Source: Candidatus Eiseniibacteriota bacterium
GTDB taxonomy: Bacteria; Joyebacterota; Joyebacteria; Joyebacterales; Joyebacteraceae
Reading direction: 5' to 3'
Length of the DNA: 36,651 nucleotides
Assembly (NCBI GenBank): GCA_030595835.1
Contig: JAUVLG010000021.1
Coordinates: 1-36,651, forward strand
A model generated the notes under the pieces. The model saw only the letters and a list, made by a program, of their open reading frames with translations. It made no database searches and was not told the DNA's origin. Shown piece after piece: positions 1 through 36,651 of this stretch. How positions within the stretch are numbered: position 1 is the stretch's first letter; every line of letters begins with the position of its first letter. The position numbers and the translations under genes were made by a program.

Positions 1-172
1 TGGATTGTTGTGGAAGCCATATTCTACCATGCGGAGCGCGACCTTGAAACCTGAGATGGCGTCTGTTAGTCCTTATGTGTAAGGGGAATCGGAAGCAGAG
101 CGGCTCGCCAGGGTCTACGTGTCTGTGGCGAGCGCGTATGGATGCTGATCTGGACCGAGGAGGCAAGGGAAC
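1..172. other. leader region at window edge
   Basis: No gene is recognised here. The stretch ends in a strong Shine-Dalgarno sequence (GAGGAGG near 158-164) serving the gene that starts at 173. A small CCTTA-TGTG-TAAGG hairpin lies at 71-84. A TTGAAA at 44-49 could be a -35 box, but no good -10 follows at the right distance, so no promoter is called. Confidence 0.4.
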
Positions 173-1174
173 ATGAGAACGGTAATTCGTGTGGCAATTA
201 GCTGCCTGTTAGTTGTGGCTGCGTGCTCGGTCGCGCAGGCGCGCGAGATAGACAAAGATTTCCATGAGACCTTCGATGTCAGTGAGGGTGTCGTCCTCCG
301 CCTCGACTACGACGACGGCGATGCGACCATTACCCCGTGGGACCAGGACGCTATAGATGTCGTGGTCCATTACCACGCTGACGTGACGGCGATCGGGTTC
401 GGCACGGAGCCCGATTTCAACGTCGAGTTCAGGCAGACCGACGACAGAGTGACGGTACGGGGGATAGAGGCTTCCTCGTCCGGGGTCTACTTCTTCCGCG
501 CGATGCGCGAGTACGAGTACACCTATGCGATCAAGGCACCGAGCTACGTCATCCTCGACCTGACGGGCGACGACGGCGACCTGGAACTGTCGGGGTGGCG
601 AGCCGACATAGAGTGCAGGGTCGACGACGGTGACGTCAAGTTCACCGATGTCGTCAACGGGAACACCGAGATATGGATAGAGGACGGTGATGTTCACCTT
701 ACAACGCTGTCCGGCGACCTTGTTGTCAGGGGCGACGACGGTGACATCTCTGTCACGAACAGCACGCTCTCTCATGCGCTCTTCGCACTGGAGGACGGAG
801 ACATCCGGATCTCTGACAGTAAAGGGGACTTCGATGTCGCGCTTGATGACGGTGACGTTACTCTGAGCAGAGTTACGACGTCCATCGTGGATGTGCGGGG
901 CGAAGACGGCAGTGTCAACCTTGATATCACGAGCGACGCCGATATTCACGTCAACGTGGTCACGGACGATGGTGACGTGACCATCAGGCTGGCGGGAGGG
1001 CTCCCGTTTCAATACCTGGTTACGATGGACGACGGACGTGTCGATGTCGATATCGACGGGAGCGTTGAGACCGATAGGCGTGAGCACAGGATATCGGGCA
1101 AGGTTGGCACCGGTGGGGGACTCGTCCGCGTCAGTACGGCGGACGGGGATGTCGAGCTGACGACCGCTGACTAG
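173..1174 (+). CDS. secreted DUF4097-like beta-repeat protein
   Basis: This 333-residue exported protein is built from short beta repeats. An N-terminal hydrophobic segment (about residues 5-22) ends in AQA, a plausible signal peptidase I site after residue 23; the VAAC at 15-18 also fits a lipobox, so a lipoprotein is possible. From about residue 45 on, the pattern D-D-G-D-(V/I/L) recurs roughly every 20 residues (DDGDATI, DDGDLEL, DDGDVKF, EDGDVHL, DDGDISV, EDGDIRI, DDGDVTL). That is the signature of DUF4097/GIN-type right-handed beta-solenoids. The repeated acidic turns could bind cations, which is inference. The start follows GAGGAGG at a good distance. The stop codon overlaps that of the opposing DUF1648 gene in the sequence CTAG. 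No enzymatic motif is visible and the role is unknown. Confidence 0.8.
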   Translation: MRTVIRVAISCLLVVAACSVAQAREIDKDFHETFDVSEGVVLRLDYDDGDATITPWDQDAIDVVVHYHADVTAIGFGTEPDFNVEFRQTDDRVTVRGIEASSSGVYFFRAMREYEYTYAIKAPSYVILDLTGDDGDLELSGWRADIECRVDDGDVKFTDVVNGNTEIWIEDGDVHLTTLSGDLVVRGDDGDISVTNSTLSHALFALEDGDIRISDSKGDFDVALDDGDVTLSRVTTSIVDVRGEDGSVNLDITSDADIHVNVVTDDGDVTIRLAGGLPFQYLVTMDDGRVDVDIDGSVETDRREHRISGKVGTGGGLVRVSTADGDVELTTAD

Positions 1175-1689
1175 GTCGGCGCTTGCTCGCGTGGCTGCCT
1201 GAACCGCATGATGATCCTCACGGATAACCAGAGGACCGCGGCGACGAACGCGACCAGCACATACCAGAAGTTACCAGGGAGCCTGGGCAGAGCGCTGCCC
1301 AGGTTCTCTCTGAATATGAGCTGCGCGAGCGCCACGAGAAACCCGAGCGTCGCGGTCTCTATCCAGAGTATCTGATTCCTCAGGAACGCCCGGCTTTCCT
1401 CCTGCCTCTCTGGCGAGAACCAGTAGTCCTTGTGCGGTACGTTGATGAGGGCCAGGGGGACTCTGTCGAGCAAGGTCGCAAACGCCGCGCCGAACAGCAC
1501 GAAGAACACCTCCATGCCGCCGAAGAGCAGCATGAACTCACCCTTGCTGCTCCAACCGTCGGCCTCTCCGGACGCCCCGAAGTGGACGGCAAGCCTCTCC
1601 GGCAGCAGCGGGTAGTAGTGGGTCATCTGGATGGCCGCGACCGCCGCGAGCAGCAGCAGAATGGTCATTGGTGTCCTGTCAAGTTTCAT
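1171..1689 (-). CDS. DUF1648-domain membrane protein
   Basis: This 172-residue integral membrane protein has about four transmembrane segments (residues 7-25, 50-73, 108-126 and 140-160). Between the first and second lies the DUF1648 signature, with the text LPERLAVHFGASGEADGWSS. DUF1648 is found in SdpI-type immunity proteins and many small uncharacterised membrane proteins. The second SdpI half is not evident, so an immunity role is not claimed. The start codon overlaps the stop of the upstream GNAT gene by four bases (ATGA), indicating translational coupling in one operon. Its stop overlaps that of the convergent secreted protein gene, so there is no room for a terminator between them. Confidence 0.75.
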   Translation of the reverse strand: MKLDRTPMTILLLLAAVAAIQMTHYYPLLPERLAVHFGASGEADGWSSKGEFMLLFGGMEVFFVLFGAAFATLLDRVPLALINVPHKDYWFSPERQEESRAFLRNQILWIETATLGFLVALAQLIFRENLGSALPRLPGNFWYVLVAFVAAVLWLSVRIIMRFRQPREQAPT

Positions 1690-2318
1690 GGTCGGCTCTC
1701 CTTGCGAGGCGCTCCCCAGGAACTTGCCCGGTCTCGTGTCTCCCCGGAACCCGCCTGGCCCGGCGCCTTCCCCTGGCTCGACTCGCTCTCAATAATGGAG
1801 TAGAGACGCGAGCTGCGCCACTGTCCTCTCAACCAGGTGTCGTCCCGCATGGTTCCTTCCAACTCCATCCCGGCCTTCTCGAGCACGCGTGCCGACCGCA
1901 CGTTCCTGGTGTCGCAGGTCGCCCAGATCCGGTGGACACGCAGTTGCTCGAACCCGAAACCGATCAGCCCCGCGGCGGCCTCCGTCGCGAGCCCCTTACC
2001 CCACGCGTCCCTGCGCAGACAGTATCCCATGTCGGCCGTGCGGAAGCTCTCCTCAGCAGCACGGATGCCGCTGCCACCGATCAAGCGACCGGTCTCTCTC
2101 AGTGTGATGGCGAGTTCGAAATGAAGTCTCGGGTCCCGGTGCCGGGAAGCGATGGCGCGCTCGACGAAGGCGCTGGTTTCGTCCTCACTGTTGGGTCCCC
2201 ACGGCATGTAGTGGTAGACCTCCGGGTCCACCGCATACTTGTGCACGCTCTCTCTGTCGTCGCGGCGGAATTCCCTCAGGACCAACCGCTCGGTCTCAAT
2301 CGTGACATCGCCGGCCAT
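1686..2318 (-). CDS. GNAT acetyltransferase, RimJ/RimL type
   Basis: This 210-residue protein carries an Acetyltransf_3 (RimJ/RimL) fold. It opens with TERLVLREFRRDD, the usual first strand, and has the acetyl-CoA loop WGKGLATEA near residues 112-120, followed by HRIWATCDTRNVRSARVL and EKAGMELEG. Members transfer acetyl groups to N-terminal or small-molecule amines; the substrate cannot be told from sequence. I chose the ATG at 2318 over the one at 2330 because GGGAG sits six bases before it. The last 30 or so residues are a polar, low-complexity tail beyond the domain. It follows a broken nucleoside phosphorylase gene and is coupled by ATGA overlap to the DUF1648 gene. Confidence 0.85.
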   Translation of the reverse strand: MAGDVTIETERLVLREFRRDDRESVHKYAVDPEVYHYMPWGPNSEDETSAFVERAIASRHRDPRLHFELAITLRETGRLIGGSGIRAAEESFRTADMGYCLRRDAWGKGLATEAAAGLIGFGFEQLRVHRIWATCDTRNVRSARVLEKAGMELEGTMRDDTWLRGQWRSSRLYSIIESESSQGKAPGQAGSGETRDRASSWGAPRKESRP

Positions 2319-2337
2319 TCCCACTCCCATCGGTCGT

Positions 2338-2625
2338 CTACAGCAGAAGACAGGCCTCCGCCGCCAGCCACAGGAGGTTTTCCCTGACCGTCCTGCGCTT
2401 CTGCCACTCTCTCTGGTCCCATTCCTTGCCGCTGACGTCGTCCCCGCTGTAGAGCATCTGGGCGAACGTCACCCCCCTGAAGCGGGCCACGGCGAAGAAG
2501 CACGGCACGCAATGCTACGGAACGCAATGCTCCGGCACCGGGGAGGGGTCGATCTGTTCGGAAGGCTCGATGACCGCACGCTCGGCGGGATCGAACTCCA
2601 GGAGAGGGAAGTCCTTGGGCTTCAT
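2338..2625 (-). pseudogene. decayed nucleoside phosphorylase (core deleted)
   Basis: Read in one frame, this stretch gives the N-terminus of a nucleoside phosphorylase (NP_1 superfamily; MKPKDFPLLEFDPAERAVIE, then PVPEHCVP), an in-frame TAG at 2515-2517, then HCVPCFF. It jumps directly to a typical C-terminus (AVARFRGVTFAQMLYSGDD, later WLAAEACLLL) and stops at 2338. Intact relatives known to me have roughly 170 more residues between these ends, containing the catalytic domain. The TAG sits in an in-frame 15-base tandem duplication (2507-2535) in which GAG became TAG. The fragment lies 11 bases after the phosphatase stop and overlaps the ribosome-binding region of the GNAT gene, so it was once part of this operon. 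Family recognition is from memory of its termini, with no search. Confidence 0.75.
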
Positions 2626-2636
2626 GCGGGCTCCCG

Positions 2637-4271
2637 TCAGTCGGCTGCGAGCGTGCGCTTGAGGAGGAGGATCGTGATGTCGTCGGTCGGACTGGCATCA
2701 CCCACGAAGCGGTCAAGGTCGCTTGTGACGTGCGCCACCACCTCTTCGGCGGACGCGTCGCGTTCGCGACAGAGGACATTTCGCAGCCGCTCTTCCTCGT
2801 AGAACTCACCGTCCGCGTTCTGCGCCTCCGGGATGCCGTCGCTGAAAAGAAAGAGCATTCCGCCCGGCTCGATCGTCAGATGCCCGGCGGCAAACGGGGC
2901 TGATTCGAGCATCCCGATGGGTGTACCGGTCGCGGCAACCTCCTTGATCTCGCACTTCGGTGCAAGCAGATAGGGAGGGTTGTGTCCCGCGTTGACATAC
3001 CCGATGTCGCCCGTTGGGGGGTCGAGAACCCCAAGGAAGAGCGTCGCGTAATGGATGGGATCGGTGGACAGGTAGATCTGGCGGTTGAGCCGCCGGACCA
3101 GTTCTGTGAGGTCCCTGGACTCGTCGATGAGTACCGAGATTATAGGCATGATGTTCGATACGAGGAGCGCGGCGCCCAGACCCTTGCCGGCGACGTCGCC
3201 GGCAAGGAAGAGCACGCGCCCGTCCTCCAGGCACTTGACGTCGTACAGGTCGCCACCGACTTCGAGGCAGGGCTCGTGATACGTGCCGATCTCGTAGCCG
3301 AGAACGCAACCGAGGTCTGCCGGGAGGATGTACGCTAGTATGTCCTTGGCCGCCTGCACCTCTCTCGCAAGGCGCCGGCCCTCCTCCTCGGCCTCGGCGA
3401 GGCGTGCCTGTGTGATCTTCACGCCGATCAGGTTCGCGAGCGCGGTGAACGTGCGAAGCTCGTCCTTGTTGTACCAGAAGGCGGGGTCCGTCGTGTCGGC
3501 GTATAGGATGCCGATGACCTTCTCGTTGTCGAAGAGCGGCGCCGCCATCGCGGAACGAATGCCCTGTGAAACAACACTCTGCTGCTGCTGGAATCGAGGG
3601 TCCTGCTGCGCGTCGCTGGTCAAGAGGCCGGACCGCTGCGCGACGACCTTCTGGACCATCGTGCGACTCAGGACCAGCTCACCACTCGCTGTGCCCGGCT
3701 TGAGTCTGGACGCCCTGACGACCGGTTCCTCCTTGCCCTCTTCCATCAGGAGAAGCACGGCCTTGTCGCTGGTCGCGAGTTTCTCAACAAGATCGAGGAT
3801 CATCTCATAGAGCTCGTCGAGAGGACGCTGGGTTGCGAGCAGCTCGCCTGCCTCTGCGAGAATGCGGAAGAGATTGGTCCGCTCGTCGACGCGGCCGTCA
3901 GCACCGAATATCTCCTCCAGCGTCACGGAGGAGCTCTCTATCGAGCTGCCATTCTGGGAGAACATGGTCTGCGCCGCCGGCGCGCTTTCCACGAACTTCA
4001 GCTCGACGTCCGCGAACGCGAGCACGTCGCCGAGCACAAGCTCACGCGGCCGCGTCATGGGTGCGCCATTGACGAACGTACCGTTGCTGCTCTCGAGGTC
4101 CGTCAGGATTACCTTCCCGCCATCGAGCACTATCTTCGCGTGAGTACGGGAGACAGATGAGTCGGGCAGCCTGACGTGACTGGTGGCCGCTCTCCCGACT
4201 ATCTGTTCGCCGTCCCTCAGGAAGTGGCAGGCGGAGCGCCCCTTTATCTTGCCGACTAGTGCAAAGGCCAT
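2637..4271 (-). CDS. FHA-GAF-SpoIIE serine phosphatase
   Basis: This is a 544-residue cytoplasmic regulator with no signal peptide or membrane segment. Residues about 5-95 form an FHA domain (GRAATSHVRLPDSSVSRTHA, then SSNGTFVNG), which binds phosphothreonine peptides. Residues about 145-310 form a GAF sensor domain, and residues about 330-540 a PP2C/SpoIIE (RsbU-type) phosphatase with metal-binding aspartates in EVGGDLYDV, LAGDVAGKG and FSDGIPEAQN. Such proteins usually dephosphorylate anti-sigma-factor antagonists in partner-switching pathways. No anti-sigma or STAS gene is nearby, so the target is unknown. The ATG at 4271 was chosen because AAGGA lies seven bases upstream and the domain begins at once; an in-frame upstream extension to 4346 has no such site. 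Confidence 0.9.
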   Translation of the reverse strand: MAFALVGKIKGRSACHFLRDGEQIVGRAATSHVRLPDSSVSRTHAKIVLDGGKVILTDLESSNGTFVNGAPMTRPRELVLGDVLAFADVELKFVESAPAAQTMFSQNGSSIESSSVTLEEIFGADGRVDERTNLFRILAEAGELLATQRPLDELYEMILDLVEKLATSDKAVLLLMEEGKEEPVVRASRLKPGTASGELVLSRTMVQKVVAQRSGLLTSDAQQDPRFQQQQSVVSQGIRSAMAAPLFDNEKVIGILYADTTDPAFWYNKDELRTFTALANLIGVKITQARLAEAEEEGRRLAREVQAAKDILAYILPADLGCVLGYEIGTYHEPCLEVGGDLYDVKCLEDGRVLFLAGDVAGKGLGAALLVSNIMPIISVLIDESRDLTELVRRLNRQIYLSTDPIHYATLFLGVLDPPTGDIGYVNAGHNPPYLLAPKCEIKEVAATGTPIGMLESAPFAAGHLTIEPGGMLFLFSDGIPEAQNADGEFYEEERLRNVLCRERDASAEEVVAHVTSDLDRFVGDASPTDDITILLLKRTLAAD

Positions 4272-4483
4272 GTTTCGGTCCTTGGATAGCATCCAGGTCT
4301 CATGGGACCCGCGACGGTGTCGCCCGAGCCATCTACTGCAGAGCAACCGTGCGATCGTGAAGGCGCCTCAGTGCCCGACACTAGCAGACCGCCCGGGGCG
4401 TTTCAATGGGGTTTGGGGGCCGTCGCTCTGGAACGAGAGCTTGGCCTGTGGTTAAATCGTCCAGGGAGAAGGGGGGTCACCGC

Positions 4484-4954
4484 GTGCTCAACTTCGATGA
4501 GTTGGCCGAAGGCAGGGTGGTCGTCGTAGGGATAGGCAACACGCTCCGCGCAGACGACGGCGCGGGGTCGCTCGTGGCCGAGAGGTTACGGGAGCGATAT
4601 CCTGACGTCGTCTTCGACGGCGCCCAGGCGCCCGAGAACTACCTGGGGCCGATCAGGCGGGCGGGTCCGGACGTCGTGGTGCTGGTCGATGCCGCCGACT
4701 TCGGTGGGAACCCGGGCGAGGTGAGGGTGGCGGCAGCGGAGGATGTTGAGGGACTGATGATGGGTACGCACGCGGCGCCCCTCTCGATGTTCATGAGGGT
4801 ACTGGATCACGAGACAGGAGCCGACGTGAGGCTCGTGGCCGTTCAAGTCGCATCTACTGCACTCGGTGTAAGCATGACCAGCGAGGTCGCAGATACTGTC
4901 GACCACCTTGTGCTGCGACTTGGAGAGTTGCTCGACAGGAGGGCGGAGAGATGA
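4484..4954 (+). CDS. hydrogenase maturation protease (peptidase M52 family)
   Basis: This 156-residue protein matches the HycI/HybD/HyaD family that clips the C-terminus of NiFe-hydrogenase large subunits after nickel insertion. It has the family opening VVVVGIGNTLRADDGAG (residues 12-28), a mid-protein aspartate in VVLVDAADFGGNPGE and the histidine in MMGTHAAPLSMF. These three sites supply the nickel-sensing ligands in the family. The start is a GTG preceded by AAGGGGGG; an earlier in-frame ATG at 4406 would add an unconserved tail. No hydrogenase subunit is encoded in this window, so its substrate must lie elsewhere or it acts on something else. Its stop overlaps the next gene's start by four bases (ATGA). 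Confidence 0.85.
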   Translation: MLNFDELAEGRVVVVGIGNTLRADDGAGSLVAERLRERYPDVVFDGAQAPENYLGPIRRAGPDVVVLVDAADFGGNPGEVRVAAAEDVEGLMMGTHAAPLSMFMRVLDHETGADVRLVAVQVASTALGVSMTSEVADTVDHLVLRLGELLDRRAER

Positions 4955-5442
4955 TTCGGAAACCACGCGTTGTCCAAGTACCGGTGTTTCTGCTGATATG
5001 CCTTCTGGCAGTCACCTCGTGCTCGCGGATAGAGGAGCCTGTCGTAACGATGACCGGGGTCGACTTCAGAGGGATATCGACCGAAGGTCTGTCATTCAGA
5101 CTGCTGGTGGACGTCGAGAATCCGAACGGGTTTGGGGCCGACATCAGCGAGCTGGAGTATCGTGTCTTGCTGGACAACGTGGAGGTGGCCACCGGGCTGC
5201 AGAAGGACGCCGTCTCCGTGCCCGCTGAGAGCACGGTCGAAGTGGCGATGCCCTTCACCATCGTCTGGGGCGGGATAGACACGGGCCTCAAGAAGCTCCT
5301 CGACGGCGAGGAGCACGAGTGGCGCCTCAAAGGAAGCGTAAGGCTCAACAACGGCGCGCTGTCGCGCGTTTTCAGATTCTCCGAGAACGGGACGTACGAC
5401 GCGCCCAGGGCGAATGACCTCAACATCGATCTGGACCTCTAG
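4951..5442 (+). CDS. LEA14-like (WHy domain) lipoprotein
   Basis: This 163-residue protein begins with a lipoprotein signal peptide: a basic start, a hydrophobic stretch at 7-20 and a lipobox VTSC with the acylated cysteine at residue 24. The mature part resembles the Water-stress/Hypersensitive-response (LEA type 2) fold, with the characteristic LLVDVENPNGFGADISELEY and paired strands such as YRVLLDNVEVATG. Family members are linked to desiccation and membrane stress, but their molecular action is unclear. It is translationally coupled to the hydrogenase-type protease by ATGA overlap, and hflX follows after about 80 bases, so the three may share a transcript. The sorting destination (inner or outer membrane) cannot be decided. 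Confidence 0.8.
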   Translation: MIRKPRVVQVPVFLLICLLAVTSCSRIEEPVVTMTGVDFRGISTEGLSFRLLVDVENPNGFGADISELEYRVLLDNVEVATGLQKDAVSVPAESTVEVAMPFTIVWGGIDTGLKKLLDGEEHEWRLKGSVRLNNGALSRVFRFSENGTYDAPRANDLNIDLDL

Positions 5443-5520
5443 CGGCTGCGTCTGCATCGCTGCGGTCGCTCGGGATTCTCGCCGCGTCGAGCCCCGCTCC
5501 AGAGACACGGGAGGTTTGTC

Positions 5521-6786
5521 ATCAAGAGGAAATACACACCGAAAGATGAGCGCGCAATCCTGGTCGGCGTGAGTCTGCCCAACACAAGGGTAGAGGACGA
5601 GCAGGAGTCGCTCGACGAGCTGGCGGAACTCGCGCGGACGGCGGGGGCTACTGTGGTCGACCGGTTCGTCCAGAACCGGACGCGGCTGGATGGAAAGACA
5701 TACGTCGGCAGCGGGATGGTCGAGAGGATCAAGGCGGCCGCGGCGATACACGAGGCCAACCTCCTGATCTTCGACGACGACCTGAGGCCCGCGCAGGGCA
5801 GGGAGATCGAGGAGGCCACGGAGATAAAGGTCATCGACAGGACCGAGCTCATTCTCGACATCTTCGCGAGGCGTGCCCGCACGAAGGTTGCCCGCGCGCA
5901 GGTCGAGCTGGCGCAGCTGGAGTACGAGCTACCGCGCCTGCGGAGACTGTGGGACCACCTCCAGCGCCTCGGCGGCGGCATCGGTACTCGCGGTCCGGGA
6001 GAGACACAGCTGGAGAGTGATCGCCGCAACGTGAGGGTCAGGATCAAGATCCTGAAGAAGATCCTGAAGGGGGTCGAGATAGACCGCCAGGAGCAGCGGA
6101 AGCAGCGTGCCCGGATGGCGCGTGTGGCGCTGGTTGGATACACAAACGCCGGCAAGTCGACCGTCATGAACGCGCTCTCCGGAGCGGACGTGCTGACCGA
6201 GGACCTTCTATTCGCGACGCTGGATGCGACCACGCGGAAGCTCGATCTTCCGGGCGGACACGAGGCGCTCCTGACCGACACGGTCGGCCTCATCAAGAAG
6301 CTGCCGCACCATCTCGTGGTCAGCTTCCACGCCACGCTCGAGGAGATCGCCGACTCCGACCTGCTTCTGCACGTGGTAGATGCTTCGCGGACGCACTGCG
6401 AGCGCTACATGGACCTGGCGGACGCGGTCCTGAAAGACATGGGTATCGAGGAGAAGCCCACCCGGCTCATCTTCAATAAGATCGACCTGATCGAGGATGT
6501 AGGCGAGCTTGAGCGACTCAGGCGGATGTACCCTGGTGCTCTCTTCACGAACGCGGTCGAGGGTGAGGGTCTGGAGGAGATCAGGCGGGCCATCTGCGCT
6601 CTCGTCGAGAGCAAAGAGGAGGTCCTCAGTATCACCGTTCCCTACAGTGAGGGTCGGCTGATGTCGACCGTGTACCAGATGGGCGAGGTGCTGTCGACAC
6701 AGGACGGCGAGGAGGCCACGGAGATGAAGGTGCGCGTCTCGAAGGCTGACGCTGACCGGCTCCGTAAGCTTGGCGTGGTCGGGTAG
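5521..6786 (+). CDS. hflX: GTPase HflX (apparent non-canonical ATC start)
   Basis: HflX is a GTPase that binds ribosomes and splits stalled or stress-affected 70S particles. The N-terminal HflX domain is followed by the family hallmark GGGIGTRGPGETQLESDRR and the GTPase domain: P-loop GYTNAGKST (residues 206-214 from 5521), DTVGLIKKLPHHLV (switch II) and NKID. The first beta strand, AILVGVSL, is conserved in HflX, yet the only ordinary in-frame start is GTG at 5569, which falls inside that strand. No in-frame ATG, GTG or TTG exists between the preceding stop (5440) and 5569. A strong Shine-Dalgarno GGGAGG (5509-5514) sits six bases before ATC at 5521, giving a 421-residue product. I therefore place the start there; a base-call error (ATG to ATC) is the simplest alternative. 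Function is secure, the start is not. Confidence 0.9.
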   Translation: MKRKYTPKDERAILVGVSLPNTRVEDEQESLDELAELARTAGATVVDRFVQNRTRLDGKTYVGSGMVERIKAAAAIHEANLLIFDDDLRPAQGREIEEATEIKVIDRTELILDIFARRARTKVARAQVELAQLEYELPRLRRLWDHLQRLGGGIGTRGPGETQLESDRRNVRVRIKILKKILKGVEIDRQEQRKQRARMARVALVGYTNAGKSTVMNALSGADVLTEDLLFATLDATTRKLDLPGGHEALLTDTVGLIKKLPHHLVVSFHATLEEIADSDLLLHVVDASRTHCERYMDLADAVLKDMGIEEKPTRLIFNKIDLIEDVGELERLRRMYPGALFTNAVEGEGLEEIRRAICALVESKEEVLSITVPYSEGRLMSTVYQMGEVLSTQDGEEATEMKVRVSKADADRLRKLGVVG

Positions 6787-7048
6787 CGCGAGTGGATTCA
6801 CTTGAGTGCGAAACAGGTGTCGCCACCCGATTCTGCGGCAGGATGTGTGTGCATATACTGAACACTGAGCCACGTGGGCAGGCCACGACACAGGATATCC
6901 TGGGCTTTCGGAGAACGACCGACAACTTGCCGCTTGCATACGAAAGAAAAGCCCCCTAACATTTATTAGTAGGTTGCCCAACGAAAGCTCAGTTACATAG
7001 AGTCCGGTAGCCCATCACCCCACCACGGGCCCCTTGGCAGGAGAGGCC
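6787..7048. other. intergenic region before the Fic gene
   Basis: No gene is seen here. It contains a locally AT-richer patch (6940-6975) that is unusual for this high-GC window and holds the best promoter candidate for the Fic gene. No convincing terminator follows hflX. Confidence 0.5.
6934..6962 (+). promoter_or_regulatory. possible promoter for the Fic gene
   Basis: TTGCAT (6934-6939) and TAACAT (6957-6962) are separated by 17 bases, and the -10 lies in the only AT-rich patch of the gap. The -35 match is poor (three of six), so this is weak. Confidence 0.3.
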
Positions 7049-8218
7049 ATGATCCACACGAGAGCCACGGGACGGCACATCGATTTCTCAGCAGGTGGTG
7101 AGAACTACAGCGCGTTCGTGCCCCACCCGTTGCCACCCGATCCACCGCTCGGTCTCAGCGAAAGCGTGCAGGATCTGAGGGACCGCGCCAACAGAGCGCT
7201 GGGAAGACTGGATGGGGTCGCGACTGTTCTGCCTGATGCCTCGCTCTTCGTCTACATGTATATTCGGAAGGAAGCCGTGCTCTCATCACAGATTGAGGGT
7301 ACCCAGTCATCTCTGTCGGAGCTACTCCTGTTCGAAAGCGAGCAAGCTCCGGGAGTCCCCCTCGATGATGTAGAGGAAGTGTCGAAGTACGTTGCTGCAA
7401 TGGAACACGGGCTGCGTCGTCTCGGCAGTGGATTCCCTCTCTCCTTAAGACTCATCCGTGAGATCCACGGAGTCCTGCTGTCTGGGGGGCGAGGCAGCGA
7501 GAGAACGCCAGGGGAGTTCCGCCGTTCCCAGAACTGGATTGGTGGGACGCGCCCCGGGAACGCGGTCTTTGTGCCGCCGCCGCCGGACATGGTCATCGAC
7601 TGTATGGGTGCTCTTGAGAAGTTCCTACAGGATGATCCGGTGAAGACCCCAGTCCTGATCAAGGCAGCACTGGCGCACGTTCAGTTTGAGTCGATCCACC
7701 CCTTCCTTGACGGCAACGGGCGCTTGGGTCGGCTGTTGATCACCTTACTTCTGTGCGCAGAGGGAGCTCTGCGCCAGCCACTGCTGTACCTCAGCCTGTA
7801 CTTCAAGAGCCACCGCCAAACATACTACGATCTACTCCAGAGAGTCCGGAGCGACGGCGATTGGGAAACATGGGTGGAGTTCTTTCTGTCCGGGGTGATT
7901 GAGACTGCCCAGCAGGCAAGCGATGCGGCGGACGCGATCCTGCGGCTGTTCGACGAGGACAGGAAGCGCATCGAGGCCCTCGGGCGGGCCGCGAGTTCGA
8001 CGTTGCGGGTCCACGCGCAACTCCGGAAGACACCCCTCATCTCCATTCCGGTAGCGTCGAAGCGCTCGGGGCTCTCGGGGCCGACGGTCGGAGGATCAAT
8101 GGGGCGCCTGGTTGATTTGGGGATCGTCCGTGAGGTGACAGGCAATCGCCGAAACCGAGTGTTCGTCTATGACCGATTCGTCGACATACTGAACGAAGGG
8201 ATGGAGTCCACTCCGTGA
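7049..8218 (+). CDS. Fic-domain protein adenylyltransferase
   Basis: This 389-residue Fic protein probably transfers AMP from ATP to hydroxyl side chains of a target protein. The catalytic motif is HPFLDGNGRLGRLL, with the catalytic His at residue 217. An inhibitory helix motif of the class II type, SSQIEGT (Glu at residue 83), lies N-terminal, so the enzyme is predicted to be self-inhibited. The N-terminal part matches the Fic_N domain (LSSQIEGTQSSLSELL). The C-terminal 80 residues look like a winged-helix DNA-binding module (SIPVASKRSGLSGPTVGGSM), as in many stand-alone Fic proteins. The ATG at 7049 is preferred over TTG at 7034 because GGAGAGG lies just before it. The gene stands alone, and the target is unknown. 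Confidence 0.9.
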   Translation: MIHTRATGRHIDFSAGGENYSAFVPHPLPPDPPLGLSESVQDLRDRANRALGRLDGVATVLPDASLFVYMYIRKEAVLSSQIEGTQSSLSELLLFESEQAPGVPLDDVEEVSKYVAAMEHGLRRLGSGFPLSLRLIREIHGVLLSGGRGSERTPGEFRRSQNWIGGTRPGNAVFVPPPPDMVIDCMGALEKFLQDDPVKTPVLIKAALAHVQFESIHPFLDGNGRLGRLLITLLLCAEGALRQPLLYLSLYFKSHRQTYYDLLQRVRSDGDWETWVEFFLSGVIETAQQASDAADAILRLFDEDRKRIEALGRAASSTLRVHAQLRKTPLISIPVASKRSGLSGPTVGGSMGRLVDLGIVREVTGNRRNRVFVYDRFVDILNEGMESTP

Positions 8219-8231
8219 GTACGGGGATCTC

Positions 8232-8382
8232 ATGACGTCGAAAAAGTGGAAGCCCAAGGCTGGCTGGCGTCAGGGCGCAGGCGAAGTGACTTCGCGAGGA
8301 GGGCCACACGGTCTCGGCTGGGAAGGGGAAGAAACCCCCGAAGGTCAAGGACTTCGACACATCACTCGTCAGGTTTGGATGA
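8232..8382 (+). pseudogene. possible small frameshifted gene after the Fic gene
   Basis: An ATG at 8232 opens MTSKKWKPKAGWRQGAGEV. A single shift near 8287-8296 into the next frame gives LREEGHTVSAGKGKKPPKV and ends shortly after at TGA (8380-8382). Together this would be a lysine-rich protein of about 50 residues. No family is recognised, and neither frame alone gives a convincing product. It starts 13 bases after the Fic stop and could be a broken partner gene or chance. Confidence 0.25.
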
Positions 8383-8422
8383 GATGCTGCGGTCCCCGGT
8401 GCAGGGTGGACCGTGGTGACAG

Positions 8423-8455
8423 AAGCGGGGCGCCGTCTACTGAGGCGCCCCGCTT
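8423..8455. terminator. convergent terminator hairpin
   Basis: A perfect 12-bp inverted repeat (AAGCGGGGCGCC, 9-base loop, GGCGCCCCGCTT) lies between the Fic gene (+) and the giant gene (-), where both need to end. The T-run is weak on both sides (GCGTTTGTG on the + strand). Confidence 0.75.
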
Positions 8456-8556
8456 GCGTTTGTGCGACCGTATTATGTTCCAGACTCGGCCCTGGGACTT
8501 CATCAGGCGTCGTGCGGCTTCAGTCGCGAGCCGCTTCGGCCGGGCAACTCCTCGAC

Positions 8557-11500
8557 CTAGTAGGAGCCAACCAGGTCGATGAACCAACCGTGGCTCTCAT
8601 AAGAGAGGTCGGTCAGGTCGTCGGAGAAGTCGGTGAAGTTGTAGCCTACGCCGACTCTCAGGTTGTCGCCGATCTGCCTGTATGCTCCAGCCAGCACGCC
8701 CTGGCGTTGGTCATCAGTCTCCTTCACGCTCAGCCAGCGGTACTCCACCAGGCCATCCCACTTGTTCGTCACGTGGTATCGTGCGCGCGCGGCGGCGAAG
8801 TCGACCGACGTCCTGTGCCAGTCCCCGGCGCCCCTCTCGAATCGCACGTCTCCCTGTTTCCTCGCGTACTTGCCACCCATCTCCACTCTATGGCCGAACG
8901 GGTGCATACCCTCCAGGGACATGATATGAGAGCGCTCGTCAACCCCGTCGTCCGTATCCTGAGCCTCGGACGCGAGGTCGGACAGGTAGGTGTACCTGCC
9001 GAGCACATTGAAACGGTCTCCGCAGATCGGACGATACGCGAAGCCAACGCCCGCCTCCACGAATCTGGCGAGTTCCGCGTCGGTGTTCTGCTCCTCGGTC
9101 TGTGACAGGCTGAGCTTGCCGGTGAGGACGAGGTCCTCGGTGGCGCGGTGGGTGATGGAGTTCGTCGTCAGCCACTGTGTCCTGTCGCTCGGGCCCGTGT
9201 CACTTCGGTACTCCAGCTTGCCCCCCAGCCGCGTGCGGTCGTGCCCGTAACTCGCGGACACCGTGGCGACGTCGCGCTCGACGTCGGTGCCCTCTGACTC
9301 GAGGGCGCTCGACTGCAGTGAGAGCCCGACCGTGGCCCATTCCGAGAACTCGTAGTCCGCGCCATACACTTGAGCGGCACGTGCCCCGTCGTCCTCGTGA
9401 GCGAACTGATGCTCCGTGAACACGGCTAGTTGATCGCTCACATTGCGCCGCTGGCCCAGAGTGAAGACCCCGCTCTCCCCGTGCGTGTGGTCGGTGGAAA
9501 GCGTGTAGGTGCCATACATGGTCTGCGTGTCGTTGAGGGCGTAGTCGGCGCCGATGTCGGCGGACGTTCCCAGGTCGCCGCTGCTGCCCTCTGCCCTGAG
9601 GGCGAGCTTGTCGCCGATTCGACCCTGGAGCCCGACGGTGCCGAGGTTGTTGTCGTCGGCTCCATCGCTCTTGTCCACGGTGAACTGCCCGATGCCGTAG
9701 ATGTTGAGCGAGCGTGTGACGTCGTACCCGATTCGTGCCGCGGCGAGCGTCGCGTTCGTTCTCTCGTTATCGTCCGGCTCGAACGACTTGAGCCTGATCT
9801 CGGCTCCTACGTCCCACCTGTCGGTCACGTCGTAGTCGGCCTGGAGGCTGTAGGTTTGCTCGGTGTCGATCCCATCACGTTCGCTCACGGCTCCCCTCGC
9901 GGACACGGACAAGACATCGGTTATCAGCATGCGGCCCTCTCCGCCGTATTCCGTGATCTTGGTTCCGTCCGGCAGGCGCGCGATGGAGAAACCGGCGTCC
10001 TTCTGTTTCCACCATCCGGCCAGGGCACCGTCGTAATCGCCGTGTGAGATGTCACCGAAGTCGACTCGGGCCTCGACTCCCAGGGCCTGACCGGTCATGT
10101 CGTCCTCGTCCTCGGCCAGGTTCTTGTCGCCGAAGCTCAGGCCACCATCGCCAGAGACGAACGCGCTCGAAACCTGGCGGGCCTGGGACTCCGCGTACTC
10201 GGTTTTGATGTAGGTGCCGCCGCCCGTCGTGAGAGTCAGGTCGGCGCCCTTGAGCTCGTATTCCGAGTCGCCCCTGCCCTCCTGGACGTAGGTCCCGCCC
10301 AGCGCGACCGCGTCGGTGAGCCAAGCCTTCGCGCGGCCGCCGTACGTTGCGTCCGCGGGCTCGAACCCGCCGGGAACGTACTCGTAGTCGACCAGCAAGA
10401 AGACGCGGTTCCCATCGAGAGGTGTGTCCTTGACTATCGACGGTCCCTCCTGTCCGGCGACCCCGGACAGCGGCCGTGTGAGGATAACGCGCCCCTGGAT
10501 CTCATCGATCTCATAGTCGCGCCCGCGCACGAGCACGATGTTCTCTACGACACGTGTGGTCTCGCGCTCTCGGACCTCCACCCAGGCCTTCTCGGATCCC
10601 TGGACGATGTCATCATGCCTGAGGTAGTAGAGACTTCCGCCGGTTGCTATGAACTCGTTGTGGGCGGACGCCGTCTGTGCCTCCGACGCAAACCCGATGA
10701 GCTCGGCCCTGCGCTCGCCCGTCTCCGTGGACGCCACGCTGCCGTAGTGCAGCTTTGCACCGTAGAGGCTGCGGTTGTAGCGCGCGAACTCCGTGCCGGT
10801 GATGCCCGTGTTGTAGTTGCCCCACAGGGCTTGTGACTCGTCCCAGTCCAGTCGGACGTAGAACTTGCCCTGTGTATCCGTGTCCAGCGTGGTCACGGAA
10901 TCGTCGCCGTAGACCGGGTAGTAGTGGTCCGGGTCGAGGCGCCTGAACATGCTCTTCGGATCGGTTCTGTCCAACCCGTCGAGCAGACTGTCCAGGTCGT
11001 CCTCATCCGTGTCCAGCTGAGCCGTCACGAGGTACCTGCCCTGGATCATGCCCTTGAGGTAGAATGCGACGCGCCCGTCGACGAAGACCTCCTCGTCGTA
11101 GTGGTAGTCGGAGGCCAGGGGCTCGATGCTTCCCGAGACGTCGTTCCGGCCGGCCGTGACGTTGGCCACACCAACCATGAAGAAATAGTCCTCGGGGATC
11201 TGCGTGATATCCGCCGACTCTCCAGACTCCGCGCCCGACGGGAGTTGGACGCCGAAGTTCACGCGCTCAGTAACGCCCTGGCTTACCCTCATGACCCTGG
11301 GGTTCTCGGTCGTGAAGCGGGTTCCGTTGGGGAGGAACGCGGCATCCACCTTGACGGCGATGTTGCGGCCGCGGTCGAAGCGCGCATCCTCGATTCCCGC
11401 CAGGTGGTAACGGCCCATCGGGTCGGTGACGACGACGAGCCCTTCCGGCGTTGCCAACCTGGCACTTGCGATGCCCTCCTCGCACTGGCCCTCGTTGGTC

Positions 11501-14500
11501 AGTGTGACGACCAACCTGTAGCCCGAAGGTTCGGCCGGGGGTTCAACAAACACGTCGCTCGAGATCTCCCTCTCTCGGTCGACCAGCTCGTCATACCAGA
11601 CCTGAACCTCCGCTCGCCTGTTGAGCGCCATACCCTCGGGCGTGTCGTTGCTCGCAACAGGCACGTCCGGTCCTCTGCCCTCTGACGAGACTGCCGTCTC
11701 GGGCAGTCCCAGGGCGGAGGCGAGCAGACGTCCGACCTCTTCCGCGCGCGAGCGGCCCAGGCCGTAGTTGTCGCCGTAGATACCGGCGGCGCCGGCGCTC
11801 AGGCGCTCATTGTCGGTGTGACCCACGATGTGAAGTCTCACATTGTCCTTGTCGCTCAGGGTCTCAATGACGGCCCTCAGCCTTTCCACGTACTCGGCGT
11901 CGATGTCAGACTTGCCCGACCGGAACCGGATGGGCTCGATGACGTCGGTCAGCTTGATCGTGTCTGTTTCGGTCACGATCATCGTGTGTGTCACCCACTC
12001 ACCGTCGTCGGGCTCGATCGGAATGAGCTCGCGCGTGATCACGAGCCTCTGACCGTTCAAGCCGGCGGCGACGACCCCGATATGGTCGGTCGTCACCCGG
12101 CCGGCGGCGTCCAGCACGACGCGGCTGCCCTCGGCGCTCGAGACCACGATGTCCTCAACATCGGAGCTCGGGAGTTCGGCCTCTATCACGATTCGGCTGC
12201 CGGGTTCACTCCAGCCAGGGACGTCCCCGAAGCTGATGCCTTCGGCGAGCGACGCCGGGCCGTCGAGCGGCCTCGGTCCGTCCCCCGTGTCTATCGTCGT
12301 CGTTCCAGGGACGAAGGCGTCGGTTGGTGCACCACCTCTGATTATAACGTCTGTCGCGAGCGCTGGATCCTGCCAGCCGTCGCCGTCGCGGTCATGGAAG
12401 ACCTTGCCTATGATCGCGTTACTGTCGAACGTGGCGTCGTAGACGAACTCTACGCTCGTGCCCGCGGCGCTGCCGATCGGCTCGTCGTCCCTGTAAGGAA
12501 TAACCACGTTCGCGTGGTCGCCGGGCGTGACACCCGCGCCGGGGCGAAGCAGGTATGTTATGAGCACGATCTCGGTCGGGCCGAAACTGACCGGACCGAA
12601 CACCACCGGACGATCCCCGGACACGTTCAGGGACGTCTCGACGTCGTCATCCGTTCCGATCGCGCCATCGTCGCCGGCGCGTCTGAGCGTCGCGGAATCC
12701 TCGACGTACCGGAACCCCGCTGGGACGAAGTCGTGGAAGGTCACGCCCTCCGTCGGGACTTCAGAGCTATTCTCTGCCGTCAGCGTGTAGCCGATTGTCC
12801 CGCCGGTCGACACATGGTCGCTCCACGCGGACTTGGAGACGAGGATCTCGCCCTCAAGCTGGTCGGGATCGAGGTAGTCGGGCGTCCCGTCACCATCGTG
12901 ATCGTCGTCGCTGTAGTCGCCGTTCTCGTTGGCGTCCTCGTCCTCGGTCGGAATGTCGTCATTATCGTCGTCGATGTCGCGCCAGTCTCTGATTCCGTCG
13001 CCGTCGGTGTCCTGGACTGGCGAACTGGAGCCGGTCGCATTGTCCTGACCGGGGCCTTCGACGGTGTCGTACGCGTCATCGAGCCCATCGCCATCGCCGT
13101 CCGTTCCTGACGGGGTGGTGTCCGCGATGCCGTCGTGGTTCGCGTCGTGTCCCTCGATGGCATCCGGGACGGTGTCGTCGTCGGAGTCGAGGTCGAGGTG
13201 ATCCGTCGTACCGTCTCCATCGGTATCGACCGGAACTATGAACGCCCCGCCGTTGTCAGGGTCGTACGCGTCGTCGAGCCCATCGCCGTCGCTGTCACCG
13301 CCCGTGGGTGGGACGTATTCGCCCTCCTCCTGTGACTCGACGTTGTCTACGATACCATCGTTGTCCGAGTCGATGTCCAGGCTGTCGGGAATCCCGTCGC
13401 CGTCGGTGTCGATCTCACCGTCTCCCTCGTCCACGTCCAGAATGCCGTCGTCATCATCGTCGATATCCACGCTGTCCTCAACACCGTCACCGTCGGTGTC
13501 CAGAGCGATCTGGATGTCCTCTTCCAGGTCGTCGCTGGTCGTGTTGCTGTCGTCCTGGTCGAGATCTACATCGGTGATGATGTTCGTGATGATGCTTCCG
13601 GCAGAGGTCGGGTCAACAGTCACCTGAATGTTGAGCACGGCGCTCTCGCCTGCCGCGAGTGTTCCCACCGACCACACGCCGGAGTGGCTCACGTAGCTGC
13701 CACCGCCGTCGTCACTGACGTAGGTAACGCCTTCGGGGAGAGGGTCTGTGATGGAGACGTTGGTGGCCATCGCCGGGCCGTTGTTTGTTACGGTGATGGT
13801 GTAGGTGATCGTAGCGCCGACGACCGGACTGTTGTTATCCACGGTCTTCGTAACAGCGAGGTCGGTATCGTTATCGATACTTATGTCGACGTCCGGATCG
13901 TCCTCTGTGGCGTTGCTGTCATCCTGGTCGGCTACTACCTCGGTCACCACGTTGGTAATCACCGACCCCGAGGTGCCGGTGTCGACCGCGGCCTGGATGT
14001 TGAGGGCTACCGCCTCACCGGACATCAGCGTGCCGATGCCCCAGATACCTGTGGCGCTGTCGTAGGCGCCGCCCCCGTCGTCGGACACGTAGGTCACTCC
14101 GTCCGGCAGGACGTCGGTAACCGAGACGCTGGTCGCGGTGGTCGGCCCGTTGTTTGTGACCGTGATGGTGTAGGTGATGACGTCGCCCTCGGAAGGCGTC
14201 CCGTCATCCACCGTCTTGACGACGACCAGGTCTGTCTCATTCTCTACGGTGATGCTCTCCTCGAGGTCGTCATCCGAGATGCCGCTGTCCACTTGGTCGA
14301 CCAGCACCTCCGTGATAATGTTGGTGATGACGCTGCCCGCTGTGCCCGCGTCCACCTGGGCCGTTATGCGCAGAGCGTCCGTTCCGCCCGCGCGAAGCGG
14401 CTCCACGACGGTCCAGACCCCGGTCTCGGGGTCGTAGCTGCCACCCCCGTCGTCCGCGAAGTAAGTCACCCCGGTCGGAAGGAGATCGGTCAGCGAGACC

Positions 14501-17193
14501 CCCGTCGCGTCGGCGGGTCCGTTGTTGGTCACGGACAGCACGAACGTGATGGTCTGTCCCTCGGCGGGCGTCTGGTCGTCGACCGTCTTTGTGATGAACA
14601 GGTCGACGTCCGTCGGCAAGGAGATGGCGACCGATGCGGTGAGGTCGTCCTCCGTTATGTTCGTATCGTGCTGGTCCTGCGAGACGTCGGTCACGGTGTT
14701 AGTGATGAGCGTGCCCGATGTGCCCGCGTCCACCGTCGCCTGAATGCTCAGTGAGGCGGAGGCGTCGACGTCGAGTGTGCCGACGTCCCATACTCCGGTG
14801 CCACTGTCGTAGCTGCCTCCTCCGTCGTCGGCGAGATATGTGACGCCGGCGGGGAGCGGGTCAGTAACCGTGACTCCGGTGGCCTGAGATGGGCCGTTGT
14901 TGACCGCCGTGATGGTGTAGGTGATGGTGTCGCCTTCCGCGGCGACCGGCACGTCCACGATCTTCGAGACCGCGAGGTCCACAAGTGAGTCGGCGTCCAG
15001 GTAGTCGGGCGTCCCATCGCCGTCACCATCGTCGTTGGTCGGGTCTCCGTCGCCGTTGGCGTCTTCCGGTCCGACCGTCAGAAGGCCGTCGTCATCATCA
15101 TCCGTGTCGCGCCAGTCGCGCGCGCCGTCGCCGTCCGTGTCCTGGAGCGGCGAGTTTGAGCCGGCCTCATTGAACTCCGTCGGGCGGACGATCGTGTCGT
15201 AGGCGTCGTCCAAACCGTCGTCATCGCTATCGACGCCGGTCGCGATGGTATCGGCAATGCCGTCGTGGTTGGCGTCGTGACCTTCTATGTAGTCCGGAAC
15301 GTTGTCATTGTCCGAGTCGAGGTCGAGCAGATCGTTGGTACCGTCGCCGTCTGTGTCGACAATGACTATCGGAGTGCCACCGTTGTCGGTGTCGTAGGCG
15401 TCGTCGAGCCCGTCTCCGTCCGTGTCGATACCCGCAGCCGGGATGTAGGCGCCATCCGCCTGAGCCTCGACATTGTCGACTATGCCGTCGTTGTCGGAGT
15501 CGATGTCCAGGCTGTTTGGAACGCCGTCCCCGTCGGTATCAACAAGGCCATCACCCTCATCTACGTCAAGCACGCCGTCATCATCGTCATCCACATCGGT
15601 GATGTCCGGTTCGCCGTCCCCGTCGCTGTCTGCGGGGATGGTGACGGTAACCGTCGCCGTGTCGGTTCCTCCGTAGGCGTCGCCTATTTCGTATGTGAAG
15701 GTGTCGGTGCCCGAGAAGCCCAGCGGGGGAGTGTAGACAATGTGGTCGTCCGTTGGGTCGCCCGGCGTGCCGTTGTCGTTGATAATCGCCGTCCCGCCCT
15801 GAGCGGTGACCGCGTCGACGCCGATTATGGAGATCTCGTCTCCATCGGGGTCGCTGTCGTTGGCGAGGACGTCGACGGGAACGGGAGTATTGATCAGCGT
15901 GCCGGCGCCGTCATCAACGGCGTCGGGTGGCTGGTTCCCTACCCTTACTACGGCGGTGGCCGGGGCGTTGTCCGCCGTGTCCTCGGTGGTGTCTATCTGT
16001 TCGATGCCTATGAAGGCGACCGCGGAGTTCGTGTAGAACCCGTCTACGGCGGGGAAGGACGCGTTGAATGTGAGCCGCGTGGTGCCGCGGCTCGGTACGG
16101 TGAAGGGTCCGTTCCATGTAAGCACCTGACCCGCAATGCCGGGGTCGGGTATCGGTGAACCGTCCAGTGCCGACGTGCCGGCCACATACGTCGTGATGTC
16201 GGGGCTCACCGGCAGGGTGTCGATGATCTCATTGATCACGATGTCGACCGATCCAGAGTTACTGAGAGTTAGAGTGAACGTGCTGGTGCCGCCGTCGGGC
16301 AGCACCTCCGGTGACGCGCTCTTCCTCAGGATCGTCAGATTGTCCGCGCTGGAGATGGGTGGGATGGCGGCGAGGCTCGAGATGGTCGTGTGCTTGATCT
16401 GCGTGCCGCTTCGAATCTGCACGATTGGGCTCACGGCCGTGGGTGTCTCGCTCGTCGCCACCGCGCGGAGAATGTAGACGGCAACGTAGTGTGTCTGCGC
16501 GGAATTGGCCGGTACGTAGTAGAGCTGATCCGTGAAGTGGGCGACGTTCCCACCTGAGAGCGTGATATCCGTCGCGAGAAGCTCGTACCTGTCTGCGGGC
16601 CAATCCGGGAAGCTCGCCGCCGTGAATGCCATGGACGGCGTTTCACCGATTGTGCCGCTGTTCCCGTTCACGGTAATGGTGACCAGACCACCCAGGACCG
16701 GAGGAGTAGGGCCCGTCACGACCGTCTCGACCTTGTTGGCGTTCGCCGTGATCGTATGGAGCACCTGCGCGAGTGTGAACACCTCGCTGGTGAGCGGCAA
16801 CCCGGCAGGCGGCATTCCGTCGTAGACGGTCACCGTGTGTCTCTGGGGCGTCGGAGTTTCGTACGTGGCCTGCAGGAAGATGAAAGCGGTCTTGCTCTCG
16901 CCGACCGCGATCTCTCCCAGGTTGACGAGTCCGGTCTCGGTGTCCGCGACCGATACGGAGCCTCCGGTGAAGTGCGACACCTCAACCCAGATCTCCTGGT
17001 AGGGATCGGGACCGACGTTCTCCACCGTGTAAGAGACGTACTGACAGTAGATGTCGTCGCCGACGTCGATGTAGAACTCCGGCGCAGAGGTGCGTGTGAT
17101 GGTGACGGCTCCAAGAGCGATCGATGGAACCAGCAACGCGAGAAGAACGAGGAACATGAATGCGCGCCCTGATCTGTACGGTCCGGGTTTCAT
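8557..17193 (-). CDS. giant DUF11/TSP3/OmpA outer-membrane protein
   Basis: This 2878-residue exported protein has a signal peptide (residues about 10-29, ending ALG). Approximate layout: 282-400 DUF11-like; 420-518 cadherin-like/Ig module (NQPPDAVDDG, VLANDSDPDGDE); 520-736 thrombospondin type 3 calcium repeats (DTDGDG, DSDNDG); 737-1228 four tandem DUF11 repeats of about 123 residues (TDLAVTKTVD, TVTNNGP, DDGGGSY); 1230-1442 a second TSP3 block nearly copying the first; 1445-1585 DUF11-like; 1750-1863 an OmpA peptidoglycan-binding domain (IVGHTDNERL, LGRSRAEEVG, NRRAEVQVWYDE); 1883-1988 a carboxypeptidase-regulatory/SdrD-like beta fold; 2001-2878 alternating strands typical of an outer-membrane beta-barrel, ending in tyrosine. 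The ATG at 17193 leads straight into the signal peptide; an in-frame ATG at 17307 would bury it. It is probably a calcium-stiffened surface or anchoring protein, with the barrel in the outer membrane. This role is inferred from the domains. Confidence 0.88.
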   Translation of the reverse strand: MKPGPYRSGRAFMFLVLLALLVPSIALGAVTITRTSAPEFYIDVGDDIYCQYVSYTVENVGPDPYQEIWVEVSHFTGGSVSVADTETGLVNLGEIAVGESKTAFIFLQATYETPTPQRHTVTVYDGMPPAGLPLTSEVFTLAQVLHTITANANKVETVVTGPTPPVLGGLVTITVNGNSGTIGETPSMAFTAASFPDWPADRYELLATDITLSGGNVAHFTDQLYYVPANSAQTHYVAVYILRAVATSETPTAVSPIVQIRSGTQIKHTTISSLAAIPPISSADNLTILRKSASPEVLPDGGTSTFTLTLSNSGSVDIVINEIIDTLPVSPDITTYVAGTSALDGSPIPDPGIAGQVLTWNGPFTVPSRGTTRLTFNASFPAVDGFYTNSAVAFIGIEQIDTTEDTADNAPATAVVRVGNQPPDAVDDGAGTLINTPVPVDVLANDSDPDGDEISIIGVDAVTAQGGTAIINDNGTPGDPTDDHIVYTPPLGFSGTDTFTYEIGDAYGGTDTATVTVTIPADSDGDGEPDITDVDDDDDGVLDVDEGDGLVDTDGDGVPNSLDIDSDNDGIVDNVEAQADGAYIPAAGIDTDGDGLDDAYDTDNGGTPIVIVDTDGDGTNDLLDLDSDNDNVPDYIEGHDANHDGIADTIATGVDSDDDGLDDAYDTIVRPTEFNEAGSNSPLQDTDGDGARDWRDTDDDDDGLLTVGPEDANGDGDPTNDDGDGDGTPDYLDADSLVDLAVSKIVDVPVAAEGDTITYTITAVNNGPSQATGVTVTDPLPAGVTYLADDGGGSYDSGTGVWDVGTLDVDASASLSIQATVDAGTSGTLITNTVTDVSQDQHDTNITEDDLTASVAISLPTDVDLFITKTVDDQTPAEGQTITFVLSVTNNGPADATGVSLTDLLPTGVTYFADDGGGSYDPETGVWTVVEPLRAGGTDALRITAQVDAGTAGSVITNIITEVLVDQVDSGISDDDLEESITVENETDLVVVKTVDDGTPSEGDVITYTITVTNNGPTTATSVSVTDVLPDGVTYVSDDGGGAYDSATGIWGIGTLMSGEAVALNIQAAVDTGTSGSVITNVVTEVVADQDDSNATEDDPDVDISIDNDTDLAVTKTVDNNSPVVGATITYTITVTNNGPAMATNVSITDPLPEGVTYVSDDGGGSYVSHSGVWSVGTLAAGESAVLNIQVTVDPTSAGSIITNIITDVDLDQDDSNTTSDDLEEDIQIALDTDGDGVEDSVDIDDDDDGILDVDEGDGEIDTDGDGIPDSLDIDSDNDGIVDNVESQEEGEYVPPTGGDSDGDGLDDAYDPDNGGAFIVPVDTDGDGTTDHLDLDSDDDTVPDAIEGHDANHDGIADTTPSGTDGDGDGLDDAYDTVEGPGQDNATGSSSPVQDTDGDGIRDWRDIDDDNDDIPTEDEDANENGDYSDDDHDGDGTPDYLDPDQLEGEILVSKSAWSDHVSTGGTIGYTLTAENSSEVPTEGVTFHDFVPAGFRYVEDSATLRRAGDDGAIGTDDDVETSLNVSGDRPVVFGPVSFGPTEIVLITYLLRPGAGVTPGDHANVVIPYRDDEPIGSAAGTSVEFVYDATFDSNAIIGKVFHDRDGDGWQDPALATDVIIRGGAPTDAFVPGTTTIDTGDGPRPLDGPASLAEGISFGDVPGWSEPGSRIVIEAELPSSDVEDIVVSSAEGSRVVLDAAGRVTTDHIGVVAAGLNGQRLVITRELIPIEPDDGEWVTHTMIVTETDTIKLTDVIEPIRFRSGKSDIDAEYVERLRAVIETLSDKDNVRLHIVGHTDNERLSAGAAGIYGDNYGLGRSRAEEVGRLLASALGLPETAVSSEGRGPDVPVASNDTPEGMALNRRAEVQVWYDELVDREREISSDVFVEPPAEPSGYRLVVTLTNEGQCEEGIASARLATPEGLVVVTDPMGRYHLAGIEDARFDRGRNIAVKVDAAFLPNGTRFTTENPRVMRVSQGVTERVNFGVQLPSGAESGESADITQIPEDYFFMVGVANVTAGRNDVSGSIEPLASDYHYDEEVFVDGRVAFYLKGMIQGRYLVTAQLDTDEDDLDSLLDGLDRTDPKSMFRRLDPDHYYPVYGDDSVTTLDTDTQGKFYVRLDWDESQALWGNYNTGITGTEFARYNRSLYGAKLHYGSVASTETGERRAELIGFASEAQTASAHNEFIATGGSLYYLRHDDIVQGSEKAWVEVRERETTRVVENIVLVRGRDYEIDEIQGRVILTRPLSGVAGQEGPSIVKDTPLDGNRVFLLVDYEYVPGGFEPADATYGGRAKAWLTDAVALGGTYVQEGRGDSEYELKGADLTLTTGGGTYIKTEYAESQARQVSSAFVSGDGGLSFGDKNLAEDEDDMTGQALGVEARVDFGDISHGDYDGALAGWWKQKDAGFSIARLPDGTKITEYGGEGRMLITDVLSVSARGAVSERDGIDTEQTYSLQADYDVTDRWDVGAEIRLKSFEPDDNERTNATLAAARIGYDVTRSLNIYGIGQFTVDKSDGADDNNLGTVGLQGRIGDKLALRAEGSSGDLGTSADIGADYALNDTQTMYGTYTLSTDHTHGESGVFTLGQRRNVSDQLAVFTEHQFAHEDDGARAAQVYGADYEFSEWATVGLSLQSSALESEGTDVERDVATVSASYGHDRTRLGGKLEYRSDTGPSDRTQWLTTNSITHRATEDLVLTGKLSLSQTEEQNTDAELARFVEAGVGFAYRPICGDRFNVLGRYTYLSDLASEAQDTDDGVDERSHIMSLEGMHPFGHRVEMGGKYARKQGDVRFERGAGDWHRTSVDFAAARARYHVTNKWDGLVEYRWLSVKETDDQRQGVLAGAYRQIGDNLRVGVGYNFTDFSDDLTDLSYESHGWFIDLVGSY
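12865..13505 (-). repeat. second TSP3 calcium-repeat block
   Basis: This part of the giant gene encodes DxDxDG calcium loops and is a diverged copy of the block at 14985-15637. Both share the same order of landmarks: DVDEGDG, DSLDIDSDNDGIVDNVE or equivalent, GLDDAYD, IEGHDANHDGIADT, and RDW followed by an acidic run. The pair indicates an internal duplication of about 215 residues. Confidence 0.8.
13510..14985 (-). repeat. four tandem DUF11 repeats
   Basis: Four units of about 370 bases lie between the two TSP3 blocks in the giant gene. Each starts with a (V/T)DL..(T/S)K.VD strand, carries TITYTIT.TNNGP-like and VTY.(A/S)DDGGGSYD-like segments, and ends in I(T/S)(N)…VxxDQxDSN. DUF11 folds are extracellular beta sandwiches that often act as stalk spacers. 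Confidence 0.8.
14985..15637 (-). repeat. first TSP3 calcium-repeat block
   Basis: This stretch encodes repeated acidic calcium loops such as DSDGDGEPDITDVDDDDDG, DTDGDGVPNSLDIDSDNDG and DTDGDGTNDLLDLDSDND. It is the counterpart of the block at 12865-13505. The loops create strong local codon bias (GAC/GAT/GGC), which also generates long but meaningless open frames on the opposite strand. Confidence 0.8.
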
Positions 17194-17266
17194 TCGAGCA
17201 GACTCCAGGTTGCAGGTGGAGGGCCCAGGGCCCGTGTCCGACTTCGATCCGTGCTTGACGTCCTGC

Positions 17267-17289
17267 GGTGGCCCCGGAACGGGGCCACC
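17267..17289 (-). promoter_or_regulatory. hairpin in giant-gene leader
   Basis: A perfect 9-bp inverted repeat (GGTGGCCCC / GGGGCCACC, 5-base loop) lies about 75 bases before the giant gene's start codon and after its candidate -10 box, so it would form in the mRNA leader. No T-run follows, so it is not a terminator. mRNA stabilisation or regulation is possible. Confidence 0.5.
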
Positions 17290-17302
17290 TGCGTATGTTA
17301 AC

Positions 17303-17311
17303 ATCATAACA
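17303..17311 (-). promoter_or_regulatory. possible extended -10 promoter, giant gene
   Basis: Read on the minus strand, TGTTATGAT gives an extended -10 (TG-n-TATGAT, five of six to TATAAT). No good -35 lies 17 bases upstream, which is tolerated with extended -10 sites. It would give a leader of about 100 bases. Confidence 0.4.
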
Positions 17312-17382
17312 GAGTGCGGTGTGGGAGTTATGGCAAGGGCTGACAGATTAGAGGACCGGGCGCGTCCCTGCCACTGTCGGTC

Positions 17383-17412
17383 TTTACAGAAGGGGCCTCT
17401 CTCTGCTAGAAT
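17383..17412 (+). promoter_or_regulatory. sigma-70-type promoter for tkt
   Basis: TTTACA (17383-17388) and TAGAAT (17407-17412) are 18 bases apart, each matching five of six consensus positions. Transcription would start near 17419, giving a leader of about 140 bases before the transketolase start. Confidence 0.65.
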
Positions 17413-17450
17413 CGTGGATCGAATAGGTACTGTTCTCTGGGCCTGTTGGA

Positions 17451-17470
17451 GCGCGCACTGCGGTGCGCGC
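17451..17470 (+). promoter_or_regulatory. GC-rich hairpin in tkt leader
   Basis: A perfect 8-bp stem (GCGCGCAC / GTGCGCGC) with a TGCG tetraloop is followed by GCTTTGC. It lies in the predicted tkt mRNA leader. With only three T residues after it, it is more likely a structural or weak attenuating element than a terminator. Confidence 0.45.
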
Positions 17471-17561
17471 GCTTTGCGACATTCACAATGGTTGGCATGC
17501 TCAAGAAAACCACCCTGGTATCGTCGGTCGCATCAGGCGCCGGCGGGGAGGAAGGAAACGG

Positions 17562-19670
17562 ATGCCGATTCTCAACTCGAAGACAGGCAAGATCCGCAAG
17601 AAGTACTCGTCGGACGACCTCAAGACCGCCGCGAACCTCATGCGCGGTTACAACTTGGTCTCCCTGGCGGCCGCTGGCTCCGGCCACTCCGGCGGGACGT
17701 TGTCCATCATGGACCTCACGGCCGCGCTCTACCTGCATGTGGCCAACCACGACCCGAAGGATCCGGAGTGGAAGGACCGCGACCGGATCATCTGGTCGGC
17801 CGGCCACAAGGCGCCGTCGCTCTATCTCGGCCTGGGCGCCGCCGGATACTACGACATAGAAGACGTCGTGACGCTCCGCAAGCTCTACTCTCCGTTCCAG
17901 GGGCACCCGCACTGGAAGAAACTGCCGGGTATCGAGGCTTCGACCGGATCTCTCGGGCAGGGGTTGTCCATCGGCCTGGGCATCGCCTTGGCCGCACAGC
18001 TGAACAACAGGGACCACCGCGTCTACTGCCTGATGGGGGACGGTGAACAGCAGGAAGGGCAGGTCTGGGAAGCCGTCATGGCAGCGGGCCACTTCAAGAT
18101 GGATAACCTCTGTGCCATCATCGACAGGAATCGCCTGCAGATCGACGGATGGGTCAAGGACGTGATGAACGTCGAGCCCCTGGCGGACAAGTACCGCTCG
18201 TTCGACTGGCACGTCATCACCATTGACGGGCACGACATGAAACAGATCCTGGCCGCGTTCGAGGAGGCCGGTCATGTCAAGGGCAAGCCGACCCTGATCC
18301 TGGCCGACACCATCAAGGGCAAGGGCGTCGACTTCATGGAAGACATCGCCGGCTGGCACGGCAGGGCGCCGACCATGGAGGAAATGTCGGACGGTCTCAC
18401 TCAGCTGGGTCTCGACAGGATCCTGCCGGTCAAGCGGATGCTGAAGGCCGCCGAGTCGCACCAGAAGAAGGCAATCAAAGTTCTCGAAGCCAAGCAGCCC
18501 CGATTCTCGAAGGACTACTTCTGGAACCACACGAAGAACATGAAGGCCGACATGGACCCTACGAGAAAGGGGTTCGGGCGTGCCCTGGCCGAGCGCGGTG
18601 GTGACAAGCGCGTCGTTTGTCTGGGCGCCGACATTTCCGGGTCCATCACAATCAGCCAGTTCTACGAAGGCTTTCCCGAGCGGAACGATCGCTGGTTCTC
18701 GATGGGCATCGCCGAGCAGTCAGGCACCGGCGTCGCCGCCGGGCTCGCGAGGGAGGGGAAGCTCCCCGTCTTCGGGACCTACGGTGTCTTCGCGTCCGGA
18801 CGAAATCTGGACCAGCTGCGCACGACGGTATGCTACGGCGAGTTCAATGTGATGATCGCCGGGGCGCACGGCGGTGTTTCGGTCGGCCCTGACGGCGCGA
18901 CACACCAGGCGCTTGAGGAGCTGTTCCAGATGTGCGGCATTCCCAACATGAACGTTGAGGTACCGTGCGACTCCGTCGAGACGAAGCGCGCTACCGAGCA
19001 CCTGCTCTTCAAGGTCAAAGGACCGAAGTATGTGCGGTTCGCACGCGAGGCGACTCCGGTCGTGACGGACAAGAAGACGCCTTACAAGTGGGGCAAGGCG
19101 AACGTCATCCGGTTCCGCGGCGCGAAGGCGAAGTTCAAGGACGCATTCGAGCACTCGCTGTCCTCGAAGTACAAGAACGAGAGCGAGGACATCTCGATCA
19201 TCGCGTGCGGTCCCTCCGTTCCCGAGGCCATGAGGGCGGCCTGGATCCTCAAGAGCGAGTACGACATCGAAACCCGCGTCGTGAACGTTCACACCGTCAA
19301 GCCCCTCGACGCGACAGCCATAGTGAAGGCCGCCGCGGACACAGGAGTTGTGGTGACGGCCGAGGAGCACCAGATCGGCGGGTTCGGTAATCAGGTGGCG
19401 GCCGTGATCGGCCGTGCCGAGAAGCTCTATGGCAAGCCGACCGTCGTGGGCATGATAGGAGTGAAGGACCGCTTCGGCGAGTCGGGAGCTCCGTGGGAGC
19501 TGCTCAAGGAGTTCGAGATCTCGGCGGAGCACATCGCCGTCGAGGCGAAGCGACTCTACGACCTGAAGGTCGCCAAGGTGACGAGGGGTGCCAGGGCGAA
19601 GGCTCCCAAGAAGGTCGCGAAGAAGACAAAGAAGGTTACGAAGACAACCAAGAAGACCACCAAGAAGTAG
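17562..19670 (+). CDS. tkt: transketolase with lysine-rich C-terminal tail
   Basis: This 702-residue cytoplasmic enzyme moves two-carbon units between sugar phosphates in the pentose phosphate pathway, using thiamine diphosphate. The N-terminal cofactor domain shows GSGHSGGTLSIMDL, SAGHKAPSLYLGL, TGSLGQGLSIGLG and the magnesium/TPP motif GDGEQQEGQVWEA. The pyrimidine domain has MGIAEQSGTGVAAGLA with the activating glutamate, and GAHGGVSVGPDGATHQ follows. The C-terminal domain has EEHQIGGFGNQVAAV. The last 25 or so residues (KAPKKVAKKTKKVTKTTKK and a little more) are almost all Lys, Thr, Ala and Val, which transketolases usually lack. The ATG at 17562 follows GGGGAGGAAGG. An in-frame extension to 17463 would run through the leader hairpin and is rejected. 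The gene is monocistronic, with its own promoter and terminator. Confidence 0.93.
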   Translation: MPILNSKTGKIRKKYSSDDLKTAANLMRGYNLVSLAAAGSGHSGGTLSIMDLTAALYLHVANHDPKDPEWKDRDRIIWSAGHKAPSLYLGLGAAGYYDIEDVVTLRKLYSPFQGHPHWKKLPGIEASTGSLGQGLSIGLGIALAAQLNNRDHRVYCLMGDGEQQEGQVWEAVMAAGHFKMDNLCAIIDRNRLQIDGWVKDVMNVEPLADKYRSFDWHVITIDGHDMKQILAAFEEAGHVKGKPTLILADTIKGKGVDFMEDIAGWHGRAPTMEEMSDGLTQLGLDRILPVKRMLKAAESHQKKAIKVLEAKQPRFSKDYFWNHTKNMKADMDPTRKGFGRALAERGGDKRVVCLGADISGSITISQFYEGFPERNDRWFSMGIAEQSGTGVAAGLAREGKLPVFGTYGVFASGRNLDQLRTTVCYGEFNVMIAGAHGGVSVGPDGATHQALEELFQMCGIPNMNVEVPCDSVETKRATEHLLFKVKGPKYVRFAREATPVVTDKKTPYKWGKANVIRFRGAKAKFKDAFEHSLSSKYKNESEDISIIACGPSVPEAMRAAWILKSEYDIETRVVNVHTVKPLDATAIVKAAADTGVVVTAEEHQIGGFGNQVAAVIGRAEKLYGKPTVVGMIGVKDRFGESGAPWELLKEFEISAEHIAVEAKRLYDLKVAKVTRGARAKAPKKVAKKTKKVTKTTKKTTKK

Positions 19671-19698
19671 CGTTCCATGGTGGTTGGAGCATGAATCG

Positions 19699-19740
19699 AC
19701 GGGCCGTCCCTCAGGGGGCGGCCCGTGCTTCTTGTGTTTG
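19699..19740 (+). terminator. rho-independent terminator of tkt
   Basis: A 12-bp stem with one G-T pair (ACGGGCCGTCCC, loop TCAG, GGGGCGGCCCGT) begins 28 bases after the tkt stop and is followed by GCTTCTTGTGTTTG. Confidence 0.8.
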
Positions 19741-19768
19741 GGTCTCGTGGGTGGGAGTTGCTCAGGCG

Positions 19769-21262
19769 CTACCCTCTACGGACCTGGCTCCCCGCGCTCT
19801 TCATGATGATGTCTATGGCTCTTCTCGCGCCCTCGACGTGTGATTTCTCCGTGAGGACGAGTGTGATGGACCCATAGCGCCCGCTCGCTCTGTCGAGCGT
19901 CCTGGCGTCGAACAGAACCTCGTCAGCTCGAACTCGGAGGCCGCGTGAGAAGCACGCCCCGAAGCCTGGGCCAAGAGTCAGGCGGAGTGACGCCGCCCTC
20001 GCCTTGATCGATGCGAGCTGCTTGCCGCGGTGCCTGACCGTGATGACACGTCTCGTGGAGGTCATGGTGTCTCCGACGAGCCCGTGGTGTTGATAGAGGT
20101 GCTCGATCACGCCCCGCAGAATCGTCCGGAGCGAATCGGCTCGCAGCGCTTCGAAGAACACCTGAGTGCACGCTATAAGGACTCGGTCCGAGTCTGGAAT
20201 GAGATTTCTCGCAACGAAATCACGCACGTTCTCCCTGAAGAGCGGAACCGGCGCCCGCTCCATCAGCATGTCCGCCACTGCGTCAAGCACGTCTGTGTCG
20301 CTGGCCTGCAGCGTGCGAGTCAGCACTTCCTCAAACGTCTCGGAGCTTCTGGAAAACCCTCTTGGCCCCAGTTCGTAGACGACGGCCCTCACGGCCTGCC
20401 ACTCGTTGAAACCCGCGGACTCCGCGAGGTCAACAAGTCTACCCATTGGCAGCATCGCGCTGGCCTCATCACGTCCCGTACCGGCGGCGATGCTCAAGAT
20501 GTCCTTCGCCAGGGTCACAACGTCCTTGTCGGGGCCGTCGACGAATCCCAGACAGACGTCGTCATCAACCTTGCCGATGTCGTAGATGGCGACGGCGCGT
20601 GGCCGTCCGTTGCGAGGAAGGACCATTACCTGGCCGCGCGAAAGCAGTCGGCGAATGCGCCGGCGCGTCAGCTCGGGAAACGTCCAGCCGACCCCGGCAA
20701 CGCCGCCCGTTGCCTCGTAGCAGCTCGACCCGTGAACAAACTGGACAACGGCGTCCAGATCCTCAAGCGTGGCGGGGCGAGAGCGAATCTGCGAGCGCCT
20801 CCGGACCTTTCCCCACATCCATCCCGTTCGCGCGATCTGCCAGAAGTTGTTCTTCTCCGCGATACGTCGCGAGGCCTCGTTGCCTATCCATGTTGAGTAG
20901 CGGACCGTTCTTGGGTTGAAACTGGCCGCTTCACGGAATGTGGCGCGATGTATCTTCTTCGAGAGCCCGAGCCCGTGGTAATCAGGATGCAATCTGAGTC
21001 CCTCGAGCCACACCTCGCCCGGGGCCAGAACGGAGACCTTCGTGGTTCCCACCGGTCGCTTGTTAACGGTCACCGTCAGAAGCGCGCCCTTCTTATCGGC
21101 GAGCCACCTGTCCCAGACCAGGGGCATATAGTCGTTCCCGCCCCAGATGAGCTTCGACATCTCAAGGAGGGGTTCGCGGTCCTCGGGGCGGGCTCTGCGG
21201 ACACGGAAGCTCCCCACTCGTGGCTTGGTCTTGCGAGATGTCTTTGGCTTCCGGGCGGTCAT
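19769..21262 (-). CDS. two-GNAT-domain protein with unknown C-terminus
   Basis: In this 497-residue cytoplasmic protein, residues about 18-150 are a GNAT acetyltransferase domain (FRVRRARPEDREPLLEMS; acetyl-CoA region WLEGLRLHPDYHGLGLSKKI; then WIGNEASRRIAEKNNF). Residues about 160-300 look like a second, diverged GNAT half (SRPATLEDLDAVVQFV; VCLGFVDGPDKDVVTLAKDI) without a clear acetyl-CoA loop. The remaining 190 residues are not recognised and include a helical middle part (EVLTRTLQASDTDVLDAVAD). The basic N-terminus (TARKPKTSRKTKPR) is lysine/arginine rich. The ATG is preceded by GGGGGGAG. It starts 27 bases after the peroxiredoxin stop and probably shares its transcript. The substrate is unknown. 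Confidence 0.75.
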   Translation of the reverse strand: MTARKPKTSRKTKPRVGSFRVRRARPEDREPLLEMSKLIWGGNDYMPLVWDRWLADKKGALLTVTVNKRPVGTTKVSVLAPGEVWLEGLRLHPDYHGLGLSKKIHRATFREAASFNPRTVRYSTWIGNEASRRIAEKNNFWQIARTGWMWGKVRRRSQIRSRPATLEDLDAVVQFVHGSSCYEATGGVAGVGWTFPELTRRRIRRLLSRGQVMVLPRNGRPRAVAIYDIGKVDDDVCLGFVDGPDKDVVTLAKDILSIAAGTGRDEASAMLPMGRLVDLAESAGFNEWQAVRAVVYELGPRGFSRSSETFEEVLTRTLQASDTDVLDAVADMLMERAPVPLFRENVRDFVARNLIPDSDRVLIACTQVFFEALRADSLRTILRGVIEHLYQHHGLVGDTMTSTRRVITVRHRGKQLASIKARAASLRLTLGPGFGACFSRGLRVRADEVLFDARTLDRASGRYGSITLVLTEKSHVEGARRAIDIIMKSAGSQVRRG

Positions 21263-21289
21263 TCTGCCGGGCTCCCCCCGCGGTAGGTT

Positions 21290-21745
21290 CTAGGTGAGTT
21301 CATCCAGCTTCGCCATGATGTCGCCGGCGTGGCCCGTTATGCTGACCTTCGGCCACGCGTGCAGTATCACTCCGTTCTTGCCGATCAAGAACGTCGCGCG
21401 CCCGGCCCGTCCTGTCTCGCGGAGCACACCGTAGGCCGTGGCTATCTTCCCATCCGAGTCGGCCAGCAGGGGGAATGTCAGCTCGTTGTTCGTGGCGAAC
21501 CGCTTGTGGGATTCCACTCCATCGGTGCTGACCCCTACAACAACGGCGGAGCGCTTCTTGAGTTCAGCGAGCGCATCACGGAGCGCCCTGACCTCGCGGA
21601 TACACCCGCTCGTGTTATCGCGGACATAGAAGAACAGCACTACGTTATAACTCCCCGTGAGGTCGGAGAGCTCGATGGTGGAGCCGTCCCAGGACAGAGC
21701 CGAGAACGAGGGCGCCCTGTCGCCGGGCTTCAGACTCGCGGACAT
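21290..21745 (-). CDS. peroxiredoxin, BCP/PrxQ type, single cysteine
   Basis: This 151-residue AhpC/TSA-family peroxidase reduces hydroperoxides with a cysteine thiol. The family start LKPGDRAPSFSAL is present, and the peroxidatic site reads FFYVRDNTSGC with Cys48. In BCP proteins the motif is normally P-x-x-x-T-x-x-C; here the proline is valine (V41), while T45 and C48 remain. No other cysteine exists in the protein, so no intramolecular disulfide can form and it would act as a 1-Cys enzyme. The ATG follows GGAGG. It has its own promoter downstream of nfo and is followed 27 bases later by the two-GNAT gene. Because of the missing proline, activity is likely but not certain. Confidence 0.85.
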   Translation of the reverse strand: MSASLKPGDRAPSFSALSWDGSTIELSDLTGSYNVVLFFYVRDNTSGCIREVRALRDALAELKKRSAVVVGVSTDGVESHKRFATNNELTFPLLADSDGKIATAYGVLRETGRAGRATFLIGKNGVILHAWPKVSITGHAGDIMAKLDELT

Positions 21746-21862
21746 TGTTCCTCCACTCTCGATTCAGGTCTCCGGGCCGGACCGCCCACTGGCGACCGGT
21801 TCCCAGGGTCGCGGTCGGTCACTGCGAGCCGGCGGAGACGGTAGATCTTGCGGGGTCCAACG

Positions 21863-21891
21863 ATTGTATTCCAAGTGCGATGCCTTCGCAA
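21863..21891 (-). promoter_or_regulatory. promoter for the peroxiredoxin operon
   Basis: On the minus strand TTGCGA (four of six) and TACAAT (five of six) are exactly 17 bases apart. It lies between the nfo stop and the peroxiredoxin start, giving a leader of about 110 bases. Confidence 0.6.
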
Positions 21892-21916
21892 GCCGCAGAG
21901 CATGCCGACCACGGGG

Positions 21917-22774
21917 TCAGTTCCGGGGCCCGTTGAGTCGCCTGTCCAGCCTCTTCATCGAGGCCAGTCTCTTCCTGTCGAACTCGGGCGTCTCTCCCGG
22001 TATTTCGAAGATGAACGGCAGGTGGGAGAGGGCTTCACAGCCGACGATGTTCCGGAGCCCTCTTCTTCCCATGCGTCCCTCGGCCCACAGCGCGTGCCGG
22101 TCACGGTGTGACCCGAGGTCCGCCGAGGAGTCGTTGCCGTGAATGGCCCAGACCCTGTCCAGGCCCGGACCGGACTCGAGATCGGCCACGAGCCCGTCGA
22201 GCATCGATTTCTCCGAGAGGTCGAAACCGAACCCCCACAGGTGGGCCGTGTCGAGAACGATACCGACCCGCTCGCGCGGAAACGGAGCGACGAGCCGAGT
22301 GAGTTCGTCGACAGAGAGTCCTATCTGGGTACCCTTGCCCGCGCCGTTCTCCAGCGCCACGGTCGATTCCGGAGGTGTCTGATCCAACACCCTCTCGAGC
22401 ATGCGAACGGCGCGCTCGATCCCTTCGTCCGTGCCTGCCCCCATGTGGTTCCCGCAGTGGACGATCACGGGGCCCACGGATAGCTCGTGCGCCCGGACCA
22501 TTGCCGCCACGAGACCCCGAAGTGAGTTCGCCCGGAGGTCTGTGTCCGGCGTTGCGAGGTTGATGAGGTAGGGCGTGTGCAGGACGACGGGTCCGATGCC
22601 GGCCGTCTCGATCTCCGCGATGAACGCATCTCGCTCACGGGCGTCGAGAGCCCCCGTCGTCCAGCTCATAGGGTTTCCCGAGAAGAGCTGGATGGTCTCA
22701 CAGCCGATATCGGCCGCGTAGCGGGCCGTCGCCGGTAAATCTGCCTGTTTTGGGACGTGAATCCCGAAGCGCAT
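21917..22774 (-). CDS. nfo: endonuclease IV (AP endonuclease)
   Basis: This 285-residue TIM-barrel enzyme cuts DNA at abasic sites in base excision repair, using three zinc ions. Family segments appear in order: MRFGIHVPKQADLPATARYA; IQLFSGNPMSW; VLHTPYLINLATPD; VIVHCGNHMGAG; VALENGAGKG; VGIVLDTAHLWGFGFDL; WAIHGNDSSADLGSHRDRH; and FIFEIPGETPEFD. The metal-binding His, Glu and Asp positions are thus present. The common FHPGSH text is changed to VHCGNH, but its second histidine is kept. The ATG at 22774 is preferred to the in-frame start at 22804, because GGGGGAG lies just before it and the family begins there. It is divergent from the C25 protease gene. Confidence 0.92.
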   Translation of the reverse strand: MRFGIHVPKQADLPATARYAADIGCETIQLFSGNPMSWTTGALDARERDAFIAEIETAGIGPVVLHTPYLINLATPDTDLRANSLRGLVAAMVRAHELSVGPVIVHCGNHMGAGTDEGIERAVRMLERVLDQTPPESTVALENGAGKGTQIGLSVDELTRLVAPFPRERVGIVLDTAHLWGFGFDLSEKSMLDGLVADLESGPGLDRVWAIHGNDSSADLGSHRDRHALWAEGRMGRRGLRNIVGCEALSHLPFIFEIPGETPEFDRKRLASMKRLDRRLNGPRN

Positions 22775-22818
22775 AGACACTCCCCCGGAGACATCATAGC
22801 ACATGAGCGGCTTTTCAT

Positions 22819-22847
22819 TTGATTGTACGCTTGCTAAGTGGTATAAC
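22819..22847 (+). promoter_or_regulatory. promoter for the C25 protease gene
   Basis: TTGATT (22819-22824) and TATAAC (22842-22847) are 17 bases apart, with a five-of-six -10 box. The mRNA would begin near 22854, leaving a leader of about 195 bases. It overlaps the palindrome at 22844-22860. Confidence 0.6.
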
Positions 22848-22860
22848 CTACCATAGGTTA
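22844..22860. promoter_or_regulatory. palindromic operator candidate
   Basis: TAACCTA-CCA-TAGGTTA is a perfect 7-bp inverted repeat covering the end of the -10 box and the expected transcription start of the protease gene. A dimeric repressor bound here would block transcription. The cognate regulator is unknown. Confidence 0.5.
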
Positions 22861-23048
22861 CGGTGATTCGTGCATCCCCGTCTCATCTTGACGGCAATTC
22901 GTATCGGCGATCCCAGAACAGAGGGTCACCGGGTCCACCGGTGGCGTCGTTGGATAATCGTGTCCGATCTGAACGGACGGTACTTCGCGCCCGTCCGGGC
23001 GGCCTCCTCACGGTGAGGGAGTTGTGCGGACAGACAAGGGGGAGAGGC

Positions 23049-26000
23049 ATGAGACTGACGTCTAGTCTTCGGGTGACGGCTGTCATCGCGGTTCTGCTGC
23101 TGGCCTGCAGTGCGATGGCCGGGGTCGTGACCCGCCACATCGAGTTCTCGGAGCCGATGATCACTTCCGAGGGCGACTATCATCGAATCACAATGACCGA
23201 CGCGCGGAGCTACGGAGACCCTGGTGAGCCCAGGCTTCCCCTGACAGGCGTCAGGCTGCTGCTCCCGCCGGGCGACGTTGTCTCCGAAGTCCGCGTTATC
23301 CCGGGCCAGAGGGTCGTGCTCGGAGACGGCTATGTCATCGAGCCCGGGCAGATGCAGTATCCGCTGTCCCACGCGGGCCCACGTCAGATCGCGGAAGCGG
23401 ACTATCCCGCCGGCTCGACGTATCCGGCGGCGCTTCACTCGGACCCCGTGTCCGGGCGCTACCGCGGGTATGGCATCACGAATATCGCGCTCTCTCCTGT
23501 TGAGTATGAGGTGGGAAGCGGCACGGTCTCGTACTACACGAGCATGGACATCGAGGTCATCACCGAGCCCGATCCTACCGGCATGCGCGGCGTCGAGCAG
23601 ATGATAGTCCACGACGACGCAACGTTGGGTCGGCTGTACTCGATGATCGACAACCCGATGGACGCGATGCAGTACGCGGGCATCGAGCGTGTGGCAAAAG
23701 TCAGCCGCTCGCTGGATCCAGCGCTCGCGTACAACTACATCATCATTACGACGAACGCATGGGACGACTACCTGGACGGTTACGTCGAGTGGAGAACCCA
23801 GCGGGGCCAGAAGGTCGGTGTGTTCACCAAGGAGTGGATAGTTCTGAACTACACCGGCGACGACACACAGATGCAGATCAGGAACTTCGTCATCGACGCG
23901 TACAACACGTGGACGCCCGACTACGTTCTGATCGTCGGCGACGGCGAGCCCTCGGACAGCAACGGCGTTCCGGTGCGGGGTTTCTACGCCACTGCCTACG
24001 GTGAAACTGACAGCAACATCGCCTCCGACCTTTACTACTCGGCCCTCGACGGCACGTGGAATGCCGACGGCGACGGCTACTACGGCGAGATCGGAGAAGA
24101 GGACTTTTACCCCGAGGTCGGTATCGGTCGCGTCGCCTGCAGCAGTGCCGCCGACATCGCCAACTTCGTCACGAAGACCCAGCGCTATTCGGACACGCCT
24201 ATCGTCTCCGAGTGCGACGAGGCCCTGATGGTCGGTGAGCTGCTCTGGACCGGCAGCCCCAACACCTATGGGGGAACCTACAAAGACGAGATCATGAACG
24301 GCGGGACGTACAACGGATACACCACGACGGGTTTCCCGGGCACGATGAACGTCGGGACGCTCTACGACCGCGACGTGGGTAGCTGGACAAAGGCGACCCT
24401 TATCAACCTGATGGAAACGGGAATGAACATCGTCAACCATCTGGGCCATTGTAACGTCGACTGGTTCATGAACATGTCGAGCGCCGATATCCCCTCGTTC
24501 GACAACGACGGCACGGTTCACAGCCTGAACTTCGTCTACAGCCAGGGCTGCTACGGTGGGTCATTCGACAACCGGCTTATCGGCGGCGGCTACGGCGGCG
24601 ACTGTTTCTCTGAGAACTTCGCGTGTGACGACGGCGGCGCGGTCGCCATTGTCTCGAACACGCGTTACGGCTGGGGCGATCCGGGCGGCACGGACGGCTC
24701 GTCGCAGTTCTTCGACCGCGAGTTCTTCGATGCCATCTTCGGTGAGGACATCTACACGCTCGGGTATGTCAACGATGACTCGAAGATCGACGTCCTCTGG
24801 GCCATCAATACCGGTGCGAACAGGTGGTGCTACTACGAGCTGACGCTGTTCGGAGACCCGGCCATGGAACTATGGACGGCCGAGCCCATCGCGCTGACGG
24901 CGACGCACAGCCCGACCGTGATGGTGAGTCAGCCGGACTTCGAGGTCAACGTCACTGATGCCTCGCGCGGTGCGGTCGAGGGCGCCATCGTCACCGTCTA
25001 CACGGACGACCTCTCGGTCTACGATACGGGTGTCACGGACGGCACTGGAGCGGTGACGCTGCATCCTAATGCTACGTCGATCGGGACGCTGCACGTCAAG
25101 GCGACGGTCAACAATCACCTGGTCAGTGACACGACGGCGGACATCATTCCCACGTCCGGGGTGTATCTTGCTCTGGACAGCTACACCATCGATGACGATA
25201 CCACGGGGGGGAGCAACGGCAACGATGACGGCAACGTCGGCGCCAGTGAGACCATTGAGTTCCCCGTCACCATCGGCAATTTCGGAACGGATATGGCCTA
25301 CGGCGTCACCGCGACGCTCTCCTCGAGCAGCAGCCGAATCGACATCCAGGACGCATACAAAGAGTTTGGCGACATCGCGGGCAGCGGCACGGCGACGAGC
25401 CCGGACGGCTTCGTGTTCTTGGTCGATTCCGACACGCCTGATGGCGAGGTGATCCCTCTCACGCTGACGATGAGCGACTCCGCGAGTCGGGAGACGTGGG
25501 AATCCTACATCAATATCATCGTTCACGCGCCGGTCATTGATGCACAGGGTTACGTCGTGGACGATCCGCCCACCGGGGGCAACGGCAACGGTTGCTTCGA
25601 GGCCGGTGAGACCGTCGAGATCACGGTGACGCTCGAGAACACCGGAAGCGTGATGAGCACAGGGCTCACGGGCACGCTGACGACGACCGATCCCAACGCC
25701 ACCATACTCGATGGCACGGCTGCGATCGTGTTCCTCAATCCGGACAGCAGCGGTGTGTTGTCGCCCAATTTCACCGTCCTGCTGTCGCCTGTTACGCCAC
25801 AGGGTCACGAGGTGGTGTTCGACCTGGCGATCGGAGCAGACTGGGGTTACTCATCGAGCGCTCAAGTGTCGCTTATCACGAACGGCGATTTCGTCGACGA
25901 CATCGAGACTGGTGAGGGCGAGTGGACGCACGACAACGTCACGACAGGGTTTGGTGACCAGTGGCACATCGATTCCTACCGCTCACACTCGACGACACAC

Positions 26001-26741
26001 AGCTGGAAGTTCGGCGGCTCGGGCTCGGGCACGTACGGTGATTCCTCGGACGGTGTTCTCGTCAGCAAGCCCCTTTGCCTGGGCGCGGACGGTGAGATGA
26101 CGTTCTGGCACTGGATGGCGGTGGAAGAGGAGAGCGCGACCTCCGCGTGGGACTGCGGTCTTGTTGAGATCTCGATCGACGACGGCGAGACCTGGGACGT
26201 TCTCTATCCGGATGGTGGATACAGCCATGCGAAGAACGACAACAACGCGAACCCGCTGCCCGAAGGCACGCCGTGCTGGTCCGGCAGCTTCACCTGGCGA
26301 CAGGAGACCTTCGACCTGACGAGCTACGAGGACGCGAAGGTCCAGATACGGTTCCACTTCGCGTCAGACGGTTACGTCACGCTCGAAGGCTGGTATGTGG
26401 ATGACATCAGCATTACATCCACTCTGCCGCAGACCTCCGTGCCCGAGGGTGAGGAGATCCCCAGGACGTTCGCTCTCAGGCAGAACGCCCCGAACCCCTT
26501 CAATCCGGTCACGGTAATCCAGTATCAGCTTCCGAGAGAGACACACGTGACGATCGACGTGTTCAGTATCGCCGGCAAGCTGGTCGCGACGCTCGTTGAT
26601 GAAGAGCAGGATGCGGGTGTCAAGGCGGTCACGTGGGACGGCACAAGCGCGACGGGGGAGAAGGTCGCAAGCGGCATCTACATGTACAGGATGCAGGCGG
26701 GCGATCACACCTCCAGGAAGATGATGGTCCTTCTGAAGTAG
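23049..26741 (+). CDS. secreted C25 (gingipain-type) protease, FlgD-like C-terminus
   Basis: This 1230-residue secreted cysteine protease has a signal peptide (residues 1-25, ending AMAG). A gingipain-type propeptide and catalytic domain follow, with the catalytic His467 in NHLGHCNVDW and Cys501 in FVYSQGCYGGSFDN. Behind it lie beta-sandwich regions (FGDPAMELWTAEPI; then two CARDB-like units, FPVTIGNFGTDMAYGVTATL and VEITVTLENTGSVMSTGLTG). Next is an immune-inhibitor-A/MAM-like jelly-roll (about 950-1120; LEGWYVDDISI). The last 85 residues are a FlgD-like Ig fold (LRQNAPNPFNPVTVIQYQLP; ASGIYMYRMQ) used as a C-terminal sorting or anchoring tag in FCB-group phyla. The ATG at 23049 follows GGGGGAGAGG; the in-frame GTG at 22863 is rejected because it hides the signal peptide. 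It probably digests extracellular proteins. Monocistronic. Confidence 0.93.
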   Translation: MRLTSSLRVTAVIAVLLLACSAMAGVVTRHIEFSEPMITSEGDYHRITMTDARSYGDPGEPRLPLTGVRLLLPPGDVVSEVRVIPGQRVVLGDGYVIEPGQMQYPLSHAGPRQIAEADYPAGSTYPAALHSDPVSGRYRGYGITNIALSPVEYEVGSGTVSYYTSMDIEVITEPDPTGMRGVEQMIVHDDATLGRLYSMIDNPMDAMQYAGIERVAKVSRSLDPALAYNYIIITTNAWDDYLDGYVEWRTQRGQKVGVFTKEWIVLNYTGDDTQMQIRNFVIDAYNTWTPDYVLIVGDGEPSDSNGVPVRGFYATAYGETDSNIASDLYYSALDGTWNADGDGYYGEIGEEDFYPEVGIGRVACSSAADIANFVTKTQRYSDTPIVSECDEALMVGELLWTGSPNTYGGTYKDEIMNGGTYNGYTTTGFPGTMNVGTLYDRDVGSWTKATLINLMETGMNIVNHLGHCNVDWFMNMSSADIPSFDNDGTVHSLNFVYSQGCYGGSFDNRLIGGGYGGDCFSENFACDDGGAVAIVSNTRYGWGDPGGTDGSSQFFDREFFDAIFGEDIYTLGYVNDDSKIDVLWAINTGANRWCYYELTLFGDPAMELWTAEPIALTATHSPTVMVSQPDFEVNVTDASRGAVEGAIVTVYTDDLSVYDTGVTDGTGAVTLHPNATSIGTLHVKATVNNHLVSDTTADIIPTSGVYLALDSYTIDDDTTGGSNGNDDGNVGASETIEFPVTIGNFGTDMAYGVTATLSSSSSRIDIQDAYKEFGDIAGSGTATSPDGFVFLVDSDTPDGEVIPLTLTMSDSASRETWESYINIIVHAPVIDAQGYVVDDPPTGGNGNGCFEAGETVEITVTLENTGSVMSTGLTGTLTTTDPNATILDGTAAIVFLNPDSSGVLSPNFTVLLSPVTPQGHEVVFDLAIGADWGYSSSAQVSLITNGDFVDDIETGEGEWTHDNVTTGFGDQWHIDSYRSHSTTHSWKFGGSGSGTYGDSSDGVLVSKPLCLGADGEMTFWHWMAVEEESATSAWDCGLVEISIDDGETWDVLYPDGGYSHAKNDNNANPLPEGTPCWSGSFTWRQETFDLTSYEDAKVQIRFHFASDGYVTLEGWYVDDISITSTLPQTSVPEGEEIPRTFALRQNAPNPFNPVTVIQYQLPRETHVTIDVFSIAGKLVATLVDEEQDAGVKAVTWDGTSATGEKVASGIYMYRMQAGDHTSRKMMVLLK

Positions 26742-26751
26742 CCTCTTTCTC

Positions 26752-26800
26752 AACGGGGCGGGGAGTCGTGTGTTCGCACTCGTCTCCTCGCCCCGTTTCT
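26752..26800 (+). terminator. strong terminator of the C25 protease gene
   Basis: A long imperfect hairpin begins about ten bases after the stop. The outer stem is AACGGGGCG / CGCCCCGTT, continued by GGAG / CTCC, and the tip is GTG-TTCG-CAC with a UUCG tetraloop. TTTCTGTTG follows. Confidence 0.85.
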
Positions 26801-26888
26801 GTTGCCCCAGCCTCTCGGGACGCCGTGTGGGCCTGAGCAGCCGGGGGTTCCCGGTGGGGGCGGTGGCCGGCCTTTGCGCACAGCCGAG

Positions 26889-26917
26889 TTGCGCTAACGT
26901 GACTATCTGAGTAAATT
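26889..26917 (+). promoter_or_regulatory. weak promoter candidate for the OtsB-like gene
   Basis: TTGCGC and TAAATT are 17 bases apart, in a spot that becomes AT-richer before the gene. Only three and four consensus positions match. Confidence 0.3.
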
Positions 26918-27000
26918 TGTGGAAGTGGTCAGACGAAGCCACGAGGACCGGTTGGGCCTACAGGCACACGAGCAAGTGCGCGGATTCGACGGAGGAACGG

Positions 27001-27891
27001 GTGGTCATAAAGGCCGCAGGATTGTCCTACCCCAGGCACGTTTCAGAAGAGGTGGATCTCCTGGCCCGCGCGCTTGGCGCGGCCGCGGAGGTGTTCCTGT
27101 TTCTGGACTACGGCGGGACTCTCGCGCCGGGGGCGCCCGGCGAGATGCTCCACCCGGAACCGGGGGTGCTGACGAAGCTGGAGCAGCTCGGGAACGAGGA
27201 GTTCTTCTCGGTCTTCGTGTTGAGCGGACGGACGGTTGGCGAACTCGATGCGGTCCTCGGGGTTGAGAACATCGGCCTGATAGGGCAGCGAGGGTTCGAG
27301 ATACGCCAGCCGTACTCCGAGATCGAGCACCCCGTGGACCCGGAGTCCCTCGGTGGCCTGATCCACCATCTCGAACTTGACGCCCACGGACGCCTGGAAC
27401 GATTTCGGGGTGTCTCGATCGAAAACAGGGGCTTCGCGCTAGCCCTGCATCTGAATCACGGGGATCCAAGTCTCGATCGCGAGGCCAGCCGGGAGTTCCT
27501 GCGCCTGGTGCGCGATCTGGATGTGAATCGCCAACTGGAGGTTCTCTACGGCGATCGGACGGTGGAGGCGAGGTTGGCCGGATGGCACAAGGGCGACGCC
27601 ATCAGCCACATCCTCAAAGCGGCCGACGTGGACGATTCACTTGCCATCTACATTGGTGACGACGTAACCGATGAAGAGGCCTTCAGGGCAGTCAGGGAAT
27701 GGGCTGAGATCGACGATCTCGAGGAACCGTGGTTCATGCCCGGCGACGAAGAAGAGGAGCCGCCCCACGCGCTCACGATACTCGTCGCGGAGCAGCCCCG
27801 TCCGACCACGGCTTCGCTCTTTGTTCGCGGGCCACACGAGGTCTATGAGTTCCTGTCCTCACTTGCGGCCATCGCGTCTGCTCTTCTGTAG
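27001..27891 (+). CDS. trehalose-phosphatase-like HAD protein, altered motif I
   Basis: This 296-residue cytoplasmic protein resembles OtsB, which removes phosphate from trehalose 6-phosphate. HAD motif II (VFVLSGR), motif III lysine (AGWHKGDAI) and motif IV (YIGDDVTDEEAF) are intact and typical of OtsB. Motif I reads FLDYGGTLAP instead of the usual DYDGTLAP. The nucleophile Asp36 is kept, but the second aspartate, which protonates the leaving group, is Gly38 (GGC rather than GAC). Activity may thus be low or changed. No trehalose-phosphate synthase (OtsA) is adjacent. The GTG start at 27001 follows GGAGG; a TTG at 26917 would add an unconserved leader. Confidence 0.8.
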   Translation: MVIKAAGLSYPRHVSEEVDLLARALGAAAEVFLFLDYGGTLAPGAPGEMLHPEPGVLTKLEQLGNEEFFSVFVLSGRTVGELDAVLGVENIGLIGQRGFEIRQPYSEIEHPVDPESLGGLIHHLELDAHGRLERFRGVSIENRGFALALHLNHGDPSLDREASREFLRLVRDLDVNRQLEVLYGDRTVEARLAGWHKGDAISHILKAADVDDSLAIYIGDDVTDEEAFRAVREWAEIDDLEEPWFMPGDEEEEPPHALTILVAEQPRPTTASLFVRGPHEVYEFLSSLAAIASALL

Positions 27892-27895
27892 ATCC

Positions 27896-27917
27896 GGCAG
27901 CCTGATCAACAGGTGCC
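27896..27917. terminator. weak convergent hairpin
   Basis: GGCA(G)CCTG / CAGGTGCC forms an 8-bp stem with one bulge and a 5-base loop, just after the OtsB-like stop and facing the convergent usp gene. No T-run follows. Confidence 0.4.
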
Positions 27918-27950
27918 CTCTCGCACCCCGACCACTTCTTCACAGATCCT

Positions 27951-28376
27951 CTAGCGTCCCCTGACCAATAGCACGGAACAGCTCGCCTGTTCGGCCACCG
28001 CCGCACTCACTCTGCCCATGGCCCTGCCCTGGTCCGGAGTTCTGCCCCTGACGCCGACCACGATGAGGTCGGCCCCAAGCTCTCCGGCGTACGCGACTAT
28101 CGCCTCCGTGGGGTGTCCCTTTTTTAGGAGCCTGGTCTCAGCCGTAACGGTGGCCTTTTCGGCAACGCCGGCAGCGTGCGAGAGGATCTTCTCGGCGTCT
28201 CCTTCCAGGGCTTCCTCCAGCTCGTCGGCGAGGTCCACCTTGTAGTGATCCGGGATGTGAAAGGCGTGGCAGATGCTCAGCGTCGAGCCGTGGGCCCGCG
28301 CCACCTCTGCTGCCGCTTCGACGGCTCGGTCCGAGTTCGTTGATCCATCCACCGCCACAAGAATCCTCTCGAACAT
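27951..28376 (-). CDS. universal stress protein, UspA family
   Basis: This 141-residue cytoplasmic protein has the Usp alpha/beta fold. It opens with MFERILVAVDGSTNSDRAVE, and the nucleotide-binding region is GVRGRTPDQGRAMGRVSAAV, followed by SCSVLLVR. It fits G-2x-G-9x-G, but the usual Ser/Thr after the last Gly is Arg, so ATP binding is less certain. The ATG at 28376 was chosen because GGAG lies eight bases before it; the TTG at 28379 is unlikely. It begins 25 bases after the MscS stop. The pairing suggests joint stress expression, which is inference. Confidence 0.9.
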   Translation of the reverse strand: MFERILVAVDGSTNSDRAVEAAAEVARAHGSTLSICHAFHIPDHYKVDLADELEEALEGDAEKILSHAAGVAEKATVTAETRLLKKGHPTEAIVAYAGELGADLIVVGVRGRTPDQGRAMGRVSAAVAEQASCSVLLVRGR

Positions 28377-28401
28377 CAATGGTCTCCTGTTGTCGTGGTC
28401 G

Positions 28402-29310
28402 TCAGGCGTCGTCGCGCTCCACCTTCACCCGCATGATCCCGTCCATCGGGGCCGCATCACCCAGGTAGATGGTGGTGTGCGGGAATGGGATCTCGATGCC
28501 CTTGGCGTCGAACGTGTTCTTCACCCTGCGTCTGAACTCCCGCCCGACGGTCCACTGCTTCACCGGCTGCGTCGTGAACATCACCCTGATGATGACCGCC
28601 GAGTCCGCGAAGTCCTGAACGCCCAACACCTCCAGCGGCGCCGTGATCATCGATGCGAATTTGGAGTCGGCCGCGAGCTCGTCACCTATCTCCTTCAGGA
28701 TGTGCATCACATCGTCGACGCTCTCCTTGTACGCGACGCCGATATCGAGCACGAAGCGGGACCACTGTCGCGTCTTGTTCGTCACGACGTCGATGGCGCC
28801 GTTAGGGATGATGTGAACGTTTCCCTCGTAGTCGCGGAGGGTGGTGGCCCGCAGGGTTATTTTCTCAACCAGACCGGATGCACCGGCGGCCTGGACAACA
28901 TCGCCGACGTTGTACTGGTTTTCGATGAGCACGAACATGCCCGCGATGAAATCCTTGACCAGCGACTGAGCGCCGAAGCCGACGGCAAGCCCCATGAGGC
29001 CGACACCGGCGAGGATCGGGCCGATATCGATCCCAAGCTCCTTCAAGACCATCATGACAGCGACGCCCCACACCATGATGCGCGTGATGTTCCTGATGAC
29101 CTTCCCGAGGGTGGCGGCCTGCTTCTCGCGCTCGTTCATCGTGGACGGATCGTTGTCCTCGAACGCCTGCTCCACGCGTCGCGTGACGAAGGTGGCGAGA
29201 CGTACGACGACCAGTGCGCCCACGAGCATCAGGATCGCCTTCAGACCGCTGGACATAAGCCACTTGACGATGGCCTCGACGTCCACGATCTCGCTCCAAT
29301 TCACTGACAT
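28402..29310 (-). CDS. small-conductance mechanosensitive channel, MscS family
   Basis: This 302-residue inner-membrane channel opens under membrane tension to release solutes after osmotic downshock. Three transmembrane helices are visible: residues about 20-40, 75-95, and the pore helix with GVGLMGLAVGFGAQSLVKDF, where the Gly/Ala pattern lines the pore. The cytoplasmic beta domain follows with YNVGDVVQAAG, ITLRATTLRDYEGNVHIIPN and the C-terminal FPHTTIYL. The length is close to E. coli MscS (286). It sits 21 bases after an M29 aminopeptidase gene and before usp in a four-gene run on the minus strand. Confidence 0.92.
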   Translation of the reverse strand: MSVNWSEIVDVEAIVKWLMSSGLKAILMLVGALVVVRLATFVTRRVEQAFEDNDPSTMNEREKQAATLGKVIRNITRIMVWGVAVMMVLKELGIDIGPILAGVGLMGLAVGFGAQSLVKDFIAGMFVLIENQYNVGDVVQAAGASGLVEKITLRATTLRDYEGNVHIIPNGAIDVVTNKTRQWSRFVLDIGVAYKESVDDVMHILKEIGDELAADSKFASMITAPLEVLGVQDFADSAVIIRVMFTTQPVKQWTVGREFRRRVKNTFDAKGIEIPFPHTTIYLGDAAPMDGIMRVKVERDDA

Positions 29311-29331
29311 ACAGACCTCCGGAACACGTCG

Positions 29332-30435
29332 TTAGATTGTGAACTTCCCGTCCTTGTAGATGATCTTCCCATCCGCGTAGATCTTCCCGCCATTGCGCAT
29401 GTCATTGACGATGTCCCAGTGCACGCCCGATTGGTTCTTGCCGCCCGATTCGGGAATCGACGCGCCCAAGGCCATGTGGAACGTGCCGCCGATCTTCTCG
29501 TCGAACAGCGTGTTCCGTGTGAATTTCTGGACGGCGTAGTTGGTTCCTATGGCGAACTCGCCCACGCGGCGGGCCCCCTCGTCGGAGTCGAGCATCGCGT
29601 GGAGGAAGTCCTCGTTCTTGGAGGCGCGGGCCTTGACGACACGCCCCTTCTTGAACGTCAGTTTGATACCGTCCGCCTCTCTGCCGGAGTAGAATCCGGG
29701 GAATGAGAAGCTGACCGTGCCCTCCATTGAGTCCTCGACGGGTCCCGTGAAGATCTCACCGTCAGGCATGTTCGCCTTGCCGTCGCAGTTGATCCACTTG
29801 CGGCCCTCGACGTTCATTGTGAGGTCGGTCCCCTCGGCAACCACTCGTATCTTCTTGCGCTCGTTCAGCTGCCGGCAGATCTTCTCCTGCTTGCCGTGTA
29901 CTCTCTTCCACGCCGCGATCGGGTCCTTGACGTGCAGCATGCAAGCCTTGAGCACGAAGTCCTCGTAGTCCTCGAGCGACATCTCGGCGTCCTGAGCCGA
30001 GGCGTTGCAGGGGAACTGGGTTCCCACCCACTTGAGTTCGCCGGCCGCCTCGCGCTCCATGAACCTCATGAAGAGTCTGCTCGTCGCCTTGCTTCTCATG
30101 GCTTGCTTCTTCGGGTCGACGCCGGCCATCGACTTCGTGTTCTCGCCGCCCCAGAGGGAGATTACCTTGTCGACCTTCTCGACCTCGAACTCCGAGATGG
30201 GGTTGACGAACTTGAGCTGGTGCTGTTTCGCGCTCTTGTAGAAGCTTTCGGCCAGCCCCGGCAGACCGATGCGGAGGAATGGATGGCCACCCACCTTGAG
30301 CACCTCACGGTAGATCTCGGAGATCAACGGTGCTGCGGTCGCCCCACCGCTTATCTCTACCAGCTCGCCCTTCTGGACTTCGACCGAGTAGTTGACCAGC
30401 ACTCCCGCGAGCTTCGTGTATCTTGGATCCCTCAC
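29332..30435 (-). CDS. aminopeptidase, peptidase M29 family (copy 2)
   Basis: This 367-residue cytoplasmic metallo-aminopeptidase (AmpS/PepS/thermophilic-metalloprotease family) releases N-terminal residues from peptides. Metal-ligand segments of the family are visible: DGEIFTGPVEDS (Glu), VGEFAIGTN (Glu), DEKIGGTFHMALG (His) and SGVHWDIV (His, Asp). It is a clear paralog of the gene at 30447-31553, with long shared runs such as CNASAQDAEMSLE and GGKIYADGKIIYK. The GTG start (VRDPRYTKLA) lies 11 bases after the upstream paralog's TAA, which overlaps the ribosome-binding sequence AAAGGAG, so translation is probably coupled. It is somewhat shorter than typical M29 enzymes (about 410). Confidence 0.9.
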   Translation of the reverse strand: MRDPRYTKLAGVLVNYSVEVQKGELVEISGGATAAPLISEIYREVLKVGGHPFLRIGLPGLAESFYKSAKQHQLKFVNPISEFEVEKVDKVISLWGGENTKSMAGVDPKKQAMRSKATSRLFMRFMEREAAGELKWVGTQFPCNASAQDAEMSLEDYEDFVLKACMLHVKDPIAAWKRVHGKQEKICRQLNERKKIRVVAEGTDLTMNVEGRKWINCDGKANMPDGEIFTGPVEDSMEGTVSFSFPGFYSGREADGIKLTFKKGRVVKARASKNEDFLHAMLDSDEGARRVGEFAIGTNYAVQKFTRNTLFDEKIGGTFHMALGASIPESGGKNQSGVHWDIVNDMRNGGKIYADGKIIYKDGKFTI

Positions 30436-30446
30436 TTGAGTCTCCT

Positions 30447-31553
30447 TTAGCCCAGTGTGAACTGGCCGTTCTTGTAGATTATCTTGCCGTCAGCGTAGAT
30501 CTTCCCGCCGTCTCGCATGTCGGCCACCATGTCCCAGTGAATGCCGGACTTGTTCTTCCCGCCGGACTTCGGGTAGGAGGATCCAACCGCCATGTGAATG
30601 GTGCCGCCTATCTTCTCATCGAAGAGAGTGTTCTTCGTGAACTTCTCTACCGCGTAGTTCGTGCCGACCGCGATCTCGCCTACAAATCTCGCGCCCTTGT
30701 CGGTATCGAGCATCGCGTGCAGAAACTCCTCACCCTTGGACGCCGTGGCCTTCACGACCTTCCCCTTTTTGAACGTGAGGCGAACGTCGTGGACCTCACG
30801 TCCGCCGTAGCACGCGGGGAATGTGAACGCGATCTTGCCCTCGACCGAGTCCTCGATGGGCCCCGTGAATATCTCGCCGGAGGGCATGTTGTTCCGGCCG
30901 TCGCTGTTTATCCACGTCCGCCCGGCGACACGCATCGAGATATCCGTTCCCTCCTTGACGATCCTGATCTTCCTGACGTCGTTCAGATACCTACAGAACT
31001 TCGCCTGTCTGCGTCTGATGCCCTTCCAGGCGGCCACGGGGTCCTTTTTGTGCACGAGACAGGCGCGAAGGACGAAGTCCTCGTACTCCTCAAGGGACAT
31101 CTCCGCGTCCTGCGCCGAGGCGTTGCACGGGAACTGCGTGACGCACCATGCGAGCTCCCCGGCGGCGACGCGGTCCTGGTAGCGCTGCCTCACTGCCGAC
31201 TGCGTCCTGGCAACGGTTGTCTGCTTCGCGGGGTCGACGCTGGTGAGCGATTTCGTGTTCTCGGCGCCGCGGATCGCCAGGAGTTTGTCTATGCTGTCGA
31301 TCTCGTGCTCGGCGAGCGGGCTCACGAACTCCAGCTGGTGTTTCTTCGCGTGCTCGTAGAAGATCTCCGTGGTACCCGGCAGAGCCACCCGTGTCATCGG
31401 ATGGCCGCCCGCCTCGAGGATCTCGCGGTACACCTCACGCACCAGCGGCGCCGCGGGCAGTCCCGCGCGTATCAGGACGAGGTCTTTCTTCTGAACATCA
31501 AGGCAGTACTCGACCAGCACCTTCGCGAGCTTCTGGTATCTTGGGTCTTTCAC
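30447..31553 (-). CDS. aminopeptidase, peptidase M29 family (copy 1)
   Basis: This 368-residue paralog of the downstream gene has the same metal-ligand segments: SGEIFTGPIEDS, VGEIAVGTN, DEKIGGTIHMAVG and SGIHWDMV. Both copies begin DPRYxKLAxVLV and end GGKIYADGKIIYKxG(K/Q)FT, so they arose by tandem duplication. Differences cluster in the N-terminal half (residues about 20-140), hinting at different peptide preference or hetero-dimer formation. The GTG start at 31553 follows AAGGAGAG. An in-frame extension to 31706 runs through an inverted-repeat element and is rejected. It is the first gene of a run with M29 copy 2, mscS-type and usp-type genes. Confidence 0.9.
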   Translation of the reverse strand: MKDPRYQKLAKVLVEYCLDVQKKDLVLIRAGLPAAPLVREVYREILEAGGHPMTRVALPGTTEIFYEHAKKHQLEFVSPLAEHEIDSIDKLLAIRGAENTKSLTSVDPAKQTTVARTQSAVRQRYQDRVAAGELAWCVTQFPCNASAQDAEMSLEEYEDFVLRACLVHKKDPVAAWKGIRRRQAKFCRYLNDVRKIRIVKEGTDISMRVAGRTWINSDGRNNMPSGEIFTGPIEDSVEGKIAFTFPACYGGREVHDVRLTFKKGKVVKATASKGEEFLHAMLDTDKGARFVGEIAVGTNYAVEKFTKNTLFDEKIGGTIHMAVGSSYPKSGGKNKSGIHWDMVADMRDGGKIYADGKIIYKNGQFTLG

Positions 31554-31588
31554 GTTCTCTCCTTGTTTTATGACCGCTGATGTCGAGT

Positions 31589-31732
31589 CGTAGGCCGCAG
31601 GTCTAGTGTCGGCGTACGTGGTCGGCCGGGTGTTACTCCGCCGCGAGTTCAGGCGCGTAAGCGCCGTGTGTCTGAGCGCCGGGGTAACACCCGGCCGGCG
31701 ACACACGCGGCCCTTGGGATCTGCGGCCTACG
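31589..31732. repeat. 144-bp nested inverted repeat between nadE and M29 gene
   Basis: Two inverted repeats are nested. The outer pair is 12 bp and perfect (CGTAGGCCGCAG at 31589-31600, CTGCGGCCTACG at 31721-31732). The inner pair is 24 bp (31621-31644 with 31676-31699), with one mismatch and two G-T pairs; its core is GGCCGGGTGTTAC / GTAACACCCGGCC. At the tip sits a 5-bp hairpin GGCGC-GTAA-GCGCC (31652-31665), a GNRA-type loop if the + strand is transcribed. The right arm covers the nadE stop codon. It could be a miniature inverted-repeat element, a structured RNA or an intercistronic processing/attenuation site. Confidence 0.85.
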
Positions 31733-33371
31733 GATCGTATCGCGCGGCCATGGGCATGCGCCTGCCTGTGCCGAACGCCTTGCTCGTTACCTTCAGACCC
31801 GGCGCGGCCTGTCGACGTTTGTATTCGTTTCCGTTGACCGCATCGATGATCCATCGGACGGTCTTCTCCTCGAAACCCTCAGCAACGATATCGTTCAGTG
31901 ACTGGTCCTCGTCGATGTACATCTCGAGGATGCGGTCCAGTGTCTCGTAGGGAGGAAGCGTGTCCTGGTCCTTCTGCCCCGGTCTGAGCTCCGCCGACGG
32001 CGGTTTCTCGATGGTGGCGGCAGGGATAAGCTCGCGGTCACGGTTCACGTGCCGTGCCAGCTTGTAGACCATCGTCTTCGGGACGTCGGAGATGACCGCG
32101 AGACCTCCGCTCATATCCCCGTAGAGCGTGCAGTAGCCGACGGCGAGCTCGCTCTTGTTCCCGGTCGAGAGGACCAGGTGCCCCTCACGATTTGAGAGCG
32201 CCATCAGGATGTTGCCTCGGATGCGCGCCTGGATGTTCTCGATGGTCACGTCCACTTCGTTGCACGGGAAGAGCCGGCCCAGCGTGTTCAGGTAGGAGTC
32301 GTGGATGTCCGCTATGGGCACGGTCTCGATGCGGACCCCAAGGTTCGCGGCCAGAGCCACGGAGTCGCTGACGCTTCCGGAAGAGGAGTAGACGGACGGC
32401 ATCGTCACCCCGACGACGTTATCAGGTCCGAGGGCGTCCGCGGCCACGGCGCAGACCAGCGCGGAGTCGATTCCTCCGGACAAACCTATTGCCACGCTCT
32501 CAAAGCCGCACTTGCCCACGTAGTCCCTGAGTCCCAGGACGAGCGCCTCGTAGACGGAGGCGACCGCGTCGCCCGGCACAAACGATGTTCCCTCTTGTTG
32601 TGCTGTATCGATCACGGTAACGGCTTCCTCGAACCCGGGCAGGCGCGCGAGGAGCCGTCCTTCCGGCGACACGCACATGCTGTTGCCGTCGAAGACGAGC
32701 TCGTCGTTGCCGCCCACCTGGTTGACGAGGACGATCGGCATGCCGTGCTTCTGTGCGTGGCCGGAGAAGAGCCCGTAGCGGATCTGGTCCTTCCCGATAC
32801 CGAAGGGGGAGGCCGACAGGTTGATCAGCACCGTCGCACCTGCCGCGACCTGCTTCTCTATGGGGTCGAAATCATAGACAGGCCCGTGCCAGAGCGCGGG
32901 GTCGTTCCAGGCGTCCTCGCAGATAGAGATGCCCAGGATCTCGCTTCCGAACCGGACGACGCTCGTATCCCTCGCGCCGTCGAAATAGCGGGCCTCGTCG
33001 AACACGTCGTAGGTGGGAAGCAGCGCCTTGTGGATCGTGCCGAGGATCTCCCCGGCCTTGAGGAGGATAGCCGAGTTGCGGAGACCCTTGCCTGTTTCGA
33101 GCTTGCTTGGCGATATCGTGCCGACCAGGATGCCGATCTCGGGGACGCTCTTCGAGAAGCCACGAAGCTCCTCGAGGGCAGCCAGAGCGCTATCAGCGAA
33201 CCAGTGTTTTTCGAGAAGGTCCTGCGGCGGGTAGCCCGTCAGGAACATTTCGGGGAAGACCACGAGATCCGGCTTCTGGTCTCGAACCAGCTCGACCGCT
33301 CCGTTGACCTTCGCCAGGTTACCGTCGAAATCGCCCACGGTCGGGTTGAGCTGGGCGATGGCGATTCTCAT
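31728..33371 (-). CDS. nadE: glutamine-dependent NAD+ synthetase
   Basis: This 547-residue cytoplasmic enzyme makes NAD+ from deamido-NAD+ and ATP, using ammonia released from glutamine. The N-terminal nitrilase-type glutaminase has the catalytic triad Glu41 (VVFPEMFLTGY), Lys115 (GTIHKALLPTYDVFDE) and Cys151 (GISICEDAWND). The C-terminal synthetase has the pyrophosphate-binding loop IGLSGGIDSALV (SGGIDS at 298-303), SNREGHLVLSTGNKSELAVG and the usual ending KAFGTGRRMPMA. The length is typical. The ATG at 33371 follows GGAGG; in-frame sequence up to 33767 is not conserved. A small GCAGC-GCG-GCTGC hairpin (33391-33403) lies just before the ribosome site. Its stop lies inside the nested inverted repeat. 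Confidence 0.95.
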   Translation of the reverse strand: MRIAIAQLNPTVGDFDGNLAKVNGAVELVRDQKPDLVVFPEMFLTGYPPQDLLEKHWFADSALAALEELRGFSKSVPEIGILVGTISPSKLETGKGLRNSAILLKAGEILGTIHKALLPTYDVFDEARYFDGARDTSVVRFGSEILGISICEDAWNDPALWHGPVYDFDPIEKQVAAGATVLINLSASPFGIGKDQIRYGLFSGHAQKHGMPIVLVNQVGGNDELVFDGNSMCVSPEGRLLARLPGFEEAVTVIDTAQQEGTSFVPGDAVASVYEALVLGLRDYVGKCGFESVAIGLSGGIDSALVCAVAADALGPDNVVGVTMPSVYSSSGSVSDSVALAANLGVRIETVPIADIHDSYLNTLGRLFPCNEVDVTIENIQARIRGNILMALSNREGHLVLSTGNKSELAVGYCTLYGDMSGGLAVISDVPKTMVYKLARHVNRDRELIPAATIEKPPSAELRPGQKDQDTLPPYETLDRILEMYIDEDQSLNDIVAEGFEEKTVRWIIDAVNGNEYKRRQAAPGLKVTSKAFGTGRRMPMAARYDP

Positions 33372-33627
33372 AGCTGGCCTCCAGCGCGCGGCAGCGCGGC
33401 TGCTTCGGGATGAACCGAGCCGCTCGCGCTTCCTGGCGGTCTGGCGTCCCTGCGGCATAAATGTGGTCGACGACAATGATACCGCGCCGCGTGCTCGGGT
33501 TCCAGCGGTAAGTGGCGTCCCCGCAGGCGGGTACGGTGCACGCACGTGAGAACGGCCCCCGCTCTGAGCGAGGGCCGTCTCCCTTGTTCTGCTGCGCTTC
33601 AGGTTGCACCACTCCCTTGCCGCGGGT
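33372..33627. other. intergenic region upstream of nadE
   Basis: No gene is seen here. It contains the terminator hairpin at 33552-33578, a small hairpin next to the nadE ribosome site, and TATCAT on the minus strand near 33477-33482, a possible -10 box for nadE without a convincing -35. Confidence 0.4.
33552..33578 (-). terminator. terminator candidate before nadE
   Basis: ACGGCCC.CGCT / AGCG.GGGCCGT forms a 7+4-bp stem with one mismatch and a 3-base loop. On the minus strand it follows the VOC remnant by about 50 bases and precedes nadE, so it would end the prolyl oligopeptidase operon. The T-run after it is weak. Confidence 0.55.
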
Positions 33628-33840
33628 CTACTTGCCCTTGTTCTCGAAGATGCCCACCGGAATGCCGTCCGGGTCGAAGAAGAGGGCCCACCAACCCACG
33701 TCTGGTATCTCCATCTTCGGCACGCCGGTCTTGCCGCCGCCGGCTTCGACCTTGCCCAGCGTCTCATCGATGCTGTCGACGAGGAAGTACTGGCTCAGGG
33801 CGAAGTGCGGAGCCTCGGCCGGGCCGGAATTAACGGTATC
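33628..33840 (-). pseudogene. C-terminal remnant of a VOC/glyoxalase gene
   Basis: Seventy codons in frame up to the TAG at 33628 encode the second half of a glyoxalase/bleomycin-resistance (VOC) protein of about 120-130 residues. Recognisable parts are VDSIDETLGKVEAGGGKTG, VPKMEIPDVGWWALFFDPDG and IPVGIFENKGK. These match the usual DVDSVDEALAKVEAAGGKV and MAIPGVGWFAxFxDPDGNxFG of the family. No start codon or first half precedes it: upstream in this frame one runs straight into the 3' end of the GNAT gene. It is therefore a truncated remnant, probably left by a deletion. Some of the segment ALSQYF looks foreign to the family and may be scrambled. Confidence 0.75.
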
Positions 33841-33857
33841 TTTTGGTGTGTTGTGGC

Positions 33858-34280
33858 CTAATCGCTCTCCGGTGTGGTTCCGGATTGCCGGTCGAATCGC
33901 CGCACCGTCATGGCGTGTGCGGGCTTCATTCCCAACGACGCGTAGAAGGGTTCCAGTGCCTCGTCGCAGACCAGGTCGACCATATAGAGATCACCGAGTT
34001 CCCGTTGCATGCGCGTGACGAGTTCGCGGCCGATACCGCGCCGCCGATATGCGGGGAGAACCTCGAGGAGCGGGATGTAGGCGGCAAGCGCCCCGTCGGA
34101 CACGGCCGTGATGAAACCGACGACGGCGTCACTGTCCTCGTCGAACGCGAGAACAACCCGATAACTTCCTCGCATTATCGTGAGGTGTGTTTCGGGCGTC
34201 GGTGGCGACGGCCACCCCTCGAAGAAACCCACGATCTGGTCCGGCCGGACCCCGTCCGTCGCGTTCAGATACCGGATCAT
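33858..34280 (-). CDS. GNAT family N-acetyltransferase
   Basis: This 140-residue single-domain acetyltransferase has the acetyl-CoA motif LEVLPAYRRRGIGRELVTRM (R-x-x-G-I-G), preceded by VVGFITAVSDGALAAYIPLL and followed by YMVDLVCDEALEPFYASLGM. The substrate is unknown. The ATG at 34280 is preceded by GGGAG; the TTG at 34292 is a weaker choice. It starts 21 bases after the prolyl oligopeptidase stop and overlaps the frame of the VOC remnant, so it belongs to the same minus-strand operon. Confidence 0.88.
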   Translation of the reverse strand: MIRYLNATDGVRPDQIVGFFEGWPSPPTPETHLTIMRGSYRVVLAFDEDSDAVVGFITAVSDGALAAYIPLLEVLPAYRRRGIGRELVTRMQRELGDLYMVDLVCDEALEPFYASLGMKPAHAMTVRRFDRQSGTTPESD

Positions 34281-34301
34281 CCGTTCTCCCAAGGACCCCG
34301 T

Positions 34302-36464
34302 TTAGAATCGCATCCCAAGCTGCCCGAACAGGAAGGAGTAGTAGTCGGTGTATTGGTCCAGAACCATGCTCATGGGCGTCCCGGAGCCGTGCCCTGCGGC
34401 GCGCTCGAACCGCATCAGGATCGGCCGGCCGGACCCTGTCGCGACCTGCAGCCGCGCCGTCATCTTCATGGCGTGCGACGGGTGGACTCGCGTGTCCGAC
34501 TCCGCGGTCGTTATGTAGAGCGCCGGGTACTCAACACCGGACTCGATGTGATGGTAGGGGGAATACGCGTAGAGCCACTCGAACTGCTCCGGGTCGTCCG
34601 GGTGCCCGTACTCGGTCGTCCACATGGTGGCCCCGTAGAACCCGTGGAAGCGCACCATGTCCAGAAGCGGCACGTCGCATATGGCGGCGCGGGCGAGGTC
34701 GGGCCGCTGCGTGACGAACGCGCCGATGAGGAGCCCACCGTTGCTCCCTCCCCACACGGCCAGCTTCTCGGGGCTTGTGTAGCCGCTGTCGATGAGCCAC
34801 TCGGCGGCGGCGATGAAGTCGTCAAAGGAGTTCTGCTTGTTCGCGAGCATGCCGTCCCTGTGCCACGAGTCGCCGTACTCACCTCCGCCCCGGAGATTCG
34901 CCTCGGCGTAGACGCCGCCGTGGTCCATCCACAGGAACCGGTTGCGCGTGAAGCTCGGGGTCGTCGACGCTTTGAATCCTCCGTAGCCTGTAAGAAGGGT
35001 CGGGTTGCTGCCGTCGAGCTCGATGTCCTTGCGGTGGATCAGGAACATCGGGACGCTCGTGCCGTCCCTGGACGTGAACCAGACCTGCTTGGCGATATAG
35101 GGTTCCGTGTCGATGGGCGCCTCGACGGTCATGAAGAGTGACAGGTCGCGAGTGCGGATGTCGTACCGATAGCTCGTGGGTGGTATGAGGTAGGAGCTTA
35201 TGCCCACCAGGACCTCCGGGCTGCGCCAGTCGCACGTCCAGTCGAACACCGAGCTGACGTCCGGCAATGGGACGTCGTGAAGATAGTTACCTTCGGCCGT
35301 GAACACCTTGATTACCGACCTGGCGTCCTCGAGGTACTGAACAACGAGGTGGTCACCGGCCAACATGTGACCCTGCATCGCGTGCTTGCTCTCCGGTACC
35401 AGCTCGACCCAGTTCTCCATGTTCGGTTCGTTCAGATCGACTCTGAGTATGCGGGAGTTCGGCGCATCCAGCGTCGTTGTAAGGTAGAAGACGTCGTCGA
35501 TGCCGAAGCCCCCGAAGCGCGCGTCCACACCTTCCGCGATCGGTACGAGTTCGCCGTCCGCCTCAAGGTCCACAACGTAGAGGTCGTTCTGTGTGTAGCC
35601 CTGGAACACGTAGAGGAACAAGAACCGTCCGTTCGTAGATATCGACACTCCGGGCCACGCGTACATGTCGAGACCCTCGCCGAAGATCAACGGGTCGGCC
35701 GCGGGGTCTGTTCCCAGTTCGTGGTAGTAGATCTTGCGGTGGAAGAAGAGCTCAGCATCGGGGACCTCGCCGCGACCTGGGAAGCGAGTGTAGTAGAAGC
35801 CCCCACCCGTTCTTTCCCAAGCGAGGCTCGCCGCCCTCGTGTTCGGTATCCGGTCGGCGAGAAGCTCACCGGTGTCGACGCTCATCACGTGCAGCACGCT
35901 CGACTCACTTCCCTCGTCGGAGAGACCGTAGGCCAGCATCCGTCCGTCCACCGACGGGAACCACCAGTCCAGCCCCACGCGGGTTTCCTCCCCAAGGGCG
36001 TCGGGGTCGAGGAGAAGTCTCGGTTCTTCATCGAGCCCGTCCGCGAAGTAGAGCACCGACTGCTCGTTCTCAGGGTCGCGGCGCATGAAGAAGACACGCT
36101 CGCCGTTCTTCGACATCGAGCCAAGGCCCGGGATCTGGAAGAGATCGTCCAGCCTCGCGCGCAGTGCGTCACGGTCGGGGTTGGCGCTCAGGACCTCGTG
36201 CACGTAATCCTGCTGCGTCTCAATCCACGCCTGTGCTTCCTTCGATTCGAAGTCCTCGAGCCATCGGTAGGGATCCTCTATGACGTGCCCGTGCACGGTG
36301 TCGACCGCAACGGACGCTCTCGTTTCAGGAGCAGCCGGGAGCGGTGGGGACGGAGAGGCGACCGAGAGTGGCAGTGCGGCAAGCAGTAGTGCGACAATGG
36401 AGGGCGCGGCAGAAGCGCGAAGCGCCATGGCGCGGAAGCGCCACTCTCTGTGGAGCGATTCCAT
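34302..36464 (-). CDS. secreted prolyl oligopeptidase (S9A)
   Basis: This 720-residue serine peptidase cleaves short peptides after proline. The N-terminal seven-bladed propeller starts at VHGHVIEDPYRWLEDFESKE, the family opening. The alpha/beta-hydrolase domain carries Ser574 in VWGGSNGGLLIG, Asp657 in TTAESDTRVHPSHAMK and His692 in AAGHGSGTP, along with LTGYGGFKAS and GGVYAEANLRGGGEYG. A hydrophobic signal segment (residues about 18-36, VALLLAALPLSVASPSPP) predicts export to the periplasm. The ATG at 36464 follows AAGGGA; the ATG at 36428 would give a more compact signal peptide and cannot be excluded. The gene starts 49 bases after feoB ends. Confidence 0.93.
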   Translation of the reverse strand: MESLHREWRFRAMALRASAAPSIVALLLAALPLSVASPSPPLPAAPETRASVAVDTVHGHVIEDPYRWLEDFESKEAQAWIETQQDYVHEVLSANPDRDALRARLDDLFQIPGLGSMSKNGERVFFMRRDPENEQSVLYFADGLDEEPRLLLDPDALGEETRVGLDWWFPSVDGRMLAYGLSDEGSESSVLHVMSVDTGELLADRIPNTRAASLAWERTGGGFYYTRFPGRGEVPDAELFFHRKIYYHELGTDPAADPLIFGEGLDMYAWPGVSISTNGRFLFLYVFQGYTQNDLYVVDLEADGELVPIAEGVDARFGGFGIDDVFYLTTTLDAPNSRILRVDLNEPNMENWVELVPESKHAMQGHMLAGDHLVVQYLEDARSVIKVFTAEGNYLHDVPLPDVSSVFDWTCDWRSPEVLVGISSYLIPPTSYRYDIRTRDLSLFMTVEAPIDTEPYIAKQVWFTSRDGTSVPMFLIHRKDIELDGSNPTLLTGYGGFKASTTPSFTRNRFLWMDHGGVYAEANLRGGGEYGDSWHRDGMLANKQNSFDDFIAAAEWLIDSGYTSPEKLAVWGGSNGGLLIGAFVTQRPDLARAAICDVPLLDMVRFHGFYGATMWTTEYGHPDDPEQFEWLYAYSPYHHIESGVEYPALYITTAESDTRVHPSHAMKMTARLQVATGSGRPILMRFERAAGHGSGTPMSMVLDQYTDYYSFLFGQLGMRF

Positions 36465-36513
36465 GTGTGGGTTTCCCTTCGCCGGATGCGTCTCGACGGG
36501 GCTGACGCTTAGG

Positions 36514-36651
36514 CTACAGCCCCGCCAATCTCCCGATCTGATAGACACCGAAGCTGACGAGCCAGGCCAGCAGGAACTGGTACCCGACGGAGAACGCCAT
36601 CCACTTCGCGCCTATCTCCCGCTTGGTCGCTATCACGGCGACTATACACGG
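36514..36651 (-). CDS. feoB: ferrous iron transporter FeoB, C-terminal end (partial)
   Basis: Only the last 45 codons lie in the window. They read PCIVAVIATKREIGAKWMAF, then a final transmembrane helix (YQFLLAWLVSFGVYQIG) and RLAGL before TAG. This matches the C-terminus of FeoB, the inner-membrane ferrous iron transporter with a cytoplasmic GTPase domain, whose last part usually reads CxATxAxIKRETGS…W. The family assignment rests on this short but typical ending; the rest lies beyond the window edge. Confidence 0.8.
   Translation of the reverse strand, partial: PCIVAVIATKREIGAKWMAFSVGYQFLLAWLVSFGVYQIGRLAGL

Follow-up and report, generated by a model that had tools for sequence, protein, structure and literature searches.

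Fibrillar adhesins of Gram-negative bacteria can carry stalks of DUF11 domains. These Ig-like domains, now renamed CLIPPER, form an intramolecular isopeptide bond between Lys, Asp and Asn, and the Acinetobacter adhesin that yielded the structure has an OmpA-like anchor (PMC12617251). Connections between the wall and the outer membrane are provided by SlpA and OmpM, whose wall-binding part lies N-terminal to the barrel (PMC9388160, PMC10628300), and OmpM serves both as tether and as nutrient channel (PMC10628300). A 2020 review (PMC7463736) named the 36-stranded SprA, the translocon of type 9 secretion, as the largest barrel known. All of these parts, CLIPPER adhesins with an OmpA anchor as well as large barrels and wall connectors, are known. 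The export of Gram-negative DUF11/CLIPPER adhesins and their attachment at the outer membrane are unexplained in the open literature covered here. A barrel or a downstream gene is nowhere mentioned in the text of PMC12617251, and no description of an adhesin-barrel pair or fusion was found in the open-access literature, subscription papers being outside the search.

The window analysed here is a stretch of 36,651 nucleotides from a Candidatus Eiseniibacteriota bacterium (contig JAUVLG010000021.1). It contains a giant gene. With a probability of about 0.6 we take its product to be a fibrillar adhesin of the cell surface that carries both its own outer-membrane barrel and a peptidoglycan anchor in the same chain. 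The gene is one uninterrupted ORF on the minus strand (8557-17307, stop at 8557) with two candidate starts. The upstream ATG at 17307 yields 2916 aa, and the ATG at 17193, an internal codon (Met39) of that longer frame, yields 2878 aa. Since a canonical Sec signal peptide (MKPGPYRSGRAFMFLVLLALLVPSIALGA; residues 39-67, 17107-17193) begins at the ATG at 17193, the 2878-aa form is the likelier product. No obvious Shine-Dalgarno sequence precedes 17193 or 17307. The third-position GC of 0.81 backs coding on the minus strand, and this signature is seen throughout the gene. Residue numbers given below refer to the 2916-aa form; subtraction of 38 leads to the numbering of the preliminary description, whose single 8.6-kb gene and signal peptide are both borne out, its end at 17193 being the Met39 codon.

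All features of the protein are encoded on the minus strand. The signal peptide is followed by a region for which no Pfam family was matched (residues 68-322, 16342-17106) and which is the candidate tip or adhesive part. Then follow a first DUF11/CLIPPER domain, in which the K and the D of the triad are present (residues 323-457, 15937-16341), a Big_9 or cadherin-like Ig domain (residues 458-556, 15640-15936; Pfam, 68 bits) and a TSP3-like acidic block of calcium type with nine DxDxDGxxD-type motifs (residues 557-775, 14983-15639). Four tandem DUF11 domains (residues 776-1262, 13522-14982) separate this block from a second one (residues 1267-1484, 12856-13509), which is 71% identical to the first over 219 aa. 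The sixth DUF11 domain (residues 1489-1630, 12418-12843) leads into a 'IIGKVFHDRDGDGWQ'-type linker domain (residues 1631-1786, 11950-12417), which is common to a same-family relative (L020/L046) and the upstream gene of Vibrio campbellii. The OmpA peptidoglycan-binding domain (residues 1787-1905, 11593-11949), a further linker domain modelled by AlphaFold at low confidence (residues 1906-2035, 11203-11592) and a giant outer-membrane beta-barrel (residues 2036-2916, 8560-11202, conserved core 10108-11172) complete the chain. In the Pfam scan six DUF11 stretches (PF01345, 395 bits), one Big_9 and one OmpA domain (residues 1795-1897, 41 bits against a cut-off of 27.2) were found, and NCBIfam concurs. 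As the OmpA and DUF11 scores far exceed the cut-off and homologues share the order, chance is excluded for the domain order. The modules proposed earlier, namely DUF11 and cadherin-like domains, two near-duplicate TSP3 blocks around four DUF11 repeats and an OmpA domain in mid-chain, could all be recovered.

The tandem DUF11 domains contain four complete triads, spaced as expected (K782-D816-N870, K907-D941-N996, K1031-D1065-N1119 and K1154-D1188-N1242). Only four lysines occur in the 935 residues from 556 to 1490, each of them at a predicted isopeptide position. In the family as a whole, 120 of 131 DUF11 domains keep the Lys and 128 keep the Asp. Isopeptide bonds presumably form in the stalk of the window protein. 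The spacing from K to D is 34 residues here and 33 in 9IFR, the CLIPPER structure; a comparison of the DUF11 region with PDB sequences (a set without 9IFR) gave short chance matches alone. Acidic residues make up 17-38% of the stalk between 560 and 1490, in agreement with the acidic N-terminal region of calcium type noticed earlier, and no cysteine is found in residues 560-1905. The TSP3 blocks may bind calcium, and the stalk may be calcium-dependent. In comparison to CLIPPER adhesins such as B9T28_05395 of Acinetobacter silvestris (PMC12617251), the window protein has two TSP3 blocks, and its chain does not end with the OmpA-like anchor but runs past it into the giant barrel.

In the AlphaFold model of residues 1772-2916 (59 sequences) the OmpA domain reaches a pLDDT above 90, and the first Foldseek match of this model is 3td5 (TMt 0.83), in which the A. 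baumannii OmpA domain has a peptidoglycan peptide bound. Asp1832, Asn1847 and Arg1854 align with the wall-contacting residues of the OmpA domain. Among the OmpA domains of the family the Arg is kept in all 83 and the Asp in 79. Because these residues are kept, the domain should be located in the periplasm.

The same model shows a poorly ordered linker after OmpA and then consecutive long strands. A second model, of the barrel only (residues 2036-2916, 68 sequences), reached a pLDDT of 81.5 and a pTM of 0.75. It shows an unbroken series of 33 long strands between about residue 2320 and the C-terminus, preceded by about eight more. From the DSSP string we estimate 36-42 strands, and with this predicted number the barrel would rank among the largest single-chain outer-membrane barrels. 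The top Foldseek ranks of the barrel-only model are all outer-membrane barrels (Cir, LptD, SprA, SlpA, FimD and TonB receptors), with low TM-scores that indicate the class and not the family; low values are expected as the barrels compared differ in strand number. No Pfam or NCBIfam family was found above cut-off for the C-terminal 881 residues. A search of PDB sequences with a profile of 68 barrels returned noise alone, and a viral fold library gave only generic porin or tail matches to the protein. The chain terminates with the strand HGWFIDLVGSY (8560-8592), a BAM-type beta-signal with an aromatic last residue. A closed 3' end is present at 92 loci, 85 of which likewise end in Y or F (GWFIDLVGSY in the window protein), and Omp85/BamA-type genes are found in the same genome. 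The barrel which the preliminary description had placed behind OmpA is present after residue 2000 in the prediction, and none of the homologues surveyed showed a soluble C-terminal part.

Several known families share parts of this architecture. In type Va autotransporters an N-terminal passenger and a C-terminal barrel also form one polypeptide. However, the window barrel is about three times larger and a wall-binding domain lies between passenger and barrel; with no match to PF03797, the 12-stranded barrel, and more than 30 predicted strands, membership was rejected. The OmpA/OprF porins combine an OmpA-like wall-binding domain with a barrel in one chain as well, but there an eight-stranded barrel precedes OmpA, whereas the order is reversed and the barrel far larger here, which excludes this family too. 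SprA is comparable in strand number and appears among the structural matches (6h3i, 8gl6 and 6h3j, at low TM-scores of 0.15-0.19), and its type 9 system has an OmpA-type wall anchor in PorE, a further likeness. In contrast to SprA, which serves many cargoes, a barrel of the window type is tied to one adhesin, either by fusion or as its gene neighbour. The window barrel was not assigned to SprA, since the profile of 68 barrels retrieves no SprA chain in the PDB. T11SS cargo (PMC12282271) and the BapP adhesin (PMC12153261) belong to different systems.

RefSeq names the relatives 'TonB-dependent receptor' or 'outer membrane protein transport protein'. Several plasmid barrel partners carry the former name; the one scanned, from Nitratireductor (L033), is without plug or TBDR Pfam domain, and both domains are also absent from the other split barrels scanned with Pfam. 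TonB-dependent receptors were rejected, as plug (PF07715) and barrel (PF00593) are absent in the window protein and in the split relatives scanned, and the common annotation is brought into question. The RefSeq names would fit a wall-tethered general channel or nutrient porin with a structural stalk that is exported otherwise or not at all; the double role of OmpM (PMC10628300) and the many transport barrels among the structural matches point in the same direction. Such a porin is nevertheless rather improbable, given the absence of the TBDR plug and of porin Pfam families. Moreover, where a locus extends far enough upstream, a giant adhesin-type partner is nearly always found, which is unexpected for a general porin.

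These partners became apparent from the relatives of the barrel. It occurs in eight of 79 related genomes, the source genome included, and was not found in any of the five congeners among these 79. Among plasmids, tblastn revealed homologues in proteobacteria whose conserved core is up to 54% identical. At five annotated plasmid loci the barrel is encoded separately, directly behind a giant gene of DUF11, SdrD_B or 'OmpA family' type, and an unannotated Vibrio campbellii record has the same gene order. Scanning a single genome per species brought the number of barrel relatives to at least 580 from several phyla, the best 80 of which belong to Pseudomonadota, Myxococcota, Thermodesulfobacteriota, Nitrospirota, Campylobacterota and Rhodothermota.

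With purpose-built HMMs for OmpA, DUF11 and the barrel core we classified 96 loci, two of which (L020 and L046) are the same contig; the counts are taken from the closest relatives and are no measure of prevalence. In 49 loci the genes are split, the upstream ORF ending in OmpA and the barrel ORF lying directly downstream or overlapping. Another 23, including the window gene, are fused with OmpA before the barrel, seven are fused without OmpA, and six are split with a DUF11 gene but without visible OmpA. Five are truncated, and six were initially scored as barrel ORFs alone; according to Pfam, the latter adjoin genes of DUF11, CshA-repeat, Calx-beta, SdrD_B, cadherin or invasin type. OmpA after the barrel in the same ORF was seen in none of the 96. 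The domain order had been regarded as exceptional; OmpA before the barrel turns out to be the rule (23 fused and 49 split, none with OmpA behind it), and in SlpA and OmpM, too, a peptidoglycan anchor precedes a large barrel (PMC9388160, PMC10628300). The window gene is the fused form of what is an adjacent gene pair in most close relatives.

The search for this order in related genomes showed that the fusion recurs in the same-family L046 and in other phyla. This bears on an assembly or gene-calling artefact in which two genes were merged, for which the draft state of the source assembly (265 contigs) and the split form in most close relatives could be cited. We rejected it as extremely improbable because unrelated genomes of several phyla carry the same fusion; moreover, there are no stop codons across 2991 codons and the coding signature spans the whole ORF. 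In a quick tree of 89 cores the window gene groups beside L046, together with fused, gamma-proteobacterial, myxobacterial and rhodothermal sequences. The fused or split state changes six times on this tree, at least two changes being forced by well supported branches, and we read the pattern as gene fusion joining functionally coupled partners.

The loci differ in further details. The DUF11 arrays vary in length up to 17 copies. The split forms contain two extra beta-sandwich-like domains before the barrel, which the window protein lacks, and a crude signal-peptide test on split barrel genes, merely indicative, was positive for 38 of 61. The fused protein L020/L046 (3187 aa) has the same barrel and many TSP3-like blocks, with no DUF11 by local HMM and no OmpA domain; the anchor is dispensable, because this same-family relative is fused and yet without OmpA. 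In V. campbellii the parts are spread over three genes, which encode a DUF11 protein, a barrel and a lipoprotein containing two OmpA domains. There the lipoprotein gene (L032:10704-11609) follows the barrel gene and the adhesin gene is without OmpA. At two distant loci (L023:9221-12408 and L024:2-3438) a barrel-only gene of 850-890 aa comes first and the DUF11 gene directly downstream.

Since OmpA lies just before the barrel and the stalk is N-terminal to OmpA, the stalk is either retained in the periplasm or brought across the outer membrane with its base held back. The former was proposed in the preliminary description: the N-terminal region would be a calcium-dependent periplasmic spacer or scaffold between wall and outer membrane, and the barrel a mere membrane anchor as in SlpA and OmpM. 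These two connect wall and outer membrane with the wall-binding part before the barrel (PMC9388160, PMC10628300), and OmpA binds the wall and adjoins the barrel here. However, SlpA has its wall-binding domain at the far N-terminus and a coiled-coil spacer up to the barrel, whereas the OmpA domain of the window protein is close to the barrel, so that the 1700 residues in front of it would not span the distance from wall to membrane. Arrays of a few to 17 DUF11 copies would also be too long for the periplasm if extended, fibrillar adhesins use DUF11 in their stalks (PMC12617251), and the partner genes encode CshA, Calx-beta, cadherin, SdrD_B and invasin-type domains. A periplasmic spacer is therefore unlikely, and less likely than a surface stalk. 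The SlpA barrel has 30 strands, and SlpA is among the structural matches of our models. Membership in the SlpA/OmpM group itself was rejected. Its members rely on SLH domains, together with a coiled coil in SlpA, and have neither OmpA nor a DUF11 stalk, while Pfam finds no SLH and instead OmpA in the window protein, and the PDB profile search gave no sequence match.

The N-terminal stalk is probably surface-exposed, either threaded through the barrel or handled by it. Crossing of the outer membrane is somewhat favoured by the stalk-type domains, the adhesin-type partners, the up to 17 DUF11 copies and the dedicated barrel found at nearly every locus, and the barrel is in principle large enough. 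As OmpA must be periplasmic, the stalk would need a route through the outer membrane, and the AlphaFold model shows no such route. This point weighs against the adhesin reading, as do the additional domains of the split forms, the OmpA-free L020/L046 and the five congeners without the barrel. If the stalk does cross, the chances that it passes through the lumen of its own barrel are about even. For a surface adhesin of this kind we propose that the Sec signal peptide would deliver the chain to the periplasm, where the C-terminal aromatic strand would guide the barrel of 881 residues to BAM. Directly in front of the barrel, the OmpA domain would grip peptidoglycan and hold the adhesin's base within the periplasm, while the lysine-poor, cysteine-free and acidic stalk would reach the surface through the barrel or along its side. 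Calcium binding by TSP3 and isopeptide bonds in DUF11 would then fold and stiffen the stalk, which as a result would hold the N-terminal tip away from the cell.

The fused chain suggests an uncharacterised and widespread way to build and display surface adhesins. That the barrel family as a whole represents an undescribed outer-membrane export route can be put forward only tentatively: a dedicated pore would export one isopeptide-stiffened adhesin stalk, and OmpA would stall the base and anchor it on the wall, in a two-gene system or, as here, in a self-exporting single chain. A conserved neighbour barrel that is repeatedly fused to the adhesin, with at least 580 relatives, offers a concrete and testable candidate.

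Other genes of the window were noted as well. A Fic-family gene (7034-8218, plus strand) adjoins the giant gene in convergent orientation, and a Fic gene is also located near the Croceibacterium pair (L030:15133-16212); its presence beside both loci is probably a coincidence. A gingipain-type C25 peptidase of 1292 aa, likewise encoded on the plus strand (22863-26741), has an InhA-like MAM domain and an FlgD_ig / Por_Secre_tail-like C-terminus. Two M29 aminopeptidase-family genes form a tandem pair on the minus strand (29332-30435 and 30447-31706).

Follow-up and report, generated by a model that had tools for sequence, protein, structure and literature searches.

The OtsB-like gene and its motif I

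Does an OtsB-like protein that lacks the second aspartate of HAD motif I still act as a trehalose-6-phosphate (T6P) phosphatase, or has it taken on another role? The question is raised by a gene in a contig of a Candidatus Eiseniibacteriota bacterium; the window, i.e. the whole stretch of DNA that was analysed, covers 36,651 nucleotides. From the comparisons described below we read the gene product, with moderate confidence, as a long-maintained OtsB paralogue that would no longer be an effective trehalose-6-phosphatase and would rather be a pseudophosphatase binding a phospho-ligand. In our searches this paralogue appeared in one candidate phylum only.

The gene is enclosed in a 324-aa ORF (26917-27891, + strand) and probably starts at a GTG codon, which gives a 296-aa product (Table 1). 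The window protein matched PF02358 (Trehalose_PPase, Pfam; 97 bits, cut-off 27) and TIGR00685, the NCBI T6PP model (107 bits, cut-off 68), while no GT20 (TPS-like) domain was found in the 324-aa ORF with Pfam. The T6PP model was also matched by 18/18 aligned orthologues at E <=0.001, the bit score being compared with the cut-off for the first member only. Because of its score above the NCBI model, automatic annotation would call this protein a trehalose-phosphatase despite two altered parts of the active site. The first-pass annotation had reported a GGC codon and the sequence DYGGT in place of DYDGT, and this was confirmed: positions 27106-27120 read GAC TAC GGC GGG ACT (D-Y-G-G-T), in frame with the ORF. 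Residues are numbered according to row 1 of the alignment, in which residue 1 is codon 26998-27000 and residue 39 is codon 27112-27114.

Table 1. Position of the OtsB-like gene, its motifs and its neighbours in the window
Feature	Position	Strand	Comment
C25 (gingipain-like) peptidase gene	22863..26741	+	Upstream, same strand, in 17/17 loci
GGAGG, Shine-Dalgarno-like	26991..26995	+	5 nt 5' of GTG 27001; putative role
OtsB-like (Trehalose_PPase) gene	27001..27891	+	296 aa from probable GTG start
HAD motif I DYGGT	27106..27120	+	Codon 27112-27114 is GGC (Gly39); Asp in other TPPs
HAD motif II SGR (S76-R78)	27223..27231	+	Coordinates computed from alignment numbering
Cap motif ENRGFALALHLN (E142-N153)	27421..27456	+	ExK......HxR in other TPPs
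HAD motif III K198-G199	27589..27594	+	
HAD motif IV GDDVTDE (G220-E226)	27655..27675	+	
Acidic loop W235-H257	27700..27768	+	After motif IV
Universal stress protein gene	27951..28379	-	Convergent neighbour, in 15/17 loci
MscS-type mechanosensitive channel gene	28402..29310	-	In 15/17 loci
Two tandem M29 peptidase genes	29332-30435, 30447-31706	-	

Residue 39 across the phylum

The phylum sample comprised 20 genomes of one family, belonging to 8 genera. Orthologues with a readable motif I were present in 18 of these genomes, with 19 copies in total. The orthologue of G003 is truncated before motif I (rows L021/L129, dropped before the counts), and none was found in G015, a genome that is 57% complete. 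We also dropped rows that duplicated counted genomes (L001 and L117, from the window; L033-L035; those of L113-L128 that repeat L004-L020), as well as L130 and L138, which duplicate L026 and L002.

The acid/base Asp was absent in 13/19 copies, spanning 6 of the 8 genera. It was replaced by Gly in 11 copies, by Arg in one (DYRGT, in G006) and by Cys in one (DYCGT, in the second copy of G001, on contig C277). The Asp was found in the remaining 6/19 copies, which all came from genera g3 and g5. Relatives with GAC at this codon had been proposed as evidence against a genuine change; relatives retaining the Asp do exist, but only as these six copies. The window's genus is represented by five other genomes: a full copy with Gly is found in four of them, and the fifth is the truncated G003. 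One of the four Gly-bearing genomes has in addition a second copy with Cys. The Gly was encoded by GGC (6 copies), GGT (2), GGG (2) and GGA (1), and the use of four different codons indicates that the third base turned over while Gly stayed.

All of the 97 other TPPs compared had Asp at residue 39, although they are no unbiased sample of the family, since part of them came from a pattern search in which only Asp or Gly was allowed at this position. Of the canonical OtsB copies in the phylum, 19 were listed and 10 of these were read, all with DYDGT. A single-protein search of the genome contigs confirmed no relative; a search with the alignment as query returned 80 loci, among which 3 (L033-L035) fell in the subfamily, all from genomes already counted. 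G001 contains two syntenic copies of the locus (L131 and L142), of which one encodes the DYCGT protein. Instead of a duplication, the second copy may reflect another strain present in the bin, whose contamination is given as 6%.

History of the Asp loss

The OtsB-like subfamily was well separated in a tree of 116 rows (100/99). In this tree, which included the motif column, the 13 Asp-less copies formed one clade (96/83), implying one loss. We also calculated a 39-row tree with the motif column left out, in which the 19 copies were combined with 20 other TPPs taken from the 97. Its root was shifted, the Asp-less copies were not together and 2 changes were needed; a single Asp-less clade was neither supported nor rejected by these data (AU p 0.453). 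The 6 Asp-keeping copies formed one clade in both trees (100/93 with 116 rows, 100/98 with 39 rows). An rpoB tree (15 genomes from the phylum, 4 outgroups) did not resolve the deepest branching within the phylum and again required 2 changes. One ancient loss of the Asp would be the simplest reading of these trees, though a loss followed by a regain, or two losses, may have occurred instead.

The rest of the active site and the cap

The other HAD motifs had been described as intact in the first-pass annotation. This held for the core motifs but not for the cap domain, where the substrate signature is altered too. We compared the positions at which at least 90% of the other TPPs (97 sequences) agree. 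Among the cap residues E142, K144, H151, R153 and E190, each is conserved in 95-97 of the 97 (K144, H151 and R153 in 97/97 by one count). The window protein keeps E142, H151 and E190, but has Arg for K144, Asn for R153 and also Arg for H98. In the 13 Asp-less copies as a group, R153 was found in none, K144 in 3 and H151 in 7, while G77 and E190 (11/13 each) and E142 and R78 (12/13 each) were partly kept. The Asp-keeping copies also deviated: K144 was Arg in 6/6, R153 was kept in 4/6 and G77 of motif II in 2/6, while H151 was kept in 6/6. As judged from the alignment, the cap differs throughout the subfamily, and the more strongly where the Asp is absent.

The core behaved differently. D37, G40, T41, L42, G99, K198 and G199, as well as G220, D221, D222, T224, D225, E226 and F229, were kept in 13/13 Asp-less copies, and D37, T41, S76, K198, D221, D222 and D225 were invariant in all 19 orthologous copies. 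Of the 297 columns, 73 are invariant; the probability that all seven of these core catalytic residues fall in invariant columns is 4e-5, a value that is descriptive only, as it ignores the conservation expected of active-site residues. The acidic loop also contains two invariant tryptophans, W235 and W245 (18/18 aligned).

Possible functions of the Asp-less protein

According to passages of two accounts (PMC8069645, PMC12715507), the first Asp of motif I in HAD phosphatases is the nucleophile, and the second one is the general acid/base, which activates water in the second step. For the T6PP of Brugia malayi, passages of PMC4081830 report that replacement of the equivalent residue (D215A) brings the kcat from 24 to about 0.0004 s-1 and that the cap mutant K334A has a kcat of 0.06 s-1. 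K334 would correspond to position 144 here, on the basis of the common motif. In the same enzyme the contact of Asp215 with Mg2+ is made by the main-chain oxygen (PMC4081830, in part), so that a Gly could spare the Mg2+ site while removing most of the turnover.

Since a catalytic residue and part of the sugar-binding site have been lost, and this in related genera too, the T6P reaction is probably no longer performed well. The paralogue would have given up efficient hydrolysis of phosphate esters, any T6P turnover being presumably slower by orders of magnitude than in a normal OtsB. Its core may still bind Mg2+ and a phosphoryl group, and for such a core the most likely role would be that of a pseudophosphatase binding a phosphorylated ligand. 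This ligand would probably be a sugar phosphate other than T6P, or besides it, and the protein may act by binding or regulation rather than by turnover. Such a pseudophosphatase role is supported, as far as sequence comparisons can tell, by the loss in 6/8 genera set beside the Asp of 97/97 other TPPs, by the changed cap, by the core residues invariant in 19/19 copies and by the low dN/dS (see below). The effects of D215A and K334A on kcat in the Brugia malayi enzyme lend support by analogy, within the passages of PMC4081830 cited above. Further support is provided by the phylum's other trehalose genes, with OtsA in 17/20 genomes, DYDGT in 10/10 canonical OtsB copies read and neither gene in G006, and by the predicted structure, which resembles both T6PPs (Z 25.9) and the fungal domain 5hus (Z 19.3). 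The earlier suggestion of a changed reaction, or of a binding or regulatory role, fits the loss in 6/8 genera, the purifying selection and the changed cap, and that interpretation as a whole is partly supported.

The chief rival, which we consider possible though less probable, is an active HAD enzyme, phosphatase or phosphotransferase, that has been re-specialised for another substrate. If this substrate has a good leaving group, such an enzyme could form the aspartyl-phosphate from it; or else another residue, e.g. His197 next to the motif III Lys, could provide the acid/base. The nucleophile, the Mg2+ residues and the motif III Lys are all invariant, which exceeds what pure binding needs, and some chemistry may have been retained. 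The presence of Gly in 11/13 Asp-less copies, with four codons, may also mean that this residue is selected for a function, which argues against a pseudophosphatase. Furthermore, the Arg found in place of K144 in 6/6 Asp-keeping copies suggests that the substrate changed with the Asp loss or before it. HADs without the second Asp of motif I do exist: phosphonatase, haloacid dehalogenase and the P-type ATPases retain the nucleophilic Asp and have a non-acidic residue at +2, but their caps and reactions differ from those of the OtsB-like protein. Phosphonatases, dehalogenases and P-type ATPases were not among the 50 structure matches listed for our model, which excludes nothing. Residue 197 was considered as a compensatory acid/base because it is His or Arg in 13/13 Asp-less copies and Ser or Gly in 6/6 Asp-keeping copies. 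However, this association amounts to one split of the tree, as 28 positions, including 39 and 197, separate the two groups completely; moreover, His is found at 197 in 10 of the 97 other TPPs, and Asn and Asp in 76. The near-complete loss of activity of D215A in the B. malayi T6PP (PMC4081830, in part) also speaks against a re-specialised enzyme.

The retained nucleophile, Mg2+ site and Lys, together with the missing acid/base, would also be compatible with a phospho-aspartyl switch, an idea that we regard as unlikely. Such a protein would be phosphorylated by a reactive metabolite and stay so for long, signalling rather than hydrolysing. If it were true, a HAD phosphatase would have become a sensor of phosphate or sugar status in a candidate phylum.

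Likeness to known systems and the other trehalose genes

An AlphaFold2 model of the window protein, built with an 18-row alignment, had a pLDDT of 83.9, residues 241-251 of the acidic loop being modelled at pLDDT <50. Among the matches listed, the best were T6PPs (A. fumigatus 5dxl, Z 25.9); the model also matched the fungal regulatory TPP-like domain 5hus (C. albicans, Z 19.3). With OtsB/T6PP proteins (5dxl; M. tuberculosis OtsB2, 5gvx; Salmonella, 6upb) the window protein shares the fold with its cap, the nucleophile, motifs II-IV and above-cut-off scores. It differs from them by the lack of the motif I acid/base Asp and by the altered ExK...HxR of the cap, and its subfamily by the acidic loop with two invariant Trp and by the non-adjacent otsA, a neighbour that OtsB genes often but not always have.

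Fungal Tps3, Tsl1 and TslA are TPP-like proteins that, according to passages of PMC5405227, lack catalytic residues and help to regulate trehalose synthesis, TslA affecting both the trehalose content and chitin synthase. Like Tps3/Tsl1/TslA/TslB (C. albicans 5hus), as far as these are described there, the window protein is TPP-like and is kept beside a presumably active TPP; of its catalytic residues one is missing and the others are retained. Unlike them, it is a stand-alone bacterial protein and not a combination of TPS-like and TPP-like domains; it keeps the nucleophile and the Mg2+ residues, and its subfamily occurs also in genomes without OtsA. The fungal proteins are a functional precedent and not the family of the window protein. 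A bacterial OtsB homologue, M. tuberculosis OtsB1 (Rv2006), is similar in that no role as a T6P phosphatase was found for it, according to passages of PMC11046441, where it is reported as a much larger protein (1327 aa). Among the papers listed in searches of the open-licence literature there was none on a bacterial pseudo-TPP, nor one treating both Eisenbacteria and trehalose.

OtsA (PF00982) was found in 17/20 genomes of the phylum, and OtsA together with a separate OtsB in 16 of the 19 genomes bearing the OtsB-like gene. In all 16 genomes with both, otsA and the OtsB-like locus were on different contigs. In some genomes the canonical OtsB lies <200 bases from otsA (G001, contig C108; G004, contig C75); that of the window's genome (DYDGT) is on contig C219. 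Two nearly complete genomes contained the OtsB-like gene without OtsA or any other PF02358 gene, namely G006 (rated 100% complete, Arg variant) and G009 (rated 97% complete, Asp form), and the same was true of G018 (73% complete). This distribution indicates that the OtsB-like locus does not just supply the cell with its trehalose-phosphatase, and that its product is no obligatory OtsAB subunit. That the protein regulates the canonical OtsA/OtsB pair as a further subunit, after the manner of yeast Tps3/Tsl1, would be in line with the fungal precedent (PMC5405227, in part), with the match to 5hus and with the presence of OtsA in 16/19 genomes with the gene. Yet G006 and G009 keep the gene without such partners, and otsA is never on the same contig, which makes this explanation quite improbable.

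Two observations were made on these genes. On C219 a glycosyltransferase-like ORF of 413 aa (L002, 812-2053, - strand) lies ahead of the canonical OtsB in the same orientation and overlaps it by a few bases; it may be TreT-like. In G016 (C128:49023-50368) the OtsA match is in two pieces in different frames, possibly a frameshift or a split gene.

Conservation of the locus

Synteny was compared in 17 loci, i.e. the window and 16 fetched loci, with Pfam names taken from the window's genes. In addition to the neighbours of Table 1, two genes of the M29 cluster follow in 11/17 loci, some of the others being cut by the end of the contig or of the stretch. In one locus of G001 (L142) about 1.9 kb separate the C25 peptidase gene from the OtsB-like gene. 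This common synteny indicates that Asp-keeping and Asp-less genes occupy the same locus. Being orthologues in sister genera, they offer a natural before/after pair for the loss or change of a HAD activity. The neighbours themselves (secreted peptidase, stress protein, MscS) point to no pathway.

The dN/dS ratio (NG86) was 0.097-0.208 for 15 pairs of the window's genus, 0.125-0.316 for 3 pairs of the Asp-less genus g4 and 0.112-0.306 in genus g3, which keeps the Asp (10 pairs). By this measure the OtsB-like gene is under purifying selection. Its product was less conserved than the neighbours in several genome pairs. Among Asp-less copies, the identity was 49% for G012-G006 (peptidase 60%, MscS 53%) and 66% for G008-G014 (neighbours 71% and 71%); between the window and G008, by contrast, it was 61%, near the values of the neighbours (peptidase 58%, stress protein 62%). 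Among Asp-keeping copies, it was 55% for G009-G007 (peptidase 67%, MscS 66%) and 74% for G013-G016 (neighbours 86% and 85%). As this lower conservation is seen in both forms, the Asp loss brought no faster divergence than in the Asp-keeping copies; it counts, however, against the pseudophosphatase reading. It would also be expected of a decaying gene heading to loss, as would the Arg and Cys found at residue 39 in two copies and the variable cap residues. Such decay is nevertheless very unlikely in view of dN/dS values well below 1, the synteny, the invariant core and the open frames (in one count G004 had a single TAG, located at the upstream margin of the match; a second count gave none).

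Finally, the assembly of the window's genome is fragmented (265 contigs, 98.53% complete), yet a sequencing or assembly error, or the very recent mutation that had been suggested, is ruled out by the orthologues: 10 more copies, all from other genomes, have Gly as well, in other species' assemblies down to 50% identity and with differing synonymous codons.

In the window as a whole, there was no match to Rfam, and a promoter/terminator scan gave 2 terminator-like sites (1.5 expected) and no promoter-like site. The C25 peptidase encoded upstream of the OtsB-like gene has 1292 aa, with a FlgD-type domain and a Por sorting tail that scores below the cut-off. Further away, the window encodes a surface-type protein of ~2915 aa with five DUF11 stretches and an OmpA domain (8557-17307, - strand) and a Fic-family protein with a Fic_N domain (7034-8218, + strand).
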